Part shown: positions 1 to 63,075 of the stretch, piece by piece
How positions within the stretch are numbered: the first letter of the stretch is position 1
Layout of the letters: each line of letters begins with the position of its first letter
Origin: Bacillus sp. 491mf
GTDB taxonomy: Bacteria > Bacillota > Bacilli > Bacillales > Bacillaceae_G
Reading direction: 5' to 3'
Length of the DNA: 63,075 bases
NCBI RefSeq assembly: GCF_900112415.1
Contig: NZ_FOLV01000020.1
Location: forward strand, 1-63,075
The notes under the pieces: generated by a model
The model's database searches: none
What the model saw: the letters and a program-made list of their open reading frames with translations, nothing else
What the model was told of the DNA's origin: nothing
Made by a program: the position numbers and the translations under genes

Positions 1-121
1 AGAGGCGCTTTTTGCCTCGTCCGAGGGGGCGAAACGACCGGAGATTCTAGCCGCTGGAGCTGGACAATGCTTTCGCCGAATTTTGAGGTGGGAGTATTAC
101 TGCCCACGAATAGCGGGATAA
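1..121. repeat. bcr1-like dispersed repeat, 3' part
   Basis: The segment ending in GTGGGAGTATTACTGCCCAC and GCGGGATA at about 95-120 recurs nearly identically at 27940-27990 and 36500-36545. The GC-rich part at 1-30 matches the extra internal segment of the 27.8 kb copy. It is probably a bcr1-type element of the B. cereus group whose 5' half lies outside the window. No gene is visible in 1-147. Confidence 0.7.
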
Positions 122-147
122 GTGCAACTACCCATTAGAGATTGAAT

Positions 148-627
148 TTAAATAAACAAGTTCACATTTCCTTCAGATGCATCCGCTAAATACGCTGCAA
201 CTCCGGCAAATTCAACATCTTCCATAATTTCTTCTTCTTTTAGTCCTAATAAATCCACTGTCATTTGACAAGCGACTAGTTTTACCCCCTGTTCTTTCGC
301 CATATCAATTAAATCTGGCAGTGGCATTGCATTATGTTTTTTCATGACATGCTTAATCATTTTCGGTCCCATGCCTGCAAAATTCATTTTCGATAACCCC
401 ATCTTATCTGCACCGCGAGGCATCATCTTTCCAAACATTTTCTCTAAGAAATTTTTCTTTGCTTTTATCGGCTCATCTTTACGAAGCGCATTCAACCCCC
501 AAAATGTATGAAAAATCGTTACTTCTTGATCGTACGCTACTGCACCATTTGCGATAATATACGCTGCCATCGCTTTATCATAATCTCCGCTAAATAACAC
601 AATTGTTGTTGTTTTCTTTTGTTCCAT
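148..627 (-). CDS. DsrE/DsrF-like (DsrE2 family) sulfur-carrier protein
   Basis: 159 residues. The N-terminal strand TTTIVLFSGDYDKA and the C-terminal block KLVACQMTVDLLGL are typical of DsrE2-type proteins. C120 is the only cysteine and the likely persulfide carrier. Family members relay sulfane sulfur in the cytoplasm between rhodaneses, TusA and other acceptors. The gene is the last of the sulfur block but has its own CstR-like operator (651-666) just upstream, so it is probably a separate transcription unit in the same regulon. Family assignment is fairly secure; the specific partner is inferred from the neighbourhood. Confidence 0.85.
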   Translation of the reverse strand: MEQKKTTTIVLFSGDYDKAMAAYIIANGAVAYDQEVTIFHTFWGLNALRKDEPIKAKKNFLEKMFGKMMPRGADKMGLSKMNFAGMGPKMIKHVMKKHNAMPLPDLIDMAKEQGVKLVACQMTVDLLGLKEEEIMEDVEFAGVAAYLADASEGNVNLFI

Positions 628-650
628 ATTGACTCCTCCCGTAACTACTC

Positions 651-666
651 ATACCCGTATAGGTAA
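651..666. promoter_or_regulatory. CstR-type operator upstream of the dsrE-like gene
   Basis: ATACCCGTATAGGTAA is a near-palindrome. It shares the ATACC(C)-TA-(G)GGTAT pattern with 3467-3482, 3861-3876 and 5649-5664. All four sites precede genes of the sulfur block, consistent with repression by the CstR homologue at 3523-3786. Confidence 0.65.
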
Positions 667-679
667 TTTAATAATCCGT

Positions 680-711
680 ACAAAGTCCTTTCGCAAATGA
701 AAGGACTTTGT
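680..711 (-). terminator. 13-bp stem-loop ending the rhodanese operon
   Basis: ACAAAGTCCTTTC pairs perfectly with GAAAGGACTTTGT around a 6-nt loop, downstream of the rhodanese gene. There is no clear U-run on the minus strand, so it may be a weak terminator or an mRNA 3'-end stabiliser. Confidence 0.5.
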
Positions 712-735
712 ATCTTTCGTTCATCTATTTAACAG

Positions 736-1032
736 TTACTCTGTTTTCCCTTCCCAAGCTAACATACCACCGTTCATATTGATCACTTGGAAACCATAAC
801 TCTCTAAAAATTGAACCGCTCGCGAGCTTCTACCACCAGAACGACATACCATTACGTACTCTTTATTCTTATCTAACTCATGCATACGAAACTCTAATAA
901 ACGAAGTGGAATATGAAGTGCTTCTAGAATTTTCCCTTCTGCAACCTCTTCTACCTCACGTACATCAATAATGTTTACAGCTTCATTACTCATGAGTTTA
1001 TATTCTAATTCTTTCGCAGTGATTTCTTTCAT
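736..1032 (-). CDS. single-domain rhodanese sulfurtransferase
   Basis: 98 residues, a complete rhodanese domain with DVREVEEV at about 23-30 and the active-site loop CRSGGRS whose catalytic C63 carries the persulfide. It is cytoplasmic with no signal. It transfers sulfane sulfur to thiol acceptors. It is the last gene of a compact minus-strand set (tusA-rhodanese, PDO-rhodanese, tusA, membrane rhodanese, this gene) with gaps of 13-33 nt, so it is co-transcribed and probably under CstR control from 3467-3482. Confidence 0.92.
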   Translation of the reverse strand: MKEITAKELEYKLMSNEAVNIIDVREVEEVAEGKILEALHIPLRLLEFRMHELDKNKEYVMVCRSGGRSSRAVQFLESYGFQVINMNGGMLAWEGKTE

Positions 1033-1047
1033 TTTTCTATATCCTCC

Positions 1048-1416
1048 TTAACGCCAAGCGCCCATACCACCTGAAACATTTATAATATGTTTAAACCCTA
1101 ACTTCTTTAAAATTTTTGTTGCTTGTTTACTCCTCATTCCGCTTTGACAAATGACAATTACTTCTTTGTTTTTATCTAAGCTAGTTGCTTTTTGTACAAG
1201 TTCATTTAATGGCATATTTCGAAAACCTTGAATGTGATTGCCTCTAAATTCCCCTGGTGTACGTACATCAATCAATTGCTTATTCTTTTTCTTAAGCTCA
1301 TCTTTTAGTTCTTTCCCGCTTATATTTTTTACTCCTTTAACAGGTAACAAACGAGAAATAATAAACAAAGAAATCAATGCAATCAAAACACTGTTCAATA
1401 CTACATTCATATCCAT
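1048..1416 (-). CDS. membrane-anchored rhodanese
   Basis: 122 residues. One N-terminal membrane segment (about 5-22) is followed by a basic stretch and a rhodanese domain with DVRTPGEF at 50-57 and the active loop CQSGMRS (C90). The anchor probably puts the catalytic domain on the cytoplasmic face. The protein may handle polysulfide near a membrane sulfide-oxidising enzyme, but no sqr gene is in the window. The gene lies 13 nt from tusA and 15 nt from the next rhodanese, inside the same operon. Confidence 0.9.
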   Translation of the reverse strand: MDMNVVLNSVLIALISLFIISRLLPVKGVKNISGKELKDELKKKNKQLIDVRTPGEFRGNHIQGFRNMPLNELVQKATSLDKNKEVIVICQSGMRSKQATKILKKLGFKHIINVSGGMGAWR

Positions 1417-1429
1417 ACCCTCCTTGTTG

Positions 1430-1657
1430 TTACGCTTTTTGAATCCAAAACTTTAAAACTCCATCTTCTTCAACATGTTGTAATACTTCATGCCCACCTG
1501 TTTGTGCCCATGCTGGAATATCTTTTATAGCACCTTTATCTGTTAAATGAACTTCTAGCACCTCTCCAGTTTGCAGAGCATCCATCGCTTTTTTTGTTCT
1601 TACGATTGGCATTGGGCACGCTAATCCTTTTGCATCTAATACTTGTTTTACATTCAT
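1430..1657 (-). CDS. TusA-like sulfurtransferase
   Basis: 75 residues with the diagnostic GLACPMPIVRTKKAM motif at 11-25; C14 is the sulfur-carrying cysteine. TusA-fold proteins pass sulfane sulfur between rhodaneses and biosynthetic or oxidative enzymes. The domain is repeated, fused to a rhodanese, in the gene at 2865-3434, so the operon carries both free and fused forms. S. aureus cst operons are known to carry a TusA homologue next to a rhodanese and persulfide dioxygenase, which supports a detoxification role over tRNA thiolation. Confidence 0.92.
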   Translation of the reverse strand: MNVKQVLDAKGLACPMPIVRTKKAMDALQTGEVLEVHLTDKGAIKDIPAWAQTGGHEVLQHVEEDGVLKFWIQKA

Positions 1658-1685
1658 TTTATATACCTCCGATAATATGTTTTAT

Positions 1686-2816
1686 TTACTCATGAACCGC
1701 ACAGCGATTTGGTCCAATCTCCATTTCACGTTGTTCTTCTTCATTTGGATTTATTTTCCCCATATTCGTTTGACGAATTTCTTGATATGCATTTGGCTGG
1801 GGTGGTAAGTTTTCTGTAACTGTTCTACGAAACTCTGCCTCATTCTCAATATTTAATCCTGCATTCTGTACAAATAAATCTTTCAACTTTGCACTAACTA
1901 CGCCTTGTTCATCCAGTTCACTCACTTTAGAATAATGAGCTGGTAAAACAGTTAAATCTTGAGATAATTCTTTGTAACGTTTATATAAAGTGTTACGTAA
2001 ATCACTTACCCAGTCTTCTGCCTTACCCGCAAGATCTGGGCGACCAATGGAATCTACAAATAAAATGTCACCTGATAAAAGATAGGAATCATCTACGATA
2101 AATGACATACTTCCAATTGTATGACCTGGTGAATAGATTGCTTGCATGTCAATTTTTGTTGTTCCAACTGTAATGACAGTTCCTTCTACAAGCGGCTCAT
2201 AAGAAAATACAACCTCTTCTGCATCTTTTGGTGGTAACCAATACGTGCCGTTTATCTTCTCAGCTAACTTACGACCGCCAGAAATATGGTCGGCATGTAA
2301 ATGGGTATCTAAAACATTCGTAATGACAACACCTTGTTCTTTCGCAAAACTTTCATAAGCTTCGATTGTGCGTACAGAATCAATCACTGCCGCTTCACCA
2401 TTCGAAACAACCATATACGATAAGCAACCTTTTCCGACACGGTTGAATTGATAAATGCTACCGCCGTCTTTTAAATTCCCTACTTTAATTGGTTTGACAT
2501 ACTCACTCCAAGCCTTCATACCACCAACTAAATAATAGACATTCTCTATGCCAGCTTCTACGAGTTGTTCCGCCACAAACATAGAAGATCCTTCTTTCGC
2601 ACATACAACAAGAATATCTTGATTTTTTGGCAATTCAGCCAAAATACCGTCTACACCTTCTAATAAATCAAAGTATGGCTTATTAATAGATGCTACTTGC
2701 TTCCCTTCGATTTTCCAATCCACATAATCAGCTGCATTACGAACATCTAAAATAAACAGTTCTTCAAACAACACCTTCTCAGCAACATCTTTCGCTTGTA
2801 ATCCTACAACACTCAT
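1686..2816 (-). CDS. rhodanese-persulfide dioxygenase fusion (CstB-like)
   Basis: 376 residues from the ATG at 2816, chosen because GGGGGG at 2821-2829 is well placed for it; a start at 2831 would overlap that site. An N-terminal rhodanese domain (about 1-110, DVRNAAD, loop CAKEGSS with C72) precedes a metallo-beta-lactamase-fold dioxygenase (about 118-340) with the THLHADH metal-binding motif at 171-177. Such enzymes oxidise glutathione-, bacillithiol- or CoA-persulfide to sulfite with O2. The order is rhodanese first and dioxygenase second, unlike recalled S. aureus CstB, where the dioxygenase leads. It sits between the TusA-rhodanese and tusA genes. Confidence 0.88.
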
Positions 2817-2864
2817 CAATTTACCCCCCATGGTATATTTTTGTTTAAAAAAATTAAAAACTCT

Positions 2865-3434
2865 TTATTCTTTCTCCAAAGCACCATACCACTGCGACAT
2901 ACCAGGGACTACATTTTTCACATGCAAGAAACCTTGTTTTTCTAATAACTGACATGCTAGATCACTGCGGTTACCTGTACGGCAAATGACATAAATCAAT
3001 TTTGTTTTATCAAGCTCACTCAATCTTTCTTCTAAATCACCTAACGCAATTAATACAGCTGATGGAATGTGACCAAAAGCAAATTCAGCTGGTTCCCTTA
3101 CATCTAAAACAATGCATTCCTCTTGAGATGCTAATTTATTTTGTAATTCTTCATTTGTCATTGTATGAGAATATTTAACTGCTTCCTTCATTTCCTCTTG
3201 ACGTGTTTTTCGTAAATAATGCTTCAAAACACCGTTCTCATCTTTCATACCGAGATATTGATGTCCTACATTTTTCGCCCAAGCTTGAATATCAGCTACC
3301 GAGCCTTTATCTGTCGCTTCTACTTCAATTACTTGGCCCTCTTCTAACGTATCCATTGCTTTCTTCGTCCGGACAATTGGCATCGGACATGCTAAACCTT
3401 TACAATCCAAAGTAGTATTAACTTGTATACTCAT
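2865..3434 (-). CDS. TusA-rhodanese fusion protein
   Basis: 189 residues. A TusA domain (1-75) has CKGLACPMPIVRTKKAM with C16. A linker (76-90) leads to a rhodanese domain with DVREPAEF at 111-118 and active loop CRTGNRS (C151). It resembles the CstA architecture, though S. aureus CstA has an additional C-terminal DsrE domain that is absent here and is instead a separate gene at 148-627. It is first in the operon, directly downstream of the CstR operator at 3467-3482, with a strong AGGAGG site before the ATG. Confidence 0.9.
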   Translation of the reverse strand: MSIQVNTTLDCKGLACPMPIVRTKKAMDTLEEGQVIEVEATDKGSVADIQAWAKNVGHQYLGMKDENGVLKHYLRKTRQEEMKEAVKYSHTMTNEELQNKLASQEECIVLDVREPAEFAFGHIPSAVLIALGDLEERLSELDKTKLIYVICRTGNRSDLACQLLEKQGFLHVKNVVPGMSQWYGALEKE

Positions 3435-3466
3435 GTTTCATTCCTCCTGAAACCTTCATTTTACAC

Positions 3467-3482
3467 ATACCTATAGGGGTAT
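3467..3482. promoter_or_regulatory. CstR-type operator of the tusA-rhodanese operon
   Basis: ATACCTATAGGGGTAT sits 33 nt upstream of the first ATG of the operon, between it and cstR. Its reverse complement, ATACCCCTATAGGTAT, matches the other three sites of the block. Confidence 0.7.
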
Positions 3483-3522
3483 ATTAAAATCATTTTTAAA
3501 ATCTGCCAAAAAAATTGACAGA

Positions 3523-3786
3523 TTATCTGCTTTTTACAAGTAGTTGTACAGCTTCTTTAATGACATCTTCATTAGATGTATCGCCTTTTTCAAATTGCTC
3601 GCGAAGGCATTTCTCTAAATTCGTTCCGACAATTAATCCAATCGTACGATCCATTGCAGAGCGTGATGCCGTTAGTTGTGTAATCACTTCTTTACAATCT
3701 TTTCCCTCTTCCATCATGCGAAGGACACCACGAATTTGTCCTTCAATTCGCTTCAAACGATTTTTCATATCTTGACCGTATTCCAA
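3523..3786 (-). CDS. cstR: CstR persulfide-sensing repressor (CsoR/DUF156 family)
   Basis: 87 residues, all-helical CsoR fold. It opens at a TTG (3786) with GGAGGTG 8 nt upstream. The copper ligands of CsoR are Cys-His-Cys. Here there are C31 and C60, but the histidine position in the VGTNLEKC segment is Asn56, so copper binding is unlikely. C31/C60 match exactly the reactive cysteine pair of S. aureus CstR, which form di- and trisulfide crosslinks with persulfides and release DNA. Palindromes lie on both sides of the gene (3467-3482, 3861-3876), suggesting autoregulation and control of the operon downstream. Confidence 0.9.
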   Translation of the reverse strand: MEYGQDMKNRLKRIEGQIRGVLRMMEEGKDCKEVITQLTASRSAMDRTIGLIVGTNLEKCLREQFEKGDTSNEDVIKEAVQLLVKSR

Positions 3787-3860
3787 TGGATGAGCACCTC
3801 CATACTTTCACTTGTTTTATGTTAAAGTAACATGTTGATTTAACCCTATACACGTATATT

Positions 3861-3876
3861 ATACCCTAGAGGGTAT
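3861..3876. promoter_or_regulatory. CstR-type operator upstream of cstR
   Basis: ATACCCTAGAGGGTAT is an almost perfect palindrome 75 nt upstream of the cstR start. It is the best-conserved of the four sites and implies autoregulation. Confidence 0.65.
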
Positions 3877-3903
3877 TTTGTAAACCCCTCTTTTTATTTT
3901 TTT

Positions 3904-3941
3904 GTAATAAAGCCCTGTCAAAACTGACAGGACTTTATTAC
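3904..3941 (-). terminator. intrinsic terminator downstream of cdr
   Basis: AATAAAGTCCTGTCAG and CTGACAGGGCTTTATTA form a long A/T-flanked hairpin immediately after the CoA-disulfide reductase gene on the minus strand. Confidence 0.75.
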
Positions 3942-3964
3942 TTATGATGAACACACTTGAAATA

Positions 3965-5629
3965 TTAATGCGCAACGCGGTTTGGTAAAGCTGTCCCATA
4001 CAACTTAAAACCACCATCAACATTCTTTACTTTATACCCATTTTCCATTAAAATACGTGCCGCTACATACCCTCTCATGCCGAGTTGACACGTAATATAA
4101 ATTTCTTGATCTGTTGGAATCTCGTGTAATCGATCGCGCAATTCATCTAATGGAATATTTACAGATCCTTTAATAATGCCTTGTTTTAATTCGTTCGGTT
4201 CACGAACATCAATTAAATATCCGCCTTTTTCCACGATGTCATCAATTTCATGCCATTGCACGATATCAACAAGTCCCTCAATAATATTGCTTGCTGCATA
4301 CCCCACCATGTTTACAGGGTCTTTAGCAGAAGAATACGGCGGAGCGTATGATAATTCTAAATCAGGTAAGTCCATTACCTTCAATTTTCCTTTCATTGCA
4401 GTTGCAATGACATCGATTCGTTTGTCTACACCAGTACGGCCTACAGCTTGCGCTCCGTAAATTTCTCCTGATTCCTTGTTAAAGATAAGCTTTAGTAAAA
4501 CCGGATACGCATTTGGATAATAGCCAGCATGAGAATTCGCTTGTACGTGAACTACCTCATAGGGCAAACCTAAACGTTGTAATACTTTTTCGTTCACCCC
4601 TGTTGAAGCGACTGTTAATTCAAATACTTTTGCAATGGATGTCCCCATCGTTCCTTTATATATAGAATCTGCATGGCCATGAATAATATCCGCTAATAGA
4701 CGCCCTTGACGATTTGCCGGCGCTGCAAGTGGAATCATTGTTTCTGTTTCCGTGACAAAATCTTTTACTTCAATCGCATCTCCAATCGCATAAATAGATG
4801 GATCAGAAGTTTGCAGCGTTTCATTTACTTTAATCGTATTTCGAACGCCTAGTTCCAATCCTGCCTCTTTTGCCAAGCTGCTTTCAGGCTCTACACCGAT
4901 AGAAAGAATGATCATATCTGTATGAATTTTCGTACCGCTTTTCAGACGAATAACCGTTCCTGCTTCTTCAAAAGCTTCTACCCCATCTTCTAAAATGAGC
5001 TGAACACCATGTTTTGTCATATGCTCATGTACATATGCTGCCATTTCATAATCAATCGGCGGCATGACTTGATTGTTCATTTCTACAAGCGTTACATCAA
5101 GGCCTCTTTCTCTCAAGTTTTCCGCCATTTCAACGCCGATAAAGCCTCCGCCTACAACAGTCGCGCGGCGCGGTTTTTGTTCATCAATATATCCTTTTAT
5201 ACGATCTGTATCCGGTACATTTCGTAATGTAAATAATGCTTTCGCTTCGTCAATTCCTGGAATTGGTGGAACCATCGGCTTAGAACCCGGTGAAAGAATT
5301 AAAACATCATAAGATTCTTCATAAGTTTCATTGGTAACTACACTTTTCACCACAACTGTTTTTTCTTCTTTATTAACTTTGATTACTTCACTTAAAATGC
5401 GAATATCTAAATTAAAGCGCTTAGACATTTTTTCTACTGTTTGCACTAACAACTTTTGTCTTTCTTGAATCACTCCGCCAATATAATATGGCAGCCCGCA
5501 ATTCGCAAACGAAATATACTCTCCGCGCTCAAACATAACAATCTCATCATCTTCACTTAAACGACGTAGACGCGCTGCAACTGATGCTCCGCCAGCAACT
5601 CCGCCCACTACAACAATTTTTCTACTCAT
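3965..5629 (-). CDS. cdr: CoA-disulfide/persulfide reductase with C-terminal rhodanese (CoADR-RHD)
   Basis: 554 residues from the ATG at 5629, preceded by AAGGAGGAGAAAAG. The reading frame extends upstream to 5737 but would swallow the operator at 5649-5664. FAD-binding GGVAGGASVAARLRRL at 9-24, the CoA-disulfide reductase active-site cysteine C44 in SFANCGLPYYIGG, NAD-binding VVGGGFIGVEMAENL, a dimerisation domain, and a C-terminal rhodanese (about 450-554, DVREPNEL, CQLGMRG with C514). It reduces CoA disulfide or CoA persulfide with NAD(P)H. It is transcribed alone, with its own CstR operator. Confidence 0.92.
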   Translation of the reverse strand: MSRKIVVVGGVAGGASVAARLRRLSEDDEIVMFERGEYISFANCGLPYYIGGVIQERQKLLVQTVEKMSKRFNLDIRILSEVIKVNKEEKTVVVKSVVTNETYEESYDVLILSPGSKPMVPPIPGIDEAKALFTLRNVPDTDRIKGYIDEQKPRRATVVGGGFIGVEMAENLRERGLDVTLVEMNNQVMPPIDYEMAAYVHEHMTKHGVQLILEDGVEAFEEAGTVIRLKSGTKIHTDMIILSIGVEPESSLAKEAGLELGVRNTIKVNETLQTSDPSIYAIGDAIEVKDFVTETETMIPLAAPANRQGRLLADIIHGHADSIYKGTMGTSIAKVFELTVASTGVNEKVLQRLGLPYEVVHVQANSHAGYYPNAYPVLLKLIFNKESGEIYGAQAVGRTGVDKRIDVIATAMKGKLKVMDLPDLELSYAPPYSSAKDPVNMVGYAASNIIEGLVDIVQWHEIDDIVEKGGYLIDVREPNELKQGIIKGSVNIPLDELRDRLHEIPTDQEIYITCQLGMRGYVAARILMENGYKVKNVDGGFKLYGTALPNRVAH

Positions 5630-5648
5630 TCTTTTCTCCTCCTTACTT

Positions 5649-5664
5649 ATACCCGTATAGGTAT
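5649..5664. promoter_or_regulatory. CstR-type operator of cdr
   Basis: ATACCCGTATAGGTAT lies 19 nt upstream of the cdr ATG and is identical to the 651-666 site except for its last base. Confidence 0.68.
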
Positions 5665-5765
5665 ATAATAAACATAAAAAAATAATTGTGCAACACTTCA
5701 AACTCCAACTTTCTGTTTGTTCACAAATTCGAAACAAAAAAGAATCTTAATTTTTGTAACATTCT

Positions 5766-5785
5766 GTTCATATTCCGTTCATATT
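5766..5785 (+). promoter_or_regulatory. HssR-type direct repeat before the MMPL gene
   Basis: GTTCATATTCCGTTCATATT is a perfect direct repeat of GTTCATATT with a 2-nt spacer (11-bp period). It matches the pattern known for HssR at hrt promoters and recurs at 8425-8444 and, degenerate, at 10419-10438. A possible -10 (TTTAAAAT) follows about 8 nt downstream. Confidence 0.7.
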
Positions 5786-5830
5786 CTTATTTTAAAATCT
5801 TCCTGAAAATAGAATAAGGAGGTTATATAT

Positions 5831-8032
5831 GTGATTCCTAAACTTGCTCGCTTCATAAGTAGTCCAAAGGGTGCCAAAATAGTGTTAATCGCTTGGATTC
5901 TTGCTATTGGCGTTTTAAGTTTCATCGCACCATCAGCCAAAAAGTACGCAACAAGCAGTGGTGAAGGAAGCATCCATGAAGATACGCCGTCTGCTGTAGC
6001 GCAAAAGATAGTAGACGAACAATTTCCATCTAAAGATGGGGCCGTCGCCCTCCTTGTTTTTCATGGAAAAAACGCAATCACTGAAGCCGATCGTGCAAAA
6101 ATCTCAGAAATTAGCAAATGGCTTTCCTCAGATGATAAACCAAAACATGTCGTAAGTGCCTTACCATTTCATAAGCTTCCAAAAGCCACACAAGATAAAA
6201 TGTTCTCCAAAGATAACACAACCATTCTTTTAAATGTTGCCTTAACGAAAGATTTAGAATCCGATCAAATTTATGAGACATTAGATCAAATTCGAAACCA
6301 TGTAAAACAAATGGATATCGGTGACTTAAAGCTTGAGATTACAGGTCCAGCTGGAATTGCAGCGGATACGATTACGCTGTTCAAAAATGCTGACTTCGTA
6401 TTAATGTTTGCAACAATCGGATTAATTCTCATTATATTAATCATCATTTATCGCTCCCCATTGCTTGCTATCATTCCATTAATCATTGCCGGTATTGTAT
6501 ATGCAGTAGTCGATCGCATTTTAGGATTGGCAGGTCAAAACGGATGGTTCGTTGTTGAAAAACAAGCTCTTTCCATTATGATGATTCTACTCTTTGCTGT
6601 TTTAACGGATTATTGTTTATTCATCTTAGCTCGTTATAAAGAAGAGTTAAAAAAGACGAGTTCAAAGTACGATGCGATGCAAGCTGCATTAACGCAAGTA
6701 ATGGAACCGATTCTCTTTAGCGGCGGAACAGTGCTAGTTGCGATGCTTACATTGTTCTTTGCTGTCTTTAATGCATATCATAACTTCGCCCCAGTCTTTT
6801 CAGTTGCTATGGTGTTCATTCTTCTTGGAGGCATTACACTCATTCCCGCTCTATTTGCACTCGTAGGTCGAAAAGCATTTTGGCCGTTCATTCCAAAAGT
6901 AGCCGAAAAAGAAGAAAAGCTAGGCGGCTTCTGGACAAATATAGGCACTTTTGTAAAGAAAAAGCCTTCCATCACAGCAAGTATACTGTTAATCATGCTT
7001 ATTCTTGCTTCACTAAACGTTGGATCTATGAAATATTCATTTAATTTATTGAAGTCATTTCCGAATGATACTTCATCGCGGCAAGGATTTGAAATGTTAG
7101 AGGAAAACTTTCCACCAGGACAATTAGCACCTGTCACTGTCATTTTAAAATCAGATAAAGAAATTGTCTTAGACCAGTCCTTTCTTGATAAATTAACCTC
7201 ATTATCAAGCGCAATGAAAAAATTAGATGGTGTAAACACCGTCACGCCGGAAATCACTTCCGCAGCACCAAATGCAAACTTACCAAAAAATTTCTTATCG
7301 GAAGAAAAACATGCCATCAAACTGCAATTAACTTTACAAGACAATCCTTACGACCAAGCTGCTTTAAATACAATCCGTCTACTACGAGAAAACAGCAACA
7401 GTTTGTTAACGAATAGTGGCTTTGATTCCAAACAATATTCCTTACATTATAGCGGGCAAACCGCACAGCAATTAGATGTGCGATCTTTAAATGAAAAGGA
7501 TACAATTGTGACGTTCTCGCTCATTTCCCTTTTCATTCTCATTATGCTGACATACCAATCACGGTCAATTATTATCGCATTCACAATGATGATAACTATG
7601 TTACTTTCGTATTCCGCAACGCTAGGACTAGGTTGGATGATCTTTCATTACATTTTAGGCTACGACTCAATTAGCTATCGCCTCCCTGTCTACACCTTTG
7701 TGTTTCTCATTGCATTAGGAGTCGACTACAATATTATGCTCGTATCCCGCATCAAAGAAGAAGCGCAAAAATATGAATGGAAAGAAGCAGTGGCACGCGG
7801 AGTTGCGTTAACAGGAGGCGTCATTTCATCAGCTGGTATTATACTCGCAGCTACATTCGCTGTGCTCATTACTCAGCCCCTTCAAGAACTCTTTCTGTTC
7901 GGTTTGACAATGACAATGGGAATTTTAATTGATACGTTTCTTGTGCGCGGTATGCTGCTCCCTTCGATTTTAATTTTTTTCAAACCAAGACGTTCCAAAC
8001 ATATTTCTTCACTTCCAACAGATATGAAATAG
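5831..8032 (+). CDS. MMPL/RND-superfamily membrane transporter (YdfJ-like)
   Basis: 733 residues. It starts at GTG 5831, with AAGGAGG at 5817-5823; the ATG at 5829 is followed at once by TGA. One N-terminal membrane segment, a large extracytoplasmic loop (about 35-185), five helices (185-370), a second loop (about 400-555) and a second five-helix block (560-715) give the duplicated MMPL layout. These proteins move lipids or hydrophobic compounds, or export toxic molecules, using the proton gradient. The substrate cannot be read from sequence. The HssR-type repeat upstream, shared with hrtBA, suggests a role in heme or membrane stress. Confidence 0.88.
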   Translation: MIPKLARFISSPKGAKIVLIAWILAIGVLSFIAPSAKKYATSSGEGSIHEDTPSAVAQKIVDEQFPSKDGAVALLVFHGKNAITEADRAKISEISKWLSSDDKPKHVVSALPFHKLPKATQDKMFSKDNTTILLNVALTKDLESDQIYETLDQIRNHVKQMDIGDLKLEITGPAGIAADTITLFKNADFVLMFATIGLILIILIIIYRSPLLAIIPLIIAGIVYAVVDRILGLAGQNGWFVVEKQALSIMMILLFAVLTDYCLFILARYKEELKKTSSKYDAMQAALTQVMEPILFSGGTVLVAMLTLFFAVFNAYHNFAPVFSVAMVFILLGGITLIPALFALVGRKAFWPFIPKVAEKEEKLGGFWTNIGTFVKKKPSITASILLIMLILASLNVGSMKYSFNLLKSFPNDTSSRQGFEMLEENFPPGQLAPVTVILKSDKEIVLDQSFLDKLTSLSSAMKKLDGVNTVTPEITSAAPNANLPKNFLSEEKHAIKLQLTLQDNPYDQAALNTIRLLRENSNSLLTNSGFDSKQYSLHYSGQTAQQLDVRSLNEKDTIVTFSLISLFILIMLTYQSRSIIIAFTMMITMLLSYSATLGLGWMIFHYILGYDSISYRLPVYTFVFLIALGVDYNIMLVSRIKEEAQKYEWKEAVARGVALTGGVISSAGIILAATFAVLITQPLQELFLFGLTMTMGILIDTFLVRGMLLPSILIFFKPRRSKHISSLPTDMK

Positions 8033-8043
8033 CCGTAAAAATG

Positions 8044-8070
8044 AAAAGTGTGCACTCAGCACACTTTTTG
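8044..8070 (+). terminator. terminator of the MMPL gene
   Basis: AAAAGTGTGC-ACTCA-GCACACTTTTTG is a stable hairpin with a short T-run, 12 nt after the stop. Confidence 0.8.
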
Positions 8071-8094
8071 TTTTCTTCGCAATTGTAATAACGT

Positions 8095-8114
8095 GTTCAT
8101 CTTCCGTTCATAAA
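8095..8114 (+). promoter_or_regulatory. degenerate HssR-type repeat with no gene directly behind it
   Basis: GTTCATCTTCCGTTCATAAA keeps both GTTCAT cores at the 11-bp period and is followed by a -10-like TATTCGATAAAAG. The next gene is 380 nt away, beyond a dispersed repeat and an intact second copy of the site (8425-8444). It looks like a decayed duplicate of the hrt promoter. Confidence 0.4.
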
Positions 8115-8214
8115 CATTTCTTATTCGATAAAAGTAAAACTCCATCAGTTTTTTCTTCCTCCCCACTTCTCTTCTTTATAGGAGGAAGGATTACTATATA
8201 TTCATTTTAATTTT

Positions 8215-8365
8215 CCGACATATAAGCCGCTGCTATCCAGAATAAAACATGAACGCTACTTGCTTGCTCCATTTGTTTTAACATGGCCCGTGGCAAAAAA
8301 AGGCCCTGACCGCTTCAAACACGGCCAGACGCTCTCGCCCATCTAAAAAAATGGTTTTTATGTTG
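8215..8365 (+). repeat. dispersed repeat, GGCC-ACCGC/CGGCCAGA family
   Basis: The 8033-8492 gap holds a terminator, a degenerate HssR site, this repeat and the hrtB promoter. The core GGCCCTGACCGCTTC...ACGGCCAGACGCTCTCGCCC at about 8300-8341 recurs at 11877-11945 (inverted), 31035-31085, 48490-48640 (twice), 52500-52560, 57947-58000 (inverted) and 60105-60180. A second shorter piece (GCCGCTGCTATCCAG...) lies at 8226-8242. Confidence 0.6.
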
Positions 8366-8424
8366 ATCTTTATGTCGGTTTTTCATCTATACATAACCTA
8401 CAAACTCGTCTTTTGTAACTTTCT

Positions 8425-8444
8425 GTTCATATTCCGTTCATATT
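8425..8444 (+). promoter_or_regulatory. HssR-type direct repeat before hrtBA
   Basis: GTTCATATTCCGTTCATATT is identical over 20 bp to 5766-5785, 49 nt upstream of the hrtB start, with a -10-like TATGATAAG behind it. Confidence 0.75.
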
Positions 8445-8492
8445 TCCTCTTTATGATAAGAACATAGAACGAAACAAGGAGGAACGAACCTT

Positions 8493-9557
8493 ATGTTTTT
8501 AGCACTTAAAGAATTAAAACAATCGAAATTACGTTACGGATTAATCGGTACAATCATGATGTTATTATCATTTCTTGTACTTATCATATCAGGTCTAGCA
8601 AATGGTTTATCTCATGATAATGCCTCTTCTATTATCGAAATGAAAGCAAACAAATTTATCCTATCAGATGATGCAGATGGTAAATTGTTACGCTCGCAAA
8701 TTAAGAAAGAAGATGTCGATAAAGTATTGGCACAAGTTGATGCAAAAGATGCAGTTCCAATGCATATTAAAGTATCAACATTTGAAAAAGAAGGAACTTC
8801 AAATAAAGTTGATGTTGCTATTTTCTCAAGCAAACAAGATTCATTCATTGCTCCAAAAGTAATTGAAGGAAAAAATGGGACGTTAGCAGACAATGAAGTT
8901 GTCGCTGATGAATCAATTAAAGAAAAAGGAATTAAACTTGGAGATCAACTAGTAGATCCTATTTCTAAAAAAGCTTTCAAAGTTGTCGGATTCTCGCAAA
9001 ATCAAATGTTTAGTCATTCACCTGTTGTTCACATGAATGAAAATGTATGGGACGCTATTGCCCTGCCAAATCAAAAAGATTACAGTGTAATCGCTCTAAA
9101 TACTGATAAAAAAAGCGATAACGCAAAAGTTGTTGATAAAAAAGAAGTACTACAAAGTATTCCAGGTTATAAAGAAGAACAAGGAACATTAACGATGATT
9201 ATCACGTTCTTACTTGTTATTTCAGCATTGTTAATTGGCGTATTCTTCTATGTCATTACATTACAAAAAACACATCAATTAGGTGTATTAAAAGCAATCG
9301 GAACGAAAAACTCATATTTAGCAAATACGTTAGTTGTACAATCTATAGTCTTAACTGGCGTTGCTCTTATTATCGGCATTGGTTTAATCTTTGCGGTAGA
9401 GGCTATTTTACCAGCTAGTATGCCGTTCTTATTAACAACAACAACAATCTTACAATATACAGGTGCCTTTATCGTAATTAGTATACTAGGTACATTAATT
9501 TCTCTATATCAAGTATTAAAAGTAGATGCATTAGAAGCAATCGGAGGTGGCATGTAA
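8493..9557 (+). CDS. hrtB: HrtB-like heme-efflux ABC permease (FtsX/MacB type)
   Basis: 354 residues. The topology is one N-terminal membrane helix (about 17-39), a roughly 200-residue extracytoplasmic domain, then three helices (about 232-258, 285-305, 318-340). The N-terminus ALKELKQSKLRYGLI and C-terminus KVDALEAIGGGM closely resemble recalled HrtB. HrtBA extracts and exports excess heme from the membrane. The start has AAGGAGGAACG upstream. It overlaps the ATPase gene by one base (TAATG). The HssR-type direct repeat supports the heme assignment, although no hssRS is in the window. Confidence 0.82.
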   Translation: MFLALKELKQSKLRYGLIGTIMMLLSFLVLIISGLANGLSHDNASSIIEMKANKFILSDDADGKLLRSQIKKEDVDKVLAQVDAKDAVPMHIKVSTFEKEGTSNKVDVAIFSSKQDSFIAPKVIEGKNGTLADNEVVADESIKEKGIKLGDQLVDPISKKAFKVVGFSQNQMFSHSPVVHMNENVWDAIALPNQKDYSVIALNTDKKSDNAKVVDKKEVLQSIPGYKEEQGTLTMIITFLLVISALLIGVFFYVITLQKTHQLGVLKAIGTKNSYLANTLVVQSIVLTGVALIIGIGLIFAVEAILPASMPFLLTTTTILQYTGAFIVISILGTLISLYQVLKVDALEAIGGGM

Positions 9558-10270
9558 TGATAACGGAAGTAAAATGGGATAACCCATCGTCATTATTAAA
9601 GCTTGATCAAGTAAGCAAAACATACGGCCAAGGTGAAACAGAAGTAACTGCCCTGCACCCTATTACGTTAGATGTAAAAGAGGGCGAATTCATCGGTATC
9701 GTTGGTCCATCTGGCTCAGGGAAAAGTACATTGCTTTCCATTGCAGGTGCACTTCTCTCTCCTTCAAAAGGAAACATTTATGTTTCAGGTCAAAATATAA
9801 CAAGCTTATCAGAAAAAGAAATGACCGATATTCGCTTACGAAAAATCGGATTTATATTCCAATTTGCAAACCTCGTACCTTTCTTAACGGTGAAAGAACA
9901 ACTTCTGTATATCGCTAAGTTAAAAGGAGAAGATAAAAAAGAAGCAAGTAAGCTTGCGGAACAATTACTGCAAACATTTGGATTAGGACATCGCATGAAT
10001 CATCATCCAAATCAGCTTTCAGGCGGTGAAAAACAACGTGTAGCAATCGCTCGTGCATTCATGAATGATCCCGATTTAATTTTAGCTGACGAACCGACTG
10101 CGAGCCTTGACTCAAAACGCGCAAGAGAAGTCGTTGAATTAATGAAACAAGAAGTGAAGAAAAATAAAAAAGCAGCGATTATGATTACACATGATGAAAA
10201 AATGCTTGATGTATGTGATCGAATTTTAACGCTTCGCGACGGAAAATTATTACGAGAAAACGAAGTGTAA
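9557..10270 (+). CDS. hrtA: HrtA-like ABC transporter ATPase
   Basis: 237 residues with Walker [10 protein letters not shown] (about 50-58), a Q-loop, signature LSGGEKQR (about 153-160), Walker [10 protein letters not shown] and H-loop TH. It belongs to the LolD/MacB-type ATPases that drive FtsX-like permeases. It is translationally coupled to hrtB through TAATG and is the energising subunit of the proposed heme-efflux pump. The slightly long N-terminus (about 14 residues before the first domain strand) is unremarkable. Confidence 0.85.
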
Positions 10271-10284
10271 ATCGCAATAATCTA

Positions 10285-10332
10285 AAAAACTTTCTTAGCC
10301 CTATTTCCATAGGGAATAAGAAAGTTTTTTCT
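10285..10332 (+). terminator. terminator of hrtBA
   Basis: AAAAAACTTTCTTA pairs with TAAGAAAGTTTTTT around an inner hairpin, followed by T-rich sequence. Confidence 0.8.
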
Positions 10333-10418
10333 TTATTCACAAGTACCTCTTCATTTTTTGTTTACAACATAATACAATTTAAATATAATAATCAAGCCAA
10401 TCTCACATGTAATATTGC

Positions 10419-10438
10419 GTTCATATTCTATTCATAAT
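10419..10438 (+). promoter_or_regulatory. HssR-type repeat before the hsmA operon
   Basis: GTTCATATTCTATTCATAAT keeps the 11-bp period with one half-site degenerate. It lies about 55 nt upstream of hsmA, with TTTGATATAAGG as a possible -10 region. Confidence 0.55.
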
Positions 10439-10493
10439 TCTCATGTAACATATTTGATATAAGGAACATGACAGTTAGAAAGGAATGATGAAC

Positions 10494-10865
10494 GTGTTAG
10501 CGTCTGCTATTGCATGCATTACAGCTGCACTCATTTTTTATACAATTGGCGTATGGAGTGAAAAATTCCAAAAGACATTAAAACCTTGGCATGTCGTCAT
10601 TTTTTGGCTCGGGCTCGTCTGTGATACACTCGGAACGACATTAATGGAAAAAATGGCCGAGGCAGGATCCCTGTTTAGTTTCCACGGAATCACAGGCCTA
10701 ACCGCTATTTTACTGATGTTATTCCACGCTGTTTGGGCAACAATTGTGTTAATCAAAAAAGATACAAAAATGATGACAACATTCCACAAGCTAAGTGTTA
10801 TCGTCTGGTTCATTTGGCTGATCCCATATATTTCTGGCCTTATATACGGAATGACAAACCACTAA
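10494..10865 (+). CDS. hsmA: HsmA family integral membrane protein
   Basis: 123 residues from GTG 10494. The ATGs at 10485 and 10488 are too close to the AAAGGA site, while the GTG is 8 nt from it. Four hydrophobic helices carry conserved-looking histidines (HVVIFWLGLVCDT, FHGITG, LLMLFHAVWA, TFHKLS). It resembles the HsmA family, of which the C. difficile member binds heme. It leads a three-gene operon with the DUF2871 and CcdC genes and has an HssR-type site upstream. A heme-handling role is inferred from family and promoter. Confidence 0.75.
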   Translation: MLASAIACITAALIFYTIGVWSEKFQKTLKPWHVVIFWLGLVCDTLGTTLMEKMAEAGSLFSFHGITGLTAILLMLFHAVWATIVLIKKDTKMMTTFHKLSVIVWFIWLIPYISGLIYGMTNH

Positions 10866-10922
10866 TAATCGCAGTCTACTATCCAAAAATAACTATTGCT
10901 AATGCTATCTAGGAGGTATATG

Positions 10923-11321
10923 ATGAAAAAGTTATATAATGCAGCATTCACTTATTTAATTATCGGTTTACTATCAGGTGTATTCGCGAGAGAATACTCA
11001 AAAGCACAAGGAATTGAAGGTACGACTTCACTATTCAAGTTGCACACACATGTGCTAGTTCTTGGATTTATATTCTTCTTGCTTGCCTTTGCTCTATCAA
11101 AATCATTTGCGTTCCATGAGGCAAAAAGCTTTAACATGTGGTTCATCGTCTATAATTTAGGACTAGTTTTAACAATTGGTTCAATGGCAGCGCGCGGACT
11201 TCTTCAACTCAATGGAGCTGATTTTAAAGGATTAAGTCATATTGCTGGAACGTCTCATACAATCACTGGTATCGCTCTCGTTTGGTTTATGATTCTATTA
11301 AAAAAATCGTTCAAAGGATAA
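10923..11321 (+). CDS. DUF2871 membrane protein
   Basis: 132 residues from ATG 10923, the second of two adjacent ATGs and better spaced from AGGAGG at 10911. Four membrane helices. Histidines within or beside helices (KLHTHVLVLGF, LSHIAGTSHTITG) recall cytochrome-like four-helix proteins and could bind heme, but this is inference. It resembles the DUF2871 family, whose function is not established. It sits between hsmA (57 nt) and the ccdC-like gene (13 nt). Confidence 0.75.
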   Translation: MKKLYNAAFTYLIIGLLSGVFAREYSKAQGIEGTTSLFKLHTHVLVLGFIFFLLAFALSKSFAFHEAKSFNMWFIVYNLGLVLTIGSMAARGLLQLNGADFKGLSHIAGTSHTITGIALVWFMILLKKSFKG

Positions 11322-11334
11322 AAGGAGGTCAAAC

Positions 11335-11817
11335 ATGAGCTTACCTGTTTTATCAAGTATTGTTGCTCTTTGTATGGCTGTTGGAATGATGTTTCTTCGC
11401 TTAAAATCAGCAAAGAAACCTGTAACACTTAAAAAAATTATCCTCCCGCCCTTTTTCATGAGTACGGGAGCATGCATGTACATCTTACCAGAATTTCGCT
11501 TAACATCATCTGAAATTCTCGAAGCAGTGATCGTTGGTTTATTTTTCTCTATTTTTCTTATTAAAACATCAAAATTTGAAATACGTGGAACAGACATCTA
11601 TTTAATACCTTCTAAAGCATTTATCTTTATTTTAGTCGGTTTACTTGTTGTCCGCCTCGGTATGAAAGAATATTTAAGTCAATCAATTGATTTAGGACAA
11701 TTAAGCGGTATGTTCTTCTTACTTGCTTTTGCAATGATCGTCTCTTGGAGAATTGGCATGTACCGTTCATTTATGAGATTACAAAAGGAAATGAACTTTG
11801 TAAGCAAGAGTGTTTAA
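11335..11817 (+). CDS. CcdC-family membrane protein
   Basis: 160 residues with about five membrane segments. The N-terminus and the LKKIILPPFFMSTGACMYILP block match the CcdC/YneJ family (DUF1453). In B. subtilis ccdC sits with ccdA, a cytochrome c maturation gene, but is itself not essential for it. It is the last gene of the hsmA operon, preceded by AAGGAGG, and is followed by a terminator. Its presence in a putative heme-responsive unit fits a cytochrome or heme link. Confidence 0.78.
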   Translation: MSLPVLSSIVALCMAVGMMFLRLKSAKKPVTLKKIILPPFFMSTGACMYILPEFRLTSSEILEAVIVGLFFSIFLIKTSKFEIRGTDIYLIPSKAFIFILVGLLVVRLGMKEYLSQSIDLGQLSGMFFLLAFAMIVSWRIGMYRSFMRLQKEMNFVSKSV

Positions 11818-11828
11818 TGATAAAAAAA

Positions 11829-11857
11829 AGTCCGATATTGTATCGGGCTTTTTTTAT
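11829..11857 (+). terminator. terminator of the hsmA operon
   Basis: AGTCCGATA-TTG-TATCGGGCT followed by TTTTTTT. Confidence 0.88.
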
Positions 11858-11876
11858 TGAAAACCTTTCTTCTTTT

Positions 11877-11950
11877 AGGTGGGCAAGAGCGTCTGGCCAT
11901 GTATAGGAGCGGGCAAGGCCTTTTTCTGCCACGGGCTATGTTAACAGCAA
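11877..11950 (-). repeat. dispersed repeat, CGGCCA family, inverted copy
   Basis: GTGGGCAAGAGCGTCTGGCC and GGCCTTTTTCTGCCACGGGC are the reverse complement of the repeat at 8283-8340. It marks the left edge of the accessory block. Confidence 0.6.
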
Positions 11951-11965
11951 CAACTTATATCCGTT

Positions 11966-12943
11966 TCAAAAATTAGAAGTCTGTTTTTCTTCTACTAGAT
12001 CATATGCTACTTTCTGCACTTTTGAAGTATTTGATTTTTCAAATGCATTTTGTAATCCTACTAACATCAAATTAGCCGCAACGACTGTTAAAGAGAAAAA
12101 GATAATGGGAACGAGCGCAATCCAAGGGTGAATAGAAAGCATGTGAAATTTATCTCCAATTAACCCAGACCATTCAAATGATAACGTCCGTGGCGGTTCT
12201 TTTGCAGGACTATGGTCAATCACTGTTCCGCCGAAGAACATCTTTAGTACTCCTAAATGCGCTAAAACGAGAAGAACTTTATTGAATTGCTGAACCAATA
12301 AAATGATTAACGTAGAACGAAGCTGTGGGAATATATGTTTACGTAAAATGTGAAATTTTGATCCGCCTAATACAGAGGCAGCTTCCACAAACTCTGTTGT
12401 GAATAGTTTTTTCACTTCATTCGCGACATAAAAAGACGTTGTCGGAAGCGCAAGAATGGTCAGAATAAACATTTCAAAAAGAGCACGTTGATAAAACGGC
12501 TGCTGAAATCCATCGATCGGCATCGACATCACATTTACTAGCAAAAAGTACGCTATAATCGTCAGCGGCATAATCGTAAAGCTATCAAAAAACGATTCAA
12601 TCTTACTGCTCCAGCTTTTCAAAAACGTACCAATCCCGACGCCAAACACAATTGCAAATCCGACCTGCAGCATGGCAATACACGCCGATAAACCAATGGT
12701 AAACTTTGCACCTTGTATAATGACATGAAGTAAATCATATCCATGTATATCAGTACCTAGCAAAAAATGAGTAGACGGTGAGAATGGCGGCGCCCCAATC
12801 AAGTTCCCATTCTCATAAAGGGCTGTCACTTGTCTAATTTGACCATCATTGAAAATCGTATTCGCAACACTAGCAAGTATCAGTATGACTAAAAACAAGA
12901 AACTGAACAGAAATTGTTTTTCCCGTACAAGATGTTTAATCAC
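11966..12943 (-). CDS. Dpp/Opp-type ABC permease, DppC-like
   Basis: 325 residues, starting at a GTG that follows directly on the TAG of the partner gene (no gap). One N-terminal helix, a soluble loop (ALYENGNLIGAPPFSPSTHFLLGTDIHGYDLL, the DppC-type 'GTD..G.D' motif), and five C-terminal helices with the permease EAA-like segment EFVEAASVLGGSKFHILRKHIFP. It should form a heterodimeric channel with the 12944-13810 product. There is no ATPase or binding protein nearby, so the energy module must be elsewhere or shared. Substrate unknown; a peptide is the family default. Confidence 0.85.
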   Translation of the reverse strand: MIKHLVREKQFLFSFLFLVILILASVANTIFNDGQIRQVTALYENGNLIGAPPFSPSTHFLLGTDIHGYDLLHVIIQGAKFTIGLSACIAMLQVGFAIVFGVGIGTFLKSWSSKIESFFDSFTIMPLTIIAYFLLVNVMSMPIDGFQQPFYQRALFEMFILTILALPTTSFYVANEVKKLFTTEFVEAASVLGGSKFHILRKHIFPQLRSTLIILLVQQFNKVLLVLAHLGVLKMFFGGTVIDHSPAKEPPRTLSFEWSGLIGDKFHMLSIHPWIALVPIIFFSLTVVAANLMLVGLQNAFEKSNTSKVQKVAYDLVEEKQTSNF

Positions 12944-13810
12944 CTATACTCCCTCCCCTCTCATAACAGCAGGTACAAATAGATCGTACGCTTTGTAAAG
13001 AATAAAAAATGGAATATAAAGCAACAAAAGCGTTACAACAAACACTTCTGGAAATGGATATTTCAAAACAAAATACACAACACCAGGAACATTAAACAAA
13101 TACTCAACCATCAACAAATTTGAAAACATAAACCATACAATCGTTTTGGAATAATGAAACATCGTAAACAACACATTGCGGAGCACATGATGACGAAATA
13201 TGTGATAGAAATTCAACCCTTTTGCACGAGCATACGCAATATAATCTTTTTGCAGCTCTGCTTCTACTTGCAGCAGAAAAATACGAGTCAACATAATCGT
13301 GGGGGGAATACTTAAACAAACAACAGGCATCAAAATGGACTGATTCTTCCATGTAGTGGCAATATTAAACACCATAATATCCGTTTTTTTAAATAACCAA
13401 AGCACCAAAATTTGAAAACACATAATGATGAACAAATCAGGTACTGATTCTAATATAACCAACACAAACTTCATTCTTTTCAATTTCTCATAGAAAAAGC
13501 GAATAATCAGATAGGTAAAACAAAAAGCACATACAACCGAAATGAAAAGTGCCAGCATAAACAGCCCCAAAGACTGCCAATAAAACTCAAAAACTTGCGG
13601 AAATATCGGCCGTAAACTTTTCCCATACGTCAAATGAGAAAAATCTAATAGCTTTTTACATAAGCCCCCAAGAGCTTTAAAATAATTATTTATATCCATT
13701 TCCATTCCTTTAAACAAACTCGGTAGTGAACTTAAACAAAGAATACCCGCGACAGCTAGAATGAGTTGTGTGATTGCTGTGGTAACTTTTTGGATTGTGA
13801 TTGTTTTCAT
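12944..13810 (-). CDS. Dpp/Opp-type ABC permease, DppB-like
   Basis: 288 residues with about six hydrophobic helices. The cytoplasmic EAA-type loop DYIAYARAKGLNFYHIFRHHVLRN at about 192-215 is characteristic of DppB/OppB permeases. ATG 13810 has GGGGAAGGG upstream. It lies 52 nt downstream of the lasso exporter gene on the same strand and could be read through from it. Whether it belongs to the lasso cluster (for example uptake of the peptide or its signal) or is a core neighbour is unresolved. Confidence 0.85.
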   Translation of the reverse strand: MKTITIQKVTTAITQLILAVAGILCLSSLPSLFKGMEMDINNYFKALGGLCKKLLDFSHLTYGKSLRPIFPQVFEFYWQSLGLFMLALFISVVCAFCFTYLIIRFFYEKLKRMKFVLVILESVPDLFIIMCFQILVLWLFKKTDIMVFNIATTWKNQSILMPVVCLSIPPTIMLTRIFLLQVEAELQKDYIAYARAKGLNFYHIFRHHVLRNVLFTMFHYSKTIVWFMFSNLLMVEYLFNVPGVVYFVLKYPFPEVFVVTLLLLYIPFFILYKAYDLFVPAVMRGEGV

Positions 13811-13862
13811 AACGCCCTTCCCCTTCTCTATTTCTCTTCAAGTTTCTTCTCATCATCCCCAC

Positions 13863-15599
13863 TTATACAAATTGCTTAGCCTTATGATTATCATGTTCTT
13901 GAGAATAAATTTTACAAAACTCGTCACCATTTTGAAGCAATTCTGTATATGTCCCTGATTCTACTACTTTTCCGTCTTTCAATACGATAATGTAGTCTGC
14001 ATGCCTTATGCTTTCTATTCTATGAGCAACAAGAATTGTAGTCATTTTATTTCGAAACTGTGTTAACAACCCCTTGTTCACCAAATATTCTGAATGCGGA
14101 TCTAAAGCAGACGTTGCCTCATCCAATATCAACACCTGAGGTTTCCTTACGAGCGCTCTAGCTAGGGCAATTCTTTGCTTTTGGCCTCCAGATAATACAT
14201 GCCCATTTTCCCCCATATTTGTAAGGTATCCTTCTGGTAAATCTGAGATAAAATCGTGAGCTTGTGCTATTTTACATGCGTGATAAATATCTTGTTTAGA
14301 AGCTAGGAGATCTCCAAAGAGAACATTGTCAAAGACAGAACCTGAGAAAAAATGATTTTCCTGAAGAACCACTCCTATCTGTTCTCGGAATTGCTTTGTA
14401 GAACAACTTTGTAAAGAATGATTTCCTATTAAAATCTCACCTTTATTTGGCAAGTACAATCCAGTCAACAGTTTTATTAAAGTACTTTTTCCTGCACCAC
14501 TTTCTCCTACAATTGCTGTAATTTTACCTTTAGGGAGAATACAACTCACGTCATGTAAAGTACTTACACCATCTGTATAAGAAAACGTCACGTTGCGTAA
14601 TTCTATTTGTCCAGAAAAATCTATATTCCCTTGTTCAGATGGATAATGTTGAGGCTTACTCATATTCATAATCTCTGATATACGTTGTAATCCTCCAAAA
14701 GAAGATTGGATATCGGCATACAATAGAGATAAATGATTAATCGGTGCAAATAAACTCATAATATAAGTAACAAATGCGACCAACGTCCCTAAAGTAAGCT
14801 GTTCACTTTGAACAAAATGGCTCCCAAACCAATATAAAAGCGCAAAAATAATCCAATAACTTAAAGTATTGATACTAACAGATACAGAACGAATATATGT
14901 GTTTCTTAATTCAAGTGGAATTAACCTTTGAAAGGATTTTTTTAATCTTAAAATATCCCAGTTTTGCCTATTAAACAATAAAATCTCTTTGGTAGCATGG
15001 AGACTTTCGCTAATTTTTTCTGAGTTTACCGCAATTTGTTCTTGAATCTCATATGAAATTTTTTTTAACGGCTTTGCAATAAAATAATTCACAATAAATG
15101 GTATAGGTACAATAGCTAAGCTAATCAGGGTAAGCTTCCAGCTTAACGAAAACAGAATAATCAAACTAATTATAACCTGTGTCAACGTTTGGACAAAAGA
15201 AGGTAATATCCATTTCATTAAATGAGAAATCAGCATTGTATCATTTTGAAATACTGATACCAGTTCTCCTGTGCTTCTTTTCTCATAAAAAGGATATGCT
15301 AACCCACGAATATGCTGCGCAAAATCAGATTTAACCTGCATAACCACTTTTTCTGCGACGTAAGTATTCAGTAAATTTTTTCCTATATCTAGTATAGCAG
15401 AAATGAAAGCCAAGCTAATGATAAGTAATAGAATTTTTAGCAATAAGTCAAACTTTTCTTTTCCAAATACATCATCAATAATAATTTTTGTCACATATGG
15501 AAAAAACGATTGGATAGCTGTTCCCAAAAAAATTAAAAAAACTAATAATAAAAAAAACCATGTATATGGTTTGATATAGCGCCAATATTTTCTATTCAT
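13863..15599 (-). CDS. ABC-type peptide exporter of the lasso cluster (D protein)
   Basis: 578 residues. A six-helix ABC_membrane domain (about 1-310) is fused to an ATPase domain with Walker A GESGAGKST (about 368-376), signature LSGGQKQR, Walker B VLILDEATSALD and an H-loop. This half-transporter architecture is that of lasso D proteins (McjD-like), which export the mature peptide and give self-immunity. It directly follows the precursor gene, separated by a hairpin at 15620-15648. There is no N-terminal C39 peptidase domain, so leader removal must be by B2. Confidence 0.9.
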   Translation of the reverse strand: MNRKYWRYIKPYTWFFLLLVFLIFLGTAIQSFFPYVTKIIIDDVFGKEKFDLLLKILLLIISLAFISAILDIGKNLLNTYVAEKVVMQVKSDFAQHIRGLAYPFYEKRSTGELVSVFQNDTMLISHLMKWILPSFVQTLTQVIISLIILFSLSWKLTLISLAIVPIPFIVNYFIAKPLKKISYEIQEQIAVNSEKISESLHATKEILLFNRQNWDILRLKKSFQRLIPLELRNTYIRSVSVSINTLSYWIIFALLYWFGSHFVQSEQLTLGTLVAFVTYIMSLFAPINHLSLLYADIQSSFGGLQRISEIMNMSKPQHYPSEQGNIDFSGQIELRNVTFSYTDGVSTLHDVSCILPKGKITAIVGESGAGKSTLIKLLTGLYLPNKGEILIGNHSLQSCSTKQFREQIGVVLQENHFFSGSVFDNVLFGDLLASKQDIYHACKIAQAHDFISDLPEGYLTNMGENGHVLSGGQKQRIALARALVRKPQVLILDEATSALDPHSEYLVNKGLLTQFRNKMTTILVAHRIESIRHADYIIVLKDGKVVESGTYTELLQNGDEFCKIYSQEHDNHKAKQFV

Positions 15600-15619
15600 T
15601 TCTCCACCCTATTAGTTTA

Positions 15620-15648
15620 AAAAGGCTCTGTTTTAAACAAAGCCTTTT
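15620..15648 (-). terminator. hairpin between lasso precursor and exporter genes
   Basis: On the minus strand AAGGCTTTGTTT-AAAACAGAGCCTT is followed by TTTAAAC. It is a plausible partial terminator that would give more precursor than exporter transcript. Confidence 0.65.
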
Positions 15649-15720
15649 AATATTAATTTTGGCAGGCACCAAACAAATTAGTTATAAATACTTAGATCTT
15701 GCTTATGTTACTTATGGTGT

Positions 15721-15861
15721 TTAATAAGGACGACATCTGTCTGGCTTATAGTAGTCATAACCATCATAACTCTCTGGATACCCACCTATACATTTTGCTT
15801 GAGTTAATTGAACTGCCTTACCATATTCTACAAGAGTTGGAGATGTGTACGTTTTTTTCAT
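15721..15861 (-). CDS. lasso peptide precursor (A), 46 residues
   Basis: Read directly from the sequence. ATG 15861 has AGGGGG 9 nt upstream. The leader MKKTYTSPTLVEYGKAVQLT fits the lasso leader pattern YxxPxLxxxGxxxxxT exactly (Y5, P8, L10, G14, T20). With T20 at position -2 the core starts at A22 and runs 25 residues to Y46. Its opening AKCIGGYPE places Glu at core position 9, giving a nine-residue macrolactam ring. Cysteines at core 3 (ring) and core 22 (tail) could form one disulfide, as in class III lasso peptides. The core is rich in Tyr (six) and ends RCRPY. It lies between the cyclase and exporter genes, the usual A position for Firmicute clusters being variable. Confidence 0.92.
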   Translation of the reverse strand: MKKTYTSPTLVEYGKAVQLTQAKCIGGYPESYDGYDYYKPDRCRPY

Positions 15862-15919
15862 TTTTCATTTCCCCCTAAATTTTATTTTTTGTTTCGAATA
15901 CCTGCCAAGTTAAAAACTA

Positions 15920-17761
15920 CTATAAATAATCCAGTTTACCCTGAATCCAAATCTCTAAGGATAATGCTCTCATAAGACTTGTATAAAACTTAAAGTCTGT
16001 AAATAACCCCATATAATATTTTTCACAAATCTCAATAAGGGATTTTGGATTAACTAATCCCAATTCTGTCAAAGTAGGGCAATGATAGTACGAACTAATT
16101 TGATGCCATTCTTTTTTAAACCCACTTAACATAAATGTTGTATGGGCACCTTTAGTAGTTCGGGTTCGAATTTTCTCCGGAAGAATCCCTTTCATGGATT
16201 CGCGCAAAATATATTTACTATGTTTTGGATTATATTTTAAATGAACGGGTACTGCAGCAAGATATTCCATTATCTTAGAATCAAGAAATGGCGCACGAAC
16301 TTCCATTCCATTCGCATGAGCAACATACTGGTTTGTCCATTCCCTACCTGTTCTATAAATTAAGAAATTGAAATATTCTATCACTTCCTCCTCTGTCCAC
16401 TTACAATCGTTATATGTCGACGAAAATCTTTCCTGCAAAAGACTTGGGTCTATACGCTCACAATTAACCCAAGGAGGGATAAATTCCTCAGATTGATGGA
16501 ACTTCGGCTTGAGTGTGTACTTGTAGAACAGTTCCCAAAGTGGAATAGCACTTTCTCGCCAGAGCTTTAACTCTTTTAATAAAGTTGCGAACCTTTTTTT
16601 CTTAGCAAGGCCCGCTAAATAGTACGGCGATCCATGCAATACTTGATCTCCATACATACCGCTCATATGTATATGAACCCCATCCTCTTTCATAACTTGA
16701 AGAATTTCTGATCCAAACTTATAGTTGAATAAGTGATATGGCTCATCAAAAGATTGTAAATACGAGAAGTCACCTCTGAAATTCCAATGATGGTCTCCAT
16801 CTATCATCCTTGATTCACTAGGATATTTTTGTAAAGCGGATAAAACATAAGGTTCCTCATTTGCCTCTTTTTGTTTTTGAAAAACATAAGTGTAGGCTTT
16901 CATGTTAATTTTCGAATTGAATTCCTGGTCTAATTGAGCTATAGTCGAAAAAATAGACGAAGAATCTAAACCGCCACTCAATGAAATTCCTACAGCACCG
17001 TCACTTCTAATTTGATTATGAACCGTGTTTGCAAACAAATGTCGAAATCCTTCTATGTACTCAGATTCTTTCTTATAGGAAATCGGTAGAGGTTTAAAAT
17101 GATAATATCGGTCGACAGATAACTTCCCTTGAGAAAGCGTGAGATAATGCCCTGCCTTCAATCGATAAATACCCTGGTATGCTGTAGCCTCTTCTACCTT
17201 CGGATTATCTAACAAATACCCTTGTAAATAACGTAAGTTGAGCTTCTTTGTTACATTACTATGCATCAATATTTGTTTAATTTCAGACCCCCATACTAAT
17301 GTAGAACCATCGAAATAATAGAACAGGTGTCGATGCCCTACGCGATCTCGTCCAAGCAATAAGCTTTGCTTCGTCTCATCCCATATAGATAAAGCAAAGT
17401 CCCCATGCAATTCCTGTAAGAAATCTTCGCCCCAACAATCATAGGCATATACTACTAAATAAGCATCAGGTTCATCTCTTTTCACTTCTAATCCTAATTT
17501 TCTTTGCAAATTTTCTTTATAATCTAATCTACCATCGAAGGTAATAAAGTAGTTACGTCCATTGACCTTATAAGAAATCTTTTGATACTTTGCATCTGGT
17601 GTAGTGAATAATAAAGCTTGTCCTAAAGCGACGTTAGATGCACATAGTAGTGTCTCTTTTGAATGTATTCCCCTGTGTTTTGCCACACTCAGCATTTCAT
17701 TAATATAAGGGGTAAAATTATTTGGATTGGAATAGGTAACGATACCTGCAATTGTACTCAA
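15920..17761 (-). CDS. lasso peptide cyclase (C), asparagine-synthetase-like
   Basis: 613 residues. The N-terminal class II glutamine amidotransferase-like domain starts MSTIAGIVTY, so the catalytic Cys2 of true AsnB is replaced by Ser and the glutaminase is presumably inactive. The C-terminal synthetase domain carries the ATP-pyrophosphatase loop SLSGGLDSSS (about 260). In lasso pathways this enzyme adenylates the Asp/Glu side chain and closes the macrolactam with the new N-terminal amine. It lies 48 nt downstream of B2 and 58 nt upstream of the precursor, in operon. Confidence 0.93.
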   Translation of the reverse strand: MSTIAGIVTYSNPNNFTPYINEMLSVAKHRGIHSKETLLCASNVALGQALLFTTPDAKYQKISYKVNGRNYFITFDGRLDYKENLQRKLGLEVKRDEPDAYLVVYAYDCWGEDFLQELHGDFALSIWDETKQSLLLGRDRVGHRHLFYYFDGSTLVWGSEIKQILMHSNVTKKLNLRYLQGYLLDNPKVEEATAYQGIYRLKAGHYLTLSQGKLSVDRYYHFKPLPISYKKESEYIEGFRHLFANTVHNQIRSDGAVGISLSGGLDSSSIFSTIAQLDQEFNSKINMKAYTYVFQKQKEANEEPYVLSALQKYPSESRMIDGDHHWNFRGDFSYLQSFDEPYHLFNYKFGSEILQVMKEDGVHIHMSGMYGDQVLHGSPYYLAGLAKKKRFATLLKELKLWRESAIPLWELFYKYTLKPKFHQSEEFIPPWVNCERIDPSLLQERFSSTYNDCKWTEEEVIEYFNFLIYRTGREWTNQYVAHANGMEVRAPFLDSKIMEYLAAVPVHLKYNPKHSKYILRESMKGILPEKIRTRTTKGAHTTFMLSGFKKEWHQISSYYHCPTLTELGLVNPKSLIEICEKYYMGLFTDFKFYTSLMRALSLEIWIQGKLDYL

Positions 17762-17809
17762 ATAAACCTCCCCTTCTTTGTTTTCTCTAATCTACATGCG
17801 AAAAAATTT

Positions 17810-18202
17810 TCAGATAGAAAACAGCACATTATGTGCTTCTTTTACATCTGGTGTATCATTAATTACCCGCTCTTGAAACTCTATCCAAGCATGTGCAGTA
17901 AAATTTACTTTAGATGCCCCGACGCACATATTGACGTTGTACCCATTTTTTGAAAGTATGTAATAACCGACTAAAGACTGATGTAAACATAGCGCTTTGT
18001 CTTTTAAAAAATGCTTATTGCATGCCGTTTGAATAATCTCACATATCTTATATAACTCTTCTGGCTTAACCGAGTCCTGTGTTACCTTTCGTTTCTTTGT
18101 TTTTATCCATTCACACGTTTCTTTTAATCCTTTCTTATCCAAAAGATAATCAATATAAAATAGAAGTAGAAAGACTTGTACCCTAACCTTTAACATGCTC
18201 AT
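17810..18202 (-). CDS. lasso leader peptidase (B2), transglutaminase-like
   Basis: 130 residues, the size of a stand-alone B2 protein. The cysteine-protease triad is visible as C72 (KALCLHQSL), H104 (FTAHAWIEF) and D116 (VINDTPDV). It cuts the leader after the residue following Thr(-2). The gene overlaps the end of B1 by 20 nt, indicating translational coupling. Confidence 0.92.
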   Translation of the reverse strand: MSMLKVRVQVFLLLFYIDYLLDKKGLKETCEWIKTKKRKVTQDSVKPEELYKICEIIQTACNKHFLKDKALCLHQSLVGYYILSKNGYNVNMCVGASKVNFTAHAWIEFQERVINDTPDVKEAHNVLFSI

Positions 18203-18476
18203 TTACCGTTACAATTTGATGATGAACTAATTTTTCTATAAAACGATATAAATCTTGCCAAACCTGATCTTCCTCTACCTCATATTCATTGATTACATGA
18301 TTCACAATCACTTGTAGTTCCTCAAAACGTTTTAGTAGCTCCCAAAACATAGCCCCCATCTCATCTAACCCCAAATATATCCCTGTTTCATAATTTAATA
18401 TGACAAAATTATTTTCACCTTTGGAAGTAAATATTTCTTTCTTAAATGTAATACGCGAGTCTTTTTGTATATCCAT
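18183..18476 (-). CDS. lasso RRE protein (B1), PqqD-like
   Basis: 97 residues. PqqD fold with ENNFVILNYETGIYLGLDEMGAMFWELL, typical of the RiPP recognition element that binds the leader and delivers it to B2. Split B1/B2 genes are the rule in Gram-positive lasso clusters. It is the first gene of the lasso operon, preceded by CAGGAGGTATTGT, with a candidate regulatory motif at 18499-18507. Confidence 0.92.
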   Translation of the reverse strand: MDIQKDSRITFKKEIFTSKGENNFVILNYETGIYLGLDEMGAMFWELLKRFEELQVIVNHVINEYEVEEDQVWQDLYRFIEKLVHHQIVTVNEHVKG

Positions 18477-18852
18477 ACAATACCTCCTGACATCTAACTA
18501 TTCAGTGTTTTTACTTTATGAACTCTTTACTGATAGTACTTTACAAATCAAAATTCTAAATATTTTCCGTGAAACAAATATATCATCCGACACAAAAATT
18601 GAGTATTGGGAAAATTCACTCAATAAAAGAACTACTTTGTTATACATTTTATGAAAATTGTTCCCGAAAACAAAAGAATTACAACTTTCGACCACATAAT
18701 ACACCAATATTCCCTACATATATTTTTCCCAACATATAAAATGTGTTAGAGTGATTCGATATACTGAATGATTTTGATATAATTGTCTCCTATAAAGATT
18801 GAATCTAAAAATATACATTATATGGAAAGTAAATAACAATAAGGAGGGGAAT
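18477..18852. promoter_or_regulatory. divergent promoter region between the lasso operon and the mauE-like gene
   Basis: A 376-nt AT-rich gap with no convincing gene. TATTCAGTG at 18499-18507 lies just upstream of the B1 ribosome binding site. The same core, inverted (ACTGAAT), is at 18763-18769 between a weak -35 (TTCGAT, 18755) and a good -10 (TATAAT, 18778-18783) of the plus-strand promoter, the layout of an activator-dependent promoter. A related palindrome is in the promoter of the RRNPP regulator (21642-21654). Confidence 0.45.
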
Positions 18853-19383
18853 ATGGAGATTATATTTACTACACTTTGTTTCAGTCTAGGACTGCTATTC
18901 TCAATTAGCATATTGGATAAAGTTCTGAAATTTAAGGAACATCTCTTGATTGTAAAGAACTACAAACTCATACCCGAATATACTGTAGCACCTTTCACAA
19001 TTATCACTATATTTTTGGAATTATATTTATCTTGCTGTTTATTTCTTCTTAACGTCAGACTTCTTACTGTCATAATAGGAACTACTCTTTTGCTTGTATA
19101 CACTGTAGGGATCTCTATCAATCTATTACGTAAACATACAAACATTTCATGTGGGTGTGGGGGTATCCTTAACAGTAAGCAACTCAGCGTTACCTTAGTC
19201 TGGCGAAATGTAGCTCTTATTTCTTCTTTATGGGTTACTTTTTTTGCTAATTATACAATCCAAATTTCGTCTCTATCTTTTGTTACACTTGTCTTCTCAT
19301 TCTTTGTAGCTACTAATATCATCTTGCTTCTTTCTATATTTAAAGACAATATAGAGACATTCAAAACATACTATAATAGATAA
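18853..19383 (+). CDS. MauE/DoxX-family membrane protein
   Basis: 176 residues from ATG 18853 (AAGGAGGGG upstream). Four to five membrane helices, with the MauE-type pattern LEL in a helix and a C-G-C-G-G motif in the loop after helix 3 (NISCGCGGILNSKQ). MauE-type proteins are VKOR/DsbB-like partners of periplasmic thioredoxin-fold proteins. It is 13 nt from a TlpA-like redoxin gene and divergent from the lasso operon, so a role in forming or isomerising the predicted C3-C22 disulfide of the lasso peptide is plausible but inferred. Confidence 0.75.
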   Translation: MEIIFTTLCFSLGLLFSISILDKVLKFKEHLLIVKNYKLIPEYTVAPFTIITIFLELYLSCCLFLLNVRLLTVIIGTTLLLVYTVGISINLLRKHTNISCGCGGILNSKQLSVTLVWRNVALISSLWVTFFANYTIQISSLSFVTLVFSFFVATNIILLLSIFKDNIETFKTYYNR

Positions 19384-19396
19384 GGAGGATGGCCTA

Positions 19397-19939
19397 GTGC
19401 GCCAGGACCTAATATACCTATTATTATTTATTGCTTTTTTATTAATCACCCTTCAAATGTTTGTGTTATTTTGGTTGTCTAAAATGCTAAAATTCACTAT
19501 ACAGCGCTCTCCAGGTATCAAAGAAGTAAGAATTGGAGATAAAGCTCCGCATTTTTCAGCTCTTGATATACAGGGACATGAAGTTCAATTAAAAAGTCTT
19601 CTCCGTGAAAAAAACGTATGTTTACTGTTTATAGATACAAATTGTTCAATTTGTAAAGGGATACTTCCACATATGCAACACCTTACGTCTCGTTACGATA
19701 TCCAGTTCGTAATCATTAACGAAAATACTGTCATGGATGATACCGGAATACAGAAGTTGTTATCCCCATCTCTAATATACATAAAAAGCCCAGAAATTTT
19801 CCGAAAATACGTAATGCGAACCGTTCCCCAAGCCATATTAGTAAATCAAACTGGTTTTGTTCAAAATCGAAATTTAATACCCGATATTGAAGTATTACAA
19901 GACCTCTTAGACAATTATCTAGAAGAACAAACAGCGTGA
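19397..19939 (+). CDS. membrane-anchored TlpA/MauD-like thioredoxin-fold protein
   Basis: 180 residues, GTG start with AAGGAGG upstream. One N-terminal membrane anchor (about 6-29), then a redoxin domain starting at IGDKAPHFSALDIQG, with the redox motif CSIC at 83-86 and a cis-proline region TVPQAILV. It is extracytoplasmic by topology. Paired with the MauE-like protein it forms a MauE/MauD-type thiol-redox couple. Followed by a terminator at 19996-20023. Confidence 0.82.
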   Translation: MRQDLIYLLLFIAFLLITLQMFVLFWLSKMLKFTIQRSPGIKEVRIGDKAPHFSALDIQGHEVQLKSLLREKNVCLLFIDTNCSICKGILPHMQHLTSRYDIQFVIINENTVMDDTGIQKLLSPSLIYIKSPEIFRKYVMRTVPQAILVNQTGFVQNRNLIPDIEVLQDLLDNYLEEQTA

Positions 19940-19995
19940 TTCATCAATTTCATATTTGAATATCATAATGGTAAATAGATTGCAGCATATAAAAT

Positions 19996-20024
19996 AACAC
20001 GCAGGGAAAACTCCTGCGTGTTTC
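19996..20024 (+). terminator. terminator of the mauE/tlpA-like operon
   Basis: AACACGCAGG-GAAAACT-CCTGCGTGTT followed by TCGATTT. Confidence 0.75.
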
Positions 20025-20187
20025 GATTTCAGCCTAGATTTAAATATAAATTAAGTAATTAACTGAACTTAGGTTTATTTCGTAAAAAAAGCGTTGATAC
20101 CAACACAAAAGTTGCTTCTTGTTAGTAGAAGCATAAATGATTCTTACACTATAACTTGTAAGAACCATTGTACTTTCATAGAAATAA

Positions 20188-20340
20188 TTAATTTCCAACA
20201 ACCCCAGGTGGATCTTGAGGCTTATTATCTAGCAGAACTCCGTTGCTTTGATTAGGATATATATTATAGTGGATAGTAACATCTACCCACAAAACTAAAG
20301 AAATGGTACATAATATAAAATATTTCATTAACTTTCTCAT
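20188..20340 (-). CDS. secreted pro-peptide, candidate RRNPP signalling peptide
   Basis: 50 residues, read directly. The ATG (20340-20338) overlaps the stop of the regulator (ATGA), so the two are translationally coupled. The product begins MRKLMKYFILCTISLVLWV, a short basic plus hydrophobic Sec-type export signal. It then has a polar region and ends KPQDPPGVVGN. This is the organisation of Phr, PapR and NprX precursors, in which a C-terminal 5-10-residue piece is released outside, re-imported by an Opp permease and bound by the TPR domain of the adjacent regulator. The end KPQDPPGVVG is the best candidate for the mature pheromone. Confidence 0.8.
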   Translation of the reverse strand: MRKLMKYFILCTISLVLWVDVTIHYNIYPNQSNGVLLDNKPQDPPGVVGN

Positions 20341-21596
20341 TTATATTCCCCCTTATTACTTAACAAGCTTTTTAATATATTATTACTTATACGAAGATAC
20401 TGATTAGATAATAAAAGATCACTTTCTTCGTAATAAAAAGAAATCTTCTCTGCATATTCTAAAGCCTCTTTTAGTTGATTTTCCCTTTCCATAATAGGTA
20501 GACCATGACGAATTAAATAGTGAATTAAAAGTTCTTCCTCTCCTAATGCTTGTAAATACAACACATTTAACCTCACATATTCAGGACTTTCTTTGTTTTC
20601 CAAAATATAAAGTTCCTCTTTTAACATCTCAACTACTTTTTTATACTCTTGCATTTCTACAAGAATTTGTGCAATATTTCCTAGCGTTAAGTAGTAGTCT
20701 TCTGTATATTTTTGCTTTAACTGCAATGATTTATAATAATAATCCAATGCTTCAGCTGGTTTTTTCTGAGAATAATACAAAAAACCTAAATTATGCAAAG
20801 TTCTTGCCGTTTCTGAAACATTTTGTATCAATTCAGCATCATCTAGCATCTCCAATAACACTGTTTCAGCTGTCTTATATTCACCTGTCCTTATAAGATG
20901 AATTGCAATAATTGTTTTAACATGTAAGATACGATAAATATTACTCGTTTCCTGAAACACCTTTAAAGCTTTATAACCGAAATATATAGCTAAAGTGGAG
21001 TGATTCAATTTACTATGTACTAAAGCTTGGTAATAATAATATTCTTTTATTTTATCGCTATAAATTTCAACGGATTCACTAATATCATTTAATACTTTTA
21101 ATGAAGTCGTTAACTCCTTCCTTTTAAAATAATATATAGCATATAAAAAATCTGATAAATACCTTTCGTACTGGGAAAATTTTCTTTTATACCTATTAAT
21201 GCCGCCAAACCTTTTTTCAACCTCATCCAATTGATCTAGAAACAAATAGTATCGTAATTCACATAATTCATATAAAAAAATAAGCTTTGTGCAACTTATA
21301 TACTCTTTGTGATTGTTCAAAAAGTTGTATAAAGAGTTTGCCTTTCCTTTGTTTAGCCGTTCTATTGCATCATAAAAAGCATCTATTTTCTTCTGAAAAT
21401 CTTGGATTTTTCTCTCTTCCTCTTCAACAGATACTCCTAATCGCTCACATAATAATTTTAAAGTATCTAAATTTGCTTCTTTTGAGTTATTCTCTATTTT
21501 GCTTAGATGTGTAACTGAACATATTCCCCTGCATAATTGTTCTTGTGTCTTGCACTGTTTTTTTCGATGATAGTAAATAATTTTTCCAATACCCAT
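20337..21596 (-). CDS. RRNPP-family HTH-TPR transcriptional regulator (NprR/PlcR-like)
   Basis: 419 residues. XRE-type HTH at about 5-60 (KTQEQLCRGICSVTHLSKIENNSKEANLDTLKLLCERLG), then roughly eight TPR-like helix pairs (for example ARTLHNLGFLYYSQKKPAEALDYYYKSLQLK at about 263-293). Length and layout match NprR-type receptors; NprR is about 420 residues. These are peptide-pheromone receptors that bind DNA or another protein depending on the peptide. The partner pro-peptide overlaps its stop codon. GGGGGGGAG precedes the ATG. A 13-bp palindrome (21642-21654) in its own promoter may be its operator. Confidence 0.88.
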   Translation of the reverse strand: MGIGKIIYYHRKKQCKTQEQLCRGICSVTHLSKIENNSKEANLDTLKLLCERLGVSVEEEERKIQDFQKKIDAFYDAIERLNKGKANSLYNFLNNHKEYISCTKLIFLYELCELRYYLFLDQLDEVEKRFGGINRYKRKFSQYERYLSDFLYAIYYFKRKELTTSLKVLNDISESVEIYSDKIKEYYYYQALVHSKLNHSTLAIYFGYKALKVFQETSNIYRILHVKTIIAIHLIRTGEYKTAETVLLEMLDDAELIQNVSETARTLHNLGFLYYSQKKPAEALDYYYKSLQLKQKYTEDYYLTLGNIAQILVEMQEYKKVVEMLKEELYILENKESPEYVRLNVLYLQALGEEELLIHYLIRHGLPIMERENQLKEALEYAEKISFYYEESDLLLSNQYLRISNNILKSLLSNKGEYK

Positions 21597-21641
21597 ATAC
21601 TCCCCCCCCTTCCAATAATTCCTATGTAAAATTTTATCAAC

Positions 21642-21654
21642 TATTCACTGAATA
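21642..21654. promoter_or_regulatory. palindrome in the RRNPP regulator promoter
   Basis: TATTCACTGAATA is a perfect 13-bp palindrome with a central C, 46 nt upstream of the regulator start. TATTCAGTG at 18499 and ACTGAAT at 18763 near the lasso promoters resemble its half-sites. Confidence 0.4.
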
Positions 21655-21799
21655 TTCAATAAAATATAAGATTCCATAAAAAAAGGAAGATACCATTAAT
21701 CGTTTGTCACGTTAATCGTACCTCCTCTTCTTTTTCATTAATTACTAGCGTGGCTTTACTTACACTCTTCTAATATCTATAAAGCTGTTATGCTAGATT

Positions 21800-23062
21800 T
21801 TAAGAATTATACAGTTCCATAACTTTCTCCACTACAAGCTCAGCAGTCCCCTCTTCTGGAGGCATCCACAAATTTGTAACCGGTCCATACACCACAGGAT
21901 TGAGTTCTACTTCATATCCTCCGTATGTATATTCTTCTTTTGTAGGTAGATAACCAACATAACCGTTCGTATAGCCGCCAAAAAAGACAAGTTCGTTATT
22001 CAATCTTTCTTTAATTTCTAGGGCTGTTTCTGAAAATGGTTCCATTGGTATTCCAGAATATGAACCTTCATTGATTTGAAATAACTGAATTTCTAAATCA
22101 ATCGCTAACTGTCTCATATTTCGTTTGTATTTATCTAACATGATCGTAAGCCATTGGTCAGTATTTACGCCCCAATGTGTTTCCGCTAATTGTGCCATCT
22201 GCTTTATTCCATCGGGTTCGGGAATATCTTTTAATTTCATTGGTAATGTGCTTGAAATAGTTTTCAACTTTGAAATTGAGTTGTACGCAATTGTTGGCAA
22301 CATCGTTAAGACATTTCCACTTACTACGTAAGCCATTTGTTTTAATGATTCCATTGAACCACGATATTTGGCATTCACATTTCCCGCGGCCCCCTGAACA
22401 ATTATTACAGGACAGTTAAGTGTTCTTTCAAGGATCTCCCTTGCCAAACCTGGGTAATCGGCTGATAATATATCACTATCTCCCTTTAAAACATTTGGAT
22501 GAGCAGTACAAAATACAATGATTCCGGTTAAATCCTTTGTTTGATCGTTTCTAATAGCTAGAACTCCGATTCGTTTATCCACAACTCCATTTACATCAGC
22601 ACCCATTTTTGCTTTGCCATCAGGTGTTTTCTCTCTTCGATTTATCCCTATTTCCCCTAACGTTACGTTCCACCCAACTTCAGATGCTTGCATATTGTCA
22701 TTTGCGATAATAGCCGCTCTTATTACATTAGTGATGAGAATTGTTTTATAAGGCATTATTAACTCATCATCGCCAACTGTTTCGGGACCAGAATGCGTAT
22801 GAGTATACACAACCATTATGTTTTCTAATGGAACATTTAGCTCATTTGCGATTTGTTCCCGAATGATTACAGTATCTTCTATTAACATTCCTATGTTGTC
22901 AATGCTTATAAATACGGTCTTTGTTTGATTGCTTTCAAACACATATGCTGTTGCATAAATGTGTTCATCAATATTACGAATTCCTGTTTCTCTATGGTAT
23001 CCGATGAAGTCGATACCTAGAGGGGGTGTGATATCTACTTTATATATTCCTACTTTACTCAT
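21800..23062 (-). CDS. neutral ceramidase-like protein
   Basis: 420 residues. The start VGIYKVDITPPLGIDFIGY and the metal-ligand region VVYTHTHSGPETVG (about 104-117) match the N-terminal domain of neutral/alkaline ceramidases, as does the AHPNVL segment (about 193). It is shorter than secreted ceramidases (about 650 residues), lacks their C-terminal domain and has no signal peptide, so it is a cytoplasmic member of unknown amidase substrate. GGAGAG precedes the ATG. It is not obviously in operon with neighbours. Confidence 0.8.
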   Translation of the reverse strand: MSKVGIYKVDITPPLGIDFIGYHRETGIRNIDEHIYATAYVFESNQTKTVFISIDNIGMLIEDTVIIREQIANELNVPLENIMVVYTHTHSGPETVGDDELIMPYKTILITNVIRAAIIANDNMQASEVGWNVTLGEIGINRREKTPDGKAKMGADVNGVVDKRIGVLAIRNDQTKDLTGIIVFCTAHPNVLKGDSDILSADYPGLAREILERTLNCPVIIVQGAAGNVNAKYRGSMESLKQMAYVVSGNVLTMLPTIAYNSISKLKTISSTLPMKLKDIPEPDGIKQMAQLAETHWGVNTDQWLTIMLDKYKRNMRQLAIDLEIQLFQINEGSYSGIPMEPFSETALEIKERLNNELVFFGGYTNGYVGYLPTKEEYTYGGYEVELNPVVYGPVTNLWMPPEEGTAELVVEKVMELYNS

Positions 23063-23181
23063 TTGGATCTCTCCAGTTATTTATGTAATTGGTTATTTCA
23101 TTCAGTATTTGGTTTTGTATATTGAAATAAGAGTCCCATAGAAGGTTCTCCTTTTTTAAGAAAGTCTTAGTTCGTCGAATA

Positions 23182-23670
23182 TTAATCCCATATATCAGGA
23201 CGTTCCATTCCCATATTCCGCATATAGTCTAATAGTTGTCCTGTATGCACCGCCTCATGATAAGCTACTCTCATTAAAAAATCACCTAATGGTCGAATAT
23301 ATCCTGTAAATCCTTTATCACTTAAATCTGACCGGTCAATTTTAACGTTTACTAAATCGTCTTTTGTTAGAAATTTAATCAAGTTTAAGAATTTTTCTCT
23401 ATATGGTAATGAAAATTCGAGTTCCGCTTCAATGGTTGTAAAGTTTCTCGAAGAATATGGTTCATCAAGGTTCTGTACACTTCCACAATTTTGGATTATT
23501 TGATAATAGCTATACTCAGATTCCAGAACATGTCTAATCATTTCTGCACATGTAAAAGCTTCATCATCAGGTTTCCAATTTAACATGTGGTTAGGAATGG
23601 CTCTCCATACTTTAATACTTCTACGTCTAACTTCTTCAAAATTCAAAAGAATTAAGTCATTCTCATTCAT
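23182..23670 (-). CDS. DinB-family protein
   Basis: 162 residues, a four-helix bundle with the DinB/YfiT metal-ligand histidines visible in AEMIRHVLESEYSYY (about 43-57) and VAYHEAVHTGQLLDYMR (about 137-153, HxxxH). DinB proteins are a large Bacillus superfamily related to bacillithiol S-transferases; the substrate is not inferable. AGGGGGAG before the ATG. Monocistronic. Confidence 0.85.
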   Translation of the reverse strand: MNENDLILLNFEEVRRRSIKVWRAIPNHMLNWKPDDEAFTCAEMIRHVLESEYSYYQIIQNCGSVQNLDEPYSSRNFTTIEAELEFSLPYREKFLNLIKFLTKDDLVNVKIDRSDLSDKGFTGYIRPLGDFLMRVAYHEAVHTGQLLDYMRNMGMERPDIWD

Positions 23671-23789
23671 TTTAATCTCCCCCTTTGCACTTATAAATTA
23701 ATAATACCAAATTTACAGAAAATAACAAGAATGTACGTTCGGTTAAATAAGGCTTCTCCTTTTTTGATAAACGCCAATGGTATTTCAAA

Positions 23790-23818
23790 AATAAAAAAGA
23801 ACCGCTGATTCCAGCGGC
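23790..23818 (-). terminator. terminator of spoVR
   Basis: GGCCGCTG-GAATC-AGCGGTTC followed by TTTTTTATTTTT on the minus strand, directly after the stop. Confidence 0.88.
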
Positions 23819-23820
23819 CC

Positions 23821-25239
23821 TCACACATACTTCCGATGCACCATCTTCCCATCATAAGAAAACACAACATTCTTACTCTCCACAATCGACTCCATATGCA
23901 CTGTTCTTCCCCATAATTGATAAATGTACGGCAATACTTTCTCTAAATATTTTAAATCTAGTTCAATTCCTTCATAGTAATGCTTAATGTATAGTTCTCC
24001 GTTCTTTAAGTGGTCTCCATCTTCGACCATTAAATATGGGAAACCGCCGTTTGTTCTCATATTGATGAGCTGATCGCGGACATTTTCCCAATCCTTATCA
24101 ATGACTTTATAATCTTTTCCTTGGCGCTGGAATAAGTACATATCTTCGCGCATGACAAGTTCTTTGTTTAAGTAATTTCGCAGGAATGATACGTCCCATT
24201 CAATTTCGCGCACTTCAAACATTTTTTCTCTTCCGGAGTTCGGTTTTACGCCTTGTCGTATCATTTCTTCTGTCGGGTTATCGTAACGCTCTTCAATATC
24301 TTCGAAAATTTTGATACCGAGGTAGTACGGGTTAATACTTGTTTTTGATGGCTGCACGACTCCGGCGTTTAGCTTTGCGAATTCGATTGCTTCGTCTGAG
24401 CTTAAGTCCATTTCGCGGAGGATGCGTTGATGCCAATACGAAGCCCAGCCTTCGTTCATGATTTTCGTTTCAAGCTGCGGCCAGAAATACAGCATTTCCT
24501 CACGCATCATCGTTAAAATATCGCGCTGCCATTCTTCTAGTTCGCGGCTGTATTGTTCAATAAAGAGAAGTAAGTCTTTTTCTGGTTGCGGCGGAATTTT
24601 TCTTTTCTTCCGTGCATTAGGCAATTCGCGTTTCTTATTTCGATTTTCTAAGTTCCATAAATCATCGTACGGCGTAGGGGCCTTTCTTGTTTGTTCTTCC
24701 TCATCATGATCATCTGCACTCCACGACAGCTTTGGTCTCATAAGTGAAGGGTCAATGTGCTCTTGAATAGCCAACACTGCATCTAAAAACGTTTCGACTT
24801 CTGCTTTTCCGTATTTATGCTCATAATTTTTCACTCTCTCTGCCGTTGCCGACATACTTTCGACCATATCCCGTTTTGTGTTAGAGAATCGAATATTATT
24901 TTTAAAGAAGTCACAATGTGCCAATACATGAGCAACAATCAGTTTATTTTGAATGAGTGCGTTTGTATCTAATAGAAAGGCATAGCACGGATTCGAGTTA
25001 ATGACGAGCTCGTATATTTTACTCAGCCCTAAATCATAGTGAAGTTTCATCTTATAAAATTGTTTTCCAAAGCTCCAATGCGAAAAGCGCGTTGGCATCC
25101 CGTACGCACCAAATGTATAAATAATGTCTGCTGGACAAATTTCATAACGCATCGGATAAAAATCTAAGCCAAACCCTGTGGCGATTTCCGTAATTTCCGC
25201 AATTGCATATTGCAATGCTTTCTCCTCATTGCTTCTCAT
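23821..25239 (-). CDS. spoVR: SpoVR family protein
   Basis: 472 residues, full length for the family. Characteristic blocks are [56 protein letters not shown], and [17 protein letters not shown]. SpoVR contributes to spore cortex formation in B. subtilis and is expressed in the mother cell. AAGGAGGGAAAAAG precedes the ATG. It supports the assignment to a spore former. Monocistronic with a strong terminator. Confidence 0.95.
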
Positions 25240-25405
25240 CTTTTTCCCTCCTTACACATTCCCTTATGAAAGTGTATGAATAGAAGCAAGCTTTCATGAA
25301 GATTATAGAAACTCCCTCCATTTATTTTGTTTTGTAGATGCGATTCACTTGAAAAACATGTAAAATTTTCTTTAGAAAAACAGTCATTACAAAGGGGGCA
25401 ATATT

Positions 25406-25747
25406 ATGAAAACAATCATGAAAGTTATGACAATACAATCATGGGAGAACGCAAAGGAAAAAGGAGTAATTGTCGAACCTTCTTTACACGAAGAAGGCTT
25501 CATTCACTGTTCATTTCTGAATCAATCATTACAAGTTGTTCATAAACATTTTGCATCAGAATCTTCTCTTATATTGTTAGCAATTGATGCCGATCGTGTG
25601 GAAGCTGAAATTAAGTACGAATTCGCTGCAAACGGAGAACAATATCCTCACATTTATGGTGTCATTCATACGAGTGCGATTACGAATATCTACACATTAC
25701 ATCAACATGAAGATGGTACGTTCACTCTTCCAACAGAACTTGCATAA
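25406..25747 (+). CDS. DUF952 domain protein
   Basis: 113 residues. The domain has GVIVEPSLHEEGFIHCSFLNQSLQVV (about 21-46), LLAIDADRV and the C-terminal PHIYGVIHTSAIT, typical of DUF952, a small fold related to ADP-ribosyltransferase-like enzymes with unknown function. AAAGGGGGCAATATT lies before the ATG, and a terminator is at 25785-25818. Confidence 0.88.
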   Translation: MKTIMKVMTIQSWENAKEKGVIVEPSLHEEGFIHCSFLNQSLQVVHKHFASESSLILLAIDADRVEAEIKYEFAANGEQYPHIYGVIHTSAITNIYTLHQHEDGTFTLPTELA

Positions 25748-25784
25748 CAAAAACAAATTAATCATTTATATTAAAGTTTGTTCA

Positions 25785-25818
25785 AAAATCCTGTCGAAAT
25801 ATTGGCAGGATTTTTTCT
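25785..25818 (+). terminator. terminator of the DUF952 gene
   Basis: AAAATCCTG-TCGAAATATTGG-CAGGATTTTTTC. Confidence 0.85.
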
Positions 25819-25978
25819 TAATCCACAAAAGAGTTATATTAAACTACTAAGGTAGAATAGTATAATTCAAGGAAAACACGTTAAATTCTAATGATTAATA
25901 CAGTAAAATTTACTTAACACGAATTAAGGGGAAAAAATTATATGATAAATAATAAATTCCATATTGAGGTGGCTTTAT

Positions 25979-26941
25979 ATGCCTAAGATGGACAATGTAC
26001 TAGCAATTCTATGGATGCTTAGCTCAGGTGAAAAAATTACTGCAAAACAAATTTCAGAAAAGTTAGAGATGAATATAAGGACTGTGTATCGTTATATTGA
26101 TACACTTTCGACAAGTGGTGTACCTATAATTTCAGACACAGGACATAACGGTGGATATACTTTATTGAATAATTTTATTGAAGCTCCTCTTTTTTTTGAT
26201 TCTGAGGAGCAAACATCACTATTTCACGCTGCTGTTTTTGCAAAAGAGGCCGGATATTATGGAGGAGAAGCACTAAATAGAGCTATTTCAAAGCTAGGTA
26301 AATATTCAAACCAAGAGCAAGAAACAAAGATAAACCAACATTTAACCAGTCTTGAAGTAATAAATCGAATCAGTTCCCTCTCGATGGAACCTTTCTTGAA
26401 GGAGCTGGAGCAGACCGTAGCTGACGGATATTCTGTAAAAATTCAATACCATAAAAATGGCGAAGAGCAATCAAAGTATAGATTGGTTGATCCATACAGA
26501 ATTATTTATTGGAATAATAGGTGGTATATGATTGGATTTTGTCATCTTAGAAATGATATCCGCAGTTTTAGAGTAGAGAGAATTGAGAGTCTAATGCTAA
26601 CTGGAAATAAGTTTAACCGGCCAGAAAATTTTTCAGCACGTGACTTTTTTTTGAAAAACCTTCTTCCCACTATAGAAGATAAGAAGGAGATTATTTCTTT
26701 AGTTATTAATGGAAATAAAAGTACGTTACATGATGTTTGCCAACATTGGTTTTTAGGACATTATTTACATGAACGAACTCCGAATCAAGCTGTATTCCTT
26801 CTTGAAAAAAATATAATACATACATATGTACCTTATTTACTTTTACCGTACGGCAAATCCATTCAAATTATTGAGCCAATAAGTCTTAAGAAAAGACTTA
26901 TTGAAGTTCTGTCGGAATTAATACAATTTCATCAAGTATGA
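25979..26941 (+). CDS. YafY-type HTH-WYL transcriptional regulator
   Basis: 320 residues from ATG 25979 (GAGGTGG upstream). An HTH_11 domain (about 1-60: TAKQISEKLEMNIRTVYRYIDTLSTSGVPIISDTGHNGGYTL) is followed by a WYL domain with the RLVDPYRIIYWNNRWYMIGFCHLRNDIRSFRVERI block (about 158-192) and a WCX extension. Such regulators sense nucleic-acid or small-molecule ligands. The target is unknown; the DJ-1/PfpI gene just downstream on the same strand is one candidate. Confidence 0.9.
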   Translation: MPKMDNVLAILWMLSSGEKITAKQISEKLEMNIRTVYRYIDTLSTSGVPIISDTGHNGGYTLLNNFIEAPLFFDSEEQTSLFHAAVFAKEAGYYGGEALNRAISKLGKYSNQEQETKINQHLTSLEVINRISSLSMEPFLKELEQTVADGYSVKIQYHKNGEEQSKYRLVDPYRIIYWNNRWYMIGFCHLRNDIRSFRVERIESLMLTGNKFNRPENFSARDFFLKNLLPTIEDKKEIISLVINGNKSTLHDVCQHWFLGHYLHERTPNQAVFLLEKNIIHTYVPYLLLPYGKSIQIIEPISLKKRLIEVLSELIQFHQV

Positions 26942-26980
26942 TAACTTCCCTGACATTAGCTGTCAGGGAAGTTATTTTAT
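26941..26980 (+). terminator. terminator of the WYL regulator
   Basis: ATAACTTCCCTGACA-TTAGC-TGTCAGGGAAGTTAT followed by TTTATAAT, starting at the stop codon. Confidence 0.85.
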
Positions 26981-27016
26981 AATAGGCTATATCAATAGTG
27001 ATTGGAGTGTGATTGG

Positions 27017-27649
27017 ATGCAAACAAAAAAAGTTTATCTTTATGTATTTCATACAATGTCAGACTGGGAATATGGATATTTAATTGCTGAACTAAACTCA
27101 GGAAGATATTTCAAAAAAGATTTAGCACCTTTAAAAGTAGTTACAGTAGGAACTACTAAAGAAATTATTACTACAATGGGAGGATTGAATATAAAACCAG
27201 ATATTTCCCTTGATGAGTGTACTCTCGAGAGTAAAGATCTTATCATTTTACCTGGAGGAACTACTTGGGGAGAAGATATTCACCAACCTATCTTAAAAAA
27301 AATTGGCGAAGCTTTAAAGCTTGGCACTATTGTTGCTGCAATTTGTGGTGCAACTGAGGGACTGGCGAATATTGGATACCTAAACTCTAGAAAGCATACA
27401 AGTAATAACTTAGAGTATATTAAAATGGTCTGTCCTAATTATAAAGGAGAAAAATTTTATGAGATGGGGCCTGCAGTATCTGATGTGAATTTGGTTACTG
27501 CATCAGGAATAGCCCCTCTAGAATTTGCGGTGGAAGTACTGAAAATTTTAGATGTATTTGCACCAGATACATTGCGTTCATGGTATAACCTACATAAGAC
27601 TCATAAACCTGAATACTTCTTCCAGTTAATGAATTCAATAACTAGATGA
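27017..27649 (+). CDS. DJ-1/PfpI-family protein
   Basis: 210 residues from ATG 27017. Family strands VYLYVFHTMSDWEYGYLIAEL and the nucleophile elbow VAAICGATEGLAN, with Cys in the AxCGA context as in glutamine-amidotransferase-like PfpI proteins. The B. subtilis relative is YdeA-like. The activity (glyoxalase, chaperone or amidase) cannot be told. No strong terminator follows before the bcr1 element. Confidence 0.88.
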   Translation: MQTKKVYLYVFHTMSDWEYGYLIAELNSGRYFKKDLAPLKVVTVGTTKEIITTMGGLNIKPDISLDECTLESKDLIILPGGTTWGEDIHQPILKKIGEALKLGTIVAAICGATEGLANIGYLNSRKHTSNNLEYIKMVCPNYKGEKFYEMGPAVSDVNLVTASGIAPLEFAVEVLKILDVFAPDTLRSWYNLHKTHKPEYFFQLMNSITR

Positions 27650-27747
27650 GCCTTAATAGCATGTTCTTTTGCTAATAATGATGGACTGTTCTTCAAGAAT
27701 CAGGCGTGACTGTGAAATAACACTGTTAGAAAATAATCAGTCTTTTT

Positions 27748-27990
27748 TATAAAGTGAAACTTTAATCAGTGGGGGTTTTCTTCATCCCCCACTGATTATT
27801 AGTTGAACCAATCGGGCTTTTACGGGCCTTCTTAAGAAAAGCGGAAGCGGCTCGTTCAGAATCGTAGGACGCCCACGCCCCTGACAGAGAGGCGCTTTTG
27901 GCCTCGTCCGAGGGGGCGCCGCTAGAGCTGGACCTTGCTTTCGCTGAATTTTGAGGTGGGAGTATTACTGCCCACGAATAGCGGGATAAA
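27748..27990. repeat. bcr1-type element with about 85 nt of extra internal sequence
   Basis: The 5' half (TAAAGTGAAACTTTAATCAG, a GGGGG/CCCCC hairpin, GTTGAACCAATCGGGCTTTTACGGG) and 3' half (CTGAATTTTGAGGTGGGAGT ... GCGGGATAAA) match the 160-nt copy at 36386-36545. An additional GC-rich segment (27830-27930) is present here and partly at 1-60. TTTAT at the left and ATAAA at the right edge fit the bcr1 target-site pattern. It fills the gene-free 27650-28099 gap. Confidence 0.72.
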
Positions 27991-28055
27991 AACTAAATCT
28001 ATCCGGAAATAAAATCAACGTTTGCAGCACACTTTTAATCAAACTTTATTTCAAA

Positions 28056-28090
28056 CCAGCAGTGAAGGCTAAAGCCCCCTCACTGCTGGA
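28056..28090 (-). terminator. terminator of the nitroreductase gene
   Basis: CCAGCAGTGA...TCACTGCTGG hairpin with a weak T-run (TTTGAAAT) on the minus strand. Confidence 0.65.
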
Positions 28091-28099
28091 AATTTCGCT

Positions 28100-28660
28100 T
28101 TATCCCTCAACAATCTCCAACTTCTCCACAATCGGCGTACGCGCTTTCCCTTCTGGTACTTTATCAAAATAGCCAACATGTAAAATACCAACAACTCGCT
28201 GTCCCTTCGTTAAACCGATTACTTTCATAAAATCAGGATTGTAAATGAGCCCTCCCGTTTTCCAAACCGTTCCTAATCGATGTTCCCAAGCTAGTAGCTG
28301 GAAGTTTTGTATAAATGCACATACCGCAGCATAATCTTCATCACGCTGCACTTGGCGCGGGTCTTCATCCATGTAAACAACGATTTGAGCTGGTGTATTC
28401 ATAAACCGTTCTGTTAACATGTTTCCGCGCTTTTGTCTTTCTTCTGCTGAAAACGAGCTTAACACAGCGTCTACTAATGTTTTGCGGCCGTTTTCTATAA
28501 ATAATTTACATTGCCAAGGCTCGCGGTTCTTATGATTCGGCGCCCATGTTGCATCGTTTAATAGTTCTATTAACAATTCTTTTTCTACTGTTTTATTTGT
28601 AAATGTACGAATGGATCTTCTTTCTTTCACAACAGTTGCGATGGAAGTATAAGTTGTCAT
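28100..28660 (-). CDS. nitroreductase-family protein (YdjA-like)
   Basis: 186 residues. FMN-binding ERRSIRTFTNKTVEKELL (about 13-30), NHKNREPWQC and GILHVGYF mark the single-domain NfsB/YdjA group. It reduces nitro compounds, quinones or other acceptors with NAD(P)H and FMN. A near-consensus Fur box covers the -35 region (28718-28732), so the gene is probably iron-repressed, which is unusual for a nitroreductase and may point to ferric-siderophore or flavin reduction. AGGAGAGG precedes the ATG. Confidence 0.88.
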   Translation of the reverse strand: MTTYTSIATVVKERRSIRTFTNKTVEKELLIELLNDATWAPNHKNREPWQCKLFIENGRKTLVDAVLSSFSAEERQKRGNMLTERFMNTPAQIVVYMDEDPRQVQRDEDYAAVCAFIQNFQLLAWEHRLGTVWKTGGLIYNPDFMKVIGLTKGQRVVGILHVGYFDKVPEGKARTPIVEKLEIVEG

Positions 28661-28717
28661 CTTTTCCTCTCCTTCATCATTTTCTATCTATATGTATACT
28701 TTTTAATTGATAAGGAT

Positions 28718-28732
28718 TATCAATTTCAATTA
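28718..28732. promoter_or_regulatory. Fur box
   Basis: TGATAAGGATTATCA matches the 7-1-7 Fur consensus TGATAATNATTATCA at 14 of 15 positions (counting N). It overlaps the TTGATA -35 of the minus-strand promoter reading into the nitroreductase. Confidence 0.72.
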
Positions 28733-28800
28733 TAATCTAGTTTCCTTATACAAATCAATATTTAATACAGAAAAACCCGTTTCTTTTTATGACTATATAA

Positions 28801-28837
28801 AGAAAATCGCCTTACTTTATGTAAGACGATTTTCATA
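28801..28837 (-). terminator. terminator of the two-component operon
   Basis: GAAAATCGTCTTAC-ATAAA-GTAAGGCGATTTTCTTT on the minus strand, overlapping the kinase stop. Confidence 0.82.
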
Positions 28838-30242
28838 ATTTAGGAAAACGTATGATAAACGTTGTTCCTTTATTTTGTTCACTCGTTACTTCTACCGTTC
28901 CATCGTGTAGTTTCACAAGTTCCTTTACAATTGATAATCCTAATCCAAATTCACCATAGCTATTCGTTCTAGAGGCATCTGCTTTATAAAAACGCGACCA
29001 TATGGCAGCGACTTCTTCTTGTTTCATTCCTATTCCTGTATCTACAATTTCAATCGTTACTGTTTGTCCTTCTTCTTTTCCTCGTAATCGAATCGTTCCG
29101 TTCTCTGTAAATTGCAGACTATTTTTTGTGATGTTTAGTAAAACTTGCAGCAATCGGTCATAGTCAGCGTAAACAAATATGTGAGCCAAAACATCGATTT
29201 CAATTTTATTTCTGTTTTCTTCTGCCTGCAGTTCTAATTGTTCACTAACGACTTCAAAGATTTCCTTTACGTCAATTTCTTCTTTTTGAAGTGTAACTTC
29301 ATTTGAAAGAATTTTTTCATAGTCTAACGTTTCATTAACGAGACGAATCAATCGCTTCGTTTCTTGTTCCATCATTTCATAGCAGCGCTGCTTTTTCTCC
29401 TCTGGAATGAGGTCATTCTTCATCCCTTCTACTAAACCATTTATTGTCGTGAGCGGTGTTTTTAATTCATGGGAAACATCAGCGATAAATTGACGTTTTC
29501 TCTTTTCTAAACGATTGATTTCTGTCTGTGCTTTTTGAAGCTGCTGTGCCATATTATTAAAATCATTTCCGAGCAAGCCAATTTCATCATATTGTCCGAT
29601 AGGAATATGTACATCATACTGACCTTTTGCGATCATTGCGGTTGCCCCGCGAAGACGCTGGACCCGTTTTACTAAAGAGCGCGAGAAAAAAATACTGACT
29701 ACGAGTACAATTAGAAACGTCACACCTGCTGCAATGAATAAATAACGATTCAATTCCGTAATTGTTTCAAGCGTGCTGTGAATAGGAGCTGTTAACATCA
29801 CGCCGCCTTGCAGTTCACCATTTCTCATATATGGAATCGCGACAATTGATACAGGCTGTTCAAATCTGTTCACGTCTCGTTTTATTTTCACTGTTTCACC
29901 CTGTTGAATTTGCTTCCATTCTCCCGCACTTAACAATGGATTTTTCTTTACATGAACGGGTGATTGCGTAATTTCTCCCTTTTCATTAAAGATGAAAAAC
30001 TTCGTGTCACGTGCACGTAGTAAACTAGAAAAATGTTTCAATTTCACAACATGAATATCCATCTCTTTTTTTTCAAGCTCATCAATAATTTTCGTCCCAT
30101 AAGAAGTAAGCTCTTCTACCTTTGTCTCGTAAGCAAGATTTTTAGCTAAACTTAAAAACATGACACTTAATAGAATAAAGGCAACAAGTAAAACAAAAAC
30201 GTAACTAAACAACAGCTGATAAAAATATTTAATCTTTTTCAC
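28833..30242 (-). CDS. sensor histidine kinase with HAMP domain
   Basis: 469 residues. TM1 (about 10-33), an extracytoplasmic sensor of about 130 residues with a PAS-like fold (FFIFNEKGEITQSP), TM2 (about 165-187), HAMP (about 188-240), H-box FIADVSHELKTPLTT (phospho-His about 255), N-box NITKNSLQF, G1 DTGIGM, G2 GLGLSIVKEL. It starts inside the end of the response-regulator gene (14-nt overlap). The signal is unknown; the extracytoplasmic domain and the adjacent secreted protein gene (31198) suggest an envelope signal. Confidence 0.93.
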   Translation of the reverse strand: MKKIKYFYQLLFSYVFVLLVAFILLSVMFLSLAKNLAYETKVEELTSYGTKIIDELEKKEMDIHVVKLKHFSSLLRARDTKFFIFNEKGEITQSPVHVKKNPLLSAGEWKQIQQGETVKIKRDVNRFEQPVSIVAIPYMRNGELQGGVMLTAPIHSTLETITELNRYLFIAAGVTFLIVLVVSIFFSRSLVKRVQRLRGATAMIAKGQYDVHIPIGQYDEIGLLGNDFNNMAQQLQKAQTEINRLEKRKRQFIADVSHELKTPLTTINGLVEGMKNDLIPEEKKQRCYEMMEQETKRLIRLVNETLDYEKILSNEVTLQKEEIDVKEIFEVVSEQLELQAEENRNKIEIDVLAHIFVYADYDRLLQVLLNITKNSLQFTENGTIRLRGKEEGQTVTIEIVDTGIGMKQEEVAAIWSRFYKADASRTNSYGEFGLGLSIVKELVKLHDGTVEVTSEQNKGTTFIIRFPKL

Positions 30243-30915
30243 AGCCAGCTACCACTTCATCAAATTTATAACCGACGCCCCACACAGTATGAATCCATAT
30301 ATGCGAGTCAGTTCTAATTTTTTTGCGAAGCCGTTTAATATGTACATCGACCGTTCGTTCATCTCCGTAAAATTGATAGCCCCAAATGCGTTCTAACAGC
30401 TGCTCCCTGCGAAATACTTGGCGCGGGTGCTTCGTAAAAAAGACGAGTAATTCAAATTCTTTTGGCGTTAAATTGTTTACTTTCTCACCGTCTAAAAATA
30501 CTTCTCTCGTTTCTTCATTAATACGAAAATGATTCGTTTCACTTTTCATCTGATTTTTTGCTAAACGACGGACAACTGCCTTCATCCTTGCGATTAATGT
30601 AAGCGGACTAAACGGCTTTGTAACATAATCGTCTGCTCCAATTTCTAATCCTAGCACTTGATCCGCTTCACTATCTTTTGCGGTTAACATAATGATCGGA
30701 ACGTCGCTGCTTTCTCTTATTTTTTGACATAGTTTTATACCGTCCATCCCTGGAATCATCCAATCTATAATAAGCAAATCCCATTCTTTCTTTTGAAACA
30801 ATGCATATGCTTCTAAACCATCTGCGACAAATGTGGCTTGAAAGTTCTCTTTCATAAAAAACATTTCAAGCATGGAACACACACTCTCATTATCCTCTAC
30901 AATTAATACATGCAT
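30229..30915 (-). CDS. OmpR/PhoB-family response regulator
   Basis: 228 residues from ATG 30915 (GGAGAAG upstream); the longer reading frame to 30981 has no better start. Receiver domain with acidic pocket ED at 8-9, phospho-acceptor D in LLIIDWMIPGMDG (about 52), T and K in MLTAKD and VTKPF, then a winged helix (LTPKEFELLVFFTKHPRQVFRREQLLERIWGYQFYGDERTVDVHIKRLRKKI). It does not resemble recalled HssR, so it is not assigned to the GTTCATATT regulon. Divergent from the secreted protein gene at 31198. Confidence 0.93.
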   Translation of the reverse strand: MHVLIVEDNESVCSMLEMFFMKENFQATFVADGLEAYALFQKKEWDLLIIDWMIPGMDGIKLCQKIRESSDVPIIMLTAKDSEADQVLGLEIGADDYVTKPFSPLTLIARMKAVVRRLAKNQMKSETNHFRINEETREVFLDGEKVNNLTPKEFELLVFFTKHPRQVFRREQLLERIWGYQFYGDERTVDVHIKRLRKKIRTDSHIWIHTVWGVGYKFDEVVAGCEKD

Positions 30916-31034
30916 CGCAGCATCTTCTCCATTCATTGAAATCTTTTTCTTCATTTTAAAGCTCTTATCCCATAGAAACAACTCTCTACTTCTCCTTATA
31001 TATATCCATTCTAATTTTCAAACTTATTAGTCGT

Positions 31035-31090
31035 TGCTATGCATGGCCAGATGCTCTCTTCCTCCCTAAACAGAAAGGGTTTTTGACGTC
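31035..31090 (+). repeat. dispersed repeat fragment, GCATGGCCAGATGCTCTC family
   Basis: GCTATGCATGGCCAGATGCT followed by CTCTTCCTCCC and an AAAGGGTTTTT tail matches the 3' half of the family seen at 8300-8360 and 48590-48640. Confidence 0.5.
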
Positions 31091-31125
31091 GTTTTTTCAA
31101 TTTGTACCTATTTAAAACATAATTT

Positions 31126-31147
31126 GTTCATAGTTTCGTCATACTTT
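31126..31147 (+). promoter_or_regulatory. imperfect direct repeat upstream of the secreted protein gene
   Basis: GTTCATAGTTTC followed by GTCATACTTT repeats a (T)TCATA core at a 12-nt step, with a -10-like CTATAAC about 10 nt downstream. It is a candidate site for the divergent OmpR-type regulator. Confidence 0.3.
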
Positions 31148-31197
31148 TTGGATAAGCTATAACAAAAGCAATCAACTATATATAGGAGTGATTAACT

Positions 31198-31797
31198 ATG
31201 AAGAAAAAGCTAGTAACAGGAATGTTAGCGGTATCACTATTATGCGGAGCAACGTCGCTAACTGCATACGCCTCTACGGATAGCTCACAAACAGCTACGA
31301 AGCACCATAAATTCATTTCTGAAGAGCAATACAAATCATTAACGGAAAAAGGCTATCAAAAGCGTGAAATTGGGAAAGCAGCTCGCATTGCTAAGTTAAG
31401 CGGAAAAGATATTAACACTGTATTAGACTACTATAAGCAAAACCAGAATTGGAAAGAGACTGCTAAGCACTTTGGCGTTGATAAGAAGAAACTGCATAAA
31501 CATCATCTGAGTAAAGAGGCAAAAGTGAAGTTGTTTCAAAAAGTAGCAGACATGCAAAAATCGACGCCAGATCAAGTGAAACAAACAATGCGTGACTATG
31601 AAGTATCATTGTTCCAACTTGCAGTGCTCAACATTATTTCACAAAAAAGTAACACGCCTTTAAATGATGTGTTAAAAATGAAGAAAGATGGTATGAATGT
31701 AAAACAAATTGCTGAAAAATTAAACGTGAAAAAAGAGGATATACAAACAGAAATGAAGAAATTAAAAGCAGAATTAAAAATGAAAAAAGCAAGATAA
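31198..31797 (+). CDS. secreted, lysine-rich helical protein of unknown function
   Basis: 199 residues. Sec signal peptide 1-26 (MKKKLVTGMLAVSLLCGATS, cleavage likely after AYA). The mature part is about 25% lysine plus arginine and predicted all-helical, with two HTH-like segments (KREIGKAARIAKLSGKDINTVLDYYKQ and MNVKQIAEKLNVKKEDIQTEMKKL). It is not recognised. It is transcribed divergently from the two-component system and may be its target or an extracytoplasmic partner of the kinase, as small helical proteins such as CpxP are. Followed by a terminator. Confidence 0.75.
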   Translation: MKKKLVTGMLAVSLLCGATSLTAYASTDSSQTATKHHKFISEEQYKSLTEKGYQKREIGKAARIAKLSGKDINTVLDYYKQNQNWKETAKHFGVDKKKLHKHHLSKEAKVKLFQKVADMQKSTPDQVKQTMRDYEVSLFQLAVLNIISQKSNTPLNDVLKMKKDGMNVKQIAEKLNVKKEDIQTEMKKLKAELKMKKAR

Positions 31798-31799
31798 GG

Positions 31800-31830
31800 A
31801 AGGAGTGTATATTCGCTCCTTCTTTTTTAC
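31800..31830 (+). terminator. terminator of the secreted protein gene
   Basis: GAAGGAG-TGTATATTCG-CTCCTTC followed by TTTTTT. Confidence 0.85.
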
Positions 31831-31905
31831 TTCTAAAATTAAGCTGCGCTTAATATATGTTTATATACCTGTCCATTTTCGGAGGAATCTAAAGGAGGAA
31901 TCTAA

Positions 31906-32415
31906 ATGAAAAAGCCGCTTTTATTATGTTGTATGACAGGAATACTCGCATTTACAATGATTGGCTGTAACAATGCTGAACAAAAACAACCAGTAAAAGA
32001 AACGAGTTCATCACATCAACATCATACAGAAGAGCAAAGAGATATTGCCGAAACAACAAAAGGAATCGACACACTTCCTTCTTTCTTATCTGGAAATGAT
32101 GCGCAAATTAAAAAGATTTATGCTGTGGCAGGACAACACGCTGAATTACTTCAATGGATTCCATGCTACTGTGGATGCGGTGAGAGCGTAGGACATAAAA
32201 GCAATAAAAACTGTTTCATTCGTGAAATCAAAAAAGATGGCCAAGTTGTTTGGGATTCTCATGCAACAACTTGTGTAAATTGCCTTGAAATCGCATTAGA
32301 ATCGGCAAGGTTACAAGAAAAAGGAAAATCACCGCTTGAAATTCGAAAATACATTGATAATAAATATAAAGAAGGCTATGCAAAACCGACGCCTACTCCG
32401 ATGCCAAAAAGCTGA
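31906..32415 (+). CDS. PCYCGC-motif lipoprotein
   Basis: 169 residues. Lipoprotein signal MKKPLLLCCMTGILAFTMIG with lipobox IGC (C21). A His/Glu-rich stretch (SSHQHHTEEQ) is followed by the family motif IPCYCGCGESVGHKSNKNCF (about 85-104), with a further TTCVNCLE pair. The six conserved cysteines and histidines suggest metal or heme binding; PCYCGC proteins are found in many bacilli and their role is not established. AAAGGAGG precedes the ATG. Confidence 0.85.
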   Translation: MKKPLLLCCMTGILAFTMIGCNNAEQKQPVKETSSSHQHHTEEQRDIAETTKGIDTLPSFLSGNDAQIKKIYAVAGQHAELLQWIPCYCGCGESVGHKSNKNCFIREIKKDGQVVWDSHATTCVNCLEIALESARLQEKGKSPLEIRKYIDNKYKEGYAKPTPTPMPKS

Positions 32416-32458
32416 TTTTTTATGATGTATTAACATATTCCCCATTTAAGCGAAATAA

Positions 32459-32488
32459 AGACGAGGGATTATCTCCCTCGTCTTTTTG
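32459..32488 (+). terminator. terminator of the PCYCGC lipoprotein gene
   Basis: AGACGAGGGA-TTATC-TCCCTCGTCT followed by TTTTG. Confidence 0.88.
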
Positions 32489-32583
32489 TGCCAAGCCCTC
32501 GCTCTGTTAACAAATTCTTTCAAGTGTATTTCCTTCTTTCTGTCACACACTATATATAACTCCTCATTAAAAGGAGGCACACA

Positions 32584-32823
32584 ATGCACACATACACCGA
32601 CTACGATAAAGCACTTTATTACACATATTGTTGCAATTGGGAGAAGCTGCTTGTACTTATGGTACAAACAGAAGATCAGTTGTTTTCAAAGCGAATTGAA
32701 CACTTCCTACACGCGTATCAATACGGCAAAGATTTACCAGAAATTGATAAACAACTTCAACTGTTGTTTCAATATATTGATCATGCTACGCAGAAATCAT
32801 ATGCAGAACAAATCTATATGTAA
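32584..32823 (+). CDS. YhdB-like small protein
   Basis: 79 residues, from ATG 32584 behind AAAAGGAGGCACACA. The opening TDYDKALYYTYCCNWEKLLVLMVQTED resembles B. subtilis YhdB, a small conserved Bacillus protein of unknown function. No signal or membrane segment. Followed by a 14-bp stem-loop. Confidence 0.65.
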   Translation: MHTYTDYDKALYYTYCCNWEKLLVLMVQTEDQLFSKRIEHFLHAYQYGKDLPEIDKQLQLLFQYIDHATQKSYAEQIYM

Positions 32824-32844
32824 CAACCTAAACTCCTACTACGA

Positions 32845-32881
32845 TAAGACGCTATCCCGATGCACTGGGATAGCGTCTTAG
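32845..32881 (+). terminator. stem-loop after the yhdB-like gene
   Basis: TAAGACGCTATCCC and GGGATAGCGTCTTA form a perfect 14-bp stem. The following GTATATTTTA is only moderately T-rich. Confidence 0.65.
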
Positions 32882-32945
32882 TATATTTTACCAACAGGTT
32901 GTTCATAATACATATTATGAAAATGAAGCAAACGGACGTGATGAT

Positions 32946-33833
32946 GTGAAAAAACACATTTACTTACTTTTACTTATCGTACTATTGATAGCTGGTTGTC
33001 AAAAATCACCAAAGCAAACAGCTCCTAAATTTCAAGGAGCGAAAAACGAAAAAGGATTACTGAACGTACTCCTTATCGGCAGCGATTCACGCGGAGAATC
33101 ACAAGCTAGAGCTGATACAATTATGATCGCACAGTATAATAAAGAAGCAAAAACGGTCAAGCTTGCTTCTATTATGCGCGATAGCTACGTAGAGATTCCT
33201 ACATACGATAAAAAGTATAATAAAATTAATGCCGCCTACTATTATGGCGGTCCTGAATTATTACGAAAAACGATTCAACATAACTTCGGAATCGATGTAT
33301 CTCATTACGTGACAGTGGATTTTGCTGCATTTGAAAAAATTGTAGATACTGTCGCACCAGAAGGAATTTCCGTAAACGTCACGCAGACAATCATCAATGA
33401 TATGGGATTACATGTAGAGCCTGGTCCTCAGCGATTACACGGAAAAGAGTTATTAAAATATGCACGGTTCCGTCATGATGCCGAAAGTGACTTTGGACGT
33501 GTAGGGCGCCAGCAAGAAGTACTGCAAGCATTGCAAACAGCCTTTACCGAAAAAGTGCAATCTGTAGACGGCGTCTTCCAATTACCTATGATCGTTCATG
33601 ACCTTCTCCCTTATATTCAAACGAGCATGGATACGCAAACGTTATTCTCACTCGGCAGTAACGTTCTCGCTCATCCTATTGAAAAAGTAGAAACGATGCG
33701 AGTCCCAATCGCAAACGGATACGAACCGAAAACATACGAACATGCCGGGGCAGTATTAGAACTTCATTCACAAAAAAATAAAGAAGCGATTCAAGACTTT
33801 TTTATGAATTCTACGAAAGCTGTAAACCACTAA
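32946..33833 (+). CDS. LytR-CpsA-Psr (LCP) family protein
   Basis: 295 residues, GTG start. N-terminal lipobox-like LLLIVLLIAGCQK (C18) suggests a lipoprotein, less usual than the single membrane anchor of most LCP proteins. The LCP domain has NVLLIGSDSRGESQARADTIMIAQY (about 40-64), the pyrophosphate-binding arginine region IMRDSYVEIP, KINAAYYYGGPEL and YARFRHDAESDFGRVGRQQEVL. LCP enzymes ligate teichoic acids or other anionic glycopolymers to peptidoglycan. Shorter than TagTUV but complete. Confidence 0.92.
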   Translation: MKKHIYLLLLIVLLIAGCQKSPKQTAPKFQGAKNEKGLLNVLLIGSDSRGESQARADTIMIAQYNKEAKTVKLASIMRDSYVEIPTYDKKYNKINAAYYYGGPELLRKTIQHNFGIDVSHYVTVDFAAFEKIVDTVAPEGISVNVTQTIINDMGLHVEPGPQRLHGKELLKYARFRHDAESDFGRVGRQQEVLQALQTAFTEKVQSVDGVFQLPMIVHDLLPYIQTSMDTQTLFSLGSNVLAHPIEKVETMRVPIANGYEPKTYEHAGAVLELHSQKNKEAIQDFFMNSTKAVNH

Positions 33834-33844
33834 AATCCCTTAAC

Positions 33845-33872
33845 AGACAAGGTGTATCTCACCTTGTTTTTT
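33845..33872 (+). terminator. terminator of the LCP gene
   Basis: ACAAGGTG-TATCT-CACCTTGT followed by TTTTTC. Confidence 0.88.
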
Positions 33873-33986
33873 CATTTCCGAGTTTTCAGCGCAAAAAACT
33901 TTTATTTTGTCGAATGTTTTACTTTCCTTTCTTCTCCTTCTCGTACTATAATTTTGTGTGTAACTATTATAAGAGAGGTATAAAAA

Positions 33987-34412
33987 ATGGACCGTAAAAA
34001 AAAACAAGAAGCTCTGTTATTTACCGCTTGGGGAACTGCGTTTGTTGCTACACTCGGAAGCTTATATTTTTCCGAAATTATGAAATTCGAACCATGTACA
34101 TTATGTTGGTACCAACGTATTTTTATGTATCCATTTGTGTTATTTCTTGGAATTGCAGTGGCGCGTAAAGATTATCGCATCGCCATCTATTCTTTTCCAA
34201 TCGCAAGCATCGGCGCTTGTATCTCGCTATACCATTATGCTATTCAAAAGGTTCCTGCTTTTTCAGAAGCCGGTGCAGTATGCGGACGAGTTCCATGTAC
34301 AGGACAATATATTAACTGGTTTGGCTTCATCACAATTCCATTTTTAGCACTAATTGCGTTTATCATCATTTCAATTTGTAGTTTTCTTTTATTAAAACAA
34401 ACAAGGAGATGA
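33987..34412 (+). CDS. bdbC: thiol-disulfide oxidoreductase, DsbB family (BdbC)
   Basis: 141 residues, four membrane helices. CTLC (37-40) lies in the first extracytoplasmic loop and C99/C104 in the second, the classic DsbB/BdbC arrangement; QR at 43-44 fits the quinone site. It re-oxidises an extracytoplasmic thioredoxin-like partner with menaquinone. The partner is probably the next gene, 4 nt away. AGAGAGG precedes the ATG. Confidence 0.92.
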   Translation: MDRKKKQEALLFTAWGTAFVATLGSLYFSEIMKFEPCTLCWYQRIFMYPFVLFLGIAVARKDYRIAIYSFPIASIGACISLYHYAIQKVPAFSEAGAVCGRVPCTGQYINWFGFITIPFLALIAFIIISICSFLLLKQTRR

Positions 34413-34416
34413 AGTA

Positions 34417-34833
34417 ATGAAGAAAATGTTTCTTTTTGGCGGTATTGTCATCGCTTTATTAATTACTATTTTTGCTGTATCAAACATGGAGAACAAAGAA
34501 GAAACAAAAACCGATTACTATACAAATAAAATTTCTTTAGATGATCTTCGAAAAAATATCCAAGAAAAGAAAGATCAAACAATTTATTTCTATAAAACAA
34601 GTTGTCCACACTGCCAAAGAGTATCACCAATTATTGTTCCAATGGCAAAAGATATGAACATTGATATGAAAGTGATCGACTTAGAAAATGAACCAGATGC
34701 TGTGTGGGATGAATTTAAAATTACAGGTACACCAGTGATCGTTCACTTTAAAGAAGGTAAAGAAGTAAGCCGCATTGAAGGAGAACAGCCGAAAGAAAAC
34801 TTTAAAAAGTGGTTTACAAACATGAAAAAGTAA
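34417..34833 (+). CDS. membrane-anchored thioredoxin-like protein (BdbA-like)
   Basis: 138 residues. N-terminal anchor (about 4-22), then a thioredoxin fold with CPHC at 63-66 (FYKTSCPHCQRVSP) and cis-proline ITGTPVIV. Length and domain match BdbA; BdbD is longer. In operon with bdbC (4-nt gap, AAGGAGATGAAGT ribosome site spanning the stop). Together they form an extracytoplasmic disulfide-forming pair. Confidence 0.85.
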   Translation: MKKMFLFGGIVIALLITIFAVSNMENKEETKTDYYTNKISLDDLRKNIQEKKDQTIYFYKTSCPHCQRVSPIIVPMAKDMNIDMKVIDLENEPDAVWDEFKITGTPVIVHFKEGKEVSRIEGEQPKENFKKWFTNMKK

Positions 34834-34908
34834 CAAGAAAAGGAAACTCTCTGTATACATGAAGTGTGCCCAAAAATCTCACACTACTTGTATAAGGAGG
34901 GGGATTCT

Positions 34909-35124
34909 ATGCCAGAAGTACGATGCTCTGTCTCTAACTGCTCATTTTGGGGACAAGGAAACTTTTGTCAAGCAACTGCCATCTTCGTACAACCGGACTC
35001 TCAAGAGGATACACACTCAGAAGACGAGTCATATACAGATACAATTTTATCTGGACAAGCAGTAGAAAGTTCGGCAACAACAAGCGTAGAAACATGTTGT
35101 CATACATTTCAGCCCAAACACTAA
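34909..35124 (+). CDS. DUF1540 cysteine-rich protein
   Basis: 71 residues from ATG 34909 (AAGGAGGGGGATTCT). The N-terminal EVRCSVSNCSFWGQGNFCQA and the C-terminal SVETCCHTFQP match DUF1540, small proteins with a probable zinc- or metal-binding cysteine set. Function unknown; they are common in spore formers. Terminator at 35131-35165. Confidence 0.85.
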   Translation: MPEVRCSVSNCSFWGQGNFCQATAIFVQPDSQEDTHSEDESYTDTILSGQAVESSATTSVETCCHTFQPKH

Positions 35125-35130
35125 ACCGCT

Positions 35131-35165
35131 GCCCATCTCGTACTGTATGAGATGGGCTTTCTTTT
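35131..35165 (+). terminator. terminator of the DUF1540 gene
   Basis: GCCCATCTC-GTACTGTAT-GAGATGGGC followed by TTTCTTTTT. Confidence 0.88.
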
Positions 35166-35176
35166 TATGCGCTCCC

Positions 35177-35431
35177 TTACTTCCAAGCATCATGCATTAT
35201 TGCAATATATACAATAAGAATAAAGGCCGTTCCAATTAATGTAACCCAGCGATATATACTATCTTCACACTCCCTCGCTTCAACAAATGCCCATACAAAT
35301 CCTACTAATAACAACAAGTCTACATACGGAATGTACATCGAAAAGATAAATGAAATAAACAAATATATAGCGAATAAGCATAATGTAATTAAAAAGATTT
35401 TAAATGCAAATTTACCATCTTCCTTTTCCAC
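35177..35431 (-). CDS. small membrane protein, unknown
   Basis: 84 residues with three predicted helices (about 9-31, 35-48, 58-78). Acidic/basic start MEKEDGKFAFK and a conserved-looking EARECED between helices 2 and 3. Not recognised. GAGGGGGAG precedes the ATG, so it is probably translated. Convergent with the DUF1540 gene and downstream of the L,D-transpeptidase on the same strand, but a terminator separates them. Confidence 0.7.
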   Translation of the reverse strand: MEKEDGKFAFKIFLITLCLFAIYLFISFIFSMYIPYVDLLLLVGFVWAFVEARECEDSIYRWVTLIGTAFILIVYIAIMHDAWK

Positions 35432-35487
35432 CCTATACTCCCCCTCATCTTTACAACATTCTATTCAAAGAGGGATTCAAGTGCGAT

Positions 35488-35524
35488 ATAAAGTGAAACT
35501 TCCAAATTGGGCCTTTACTGGCAA
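35488..35524. repeat. internally deleted bcr1 remnant
   Basis: ATAAAGTGAAACTT joins directly to CCAAATTGGGCCTTTACTGG, which correspond to the first 14 nt and the AACCAATCGGGCTTTTACGGG part of bcr1. The hairpin between and the whole 3' half are missing. Confidence 0.5.
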
Positions 35525-35560
35525 TAAAAAAAGGATACCATGCCCAAATGGTATCCTTTA
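35525..35560 (-). terminator. terminator of the L,D-transpeptidase gene
   Basis: AAGGATACCA-TTTGGGCA-TGGTATCCTT followed by TTTTTATT on the minus strand. Confidence 0.88.
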
Positions 35561-36334
35561 TTTCACCTCATATTTTCGTTTATATATGTTACTTAATATA
35601 GAGTAAGGAACCTGCTCATATTTTACCGTTATTTCTTTGCCATCCATAATATACAAATTATTTCCTATATAATATAGCCCGTTCTTTCCTATCGAATACA
35701 CAGGATATACTTCATTCGGTAATACGGTTTGAATTTCTGTAAATTTCCCGTTCGGTTCTTGCCAATATATTTTCGTCTGATCGATCGTTGTAATCTTCCC
35801 GATCTGTTCCTCCTCTAACACACGTCCGTTCCAGCTAACAACCCGGTATCCAAGTTGATGCGCCGCATATTCAGGTGATGTATGAAAACGAGTAATAATT
35901 ACCTTCGTTTGTAGTGGAATTCGCTCATACAACCATTGAATATCCCGGTCATGCATACGAATGCACCCGTTTGATTCACGCTGGCCAATCGACCATTCAC
36001 GATTCGTCCCATGAATGGCATATTCATTTTTATTTAAGCCCATCCACCTAGTTCCGAGTGGATTATTATGTGCACCACCCGGGATTTTTTTTCGATGATA
36101 TTCTTTATTTTTATATTTATTAATAATGCAAAACGATCCTTCTGGTGTAGGTGTATGTTTCTTGCCAGTTGTAATCGGAAAAGTTCGCACATAATTTCCA
36201 TCTTTAAAAAAAGATAATTGATTTGTTGTTAAATTGATAAGCAATAAATGATCTGCCTTCTCAGCAAAAGTGATCGGTACACATAAAAAAAAGAAAAGAA
36301 ACAATAATGCAAGTGAACATGCTTTTTTCATCAT
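35558..36334 (-). CDS. L,D-transpeptidase (YkuD family), secreted
   Basis: 258 residues from ATG 36334; 36331 is equally possible behind GAGGTG. Signal peptide about 1-24 (cleavage after TFA). YkuD domain at about 28-160 with the catalytic signature HGTN ... SNGCIRM (Cys in SNGC), then a C-terminal beta-rich region without a LysM. It makes 3-3 crosslinks or links wall components in peptidoglycan; secreted versions in bacilli are often spore- or envelope-associated. Monocistronic. Confidence 0.92.
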   Translation of the reverse strand: MMKKACSLALLFLFFFLCVPITFAEKADHLLLINLTTNQLSFFKDGNYVRTFPITTGKKHTPTPEGSFCIINKYKNKEYHRKKIPGGAHNNPLGTRWMGLNKNEYAIHGTNREWSIGQRESNGCIRMHDRDIQWLYERIPLQTKVIITRFHTSPEYAAHQLGYRVVSWNGRVLEEEQIGKITTIDQTKIYWQEPNGKFTEIQTVLPNEVYPVYSIGKNGLYYIGNNLYIMDGKEITVKYEQVPYSILSNIYKRKYEVK

Positions 36335-36385
36335 TGTCACCTCAAAATCTCATCATGAAAATACTATGGTTCATTTAGTTTTTAC

Positions 36386-36545
36386 TATAAAGTGAAACTT
36401 TAATCAGTGGGGGGTTTTTTTCATCCCCCACTGATTATTAGTTGAACCAATCGGGCTTTTACGGGCAGTTTATCTCCCACCTAACTTCTTTGCTTTTGCT
36501 GAATTTTGAGGTGGGAGTGTTACTGCCCATTAATGCGGGATAAAT
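36386..36545. repeat. full-length bcr1-type element
   Basis: About 160 nt from TATAAAGTGAAACTTTAATC to GCGGGATAAAT, the length expected of bcr1 (about 155 bp). It has the GTGGGGGG/CCCCCAC hairpin and the GTGGGAG/ACTGCCCA element. It occupies part of the 36335-36709 gap together with the tandem repeat below. Confidence 0.75.
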
Positions 36546-36589
36546 CCAATTCTTATGAACGAGAGCTGACCTTAAGGCCAGTTCTCAAA

Positions 36590-36692
36590 AATATCGGCGC
36601 TTTTTACAATATATCGGCGGAAATGGTACATTTATCGGCGCTATTTTTGATATATCGGCGCTTCGACACAAAATAAAGATTCCTCGACACAT
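36590..36692. repeat. tandem ATATCGGCG repeat cluster
   Basis: Five copies of the (AT)ATCGGCG core occur at irregular 20-28-nt steps, ending CGCTTCGACACAAAATAAAG. A second cluster of the same build is at 59975-60075. Not a CRISPR: spacers are short, AT-rich and similar to one another. Confidence 0.65.
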
Positions 36693-36709
36693 CCCGACAT
36701 AAAAACTCC

Positions 36710-37573
36710 CTAACCGTTAACAATTACGCCTCCGTTAACGTGAATAATTTGCCCGGAAACATAAGTAGAATCACTTGAAGCCAAATAGACATACGCCGGT
36801 GCTAATTCATACGGTTGTCCTGGCCGTTTCATTGGAACATTGCTGCCAAATTCAGATACTTTTTTCTCATCGAAACTTGACGGGATCAGCGGTGTCCAAA
36901 TTGGCCCTGGGGCAACGCCGTTAACTCGAATGCCTTTGGGAACTAAAGATTTTGCCAATGAACGTGTAAAAGAAACAATCGCTCCTTTTGTTGCTGAATA
37001 ATCAATAAGCTGCTCATTTCCTTCATACGCCGTAATGGAAGCGGTGTTCACAATAACATCCCCTTGTTTTAAATGAGCAAGTGCCGCTTTTGTTATATAA
37101 AAGTACGAGAAAATATTAATCCGAAACGTCTTTTCTAGTTGCTCTGCTGTAATAAACTCTAAACCTTGCTGCGGATATTGCTGCGCGGCATTATTCACGA
37201 CAATATTTAAACCACCCAATTGCGCCGCAGCCTCCGTTACAACTTGCTGACAATGCTGCTCATCACTTATATCTCCCGGAATTAACACGCACCGTGCACC
37301 TTGCTGTTCAACCCAGCGCTTCGTTTCTTCTGCATCTTCATGTTCATCTAAATATGCAATGGCGATATTTGCCCCCTCTTTCGCAAAAGCAATCGCTACC
37401 GCTCTCCCAATTCCGCTGTCTCCTCCCGTAATCAATGCGGATTTCCCTTTAAGCTTCCCGCTTCCTACATACTTCTCATCTATACATTTCGGGCGTGGAT
37501 TCATGATTTTCTCAATTCCCGGCTGTTTCTCTTGATGTTGCGGGGGGAGTGTTTTCTTCGGTTGTTCCGTCAT
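36710..37573 (-). CDS. SDR-family oxidoreductase (YhdF/YhxC-like)
   Basis: 287 residues from ATG 37573 with AAGGAGG 9 nt upstream. An N-terminal extension (PPQHQEKQPGIEKIMNPRP) precedes the Rossmann motif TGGDSGIGRA, NNAAQQYPQ, catalytic YSATKGA (Tyr, Lys) and PGPIWTPLIP. The extension is typical of the general-stress SDR group (YhdF, YhxC, GsiB neighbours). Substrate unknown; NAD(P)-dependent. Confidence 0.9.
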   Translation of the reverse strand: MTEQPKKTLPPQHQEKQPGIEKIMNPRPKCIDEKYVGSGKLKGKSALITGGDSGIGRAVAIAFAKEGANIAIAYLDEHEDAEETKRWVEQQGARCVLIPGDISDEQHCQQVVTEAAAQLGGLNIVVNNAAQQYPQQGLEFITAEQLEKTFRINIFSYFYITKAALAHLKQGDVIVNTASITAYEGNEQLIDYSATKGAIVSFTRSLAKSLVPKGIRVNGVAPGPIWTPLIPSSFDEKKVSEFGSNVPMKRPGQPYELAPAYVYLASSDSTYVSGQIIHVNGGVIVNG

Positions 37574-37745
37574 ACTGTAAAACCTCCTTATCATATGTCT
37601 TTCTTATGATGTACGAAATCAAAAAATATACTTAATTCTTACAAAAAACGAAATATATACATAGAAAATGTGTTTAACATTCGAATTTCCAACATAAAAC
37701 ACCGAAAAAATGAATTTTTTTCGATAAATCCCTTGCCAAAAAACA

Positions 37746-37792
37746 AAATAACGAATATTATATATAACTGTTGTAACAATTATTCGTAAAAA
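37746..37792 (+). promoter_or_regulatory. candidate PurR box pair
   Basis: ACGAATA (37751-37757) and its inverse TATTCGT (37781-37787) flank 23 nt. The CGAA core in inverted orientation at about this distance is the layout of PurR boxes upstream of purine genes. No guanine riboswitch is present in 37600-37800. Confidence 0.4.
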
Positions 37793-37806
37793 GAAAGGAT
37801 GTTTTT

Positions 37807-39108
37807 ATGTTTAACCTTTCAAAACATCAAACTTCTATTAAAACTGAAATTTCAGCTGGTATTATTACCTTCTTAACAATGGCATATATTATTGTCGTAA
37901 ACCCAGTCATCCTTGGTGATGCAGGCGTTCCATTTGAACAAGCATTTACAGCAACAATCATCGCTGCTGTTATCGGAACATTATGCATGGCATTCTTCGC
38001 AAATTTACCAATTGCAATTGCACCAGGTATGGGATTAAATGCTTACTTTGCTTACTCAGTTGTAAAAACTCATGAAGGCATGACATTCGCAATTGCTTTC
38101 TCTGCTGTATTCGTAGCAGGTATGATTTTAATTTTGCTATCATTAACTTCTTTCCGTACAAAATTAATGGAAGCAATTCCTGAAAACTTAAAACATGCTA
38201 TTACAGCTGGTATCGGTTTATTTATCGCATTTATCGGCTTGCGTTTAACAGGGATTGTGACAAAACATCCTTCCAATTTAGTTGGACTTGGAGACCTTCA
38301 CTCTCCGTCTGTTTTACTTGCATTAGCTGGACTTGCGATTACGTTAGTACTAATGTCTTTAAACGTGAACGGTGCATTATTTATCGGTATGTTCTTAACA
38401 GGAATTATCGCTTACTTTACTGGACAATTATCGTTTTCAAGCGGAGTTACCTCTCTGCCTGGTTTACCAGAAGGCGTAATTGTTTCCAATCCAATAACAG
38501 CAGTGTCTGATGTTATTCACTACGGATTATACGGCGTTGTTTTCTCGCTCTTCCTTGTAACATTATTCGATACAACAGGTACACTTCTTGGCGTTTCACA
38601 GCAAGGTGGCCTTATGAAAGATGGAAAACTTCCAAATGCTGGACGCGCTCTTCTTTCAGATTCTATTTCAGCAACGATTGGTTCTATGTTCGGTACAACA
38701 CCAACAACCGCTTATATTGAATCTTCTGCTGGTGTTGCGGCTGGTGGTCGTACAGGCTTAACAACATTAACTGTTGCAATATTATTTGCAGCAACTGCAT
38801 TCTTCGGACCACTTGTTGGTGCAGTATCTGGCGTTTCCGCTATTACAGCGCCGTCATTAATTATTGTTGGTAGCTTAATGATGGGCGCAGTTCGTCATAT
38901 TGATTGGGATGCATTCGATGAAGCTTTCCCAGCATTTTTAGTAATTTTAAGCATGCCGCTTACATCAAGCATTGCAACAGGTATTGCGCTTGGCTTCATT
39001 TCATACCCGCTTATGAAAGTAGCAAAAGGACAATTCCGTGCGGTTCATCCGCTTGTATATGTATTTGCTATTTTGTTTGCTTATCAGTTAGTGTTTATAC
39101 CGCATTAA
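37807..39108 (+). CDS. NCS2-family guanine/hypoxanthine permease (PbuG-like)
   Basis: 433 residues, about 13 membrane segments. AzgA-type signatures are EISAGIITFLTMAYIIVVNP (about 13-32), PGMGLNAYFAYSVV, DTTGTLLGVS and the TTAYIESSAGVAAGGRTGLT loop. It imports purine bases by proton symport; PbuG and PbuO cannot be separated by eye. AAGAAAGGATG precedes the ATG. Confidence 0.92.
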   Translation: MFNLSKHQTSIKTEISAGIITFLTMAYIIVVNPVILGDAGVPFEQAFTATIIAAVIGTLCMAFFANLPIAIAPGMGLNAYFAYSVVKTHEGMTFAIAFSAVFVAGMILILLSLTSFRTKLMEAIPENLKHAITAGIGLFIAFIGLRLTGIVTKHPSNLVGLGDLHSPSVLLALAGLAITLVLMSLNVNGALFIGMFLTGIIAYFTGQLSFSSGVTSLPGLPEGVIVSNPITAVSDVIHYGLYGVVFSLFLVTLFDTTGTLLGVSQQGGLMKDGKLPNAGRALLSDSISATIGSMFGTTPTTAYIESSAGVAAGGRTGLTTLTVAILFAATAFFGPLVGAVSGVSAITAPSLIIVGSLMMGAVRHIDWDAFDEAFPAFLVILSMPLTSSIATGIALGFISYPLMKVAKGQFRAVHPLVYVFAILFAYQLVFIPH

Positions 39109-39143
39109 AAAAAGGTGACTCACAATTTTGAGTCACCTTTTTT
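39108..39143. terminator. bidirectional terminator between the permease and patatin genes
   Basis: AAAAGGTGACTCA-CAATTT-TGAGTCACCTTTTTT, usable from both strands. Confidence 0.9.
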
Positions 39144-39996
39144 ACTTACTAAGAAATTGCACCAAATCTCCATGCATTTTCTCAGCATCTCGAAATCCTT
39201 GATCATACAAGCGCTGTAATTTGTCTGGATTCTTCTCCATACGATCCACTTGTAATTGCTCTGTCGGCCGAATCACAAATATATTTCCAGCTGCTTCTTC
39301 GTTTTCAATATAATGAAGAGTCTCATTATAAACTTCGTAGCGAGTTAGCATTGCATCTACTAATTTAGGATATTCTTTATATGCTTTCCCTGCAATCCAA
39401 CCAAATTTTGATTTTTTCTTCATATATCCTTTATTCCTTGTCAAAATAACAACTGATTTTCTGTAACCGTCTTCCTGCGCTTTTCGAACAGGAATCGGAT
39501 CTGAGATGCCGCCATCCAATAACTTTTTCCCGGAAAATTCTACGACAGGTGCGACAAAAGGCAATGAACTTGATGCCTGTAATACCGTTAATGAGTCTTC
39601 TTGTGAACGGCCTTTTTCAAAATAGACAGGTTGTCCTGTTTCACAATCCGTTGTTCCAACAAGAAATTGTTGCTCCGTATTAAAATACGTTTCAAAATCA
39701 AACGGCACATGCTGCAATGGAATTTCATGAAAGATAAAATCCATATCAAAGAGCTGACGCTTTTTCAAAAAGTTTTTATACGATAAATATCTTGGATGTG
39801 TCACATATTCAATGTTTACTGTTTTATTTCTCTCTTTTTGTTTTGAAAGATACGACGCTGCATTACACGCACCTGCTGATACACCAATCACATATGGAAA
39901 ATGCAAATTATTCTCCATAAAATATTCTAAAACACCAGCTGTATATACGCCGCGCATACCGCCGCCTTCTAATACTAAACCCGTATTTTCAAGCAT
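39142..39996 (-). CDS. patatin-like phospholipase
   Basis: 284 residues from ATG 39996 (AGGAGAGAGAGCC). Glycine-rich LEGGGMRGVYTAGVLEYF, nucleophile elbow GVSAG (Ser), and the catalytic DGG in LLDGGISDPIPV complete the Ser-Asp dyad. It resembles bacterial YjjU/YqhO-type acyl hydrolases; no signal, so cytoplasmic. Substrate not known. Confidence 0.92.
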   Translation of the reverse strand: MLENTGLVLEGGGMRGVYTAGVLEYFMENNLHFPYVIGVSAGACNAASYLSKQKERNKTVNIEYVTHPRYLSYKNFLKKRQLFDMDFIFHEIPLQHVPFDFETYFNTEQQFLVGTTDCETGQPVYFEKGRSQEDSLTVLQASSSLPFVAPVVEFSGKKLLDGGISDPIPVRKAQEDGYRKSVVILTRNKGYMKKKSKFGWIAGKAYKEYPKLVDAMLTRYEVYNETLHYIENEEAAGNIFVIRPTEQLQVDRMEKNPDKLQRLYDQGFRDAEKMHGDLVQFLSK

Positions 39997-40121
39997 GGCT
40001 CTCTCTCCTCGTTTTATATATACTGTATAATGATTCACGTTGTTAACTATCTCTTTCTATTATATAAAAAACGATTAGAAAACCATACTCAGACGACTTG
40101 ACTGAAAGAAAATATTTCTTG

Positions 40122-40298
40122 CTAATTCACTTTTTTAAAACCTCTAGATATAAAATACAAAATTAAATTAATTGAAACTAAAATTAAATTTATACAAATT
40201 ACCGCTACATCATTTTTTAGCAAAGAATTCGTCACAACCAATATTAATAGGCTAATTCCTGCAATCAACGATACGTTATTTTTTATCATTGTTAACAT
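40122..40298 (-). CDS. small two-helix membrane protein, unknown
   Basis: 58 residues from ATG 40298 (GGAAGGTG upstream). Two hydrophobic segments (about 8-24, 30-50) and a basic end RGFKKVN. Not recognised. Directly follows the MarR gene on the same strand (36 nt), so possibly co-transcribed with it. Confidence 0.6.
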   Translation of the reverse strand: MLTMIKNNVSLIAGISLLILVVTNSLLKNDVAVICINLILVSINLILYFISRGFKKVN

Positions 40299-40334
40299 AA
40301 AAAACACCTTCCCTCTTAACCATATTACTTCCCG

Positions 40335-40805
40335 TTATTTCCCCTTCGTTCCTATATGCATCGTTACATCCGCTATGAATTGGTGAATAACCTCCAGCTC
40401 TTCTTTTGTATATTTGTCTAAAAGTGATAACCACTCTTCTTCCGCTTCATTATGTAACGTTTCATGAGCATGATATATTTCTCTTCCTTTGTCTGTTAAA
40501 CGGAAAAATATTTCTTTTTGGTTATTCAACATTTTCATCTTTTCAACAAAGTTTTTATTAAATAATTTTGTACAAATTTTAGAAATAGCTCCTTTTGTCA
40601 TCCCCATACTTTCAGTAATTGCTGTTACATTCATCAGGCCTTGTTGTCCGATACAGGCAATCACATGTAATTCTGATAATGAAATATCATTTATCCCCAT
40701 TTCCCCTAAAAACTGTTCCTGTACTTCTTTCTTATATTCTTCCTTCTTATGAATAAGTGCTTGAATATCGACTAGTATTTGTTTTTGCTCAGCTGTTCGG
40801 TTCAA
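40335..40805 (-). CDS. MarR-family transcriptional regulator
   Basis: 156 residues from TTG 40805, with GGAGGG 7 nt upstream. Winged helix at about 50-115 (LSELHVIACIGQQGLMNVTAITESMGMTKGAISKICTKLFNKNFVEK) and a long C-terminal dimerisation helix. It is divergent from an MFS transporter, with two GTTTCC/GGAAAC palindromes between them; it probably represses both genes until a ligand binds. Confidence 0.92.
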   Translation of the reverse strand: MNRTAEQKQILVDIQALIHKKEEYKKEVQEQFLGEMGINDISLSELHVIACIGQQGLMNVTAITESMGMTKGAISKICTKLFNKNFVEKMKMLNNQKEIFFRLTDKGREIYHAHETLHNEAEEEWLSLLDKYTKEELEVIHQFIADVTMHIGTKGK

Positions 40806-40827
40806 TTTGTTTCCCTCCAAACACAAT

Positions 40828-40848
40828 TTACGTTTCCTTAGAAACAAT
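40828..40848. promoter_or_regulatory. MarR operator, promoter-proximal to the regulator
   Basis: CGTTTCC-TTA-GAAAC is an imperfect version of the 40925-40948 palindrome, 25 nt upstream of the marR-type start. Confidence 0.6.
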
Positions 40849-40924
40849 TATACCGCATAGAATTTCAGATTAAAAACAAAACCCATATTATCTATTTACA
40901 AAAAAGAAAATCGTGTTAAAATTA

Positions 40925-40948
40925 TTTTAGTTTCCAAGGAAACTAAAA
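40925..40948. promoter_or_regulatory. MarR operator, promoter-proximal to the MFS gene
   Basis: Arms TTTTAGTTTCC and GGAAACTAAAA are perfectly complementary over 11 bp around a 2-nt centre, directly before the ribosome binding site of the MFS gene. Confidence 0.8.
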
Positions 40949-40961
40949 AGGAGGAGTATTG

Positions 40962-42149
40962 ATGGCAACTACAACAAACCGAACAACTATCTTCTATGTC
41001 ATTTGTATTAGCGCTTTATTAGGTTCTCTCGCACAAAATATGTATACCCCCATCTTGCCAATGATTCAAGGGGCATTTCACACATCATTATATTGGGTCA
41101 ATCTGACTGTTTCCGTTTTTACTTTTGTACTTGCCATTATGCAAATTGTATACGGTCCCCTTATTGATACAAAAGGAAGAAAATACATCCTTATTCCAGG
41201 GCTATCGATGAGTTTCATTGGCTCAATAGGTTGTGTGTTTTCACCAAACATTTACGTATTTCTTGTCTTTAGAGCCATTCAAGCCTTTGGAACAGCAGCT
41301 ATCCCAGTTGTTTCAGCTACCATCATTGGAGATTTATATGAAGGAAATGAGCACGGCAAAGCAATGAGCATGTACCAAACACTTTTAGCACTGGCACCTG
41401 CTATTGGTCCTTTAATGGGAGGTTATTTAGGAAATAGAAATGGGCACATTTCTATCTTTCTCTTTTTAGCAGCGATTAGTATCATTTTATTACTTATAAA
41501 CATTGTGTTACTTCCAGAAACAAAACCAGTTTCTTCTATAAAACAACAAGCAACGAAACACTACTTTCGAGTTTTACAAAATAAGATTGGTTTTACCATT
41601 GTCGTAATTGGTTTTATGCAATTTTATCTTTATTTTTGCTTCCTTGTCTTTTTACCATCGATGTTAAAAACTTTATTTCATCTTCATCCACATACAATTG
41701 GGCTCATCTTTGTTCCCATGTCATTATGTATGATGGTAGGTAGTTATTGTTATAAAATGTTACAAAAGAAAATCCAGACAAAACATGCTTTACTCTTTAC
41801 AAGTTTCTTTCATATTGCATGTATCTTATTATTTTCTATTACCTATAACATTACGATCCCTATCCTTATCATCGTCACTTCTCTATACGGATTCAGCATG
41901 GGATTATCAATGCCAACTCATACAACCTTATTAACAGAAGAATTTGTTGATGAACGTGCAACTGCTATTGGTATATATAACTTTATTCGGTATTTCGGAA
42001 TGGGAGTAGGCCCGCTCCTTGGCAGTTTTCTAGTATTTGATCAAAATTACTTTTGGATTTTCTTTTCAGGATCCGTAGTCTTTCTATTATTTCTCTTATA
42101 TGCAATGAAGAATTTCATTCATTTTCATACAAGAAAAGAAGAAATCTAG
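40962..42149 (+). CDS. MFS drug-efflux transporter (Bcr/CflA-like)
   Basis: 395 residues from ATG 40962 (AGGAGGAG upstream). Twelve membrane segments. The motif A loop GPLIDTKGRKYILIPGL (about 66-82) and motif C-like LLALAPAIGPLMGGYLG are typical of DHA1 drug:H+ antiporters. Under control of the divergent MarR regulator, as usual for ligand-induced efflux pumps. Confidence 0.9.
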   Translation: MATTTNRTTIFYVICISALLGSLAQNMYTPILPMIQGAFHTSLYWVNLTVSVFTFVLAIMQIVYGPLIDTKGRKYILIPGLSMSFIGSIGCVFSPNIYVFLVFRAIQAFGTAAIPVVSATIIGDLYEGNEHGKAMSMYQTLLALAPAIGPLMGGYLGNRNGHISIFLFLAAISIILLLINIVLLPETKPVSSIKQQATKHYFRVLQNKIGFTIVVIGFMQFYLYFCFLVFLPSMLKTLFHLHPHTIGLIFVPMSLCMMVGSYCYKMLQKKIQTKHALLFTSFFHIACILLFSITYNITIPILIIVTSLYGFSMGLSMPTHTTLLTEEFVDERATAIGIYNFIRYFGMGVGPLLGSFLVFDQNYFWIFFSGSVVFLLFLLYAMKNFIHFHTRKEEI

Positions 42150-42164
42150 AATTCAGTGAACATA

Positions 42165-42201
42165 AAAAAGAATCTCTAAAAACCACCTTTAGAGATTCTC
42201 T
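42165..42201. terminator. bidirectional terminator between the MFS and kdpD genes
   Basis: AGAATCTCTAAA-AACCACC-TTTAGAGATTCT with A-run on the left and T-rich right side. Confidence 0.82.
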
Positions 42202-42204
42202 TCC

Positions 42205-43353
42205 CTACCCTCTTTGATCCGCCACAATATGAATATCAATGTTCTTCGTCAGTCTCATAATTTCATTTACAATGGAACCTTTGCGAATTTCTTCCCATCT
42301 TGTTCTTGCTGATTGTCCAAGCAGAATTTGGGTGACTTGTCGTTCTTTTGCTACTTTAATGATTATATCGGCCGGTTTACTACCTTTTGCTTCTTCTAAT
42401 AAAAAGGTTGCATCAAATTGATTCGTTAACGCTTTCCATTCTTCAATCACTTGTTTCTTTCCTTCTGATATAGATTCAATCGTTTCTCTTTCTACATTTA
42501 GTACATATAATTCTGCATTTAAACGGGTTGCCATGCGCCATCCGCGGCGAATGAGCTTTTCTGCTGTGGAACTGTACTGCACGCAAACAAGAATTTTTTC
42601 TTTCACTCCAATTGGTTCCTCAGTAAATTGACTAATTTTCTCGTCCATATCATCCGCAACTTCTCGAAGTGATAATTCGCGGAGCGCCCCTAAATTATTT
42701 AGTGTAAAAAAGTGATTTAAGCTCCGCCCAATTTTTTCTTCCTTATATATCTTTCCGTCTATCAATCGTTTTCGAAGTACTTCTGGCGTTACATCAACAA
42801 GTTGAATTTCATTGGCCTTTTGTAAAATGAAGTCAGGAACGCGCTCTCTTACTTTGACCCCTGTAATTTGCTCAACAATATCGTGAACACTTTCTAAATG
42901 TTGAATGTTAAATGCAGACAGAACATCAATGCCAGCATCCAATAATTCTTCGACATCTTGATAGCGTTTTTTATGTTTCGAACCAGGGATATTCGTATGG
43001 GCTAACTCATCCACAATGACAACTTGCGGTGCCCGTTTTATAATTGCTTCGACATCCAATTCCGGAAACACTTTCTCTTTGTAATGAATCTCTTTTAACG
43101 GAACAGCCTCTAACTCAGCAATCGCCTCTTCTGTTTCTTTTCGGCCATGCGTTTCAATGAGACCAATTACAACATCAATACCTTCTTTTCGCATCTCTCT
43201 TGCATCAAAAAGCATTTTATAACTTTTTCCGACTCCAGGAGCTGCGCCGACATACAGCTTTAACTTCCCTCTATTTAGTTGACGAATGTATTCTAAATAT
43301 TCTTCTGGCGTTCGCCTTTGAAACGTTGGCTTATAGTCATCCGCATACATCAA
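42205..43353 (-). CDS. kdpD: kinase-less KdpD (KdpD N-terminal and USP domains only)
   Basis: 382 residues, against about 900 for full KdpD. The N-terminal KdpD domain has the Walker A-like GAAPGVGKSYKML (about 36-48) and the VDELAHTNIPGSKH block (about 114-127). A universal stress protein domain occupies about 250-380. The four-helix membrane unit, GAF and histidine kinase are absent, and there is no kdpE. Truncated KdpDs of this kind occur in other bacteria. In full KdpD the N-terminal domain has recently been linked to c-di-AMP binding in Firmicutes, so it may modulate the pump rather than transcription. Last gene of the kdp operon. Confidence 0.88.
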   Translation of the reverse strand: MMYADDYKPTFQRRTPEEYLEYIRQLNRGKLKLYVGAAPGVGKSYKMLFDAREMRKEGIDVVIGLIETHGRKETEEAIAELEAVPLKEIHYKEKVFPELDVEAIIKRAPQVVIVDELAHTNIPGSKHKKRYQDVEELLDAGIDVLSAFNIQHLESVHDIVEQITGVKVRERVPDFILQKANEIQLVDVTPEVLRKRLIDGKIYKEEKIGRSLNHFFTLNNLGALRELSLREVADDMDEKISQFTEEPIGVKEKILVCVQYSSTAEKLIRRGWRMATRLNAELYVLNVERETIESISEGKKQVIEEWKALTNQFDATFLLEEAKGSKPADIIIKVAKERQVTQILLGQSARTRWEEIRKGSIVNEIMRLTKNIDIHIVADQRG

Positions 43354-43373
43354 AATGCACCCTTTCTAGCCAA

Positions 43374-43412
43374 ACAATACTACCTCAATCTAAGCGATTG
43401 AGGTAGTATTGT
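43374..43412 (-). other. 17-bp stem-loop between kdpC and kdpD
   Basis: ACAATACTACCTCAATC and GATTGAGGTAGTATTGT are perfectly complementary around a TAAGC/GCTTA loop. There is no U-run, so it probably sets mRNA stability or read-through between kdpFABC and kdpD. Confidence 0.7.
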
Positions 43413-43996
43413 TACATCATTTTTTGTAATTCTACATTTAACTTCAACACGTTGACGCGATCTTCACCAAACAATCCAAGTGCTTTTCCTTCTATTTGCG
43501 ATTCAATCAGTTTATTAATTTTTTCTTTCGGAATATTCGTTATTTTAGAGATGCGATCTACTTGTACGTAAGCCGCTTGTGGACTAATGTCTGGGTCTAA
43601 TCCTGAACCTGAATTCGTTACTAAATCCATCGGAACTTCTGTAACAGGAACGGCTGGATTTTCCTTCTTCCAATTTTCCACACTCTCTTCTACACGTTTT
43701 ACTAAATCTGGATTAGATGGTGCATAGTTATTCGATCCAGATGCTTCTGCTTTATATTCTATACTAGAGACACGTCCATGGAAATAACGTGGGTCTGTAA
43801 AATTTTGACCAATTAATTCCGAACCAATGACTTCATTTTTGTCATTATAGATAAGGCTTCCATCTGCATTATCTTTCATAAATGCTTGTGCAACTCCTGT
43901 AACTAGCAGTGGATAGATGAGCCCGCATATAACAAGAAATGTAAAGGTTATACGAATAACAGGTGAAAGTATCTTTTGTTTTTCAAACATTTTCAT
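43412..43996 (-). CDS. kdpC: K+-transporting ATPase subunit KdpC
   Basis: 194 residues. One N-terminal membrane helix (about 13-34), then the KdpC domain with [21 protein letters not shown] (about 53-73), [13 protein letters not shown] and [19 protein letters not shown]. It stabilises the KdpA-KdpB complex and helps nucleotide binding. 12 nt downstream of kdpB. Confidence 0.96.
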
Positions 43997-44008
43997 TTCC
44001 CCTTTTCT

Positions 44009-46102
44009 TTAAATAAACAATCCGACAATCATGTCAATCAGCTTAATACCGACGAACGGAACAATGACTCCACCAAGTCCGTAAATAAGTAGGTTACGTC
44101 CTAACAATGCATTAGAACTCATCGGTTTATAAGCAATCCCTCTCATCGCTAGTGGAATAAGCGCCGGGATAATAATCGCGTTAAAGATAAGCGCTGATAA
44201 AATCGCTGATAACGGTGAATGTAATTTCATCACGTTCAGTGCTTCCATTTGCGGAATTGCCAATGTAAACATCGCTGGGATAATTGCAAAGTATTTCGCA
44301 ATATCATTAGCGATACTAAATGTTGTTAGCGCACCGCGTGTCATTAATAGCTGCTTACCAATCCCTACAACCTCAATAATTTTCGTTGGGTTTGAATCTA
44401 AATCAATCATATTTGCGGCTTCTTTCGCTGCTGCTGTACCACTATTCATCGCCAAACCAACATCGGCCTGCGCTAAAGCCGGTGCATCATTTGTACCATC
44501 ACCTGTCATCGCAACAAGCTTTCCTTTGTCTTGCTCTGCTTTAATTACCGCAATTTTATCTTCTGGTTTACATTCTGCCACAAATTCATCCACACCAGCT
44601 TCTTTCGCAATCGTTGCGGCAGTAAGCGGGTTATCACCTGTACACATTACTGTTTTAATCCCCATTTGACGAAGCTGTTCAAATCGTTCGCGCATCCCTG
44701 GTTTTACAGTATCTTTTAAATAAATTAATCCGTAAATACGATCATTCGCTGCAACTGCGAGCGGTGTACCGCCTTCTTTCGCAATTAAATCCGCCTTTTG
44801 ATTTAAATCTTTCGGAATTGTACCGCCTTGCGATTGTACCCATTCAATCACAGCGCCAACCGCACCTTTTCGTATTTTTACACCATCTGTTAAGTCCACA
44901 CCACTCATACGTGTCTCCGCTTTAAATGGAACAAACTCACCTTGCTCAGCAAGTGTACCGTTATAAGAGAATGCTTTAGATTGTACGTATTCAATAACTG
45001 AACGTCCTTCTGGCGTCTCATCTAACACCGAGCTAAGCGCTGCCCATTTTGCCACTTGTTCAATTGTTTCATTTCCTACTGGTAAAAGCGTATGTGCCAT
45101 ACGATTACCGAATGTAATTGTCCCTGTTTTATCTAAAATAATGGTGTTAATATCACCAGCTGCTTCCACTGCTTTACCGCTCATCGCTAACACGTTAAAC
45201 TTCGTTACACGGTCCATCCCTGCAATCCCAATTGCCGATAACAAACCACCAATTGTTGTTGGAATTAAACAAACAAGAAGCGCAACGAGTATAGATGTAT
45301 CAATTTGGAAGCCAAGATAATTCGTAAAGATTGGTAATGTCACAACAACGATTAAGAAAATAAGCGTTAAACTCATTAAGACCGTATTAAGAGCAATTTC
45401 ATTTGGTGTTTTTTGACGAGATGCCCCTTCTACTAAAGAAATCATTTTATCTAAGAAAGATTCACCAGGATTACTTGTAATTCGAATTGTAATTTCATCA
45501 CTTACCACCATTGTTCCGCCTGTAACGGAGCAAAAATCGCCGCCCGCCTCTTTCATAACTGGTGCGGATTCCCCGGTAATTGCGGATTCGTCTACAGACG
45601 CTAAACCGCGAATAACTTCTCCGTCACTCGGAATCATTTCACCTTGTTTGACAAGAACAACATCACCTTTTTTCAGTTCAGTTGCTGAAACTCTAGCGAC
45701 ACTTCCATTTTCTTTTATTACATTTGCAAATACATCTTTTTTCGATTGTTTTAACGAATCAGCTTGCGCTTTCCCGCGCCCTTCTGCTAATGCTTCTGCA
45801 AAATTAGCAAACAAAACAGTGAATAATAGAATAAGAGAAACCGTTATATTGAACCACCCTGGAATACTACTAGATCCATTAGGTAGAAATGATAAAATTA
45901 ATGTTAGAAAAAATCCAATTTCCACCACAAACATAATCGGATTTTTCACCATTACTCGTGGATTCAATTTCGCAAAAGCTTCTTTTATCGCATTTGTAAT
46001 AATGTCACGATCCATCGTTTTTGCTTGTCTTACTTCATCTTCTACGACCGATATAACCGATTGATTCGGTTGTTTATCTTTTACCACTACAGGTTTCATC
46101 AT
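44009..46102 (-). CDS. kdpB: K+-transporting P-type ATPase subunit KdpB
   Basis: 697 residues. P-type ATPase motifs are TGES (about 175), phosphorylation site DKTGT (about 325), and [16 protein letters not shown]. Seven-helix topology is that of the type IA KdpB. GGAGGAGAC precedes tandem ATGs. It hydrolyses ATP to drive K+ uptake through KdpA at very low external K+. Confidence 0.97.
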
Positions 46103-46112
46103 GTCTCCTCCA

Positions 46113-47780
46113 TTACTTCAATGTAAGAAATTCTGCAATTGGTCCTAACACTAACATCGGGAAGAACGTTAATGCCCCAACGATTACAATTGTTCCTATG
46201 AAAATACCGCCAAATAAACCGTTATCTGTTCGGAATGTTCCGATTGTTTCTGGTACTACCGTCTTCTCTTTTAATGAAGCCGCTACAGCGAGCATTGTAA
46301 TTAAGCTGAAATAACGTCCTAAAAACATCACGATACCAGTCGTAATATTCCAAAATGCTGTATTATCTCCTAACCCTTCAAAGCCAGAACCATTATTCGC
46401 TGCCGAAGAAGTATATTCATATACAACTTGTGTCAAACCATGAAAGCCAGAGTTTGAAATTGCATCTGTTCCGAGATGAGTGGAAAGAGCCAGTGCTGAA
46501 AACCCTAAAATAAGTAAAGGATGAAATAGGATCGTTACCGCAATCAATTTCATTTCCTTTCCTTCAATCTTCTTCCCTAAAAATTCTGGTGTACGTCCGA
46601 CCATTAACCCCGATATAAAGACCGCGATGATTGCGTACATAATAATATTGATAAATCCAGCACCAACCCCGCCGTATACTGTATTTAACATCATATTGAC
46701 AAGTGGTACTAAACCGCCAGTTGGTGTCAACGTATCGTGCATTGTATCAACAGCACCTGTTTCCGCTGCCGTTGTTACCGTTGCGTACAGTGACGAAAAG
46801 ACTGTTCCAAAGCGAACTTCTTTTCCTTCTACGCTGCCTTGACTATGCTGCATCCCCATTTCATTTAACACTGGATTTCCATGTAACTCTGACGTCACAA
46901 TCGTTGTAAATCCCATTAAAAATACGATGAATAAAGAAACGAAAAGAACGCGTCCTTGTTTTTTATTCCCGACCATTCTTCCGTACGTAAATGGCAGAGC
47001 CGTTGGTAACAGCATCATTAACATCATCTGTAAAATGTTACTAATTTGACCTGGGTTTTCAAATGGATGCGTTGAGTTTGCACCGAAAAATCCTCCGCCG
47101 TTGTTCCCTAATTCCTTAATAGAAACGAAAGAAGCAACCGGGCCACGTAATATACTTTGTTTCACACCCTCAATTGTATGAGCTGTAGCTGCTCCTTCTA
47201 ACGTTTGCGGTACACCAAGTGCAACGAAGACAAGCGCTGCTATAAATGCAATTGGGAGAAAAACTCTCGTTAAAGCACGTGTAAAATCTACGAAGAAATT
47301 TCCAAGTTCTTTCCCTGCTAAACCTCTTATAAAAGCCATTACAATTGCTAATGTTGTCGCTGGTGCTGTAAACATTAAAAACGTAATTCCAATTAATTGT
47401 GATAAGTACGATACACCATTTTCACCGCTGTAATGCTGCAAGTTTGTATCTGCCATAAAACTAATCGCTGTATTAAAAGCAAGTGTAGGTTCCATCCCCT
47501 GAACATGAGCTGGATTTAATGGCAATACGCCTTGCAAACGAAGTATGAAATATACAACAACAATCATAAATCCATTAAGCGCAACTAATGACAATGCATA
47601 TTGCTTCCAGCTCTGGTTATAAGGCTTCACACCGGAAATTTTAAAAATAATGTTTTCAAAAGGTCCGAACACTTTATCCAATTTACGATTCCCTTGAAAC
47701 GCCTTCTCTAAATAAATCCCCGTTGGCTTTGCAACAAGAACAAATAATAACATTGTGACCAAAACGGCAATCCAAATCAT
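46113..47780 (-). CDS. kdpA: K+-transporting ATPase subunit KdpA
   Basis: 555 residues, ten membrane segments, with four K+-channel-like pore repeats visible (for example [53 protein letters not shown]). It forms the K+ path of the Kdp pump. GGGGGAAGGG lies before the ATG, and the gene is 19 nt from kdpF. Confidence 0.97.
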
Positions 47781-47799
47781 AATAAACCCTTCCCCCTAA

Positions 47800-47880
47800 T
47801 TAAAACTTTTCTGGATTTAATAGCGCATAAACTAAGTACACAGTAAGTAAGCCAACAATAATGGATACTGCAATACTCAT
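47800..47880 (-). CDS. kdpF: KdpF small membrane subunit
   Basis: 26 residues, MSIAVSIIVGLLTVYLVYAL then LNPEKF, a single helix ending in the NPEKF signature of KdpF. Its ATG overlaps the stop of the preceding 34-residue frame (ATGA), so the two are translationally coupled. It stabilises the Kdp complex. Confidence 0.92.
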   Translation of the reverse strand: MSIAVSIIVGLLTVYLVYALLNPEKF

Positions 47881-47981
47881 TGCTTCTTCCCTTCTTTCAC
47901 AACGTTATCCGACCATCTTACAAGACCGATCATTGTCCCAACTAACACAACTAAAATTGCTATCATAGCGATATCTAACAT
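47877..47981 (-). CDS. 34-residue membrane peptide upstream of kdpF
   Basis: MLDIAMIAILVVLVGTMIGL is followed by VRWSDNVVKEGKKQ, one transmembrane helix with a charged tail. AGGGATG precedes the ATG and the stop overlaps the kdpF start. It is the first reading frame after the c-di-AMP riboswitch terminator. Not recognised: an accessory Kdp peptide or a leader peptide coupling translation to kdpF. Confidence 0.75.
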   Translation of the reverse strand: MLDIAMIAILVVLVGTMIGLVRWSDNVVKEGKKQ

Positions 47982-48024
47982 TCTTCATCCCTCACTAAAA
48001 TGTAAAATTTTACCATCAAAAGCA

Positions 48025-48058
48025 TAAAAAAGAACACTGAGGATCTACTCAGTGTTCG
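48025..48058 (-). terminator. expression-platform terminator of the kdp c-di-AMP riboswitch
   Basis: GAACACTGAG-TAGATC-CTCAGTGTTC followed by TTTTTTAT on the minus strand, between aptamer and first gene. c-di-AMP binding is expected to favour it. Confidence 0.85.
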
Positions 48059-48077
48059 AAAATGAACAACACAAAAG

Positions 48078-48224
48078 TAAACCTCCTCTCCAAACGCTTA
48101 CGAGGTTAGCTGTCGGATTCGGGCCTAAAGAGTAGCCCTACTTTCATCATGAAAGATTCACCCCAAGTGACAATGCACAAAATTGGTTCCCCCGCTCCAT
48201 TTCTGGACTCAGCGATATCAGGTT
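48078..48224 (-). ncRNA. c-di-AMP riboswitch (ydaO-yuaA type) controlling kdp
   Basis: On the minus strand, GAGCGGGGGAACCAATTTTG, TTGGGGTGAATC, GTAGGGCTACTCTTTAGGC, CCGAATCCGACAGCTAACCT and CGTAAGCG follow in the order of the ydaO-yuaA consensus. It is an OFF switch: high c-di-AMP, a sign of sufficient K+, terminates kdp transcription. This replaces the usual KdpDE control. Region 47982-48647 otherwise holds promoter sequence and repeats only. Confidence 0.93.
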
Positions 48225-48484
48225 GTTTTTTGGAAATTTTATGAACAATTTATGAATGTAAATATACTCCTCTAAATTTTACTTGTAAAGAGGGAAAATA
48301 ACTAAAATATGAAAATATCCCCCCTTTTAAACGCTTACATCAAGGATAAATACATCTTTATCATCTTTTTTCTTTCATTTTCTTCCTTTTTCATTATGTA
48401 TACGTTCTTTTACAAGTAAAAAACAGAAGATTATCTCTATAAATCAAACACAACATAACCTGCTCTTCTCTCCTTGTCTTAAAC

Positions 48485-48640
48485 CTCACACGTGACAAAA
48501 AAAGCCCTGACCGCTACTATAAACGGCCAAGACCTCGTACTCGCTTGCTCCTTTTGTTTTAAACCCCGCTCGTGGCACAAAAAAGGCCCTGGCCGCTACT
48601 ATGCACGGCCAGAACCTCTCGCCCACCCTAAAAAGAAAGG
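48485..48640 (+). repeat. dispersed repeat, CGGCCA family, two copies in tandem
   Basis: CCCTGACCGCTACTATAAAC/GGCCAAGACCTCG and CCCTGGCCGCTACTATGCAC/GGCCAGAACCTCTCGCCC, each preceded by CGTGACAAAAAA or CGTGGCACAAAAAA. Same family as 8283-8360. Confidence 0.62.
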
Positions 48641-48647
48641 GGCTAAA

Positions 48648-48872
48648 TCATAAAAAAGACCGTAAATTACGCCCCCGAATACATACTCTCACCAATTCCG
48701 CATGTTGCTTCTCATATTCAATAATATCTTGTTCTAAATATAAACAGATACCTTCTGGCGGAAGAATTACATATGGCTTCGGAAAGAATGGATCATGTTC
48801 AGCTAACTCCTGTACTCGCTCTAACGATAACGCCCAGCGCTTTGCTAATTCACGGCAAAGTAATACTTTCAT
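48648..48872 (-). CDS. small AlpA/excisionase-like HTH protein
   Basis: 74 residues, ATG behind GGAGGAATCGGAT. CRELAKRWALSLERVQELAE looks like a helix-turn-helix and DPFFPKPYVILPPEGICLYLEQDIIEYEKQH follows the FPKP-wing-DVexW pattern of AlpA-type winged HTHs. It should bind DNA, though as a 74-residue protein it could also be an adaptor. 16 nt downstream of the TrkA-N-like gene, in one operon under a c-di-AMP riboswitch. Confidence 0.65.
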   Translation of the reverse strand: MKVLLCRELAKRWALSLERVQELAEHDPFFPKPYVILPPEGICLYLEQDIIEYEKQHAELVRVCIRGRNLRSFL

Positions 48873-48888
48873 ATCCGATTCCTCCGCC

Positions 48889-49290
48889 CTACTCTAAAGT
48901 CAAAAACGAAATGTTATCACAAGTTGTAAACACCACTAATTGAATTCCAATCGTTTTATAGAGGTGCTTAGGATATTGTTTATTTCGCGTGACGACTGTA
49001 ATAGGCGCGGTAAATGAAGAGCGAATACGTTCGGCGAAGAAGCTAATTGTGGATAATTCATCTCCTAGCAAAATGATTTTTTTAACTGCTTTGCATACTT
49101 TCACAATCATGCTCGGGTCATCTGGGCAACAATATGCTTGTTGAAATCCACATGCTTTCACTTCACTTGCCACATATTCACTTGCTGTAAAAATAACCAT
49201 TTCACTTTGAAAAGGTATTAAATCATGCAAACTCTTTACTTTCGCAACTTCACCTACACAAATGAGCATGTACTCTTTTTCCTCATCCAT
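48889..49290 (-). CDS. TrkA-N/RCK-like small protein of unknown function
   Basis: 133 residues, ATG behind AAGGAGGATCCAGTGC. Rossmann-like alternation: MLICVGEVAKVKSL, EMVIFTASEYVASEVKACGFQ, KIILLGDELSTISFFAERIR, APITVVTRNKQYPKHLYKTIGIQLVVFTTCD. The last part resembles TrkA-N domains of RCK proteins that gate K+ channels, although the glycine-rich nucleotide motif is degenerate. Its c-di-AMP riboswitch and the adjacent kdp operon support a K+-related job. Family assignment is tentative. Confidence 0.55.
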   Translation of the reverse strand: MDEEKEYMLICVGEVAKVKSLHDLIPFQSEMVIFTASEYVASEVKACGFQQAYCCPDDPSMIVKVCKAVKKIILLGDELSTISFFAERIRSSFTAPITVVTRNKQYPKHLYKTIGIQLVVFTTCDNISFLTLE

Positions 49291-49309
49291 GCACTGGATC
49301 CTCCTTCAC

Positions 49310-49343
49310 ATAAAAGAATTTTTAACTATCGATTAAAATTCTT
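49310..49343 (-). terminator. expression-platform terminator of the second c-di-AMP riboswitch
   Basis: AGAATTTTAATCGATAGTTA then AAAATTCTTTTA, an A/T-rich hairpin with a T-run on the minus strand, 25 nt before the TrkA-N-like start. Confidence 0.68.
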
Positions 49344-49385
49344 TTTATGCTAGTCGGATCGATGAATTGATGTATTCACTTGCAC

Positions 49386-49522
49386 CATCCTCTCTCAACA
49401 CGCTTACGGAGTTAGCTGTCGGATTCGGGCTTTGAGAGTAGCCCTACCTTCAAAAAAGGATTCACCCCAAGTGACAATGCACAAAATTGGTTCCTCCGCT
49501 CCAAATTTCGGATTCAGCGTTC
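49386..49522 (-). ncRNA. c-di-AMP riboswitch (ydaO-yuaA type) controlling the TrkA-N-like operon
   Basis: On the minus strand, GGAGCGGAGGAACCAATTTT, CTTGGGGTGAATCC, GTAGGGCTACTCTCAAAGCC, CGAATCCGACAGCTAACTCC and CGTAAGCG. Nearly the same sequence as the kdp copy 1.2 kb away. The 49291-49620 gap contains this aptamer, its terminator and the thiD terminator. Confidence 0.93.
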
Positions 49523-49574
49523 AAAAAATAGATTCTGGCTGATATATTACTCCTGATTTTGGAAAAAGTAAACA

Positions 49575-49606
49575 TGAAAAAAGCCAATTTTTCCAACTGG
49601 CTTTCT
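49575..49606 (-). terminator. terminator of the thiamin operon
   Basis: AAAGCCAGTTGG-AAAA-ATTGGCTTTTTTC on the minus strand, 15 nt after thiD. Confidence 0.85.
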
Positions 49607-49620
49607 TCAAAAATACATAT

Positions 49621-50433
49621 TTATACACGCATATTTCTACGTCCATATGCAAAATGATTCGTTGGTCCGTGACCGCTTCCAATGTTCAACTCATCTTCAA
49701 TCGCTATACTAATAAAGCTCTTCGCTTCCCGAACTCCCTCTTCAATTTCATAACCTTTCGCGAGTCCGGCTGTTACAGCTGCCGCAAACGTGCAACCACT
49801 TCCATGTGTTTGAAGAGACGCAATCCGTTTACTTCTATATTCCATAAACTTATTTCCATCAAACAATAAATCAATTACTTTATTCCCTTGATATGCTGCA
49901 TGCCCGCCTTTCATGACGACAAACTTCGCCCCTAAATCATGCAGCATTTTCGCAGCTTCTTTACTATCTTCAATCGTATCAATCTTCATTCCTGTTAATA
50001 CTTCTGCTTCAGGGACATTTGGCGTAATTACCGTTGCAAGCGGCAGCAAATGTTCTTTTAATGCTGTAACAGCTTCCTGTTGTAATAATGACGCTCCGCC
50101 TTTAGCAATCATTACAGGGTCTAGCACAATATTATTCCATGAAAATGATTTAATATTTTCAGCTACGACTCTAATAATTTCACTACTAAATAACATTCCA
50201 AGTTTTACTGCATCAGGCGTTAAATCCGTCCCAATAGAATGTAACTGCTCTTCAATTCCTTCTGTAGGAACAGGATACACTCCTTGTACACCGAGCGTAT
50301 TTTGGGCCGTAATCGCTGTAATGGCTGTCATTCCGTACACACCGAGTTCTTGAAACGTCTTTAAATCTGCTTGAATCCCGGCACCGCCGCCGCTATCAGA
50401 GCCCGCAATCGTTAATGCTTTATTCACTTTCAT
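49621..50433 (-). CDS. thiD: HMP/HMP-phosphate kinase ThiD
   Basis: 270 residues from ATG 50433 (AGGGTGAGGGAA). Ribokinase-fold motifs TIAGSDSGGGAGIQADLKTF (about 8-27), DPVMIAKGGASLL, TPNVPEAEVLTG and the anion hole THGSGCTFAAAV. It phosphorylates hydroxymethylpyrimidine twice to HMP-PP for thiamin synthesis. Last gene of the thi operon, 14 nt from thiF. Confidence 0.95.
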   Translation of the reverse strand: MKVNKALTIAGSDSGGGAGIQADLKTFQELGVYGMTAITAITAQNTLGVQGVYPVPTEGIEEQLHSIGTDLTPDAVKLGMLFSSEIIRVVAENIKSFSWNNIVLDPVMIAKGGASLLQQEAVTALKEHLLPLATVITPNVPEAEVLTGMKIDTIEDSKEAAKMLHDLGAKFVVMKGGHAAYQGNKVIDLLFDGNKFMEYRSKRIASLQTHGSGCTFAAAVTAGLAKGYEIEEGVREAKSFISIAIEDELNIGSGHGPTNHFAYGRRNMRV

Positions 50434-50447
50434 TTCCCTCACCCTTT

Positions 50448-51467
50448 TTACCCAAAGTAACGATGATAAATCGTTTTTGCTTCCGCTATATCCTTTGTTC
50501 CGTGCACAAGCACACGGCCATCTTGAAATGCCACTAACCGTTTATTCTCAACAGAAAATGATAGTAAATAAGAGTTTGCTGTTAAATCCGTTACCCGATT
50601 TTGCAGCAAATTTTGATACATAGACAAATGAAGCTGCTCTTTATGTGGCGGACGAATTTGTACTGTATTTCTACCGCATAAAACAGCTGCCCTAGAAGTA
50701 TTCTCCTTGCTTAAATACGGATAAACGGCTTCTTCTCCGCACGATAAGCAGTGCTCATTTCGCAATTTTTGTACGTTCATGCATGAATATTCATTTTTCC
50801 ATACATCAAATGACACAAGCCCATCACGCAGTGCCTCATAATCTTCTACTAAAATTTTTAATGCCTCCGCAACTTGATGTGATACAACAATGGATACGGC
50901 AGGCGAAATAATTCCCGCCGTATCACATGTCACTCCGCCGAGCGGTATCGATTGTAATAAACAAGAGAGGCACGGCGTCTTTCCTGGTAAAATTGTATAA
51001 GAAAGACCGTAACTACCAACACAAGCTCCATAAATCCATGGAACAGAATACTTTTGGGATATATCATTTACAATAAAACGCGTCTCAAAATTATCTGTTG
51101 CATCGATGATAATATCTACACCTGTGATCAGTTGTTCTAACTCTTCCGCTGTTACATCTTGTACGTAAGCTTCTACAACTACATCACTATTAATGGCGTG
51201 TAAGCGCCGTTTAGCTGCCACTGCTTTTGGTAAATGGTTTTGCACATCATCTTCGCAGTATAACTGTTGACGCTGCAAATTACTCCAGTCAATGTAATCA
51301 CGGTCAACAATCGTCACTTTGCCAACTCCAGCGCGAACGAGCATCTCTGCATTTGCACTACCAAGTGCTCCTGCTCCAATAATCAGTACATGTTTTTCTC
51401 TTATTTTTTGCTGTCCTTCTTCTCCAATTGGAGAGAACAACACTTGACGGGAATATCGATTATTCAA
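50448..51467 (-). CDS. thiF: ThiF adenylyltransferase (MoeB/E1-like)
   Basis: 339 residues. ATP motif [19 protein letters not shown] (about 30-48), [28 protein letters not shown], zinc CxxC pairs CLSCLL and CLSC. It adenylates the C-terminal glycine of ThiS before sulfur transfer. Start overlaps the thiG stop by 8 nt. Longer than E. coli ThiF (about 250 residues): it has a C-terminal extension without recognised rhodanese motifs. Confidence 0.93.
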
Positions 51468-52230
51468 GAACGCTCATTCCTTCTAACGGGCTGCTTGCAA
51501 TCGCGCAGCGCTTCCGAGCAATACGTCCTGCTTCAAAGCCTAATCTTCCTGCCTGGATACTAAGCTTCATTGCCTCTGCCATTTTCACAGGATCTTTTGC
51601 TCCCGAAACAGCTGTATTTAATAACACACCATCTGCACCTAATTCCAGCGCAAATGCTGCGTCAGCTGGACTACCAATGCCTGCATCAACAATAACGGGA
51701 ACAGTAGCTTGCTGGATAATAAAGCCTAAATGTAATGGATTTACAATGCCAAGACCAGAGCCGATTGGCGATGCACCAGGCATAATCGCATGGACGCCTA
51801 ACTCTTGTAATTTACGTGCTAACACAACATCATCAGACGTATACGGCAGGACGATAAACCCTTCTTTTAATAGCATTTCTGACGCTTTTAACGTTTCAAC
51901 TGGATCTGGCAATAACGTTTTATCATCACCAATTACTTCTACTTTAATCATGTCGCATAACCCTGACGCTTTCGCTAGTTTGGCGATGCGCACTGCTTCT
52001 TCTGCTGTTTTTGCTCCCGCTGTATTTGGAAGAAGTGTATACTTTGTTACATCAATTTTTTCTAGTAAATTGGGCTGCTCTGCATCAAAAATATCCATCC
52101 GACGCACCGCAAACGTTAAAATTTCTGCTTCTGATACTTCAATCGCTTTCTTTTGCACATCAAAGTCGGAAAATTTCCCTGTTCCTAATAACAATCTAGA
52201 CTGAAAAGTAAATGGCCCAATCTTTAACAT
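51460..52230 (-). CDS. thiG: thiazole synthase ThiG
   Basis: 256 residues from ATG 52230 (GTAGGAGG upstream). TIM-barrel protein with [37 protein letters not shown] (catalytic Lys region), [12 protein letters not shown] and [14 protein letters not shown] phosphate site. It makes the thiazole phosphate from deoxyxylulose phosphate, dehydroglycine (from ThiO) and ThiS-thiocarboxylate. The neighbours ThiS, ThiF and ThiO complete the complex. Confidence 0.96.
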
Positions 52231-52232
52231 AA

Positions 52233-52436
52233 TCAACCGCCTCCTACGAATGTTACAATTTCAATTTGATCTCCCTCAAAAACAGATGTATCTTGATGAT
52301 CCTCTTTTTGTAAAATATCTTGATTGCGTTCTACAACAACAATTTTCGTTTCTAATCCTAAATGAACAAGCAAATCAGCTACGCTTTTAACCTCACTTGG
52401 TACATCTACTTGTCTTCCGTTAATTTTTAAGTTCAA
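52233..52436 (-). CDS. thiS: sulfur-carrier protein ThiS
   Basis: 67 residues, TTG start at 52436 behind AAGGAG. Ubiquitin-like fold ending VTFVGGG, whose terminal Gly-Gly is activated by ThiF and carries the thiocarboxylate. 2 nt from thiG. A dispersed repeat lies between it and thiO. Confidence 0.95.
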
Positions 52437-52499
52437 GCTTTCATCTCCTTACGAAAAATATACATCGCGGTTATGCAAAGCAAAACACGACCGCTGTTT

Positions 52500-52565
52500 G
52501 CTTTCTCCCTTTGTTTTAATAGGCCCTAACCGCTTCTTGCTCTCGCCCTCCAAAAGAAAGAAAGA
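52500..52565 (+). repeat. dispersed repeat fragment inside the thi operon
   Basis: GGCCCTAACCGCTTCTTGCT then CTCGCCCTCCAAAAG matches the family at 8300-8350 with the middle hairpin arm lost. It lies in the 143-nt thiO-thiS gap, the only long gap in an otherwise tightly packed operon. Confidence 0.5.
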
Positions 52566-52579
52566 GGTTTTAGATTGAT

Positions 52580-53689
52580 TTATATAGATTGTGAAAGCAG
52601 CGAATCTAGTAAACGATTCTCTTGCTTTCCTTCTATCAAATCAGCCATATATTCTCCTGAAACGGGACTTAATAAAATTCCATTTCGATAATGGCCCGTA
52701 CAGGCGTATAAACCAGTAATCTCTTCATGCCTGCCGATATACGGCATATTATGATTCGATTGCGGACGTAACCCTGCCCAGGCTCCGTCCCATTCTGCTG
52801 TCTTTAATGCTGGCAAAATCCGATATGCACGCTCTAATATAGAAGTAATACTTTCAGGGCGCACCGCTTTGTTATATGTATGAGGTTTCATTGTTGCCCC
52901 GATGACATAACGTCCGCCGCGCTTCGGTGCGATATAAAATCGCTCTTGAAAAATAGGAGCTTGTAGAAGCGGCTTACGACTGCGCGCCGCAACGACTTCA
53001 CCTTTTACAGGATATGTCCCCCACTCATGATGAAAATATTGTAATAGTTTTGTGCTCCACGAACCTCCAGCAATTACTACGTTTTCACAGGCGATCGCAC
53101 CTTCTGATGTCAGTAATCCTGTGACACGCTGATTCTTCATTTGAATATCAAACACTTCCGTTTCTTCATATATGTCCGCACCAGATATCGCAGCGGAGTG
53201 AGCGAATGCCTTCGTCAGCTCCGGGGCAATGACATGACCATCTTTTGGGTGGTAAACTGCGCCAATAATCGAAGTAGATAAATAGGGTTCTTTTTTTCGT
53301 AGTTCTTCTCCTGAGATAAAATGGGACTCTTCTCCTGTTTGCTGCTGCCATTTCATAATATGAAGAAGCCGGACACTCTCTTCTTCATTTTGAGCAATGC
53401 GATAAATCCCCTTTTCTTCATATCCGATATCAATTCCGGTTTTATCACGTAATAGACTTGCAAGTTTCGGAAACATTGCGCGGCTTTTCCTGCCTAATTC
53501 AAATAGCGGATCGTATTCATCCCACTCCGCCTGGACACCTAATAATCCTGCTGCTGCTTTAGAGGCTTCAGAAGCAATTTTTTGTTTTTCAATGATGGCA
53601 ACTTTATAACCTCTTTCAGCAAGGAAATGTGCAACCGAACTTCCAATTACACCGCCGCCAACGATGGCAACATCATATATTTTTTTCAT
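52580..53689 (-). CDS. thiO: glycine oxidase ThiO
   Basis: 369 residues from ATG 53689, inside the end of tenI (17-nt overlap). FAD motif VAIVGGGVIGSSVAHFLAERGY (about 6-27), KRGGRYVIGATMKP and the C-terminal GLRPQSNHNMPYIG are typical of the DAO family glycine oxidases. It oxidises glycine to the imine used by ThiG. Confidence 0.94.
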   Translation of the reverse strand: MKKIYDVAIVGGGVIGSSVAHFLAERGYKVAIIEKQKIASEASKAAAGLLGVQAEWDEYDPLFELGRKSRAMFPKLASLLRDKTGIDIGYEEKGIYRIAQNEEESVRLLHIMKWQQQTGEESHFISGEELRKKEPYLSTSIIGAVYHPKDGHVIAPELTKAFAHSAAISGADIYEETEVFDIQMKNQRVTGLLTSEGAIACENVVIAGGSWSTKLLQYFHHEWGTYPVKGEVVAARSRKPLLQAPIFQERFYIAPKRGGRYVIGATMKPHTYNKAVRPESITSILERAYRILPALKTAEWDGAWAGLRPQSNHNMPYIGRHEEITGLYACTGHYRNGILLSPVSGEYMADLIEGKQENRLLDSLLSQSI

Positions 53690-54308
53690 GATTTCTCGCC
53701 CACTTTCGTATCGTTTCCTTATATAATTTGGCCTGCTCATTTGGTTTTGCGGCACTTAAAATTCCAGACATAATTGCAATACCATTAGCCCCGGTGCCAA
53801 GTACTTCTGCTGTATGATTAGGAGTAATCCCTCCAATAGCGTTGATTGGGATTGTTAAGCGTTTTGCTATTTCAGTAATCCCAGCTAATCCTCTTGGCGG
53901 AACTCCTTTTTTAGAGTTCGTTTGAAACAAATGTCCATATAGAAGAGAATCTGCGCCACTTTGAAAAGCAAATACAGCTTCTTCAAATGAATGAACGGAG
54001 TAACCAACATGTAAATAAGAAAACTTTTCTTTAACAGACTTTACATCCACGCTGCGATATCCAAGTTGTACACGTCTAATATTGAATAAAATTGCAATAT
54101 CAATCCGATCATTGATGACAAGTTTAGAAGAAGGAAACCCATTATATAAGAGCTTTTCCACACCTTCATATAACTCTTTCGTACTTTTCTCTCGCTCACG
54201 AATGTGCAAATAATCTATTTCACTTTCAATATCAGTTGCTATATTCGCTAACTCTTCAAATGACATACGACCATTTGATATAACGTGAAGCTCAGCTTTC
54301 ATATCCAT
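53673..54308 (-). CDS. tenI: thiazole tautomerase TenI
   Basis: 211 residues, ThiE-like TIM barrel (LHIREREKSTKELYE, VGYSVHSFEEA, NAIGGITPNHTAEVLGTGANGIAIMSGI). It resembles TenI rather than ThiE: position H126 in YGHLFQT corresponds to the tautomerase histidine (His122 in B. subtilis TenI), and it lies between thiY and thiO as tenI does in B. subtilis. It aromatises the thiazole carboxylate phosphate. Start at 54308 or the second ATG at 54302. Confidence 0.9.
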   Translation of the reverse strand: MDMKAELHVISNGRMSFEELANIATDIESEIDYLHIREREKSTKELYEGVEKLLYNGFPSSKLVINDRIDIAILFNIRRVQLGYRSVDVKSVKEKFSYLHVGYSVHSFEEAVFAFQSGADSLLYGHLFQTNSKKGVPPRGLAGITEIAKRLTIPINAIGGITPNHTAEVLGTGANGIAIMSGILSAAKPNEQAKLYKETIRKWARNHEKNI

Positions 54309-54312
54309 TCGC

Positions 54313-55314
54313 CTACTTTAAAATGTTTTCAAACAACTCATTTGCCGGAACCATTTCTTTTGTCATTCCTTTTTCTTTTAACCACTTGTTTTGTTTTTCC
54401 CACGAACTTGCTGTATCTGATAAAAATGGTTCATCTTTCGTTTCCATTTTGTCTAATAAAATTTTCATACTTTCTTTTTCAACTTCTGGAATCAACGGGA
54501 AATTCTCTTTTTCTTGATGATTTAATAAAATGTTTAATGCTTCATCTGGATTTTTTTTCATAAATTCATAACCTTTTTTCGCCCCGCGTAAAAAGGCTTG
54601 TAATGTTTCTTTATCTTTTTTCAATGTTTTGTCGCCTGTTACAAATACAAGTTCATGATAGTTCGGTACACCGTAATCCGCTGGGTTAAAATATGCTGGC
54701 TCGTAACCTTCATGACGCATGACTGGAACTTCATGGTTAATGTATGCCCCTGTAACAGCATCTACTTTTTTCGTAGTAAGAGCCGGTACTAAATCAAAAC
54801 CAACATCGACTACTTTTACGTTATTTGGGTTTCCCCCGTCTCCTTTAATCATCGTTTTTACATATTCTTCACTTAACGGTGTCCCTGAATATCCAATTGT
54901 TTTTCCTTCCAAATCTTTAGGAGAAGAAATACCTGCTGATTTTAGCGAGACAACGTGGTTTAAAGGAGAACGAACAACGGCACCGATAGATTTCACTGGA
55001 ATGTGTTCATTCGCTCTCGCAATTACAACATCAGGCTGATAATACAATCCAACCGTTACTTTTCCTGCTGCTGCTAACGTTAATGGATCAGTTGGATTAG
55101 AAGGGAATTTAATATGTACCTTCACACCTTCTTCTTTAAAATAGCCCTTTTCAATTGCTGCATAAATAAAGCTATGCACTGCATTTGGGTACCAATCGAG
55201 CATAACAGTTACTTCTTTTTCACCTTTTTTCTTTTCTGATGCTGAATTACTAGAACACCCAGCAATCATCGCAATTAATAATGTAAACACAAAGATGCGT
55301 TTTACTAGTTTCAT
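54313..55314 (-). CDS. thiY: ThiY-like substrate-binding lipoprotein for pyrimidine precursors
   Basis: 333 residues from ATG 55314, overlapping the permease stop (ATGA). Lipoprotein signal with AMIAGCSSN (lipid Cys). NMT1/THI5-like periplasmic-binding fold (TVMLDWYPNAVHSFIYAAIEKGYFKEEGV, TIGYSGTPLSEEYVKTMI). ThiY binds N-formyl-aminopyrimidine breakdown products of thiamin for salvage. Encoded with thiX and thiZ and downstream of tenA, which deaminates the imported compound. Confidence 0.92.
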   Translation of the reverse strand: MKLVKRIFVFTLLIAMIAGCSSNSASEKKKGEKEVTVMLDWYPNAVHSFIYAAIEKGYFKEEGVKVHIKFPSNPTDPLTLAAAGKVTVGLYYQPDVVIARANEHIPVKSIGAVVRSPLNHVVSLKSAGISSPKDLEGKTIGYSGTPLSEEYVKTMIKGDGGNPNNVKVVDVGFDLVPALTTKKVDAVTGAYINHEVPVMRHEGYEPAYFNPADYGVPNYHELVFVTGDKTLKKDKETLQAFLRGAKKGYEFMKKNPDEALNILLNHQEKENFPLIPEVEKESMKILLDKMETKDEPFLSDTASSWEKQNKWLKEKGMTKEMVPANELFENILK

Positions 55315-56063
55315 GAATGCTTCCTCCAACTAATCAATTTCTTCTCAAATATCGAAACGAGTAATACAAAGAAAATAGCGAGTAATGACAATAAAACAAT
55401 TGGCGCAAACACACCCGCACCATCCATTTGTGTCATCATTCGTTTACTAAAATAGCCTAGCCCCGCTTGTGCCCCGAGCCACTCACCAATTGCTGCCCCA
55501 ATCACGCTAAATGGCACAGCTACCTTTAAAGCTGAAAAAAAATAGGGAAGCGCAGACGGCAATTTCAATTTGAAAAATATATCTTTTTTTGTTGCACCAT
55601 ATGTAATTAAAAGCTCTTCCCAATCCTTTTTCGTACTGCAAAGGCCATCATACGTATTCACTGCAATAGGAAAGAACGTAATCAGTACTGTGACAACAAC
55701 CTTGCTCCAAATCGAATAACCAAACCATAAAACAAATAATGGTGCTAAAGCTGTAACGGGAATCGTTTGTGAAGCAACTAAGAGCGGATAAAATGCCTTC
55801 TCAGCAAATGAGCTCATACTCATCAACATCGCTAACCCAACGCCTAATACGATAGAAATGACAATGCCGATCACTGTAACAGAAAGCGTTGCTGGTAAAT
55901 GCACCGTAAGCAATATATCCCGCAAATCCCATATTTTTCGAACAATGGCACTTGGAGACGGCAAAATGTACATTTCATCAAGAATCCGTGCCCCTATTTC
56001 CCATCCAATCAGCAAAATAGCAGTTACAATAATAGCCGGAACATAATCTATAATTCGCTTCAT
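55311..56063 (-). CDS. thiX: ThiX-like ABC permease
   Basis: 250 residues, six membrane helices. The EAA-type loop WEELLITYGATKKDIFFKLKLPSALPYFFSALKVAVPFS (about 140-178) is that of NitT/TauT-type permeases. Overlaps thiZ and thiY by 4 nt each (ATGA), so a tightly coupled set. Confidence 0.92.
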   Translation of the reverse strand: MKRIIDYVPAIIVTAILLIGWEIGARILDEMYILPSPSAIVRKIWDLRDILLTVHLPATLSVTVIGIVISIVLGVGLAMLMSMSSFAEKAFYPLLVASQTIPVTALAPLFVLWFGYSIWSKVVVTVLITFFPIAVNTYDGLCSTKKDWEELLITYGATKKDIFFKLKLPSALPYFFSALKVAVPFSVIGAAIGEWLGAQAGLGYFSKRMMTQMDGAGVFAPIVLLSLLAIFFVLLVSIFEKKLISWRKHS

Positions 56064-56803
56064 ACAAGCACCTGTCTTTGCAACATGCCAATAAGTTCAT
56101 CTTTTAACGCTAGCATTTCCAGGCGATGCAAATCCTTTCGAGAGCGCTCTTGTCCAAGGGGTACAACTCGCTCAGTTAATGATGTAATCGGCTGCTCTGT
56201 TACGACAAAAATACGATTAGAAAGATACAGCGCTTCATCAACATCGTGTGTAATAAACAAAATCGTTTTTTGCCAATGTTTCCATTGTTCAAACAACCAT
56301 TCTTGCAGAGATGCCTTCGTTAATGCATCAAGTGCACTAAACGGTTCATCTAATAGTAAGAGGTCGCCTCCCGTTAACAACGTCCGAATAAACGATACGC
56401 GTTGCCGCATTCCGCCTGATAAATCTTTTGGATACTTCTTTTCATATCCTTGCAGTCCAAACTGCGCCAGCAGCTCTAGTGCTTTCATTTGCGCTTCTTT
56501 TTTCTTCATTCCTTGGCATTCAAGAGGCAAAGCTGCATTTTCAATAATGGTTCGCCACGGGAGTAACATATCTTTTTGCGGCATATAGCCAACAGGAGTT
56601 GTTCCCATTACATCAATCGTGCCAGCATTTTCTTTCTCAAGTCCCGTAATAAGCCGAAACAATGTACTTTTCCCGCAGCCACTTGGCCCAATAATACTAA
56701 TGAATTCCCCTTCTTGTACTGCAGCATTAAGACCCTCTATAATCGGTTTCTCATCATAATGGAAAGAAACGTTATGAAATTGTAGTATGTTCTTGCTCTT
56801 CAA
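56060..56803 (-). CDS. thiZ: ThiZ-like ABC ATPase
   Basis: 247 residues from TTG 56803, chosen for AAGGAGATGTGGGGG upstream; the longer frame to 56851 lies inside tenA. Walker A GPSGCGKST (about 41-49), signature LSGGMRQR, Walker B LLLLDEPFSALD. It powers pyrimidine uptake with ThiX and ThiY. Overlaps tenA by 32 nt. Confidence 0.92.
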   Translation of the reverse strand: MKSKNILQFHNVSFHYDEKPIIEGLNAAVQEGEFISIIGPSGCGKSTLFRLITGLEKENAGTIDVMGTTPVGYMPQKDMLLPWRTIIENAALPLECQGMKKKEAQMKALELLAQFGLQGYEKKYPKDLSGGMRQRVSFIRTLLTGGDLLLLDEPFSALDALTKASLQEWLFEQWKHWQKTILFITHDVDEALYLSNRIFVVTEQPITSLTERVVPLGQERSRKDLHRLEMLALKDELIGMLQRQVLV

Positions 56804-57467
56804 ACCCCCACATCTCCTTACGATATGCCATATCCCAAAATAAATATTCAAAACGGCTGGAATATAAGAAGATCTCTTCTAAACGATTTCGTTCTTCTTC
56901 TGTTTTCCCAATTACAATTTCATTACATAAATCAATTAACCATACACAAAGATTCCCGTATTCCTCAGAGCTATATCCTTGAATCCACTCACCAAAAAAT
57001 TCATGATCGCGTGCTCCTGGAATCGCATTTAAACGCTTTCCAATCTCCCAATAACTCCACATACATGGAAGCAATGCTGCAATTAGCTCAGCCAGTGTAC
57101 CGTTTTGAGAAACAGACATCATATAGTTTGTATATGCTAGATTCATAGCTGATGGCCTTGCGGATTCCATCTCTTCAACAGAAATTCCTAAGCGTTTTGC
57201 ATATTGTTTATGAATCGTCATTTCCCCATTTAAAATTCCATCAATTTGTTCAGCAAATTTCGCCATCACTTTTGGATTTGTTGTTTTGACAACACCAATT
57301 GCATATAGCTTTGCGTAATCTAACAAATACAAATAATCTTGAACAATATAATATTGAAATCTATCTTTCTCTAACGTTCCATCTCCCATCCCTGTTACAA
57401 ATGGATGATTGTGACTCTTCTCCCAAATAGGTTGCACCTTTTCAAATAGTCTTTCACAAAATGTCAT
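56772..57467 (-). CDS. tenA: aminopyrimidine aminohydrolase TenA
   Basis: 231 residues from ATG 57467 behind GGAAGGGGAAGCGGAG. The open frame continues to 57569 but crosses the riboswitch terminator. All-helical TenA fold with catalytic C135 (ALLPCMWSYWEIG), matching Cys135 of B. subtilis TenA, and a glutamate near the end (FEYLFWDMAY). It hydrolyses 5-aminomethyl pyrimidine to HMP for salvage. First gene of the ten-gene thi operon. Confidence 0.95.
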   Translation of the reverse strand: MTFCERLFEKVQPIWEKSHNHPFVTGMGDGTLEKDRFQYYIVQDYLYLLDYAKLYAIGVVKTTNPKVMAKFAEQIDGILNGEMTIHKQYAKRLGISVEEMESARPSAMNLAYTNYMMSVSQNGTLAELIAALLPCMWSYWEIGKRLNAIPGARDHEFFGEWIQGYSSEEYGNLCVWLIDLCNEIVIGKTEEERNRLEEIFLYSSRFEYLFWDMAYRKEMWGFEEQEHTTIS

Positions 57468-57502
57468 CTCCGCTTCCCCTTCCTGTATGTATGTTTCCAA
57501 AT

Positions 57503-57533
57503 AAAAAAGCCACTTCCATATAAGAAGTGGCCA
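57503..57533 (-). terminator. terminator of the promoter-distal TPP riboswitch
   Basis: GCCACTTC-TTATATG-GAAGTGGC followed by TTTTTTATTT on the minus strand, 35 nt before tenA. Confidence 0.9.
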
Positions 57534-57566
57534 CAGCAAACAAAAGAAAAACTCATTTGTTGTTTC

Positions 57567-57652
57567 CACTTCCCTACGCTAGCATCACCTAGATCAGGTT
57601 ATAAGGGTTAAGGTTTTTACCTCTCTCAGCTTTTAAGCACCCCTAGTGGTGT
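57567..57652 (-). ncRNA. TPP riboswitch 2 (promoter-distal)
   Basis: On the minus strand, ACTAGGGGTGCTTAAAAGCT, GAGAGAGG, AACCTGATCTAGGTGATGCT and AGCGTAGGGAAG, the THI-element consensus (GGGG...CTGAGA...ACCTGAT...GCTAGCGTAGGGAA). It is followed by the terminator at 57503-57533. Confidence 0.95.
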
Positions 57653-57668
57653 TCTATAAAATTGTTAA

Positions 57669-57707
57669 GAAAAAATCCCCGTTTCTATGCATAAAGAAAC
57701 GGGGACG
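57669..57707 (-). terminator. terminator of the promoter-proximal TPP riboswitch
   Basis: TCCCCGTTTCTTTATGCATA then GAAACGGGGA and TTTTTTC on the minus strand, between the two aptamers. Confidence 0.92.
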
Positions 57708-57726
57708 TTATTTATATCGTCCAAAT

Positions 57727-57815
57727 TGCTTCCCTACGCTAGCATCATCTAGATCAGGTTCAAGGGTCAAAGACTATCGGTCTACTCTCAGCTAGCAACA
57801 CTAGCTCCCCTAGCA
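57727..57815 (-). ncRNA. TPP riboswitch 1 (promoter-proximal)
   Basis: On the minus strand, GCTAGGGGAGCTAG, GCTGAGAGTAGACC, GAACCTGATCTAGATGATGC and TAGCGTAGGGAAGC, a second complete THI element with its own terminator. Two aptamer-terminator units in series are known from the B. anthracis tenA leader. Confidence 0.95.
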
Positions 57816-57836
57816 GTATATTCATTTAACATAGTC

Positions 57837-57865
57837 AGTATACCATCACCATATCTCATCGGCAA
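57837..57865 (-). promoter_or_regulatory. sigma-A promoter of the thi operon
   Basis: TTGCCG, 17 nt, TATACT on the minus strand, with the transcription start expected about 10-15 nt before aptamer 1. Confidence 0.7.
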
Positions 57866-57946
57866 CTCTTTTCATTTTGAATTAAACAAAAGAAAATATG
57901 TAACTACTCAGTCCCTCTATGAAAAAAAGACAGAAAAGCATTTCTT

Positions 57947-58002
57947 CATGGCCTGGGAGGGATTGGCTATGTATAGGAGTAGTTAGGGCCTTTTTTATTT
58001 TC
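57947..58002 (-). repeat. dispersed repeat, CGGCCA family, diverged inverted copy
   Basis: TGGCCTGGGAGGGATTGGCT ... TAGGAGTAGTTAGGGCCTTTT is a degenerate reverse copy of the family. The 57866-58378 stretch otherwise shows only a second fragment (58185-58250: GTCGCCACTATGCAG, CCAGATGCTCTCC) and the promoter of the endopeptidase. Confidence 0.5.
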
Positions 58003-58378
58003 ACTAGAATAATACCTCTTACCAAACTTCTAAATGAAATGTATGGATGAGTAGTTACGAAAATATTTCAAAAACATACTGTAAGTTCAGAAAAAAATGA
58101 ATTTCTTCTATCTATTTCCAGAACGGCTATAAATCTGCTATCCTTTTATTATATATCCATTTAAATCTTTCGACATGTAAGTCGCCACTATGCAGAATAT
58201 AGCATAGCTTGTGCGGTAAGAGCTCATCCAGATGCTCTCCTTAAGTCGATTTTTTAACTTGTATATATAGAGAAAAAATATTTGCTTGTCCTGAATCAAC
58301 AAATATATTACAAACTCAACAGCTTTATATTATGATTTCATTCATAATAGCTTATTACATAAGGAGGTCTATGAATAT

Positions 58379-59536
58379 ATGAATTTAAAAGTCGCAGCAA
58401 TAACAGCAACTACTGTAACAGTTGCCGCTATGCTTCCCTCTATAGCAAAATCTAATGTACATACCGCAGCAGCAGAGCAAACAGCAAAAACCAAAATTGG
58501 TTATGTAAAAATAGAAACATTACAAATGTACAATAGTCCTAATGGGGCAGATTCTGTTATTGACAGCATTACACGTGACACTCCCGTTACAATTCTTGAA
58601 ACAACAAATGAATGGTATAAAATTTACGCTCACAATAAAACTGGCTATGTCAAAAAAGAAGCAATTTCTTTAACAAAACCACACGATGGTGGGAATCAGT
58701 ATATCGTAAATACAGATGTATTAAACGTTCGCACTGAACCAAATACACAATCTAAAATTATTACTGTATTACCAAATGGGAAATTTGTTACTGTTCAAGA
58801 GGAACGAGAAGGATGGTATAAAATTGTACATAATGGAACAATCGGCTATGTAAAGAAAGAGTTTTTATCTAACGCTGATCAACCATTAGTAAAAGGAATT
58901 ACTGTACAAGGTGGAAATTCTTATTCTGTTGCCACTCCTACATTAAAAGTACGTAGCGGAGCAGGAACAAATACAGCTATTATCGGTTCTTTAACACATG
59001 GAACACAAGTACAAGTCGTTGAGAATTTGGGAACATGGTATAAAATTCGCTATGGATCAGGATATGGCTATGTCGCACAGCATTATATAGTACAACAGCA
59101 GCAACAACAACCCAAACAGCAAGCTACACCATCTATTCCAGCTGTATTTAAATATCCTACTCAAGGAAAAATAAGTTCAGGATTTGAAGAACGCTGGGGA
59201 GCAATGCACTATGGTATAGATTTTGCAGCAACAGGAGATGTTTCAATCCAATCTTCAGCACCTGGAACTGTCGTTAAATCATATTATTCTACAAGTTACG
59301 GAAATGTTGTATTTGTTGCTCATCATATAAACGGGAAGTTATACACAACTGTATATGCTCACATGAAAAGTCGAGCTGTCAAAGCAGGAGATACAGTGGC
59401 AACAGGCCAATTGCTCGGTTATATGGGAAATACAGGCCATTCAACTGGTCAACACTTACATTTTGAATTACATAACGGGGAATGGAATCTTAAAAAAACA
59501 AATGCTGTAAATCCACTTCCTTTCTTAGTTAGGTAA
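58379..59536 (+). CDS. secreted SH3b-M23 peptidoglycan endopeptidase
   Basis: 385 residues, AAGGAGG 11 nt before ATG 58379. Signal peptide about 1-33 (cleavage near AAA-EQ). Three bacterial SH3 domains (about 38-95, 104-162, 180-238), each ending in a WYKI...GYV motif. A QQQQQPKQQ linker leads to a LytM/M23 metallopeptidase domain (about 255-385) with HYGIDF (H, D) and GQHLHFEL (HxH) zinc ligands. It should cleave peptide crosslinks in the wall; the SH3 domains bind it to peptidoglycan. Confidence 0.95.
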   Translation: MNLKVAAITATTVTVAAMLPSIAKSNVHTAAAEQTAKTKIGYVKIETLQMYNSPNGADSVIDSITRDTPVTILETTNEWYKIYAHNKTGYVKKEAISLTKPHDGGNQYIVNTDVLNVRTEPNTQSKIITVLPNGKFVTVQEEREGWYKIVHNGTIGYVKKEFLSNADQPLVKGITVQGGNSYSVATPTLKVRSGAGTNTAIIGSLTHGTQVQVVENLGTWYKIRYGSGYGYVAQHYIVQQQQQQPKQQATPSIPAVFKYPTQGKISSGFEERWGAMHYGIDFAATGDVSIQSSAPGTVVKSYYSTSYGNVVFVAHHINGKLYTTVYAHMKSRAVKAGDTVATGQLLGYMGNTGHSTGQHLHFELHNGEWNLKKTNAVNPLPFLVR

Positions 59537-59542
59537 CGCATT

Positions 59543-59899
59543 ATGGCACGTAATATTTCGTTACTTATTGAGTATTTAGCATTTTTCGGGTTAATTTTTT
59601 GCTTATTAATTTATAACACAAACATTGTATTATTAAACATTATTATTGCGTTTGTTGCTTGCGAAGTGATTATGGAAATATTCAAGATCCGACTAAAGCG
59701 ACATATTTCACACATATATACCGCACTATTCATTATAGGTTCTTTATTAACAAGCATTATTTATAATGGCTTCCATGTCTCCGCAATGTTTCCAGTGTTT
59801 TTTATAACTATTCTTCTTATAGTATCTCAGTATATATACGTTCCAGAATATCGTAAACAACAGCAACAACATGAAAAAACGTGGAAAATAGGAAAATAA
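59543..59899 (+). CDS. four-helix membrane protein, unknown
   Basis: 118 residues, starting 6 nt after the endopeptidase stop, with GGTAACGCATT as a weak ribosome site, so translated by coupling if at all. Four hydrophobic segments (about 9-25, 27-45, 57-75, 79-95) and a basic, glutamine-rich tail. Not recognised. Shares the terminator at 59934-59969. Confidence 0.68.
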   Translation: MARNISLLIEYLAFFGLIFCLLIYNTNIVLLNIIIAFVACEVIMEIFKIRLKRHISHIYTALFIIGSLLTSIIYNGFHVSAMFPVFFITILLIVSQYIYVPEYRKQQQQHEKTWKIGK

Positions 59900-59933
59900 C
59901 GCCGCAATTCTTTGACATTATTTTCTTTACTAC

Positions 59934-59969
59934 TAAAAAAGGATTCCACATGATGTGGAATCCTTTTTT
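59934..59969. terminator. bidirectional terminator
   Basis: AAAAAAGGATTCCACA-TGA-TGTGGAATCCTTTTTT. Confidence 0.88.
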
Positions 59970-59974
59970 ACATT

Positions 59975-60080
59975 ATCGACCGTTCTTTGCAATATATCGG
60001 CGCTTTTCACAATATATCGACCACTTTTTAGAATATATCGGCGCTTCGACATGATATAAAGACCCTCCGACAATATTCAA
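59975..60080. repeat. tandem ATATCGGCG/ATATCGACC repeat cluster
   Basis: Four units of about 22-25 nt with alternating cores TATCGAC and TATCGGCGC, ending CGGCGCTTCGACATGATATA, the same end as the 36.6 kb cluster. Confidence 0.65.
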
Positions 60081-60104
60081 CATAAAAATAGTCAATTTAC
60101 TGAG

Positions 60105-60185
60105 CTGAATCGTACCGAAAAGGAAAAGACCATGACCGCTTCTATGCACGGCCAAATGCCCTCGTCCTCTTCTAAAAAAAGTTTT
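60105..60185 (+). repeat. dispersed repeat, GACCGCTTCTATGCACGGCC family
   Basis: GACCATGACCGCTTCTATGC, ACGGCCAAATGCCCTCG and an A-run then GTTTTT; clear match to 8300-8360 and 48590-48640. Confidence 0.6.
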
Positions 60186-60225
60186 TTACTAGTATATAGA
60201 ATTAAAAGTCTAATATAAAACTATT

Positions 60226-61377
60226 TTAACCGCATGCATATTGCTCATAAATAAAACTTAAATTATATTTATGTTCTAGATTCATACGTTGTTCATCACT
60301 GCACCAATAAAATAAAATGTCATGTATTGATGCATAACGCTTATTCTTTAAAAATTGTTTAATAAAGGATGGGAAACAATTTGGTAATTGAACAAATATA
60401 TAATTGCGTAGTAGTTCCTCTTTATAACCGATTCCTTTGCATATAAACATAAGTTCTTCACAATAATACATTTGTTGTGGAACTTGAATCATTTCAAAAA
60501 ATGGAATATATGATAGTAATTTCCCAATAAAGTGCTCATATTTTGTTATAAATTCAAAGGATATATGCTCCATTATCTCTTTTATAACAAATAAATAATC
60601 ATCAACATGAATTGTCTTCAACGGATTAAGGCGATCAGACATTTGTGCAATCACTGCACGCTGACATGCTACAGCAGCACGGCTTGGTTCATAATATGTT
60701 AAGAAATCTGTACATTTTCTATATTTTTTTAATAAATCTAACGTATATACATCACAAATATATGTATTGCAATATATCGCCAACTTCATTAAATTTTCAT
60801 CTAACTGCTCTTTTGATAATCCCTTTGCTTCTTTACAAAGAAACAGAAACATAATCTCCATCATTTCTTTATGAGACAAAAGTGTCTTATACTTTTCAAT
60901 ACACTCTACATTAAATTTAATTCTTTCCCAAATAAAAGCATCATTACTTTCTAATTCCGTAACTTTCTGTTTTATAATTAAATAATTCCAAGCAACCACT
61001 TGTGTAAATACATCCCATGATTCGTACTCTAGCGATGTTTGCACGAATTCCTCTAATCCCTCTGCAACCATAAAATCATAAGCCTGTTGATACCATCCTA
61101 CTTGTTGACATAAACGAATAATTCGGACTAAAGTTGGCATTTCATCTTTATGAAACTTCGGCAAATCATGTAATTTTTTCATTCCATATAAAATAAAAGG
61201 AATTAAATTTTCTTTCTTATAAAATTCTTTTTCTTTCCAAGCCAGAATCGTTCGTTCTTTTCCTTCTCCCTTTGGATACTCTGGTATAAGCAAAGAAAGT
61301 AAATCAGCAAAATTTTTCGGCTCCACATACGCATCCGTAACCAAGTTCCAATTAGGCTCGGTTTGCATAATCTCCAT
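60226..61377 (-). CDS. unrecognised all-helical (TPR-like) protein
   Basis: 383 residues from ATG 61377 (GGGGGGAATTAT upstream). No signal, membrane segment or enzymatic motif. Almost entirely predicted helix, with helix pairs reminiscent of TPR-type solenoids (MPTLVRIIRLCQQVGWYQQAYDFMVAEG, KLLSYIPFFEMIQVPQQMYYCEELMFI). Length and helical build recall AimR/Rap-type peptide receptors, but no N-terminal HTH is visible and no pro-peptide gene follows. Function unknown. Confidence 0.75.
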   Translation of the reverse strand: MEIMQTEPNWNLVTDAYVEPKNFADLLSLLIPEYPKGEGKERTILAWKEKEFYKKENLIPFILYGMKKLHDLPKFHKDEMPTLVRIIRLCQQVGWYQQAYDFMVAEGLEEFVQTSLEYESWDVFTQVVAWNYLIIKQKVTELESNDAFIWERIKFNVECIEKYKTLLSHKEMMEIMFLFLCKEAKGLSKEQLDENLMKLAIYCNTYICDVYTLDLLKKYRKCTDFLTYYEPSRAAVACQRAVIAQMSDRLNPLKTIHVDDYLFVIKEIMEHISFEFITKYEHFIGKLLSYIPFFEMIQVPQQMYYCEELMFICKGIGYKEELLRNYIFVQLPNCFPSFIKQFLKNKRYASIHDILFYWCSDEQRMNLEHKYNLSFIYEQYACG

Positions 61378-61555
61378 ATAATTCCCCCCCATTTTCTATA
61401 TGTATGATAAAATATTTGAATGCTATTAAATTAATTATGAATATCACTATATTCAAAATAACATATAATACTTATATTCATAAGTATACCATTTTTTTCA
61501 TATATTAATAGTTATTAACAAAAACGTCAAAAGTGATTATATAAAAAGTTAATTT

Positions 61556-61625
61556 AATCTGCGGGGAAGCCCCCACAGATTATGAATGAAACGAATGGAG
61601 TCCATGTAAATAGTTTATCCTTCAC
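61556..61625. repeat. diverged bcr1-like hairpin element
   Basis: AATCTGCGGGG-AAGC-CCCCACAGATT followed by ATGAATGAAACGAATGGAGT has the order of the bcr1 5' half (TAATCAGTGGGGG/CCCCCACTGATTA then GTTGAACCAATCGGGC) but a different sequence. Ends near TTTATCC. Confidence 0.4.
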
Positions 61626-61641
61626 TACATCTTTGCTTTCT

Positions 61642-62061
61642 TTAGTCTGTTTGTTCTGATATTTCGCTTAAGGCCTCGCCTGCCTGATCATCTGCATATT
61701 TAGTCGTTGCTAAATCACCAAGTGATAGCATTCCAACAAGTTGCCCATGTTCAACTACTGGCAATCTTCTTATTTGGTAACGTGCCATTAACTCAGTCGC
61801 CTTTTCAATAGCGTCATCAGGTGATACGGAAATAATTTTTGTTGTCATAATATTTGTAATTTGATTGGAACCTGGATGCTTTTCTGCAATTCCCCGCACA
61901 ACCAAGTCGCGGTCTGTTACTAGACCAACAACTTGATCATTCTCCACGACAGGAATCATTCCTATATCTTCTTCTTTCATTTTTACAGCCGCTTCATATA
62001 CGTTATCTAATGGTGTACATTGTACAATATTTGTGCTCATCAATTCTCGAACAGTTGTCAT
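61642..62061 (-). CDS. CBS-domain protein (YhcV-like)
   Basis: 139 residues from ATG 62061 (AAGGAGGG). Two CBS repeats: LMSTNIVQCTPLDNVYEAAVKMKEEDIGMIPVVENDQVVGLVTDRDLV and IMTTKIISVSPDDAIEKATELMARYQIRRLPVVEHGQLVGMLSLGDLA. Stand-alone CBS pairs bind adenine nucleotides (AMP, ATP, sometimes c-di-AMP) and act as sensors. No partner domain or operon partner. Confidence 0.92.
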   Translation of the reverse strand: MTTVRELMSTNIVQCTPLDNVYEAAVKMKEEDIGMIPVVENDQVVGLVTDRDLVVRGIAEKHPGSNQITNIMTTKIISVSPDDAIEKATELMARYQIRRLPVVEHGQLVGMLSLGDLATTKYADDQAGEALSEISEQTD

Positions 62062-62658
62062 AAATCGTTTACCCTCCTTTACACACCTTAGCATTTCCAA
62101 CCCTCTACATTTCAATTCGCAAGTTCCTTAAAAGGTAAACCTGACACCATCTCTCACTAAAAACAAATGTAGAAAACGAAGGAAACGAAACATCATTGTT
62201 TAAAATCCCAATCAGATGCTTAACTACTAACCATAAAATAAATTGGATATTCGTTGCTATAATGATCAATTCTAAAAACATTAGAATTACGGAGAGTAAA
62301 TATAACTTTATCGTTCTGATTTCAGAAAACAACTTGTAAAAATACAGAGCAATAAGTAAGTTGAGGCTAGTAAAAGAAATACTTTAAACTGTAACCTAAG
62401 TATAGCTAAAATAATAAATTAGTAATAAAATAATGTACTATATTCTTTCCTAATTACACAAAACCATACAAAATCCTTCATTATTTATAATAAAAAATAT
62501 ACTAATTGTTATCATAGCGTGAAACGACCATCAGTAGGATTGCTATATTCAACTACTTCTTACTGCACAAAAGTAGCCAAATAAACATATGTATAAGGAG
62601 CTCATTAATCAAAGAAGGAATATGGAAGGTATAATACATAATATTATTTTTCTTTACA
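62062..62658. other. AT-rich intergenic stretch without a convincing gene
   Basis: About 600 nt. A 75-codon minus-strand frame (62105-62332) has a hydrophobic start but no ribosome binding site and overlaps the leader of the CBS gene, so it is not called. No repeats or structured RNA recognised. Confidence 0.5.
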
Positions 62659-62691
62659 AAAAAGAGTCAGCATTCTGCTGACTCTTTTTAT
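62659..62691 (-). terminator. terminator of the tRNA operon
   Basis: AAAGAGTCAGCA-GAA-TGCTGACTCTTTTTT on the minus strand, right after tRNA-Glu. Confidence 0.9.
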
Positions 62692-62693
62692 AA

Positions 62694-62765
62694 TGACCCG
62701 TACGGGATTCGAACCCGTGTTACCGCCGTGAAAGGGCGGTGTCTTAACCACTTGACCAACGGGCC
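62694..62765 (-). tRNA. tRNA-Glu (UUC)
   Basis: 72 nt, acceptor GGCCCGT/ACGGGTC, anticodon loop CCTTTCACG (TTC), T-loop GGGTTCGAATCCC. No encoded CCA. Confidence 0.97.
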
Positions 62766-62766
62766 A

Positions 62767-62841
62767 TGGCTCCGCAGGTAGGACTCGAACCTACGACCGA
62801 TCGGTTAACAGCCGATAGCTCTACCACTGAGCTACTGCGGA
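62767..62841 (-). tRNA. tRNA-Asn (GUU)
   Basis: TCCGCAG/CTGCGGA acceptor, anticodon loop CTGTTAACC (GTT), GGTTCGAGTCC T-arm, encoded CCA (62767-62769). Confidence 0.97.
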
Positions 62842-62844
62842 ATA

Positions 62845-62921
<77 letters not shown>

Positions 62922-62931
62922 ATATTTCTTA

Positions 62932-63002
62932 CAGGGGCAGTAGGAATCGAACCCACGCCGGAGGTTTTGGAGACCTCTGTTCTACCGTTAAACTATGCCC
63001 CT
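62932..63002 (-). tRNA. tRNA-Trp (CCA)
   Basis: AGGGGCA/TGCCCCT acceptor with G73, anticodon loop TCTCCAAAA (CCA). No encoded CCA end. Confidence 0.97.
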
Positions 63003-63005
63003 AAG

Positions 63006-63075
<70 letters not shown>

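Follow-up and report, generated by a model that had tools for sequence, protein, structure and literature searches.

How the disulfide bridges of lasso peptides are formed is the question raised by a locus of Bacillus sp. 491mf, in which the genes for a putative lasso peptide with two core cysteines adjoin a pair of redox genes. A 2026 review terms disulfide formation in lasso peptides unknown in its passages on this subject (PMC13352647), and the corresponding passages of a 2022 review describe the biosynthesis of class III members as very little known (PMC9266682). The cluster analyzed here could serve as a test case for this step. "The window" denotes the whole 63,075-nucleotide stretch analyzed (contig NZ_FOLV01000020.1).

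The lasso gene set of the window

B1, B2, cyclase C, a 46-residue precursor, and an ABC exporter make up the lasso gene set, which occupies positions 13863-18476 on the minus strand, each gene lying where an initial annotation of the DNA had placed it. B1 (18183..18476, minus strand) is a discrete RiPP recognition element (RRE) of the PqqD family (Pfam PqqD, 7e-14), as that annotation had read it; its closest solved structure is TbiB1 (5v1u, E 1e-8), and it scores above the Pfam PqqD cut-off and below the lasso-specific NCBIfam cut-off (49.6 versus 80). The transglutaminase-like leader peptidase B2 (17810..18202, minus strand) matches the NCBIfam model lasso_biosyn_B2 (NF033537) with 56.6 bits, above the cut-off of 33, and its previously recognized catalytic triad Cys72/His104/Asp116 is invariant in all seven aligned B2 proteins. 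Cyclase C (15920..17761, minus strand), an asparagine-synthetase-like macrolactam synthetase (Asn_synthase, 3e-37), starts with a TTG codon preceded by the ribosome-binding site (RBS) AGGGGAGG. Its residue 2 is Ser, so the glutaminase Cys2 is absent, in agreement with the earlier reading; the SGGLDSSS motif region is conserved across six aligned cyclases, and the score against the lasso-specific NCBIfam cyclase model is 323.8, below the cut-off of 525. The exporter D (13863..15599, minus strand) proved to be the expected ABC protein, a permease-ATPase fusion (ABC_membrane, 1e-44; ABC_tran, 2e-35) that is 47.5% identical to its counterpart in L026, a related cluster. A B1 RRE, a B2 with Cys-His-Asp, and a cyclase lacking glutaminase Cys2, the enzyme features examined for lasso-cluster membership, are all present.

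The B1 and B2 genes overlap, little space separates B2 from C or C from the precursor gene A, and 121 nt lie between A and D. This last gap holds a terminator-like hairpin (15608..15665, minus strand) with a 13-pair inner stem and a T run (−15.3 kcal/mol for the 58-nt piece), which could keep exporter mRNA lower than precursor mRNA. The hairpin came from folding and is absent from the output of a simple terminator scan.

Precursor and predicted product

The precursor gene A (15721..15861, minus strand) lies behind AGGGGG and encodes the leader MKKTYTSPTLVEYGKAVQLTQ followed by the core AKCIGGYPESYDGYDYYKPDRCRPY. Within the leader, YTSPTLVEYGKAVQLT matches YxxPxLxxxGxxxxxT, with Thr20 at position −2; the core has 25 residues, Glu at position 9, six tyrosines, and an RCRPY end. 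The initial annotation had described this gene and these features correctly, and the mass of 2958.3 Da that it had summed by hand agrees with the monoisotopic neutral mass of 2958.274 Da that we computed for a product with ring and disulfide (2960.290 Da with the ring only). A YxxP leader, Thr at −2, and Asp or Glu within core positions 7-9, the precursor features examined for lasso membership, are likewise all found, and the score against the NCBIfam lasso precursor model is 24.2, below the cut-off of 33. Since the L026 precursor is homologous (E 2e-13), the window precursor is not a chance reading frame.

Of the two core cysteines, Cys3 belongs to the ring and Cys22 lies close to the C terminus, a placement for which a ring-tail disulfide is the natural reading. 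One ring cysteine and one tail cysteine is the class III pattern. The class I features of two disulfides and Cys at core position 1 are lacking (Ala1, two cysteines in all), as are the tail-only cysteines of class IV (C3 is a ring residue) and the paeninodin-like pairing of WxxP with Gly/Gln at the two selectivity positions of the RRE, a rule taken from PMC13381572 (YxxP and Asp38/Asp75 in the window). Judged by features testable in the sequence, the window cluster belongs to the lasso peptides, which it would also resemble in its mode of action, and its cysteine pattern fits class III. The structural claims of the initial annotation stood, but it had overlooked the adjoining redox genes and had not inferred a class from the pair of core cysteines. 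The precursor-exporter hairpin, the MauE-thioredoxin pair, and an Opp-like permease pair, the last two described below, had also gone unremarked.

A tblastn search with the precursor against 72,556 plasmid and 50,697 phage records gave no match at E 0.1, and the core strings of the window and its relatives are absent from the open-licence full-text collection searched. Two mining papers (PMC5100339, PMC10672896) have already tallied cereus-group lasso clusters, and their relevant passages give Bacillales or cereus-group counts and no sequences; the window cluster could thus already figure in such lists.

Leader recognition by B1

According to the pertinent passages of PMC13381572, the YxxP/WxxP motif is contacted at its first position by the residue LppB D70/PbaB1 Q79. 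Alignments read by eye place Asp75 of the window B1 at this position. We compared it across 61 aligned B1 proteins from the 63 loci with a recognized precursor (L089 and L127 were left out). With leader letters assigned by hand and many rows being near copies, Asp occupied the position in 29 of 31 loci with Tyr leaders (one Glu, one gap) and Gln in 25 of 28 with Trp leaders (two Asp, one Glu), while the two Phe leaders were accompanied by Gln and His. The Tyr leader and Asp75 of the window obey this covariation rule, which supports the precursor as the own substrate of B1.

A MauE-thioredoxin pair beside the cluster

Divergently from B1, two plus-strand genes encode a redox pair. The first product (18853..19383) is a MauE/DoxX-like membrane redox protein with an SCGCGG motif (Pfam MauE, 4e-18), of which CGC is invariant in five of five aligned proteins; the mechanical open reading frame runs from 18799, and an ATG with the RBS AAGGAGGGG lies at 18853. 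The second (19397..19939) is a TlpA/ResA/MauD-like thioredoxin with a CSIC motif (Pfam AhpC-TSA, 7e-9), which scores under the cut-offs of the MauD and ResA models, begins with a hydrophobic stretch judged by eye to be a membrane anchor, and is 36.8% identical to its L026 counterpart.

A canonical CxxC thioredoxin adjoining MauE was aligned in the window and L026 only. Three other clusters, L020, L021, and L028, have beside MauE a small protein without CxxC at the position of the window's motif, for which Pfam gave no thioredoxin match in L028; our own thioredoxin model was built with these three proteins, so its matches there prove nothing. Instead of a clear thioredoxin they carry a DsbA-like gene, and L020 and L028 additionally have VKOR. 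Among the remaining MauE-bearing loci, the L117 thioredoxin matches the model weakly (4e-5), and the L124 candidate was seen by eye only.

Related clusters

A cyclase search of the first class sample matched 13 of 398 genomes at E 1e-40, and B1 and B2 adjoined two of these loci when window proteins served as queries. L026 was found in the Bacillales genome G999, among 397 genomes of one order; an order sample of 392 genomes gave a single cyclase match of 29% identity (L022). Further cyclase searches of genomes yielded no clusters beyond these finds, cyclase patterns had no match in genome_contigs and viral_contigs, close kin of the window were not found in genome_contigs (best flank-gene match, 42%), and a search of plasmids for near DNA gave no match.

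L026 is ordered MauE-Trx-B1-B2-C-A-D on a single strand, with MauE and the CxxC thioredoxin directly upstream of B1. Its identities to the window are 45% for the cyclase, 53% for B2, and 55% for the precursor, which consists of the leader MKKTYTAPTLIKIGNAIELTQ and the core AKCIGGWAECLDCDLFYHTKCGH. Both precursors share Thr at −2, Glu9, and the ring pattern AKCIGG[YW]xE (AKCIGGWAE in L026). They differ in that the L026 core has four cysteines (3, 10, 13, and 21, the last close to the C terminus) and the window core two, which means that strict conservation does not extend to the C3-C22 pairing; the redox pair of L026 is on the strand of B1, whereas that of the window is on the opposite one. L027, a second cluster of G999 (ring GGFISQYAE), and L030, in G1128 (ring GGFVSQYAE), have cores of the form GGF[IV]SQYAECPESYCEFY..G with tail-only cysteines, and neither MauE nor thioredoxin was detected beside them. 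Loss of Glu9 or Thr at −2 in close relatives had been named in advance as an observation that would speak against the annotated precursor; L026, L027, and L030 keep both residues. A third group, L020, L021, and L028, combines MauE with a ring cysteine at position 2 and three tail cysteines. These clusters, like L117 and L124, are more distant from the window and have Glu8, with Ile or Val replacing Thr at −2. In the precursor alignment, the L027, L030, and L028 rows were trimmed at the C terminus; their full cores come from the precursor lists.

Ring cysteines and MauE across Bacilli

Scanning with the NCBIfam lasso B2 model retrieved 62 places in 53 of 398 Bacilli genomes. Our set of 67 loci comprises these 62 (L020 and L021 included), the window, and L026, L027, L028, and L030, which were picked by cyclase similarity and are not a random sample. 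MauE was sought within about 9 kb to the left and right of B2, or over a shorter stretch where the contig ended, and occurs in seven of the 67 loci: the window, L020, L021, L026, L028, L117, and L124. Five ring-Cys members made up the training set of the MauE model, which also detected L117 and L124, two loci outside that set. A precursor was recognized in 63 loci; those of L107, L111, L113, L114, L117, and L124 were identified by hand, outside the automatic filter, and L082, L120, L128, and L129, none of which has MauE, were left out of the cysteine count. With cysteine classes assigned by eye from the precursor lists, MauE was present in 7/7 clusters with a ring cysteine, 0/3 with tail-only cysteines (L027, L030, and L091), and 0/53 with a Cys-free core.

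A cyclase tree of 60 loci holds six of the seven ring-Cys clusters (the split cyclase of L021 was not included) and distributes them over two separate, well-supported groups, window/L026 (100/99) and L020/L028/L117/L124 (97/98). L027/L030, without ring Cys and MauE, are sister to window/L026 (100/99). Because the ring-Cys clusters fall into two tree groups, the MauE association counts as approximately two independent events, not seven. The association is exact in this sample and amounts to about two events, or to one gain and one joint loss; for a ring-tail disulfide in the window product it gives indirect support. This co-occurrence and the ring pattern common to the window and L026 are, like the genes and motifs above, direct observations. 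Set against L027 and L030, their sisters of differing cysteine pattern, the window and L026 provide a ready-made comparison within Bacilli, in which MauE and the ring cysteine change together, and we suggest MauE adjoining a lasso cluster as a genome-mining flag that predicts a ring cysteine.

Flanking genes and possible regulation

An Opp-like permease pair (BPD_transp_1; 11966..13810, minus strand; permB, 12944-13810; permC, 11966-12943) lies 52 nt downstream of D and may be either a passenger or an accessory of the cluster. Such pairs also adjoin the L026, L027, and L030 clusters. A lasso-specific role was considered and is weakened by the frequency of the protein family, of which the 36 genomes from the family of G999 all have members (36 of 36, with 246 matches). 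An HTH regulator adjoins four of eight retrieved pairs (L061, L062, L065, and L068; L065 by eye). The window permC is closer to pairs of this HTH-accompanied kind (51-54%; L062, L065, L068, and the upstream pair of L030) than to the pairs directly downstream of the L026, L027, and L030 exporters (37-38%). Permease pairs being common, and HTH regulators accompanying half of those retrieved, the lasso cluster may just be lodged within a module of this type.

Beyond the thioredoxin gene lies a gene (20337..21596, minus strand) for an NprR-like HTH-TPR regulator of the RRNPP type (HTH_3, 7e-9, and TPR; NprR 4gpk, E 1e-10, residues 65-407). The start of a 50-aa open reading frame (20188..20340, minus strand) overlaps its stop (ATGA); this frame has no family match and begins with a hydrophobic stretch, judged by eye to be a signal sequence, and is a candidate RRNPP propeptide. 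An RRNPP quorum-sensing pair consists of two adjacent genes, as the relevant part of PMC10075063 describes, and the NprR-like receptor with its overlapping frame resembles this layout. Control of the lasso cluster by this regulator is possible. The term RRNPP together with lasso peptide occurs in no paper of the full-text collection searched. A shared operator in the regulator and lasso promoters was not supported (three shared 9-mers versus 2.24 expected from shuffling, and no 10-mers), a PlcR box was not found in 11001-22000, and sigma-70-like sites showed no excess over chance (42 versus 45.6 expected).

Elsewhere, the window, a chromosomal stretch of Bacillus type, carries thiamine and kdp genes (by eye), a tRNA cluster, and two c-di-AMP and two TPP riboswitches. 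It also encodes a CoA-disulfide reductase that matches PDB 3icr, a B. anthracis protein, over residues 34-589 with many substitutions (∼80-85% identity by eye), which suggests a divergent Bacillus as the source.

Proposed biosynthesis and its alternatives

Our preferred reading, which we consider probable, is a functional-looking lasso cluster whose 25-residue product would have a nine-residue macrolactam and a class III-like Cys3-Cys22 disulfide, with the redox pair acting outside the cell. Cleavage, cyclization, threading, disulfide formation, and export are inferred, as is what the redox pair does. B1 would bind the YxxP leader, Asp75 being placed to contact the Tyr as judged from the contact described in the passages of PMC13381572 and from the covariation above. 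B2 would then cleave after Gln21, which puts Thr20 at −2; C would fold the core and close the macrolactam between the Ala1 nitrogen and the Glu9 side chain; and D would export the product. The membrane-bound MauE-thioredoxin pair probably oxidizes Cys3 and Cys22 extracellularly or aids product release. At a guess, the product has an antibacterial or signalling role toward related Gram-positives.

The passages of PMC9266682 on Streptomyces report that an sviF mutant still makes sviceucin with its disulfide formed and the product confined to mycelia, that MS-271 production persists without mslE or mslF, and that the class I arcumycin, class III 9401-LP1, and class IV clusters are without the pair. 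Judging by these deletion results and clusters, the pair may act in export or be unnecessary, and its position on the opposite strand in the window points the same way. An export or release helper, as SviF appears to be, or an unrelated neighbor, beside a disulfide that forms spontaneously is nevertheless a rather unlikely account, against which stand the pair lying directly before B1 on the same strand in L026 and the presence of MauE in 7/7 ring-Cys clusters versus 0/56 others with a recognized precursor. The most elaborate proposal, that MauE-thioredoxin is a dedicated extracellular oxidase that locks ring to tail and was gained or lost together with the ring cysteine and that the cluster is quorum controlled through the NprR-like receptor and the 50-aa propeptide, we regard as doubtful.

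The tail is rich in Tyr and Pro, and an unthreaded peptide could be held together by a disulfide between ring and tail, which would make the product a macrolactam-disulfide bicycle; alternatively, the cysteines might be joined between molecules. Both outcomes appear very improbable, as every enzyme is of lasso type and the window and L026 have a common ring pattern. A relative, L021, has a cyclase broken by several stops, but that the window cluster is similarly decaying, or silent, is hard to credit given its open frames, the RBSs ahead of B1, C, A, D, and MauE, and its intact catalytic residues.

Comparison with known lasso peptide systems

Paeninodin-like clusters of Bacillota likewise have split B1 and B2, an exporter, and a nine-residue ring. 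They differ in having a kinase that acts on the C-terminal Ser, and they mostly pair WxxP with Gly/Gln at the RRE positions (25/28 Trp-leader loci), whereas the window pairs YxxP with Asp/Asp; in this sample their cores are without Cys except for L091, whereas the window core has two.

The class III peptides BI-32169 and 9401-LP1 come from actinobacteria, and BI-32169 also has a nine-residue ring and begins with Gly. The window product would share with them a macrolactam ring joined to the tail by a single disulfide. The passages of PMC9266682 that name these two as class III give the BI-32169 cluster as unidentified in 2022 and describe the 9401-LP1 cluster without extra genes, whereas the window cluster has the adjoining MauE-thioredoxin pair. 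In this respect the window resembles the class I clusters of Streptomyces (sviceucin and MS-271), with their split B1/B2 and DoxX/thioredoxin pair (sviE/sviF), genes that the same passages record in five such clusters. Class I products, as characterized there, have two disulfides and an N-terminal Cys, whereas the window core starts with Ala1 and has two cysteines.

Leader and RRE residues covary across lasso clusters

Counting over the B1 proteins (discrete RiPP recognition elements, RREs) and leaders from 61 lasso loci revealed a near one-to-one pairing between the first residue of the leader YxxP/WxxP motif and a single RRE residue, which is Asp75 in the B1 protein of the window. Tyr leaders were accompanied by Asp in the RRE (29/31) and Trp leaders by Gln (25/28), while both Phe leaders were matched by Gln or His. 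The Tyr/Asp pairing was also kept by eight loci within the paeninodin-like clade, whose clusters mostly combine a WxxP leader with Gln. This pairing across 61 loci adds to the mutant data of PMC13381572.

Genomic surroundings of the clusters

An NprR-like HTH-TPR receptor gene and an overlapping 50-aa ORF with a hydrophobic N-terminus (20188-21596, minus strand) adjoin the lasso cluster of the window and likely represent a candidate quorum-sensing pair. An Opp-like permease pair is encoded at 11966-13810 (minus strand), and others occur in the related lasso locus L030 (3922-5826) and in L061, L062, L065, and L068. HTH regulators adjoin several pairs of this set, and the permease family is multicopy (246 matches in 36 genomes).

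The cluster of L026, a relative of that in the window, is flanked by a 300-nt direct repeat (5158-5457 and 14323-14622; 96% identity), and L027, from the same genome, also has repeats at either side of its cluster; these may be a sign of mobility.

A cluster group with Ile or Val at leader position -2

The Bacilli lasso clusters L020, L021, L028, L117, and L124 have Ile or Val at leader position -2, Glu8, a cysteine in the ring, and several more in the tail. The membrane redox protein MauE is encoded in each of the five, and L020, L021, and L028 additionally harbor a DsbA-like gene. Several stops split the L021 cyclase frame (1777-3600), reflecting either decay or sequencing error; the precursor and adjoining genes appear open. 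L028 lies on a 73,010-base contig whose size and match position agree with the Priestia megaterium plasmid NZ_CP085449.1; clusters of this kind can thus be plasmid-borne. Ile/Val(-2) leaders are reported from Bradymonadales, Acidobacteriaceae, and Sphingomonadales in PMC10368454.
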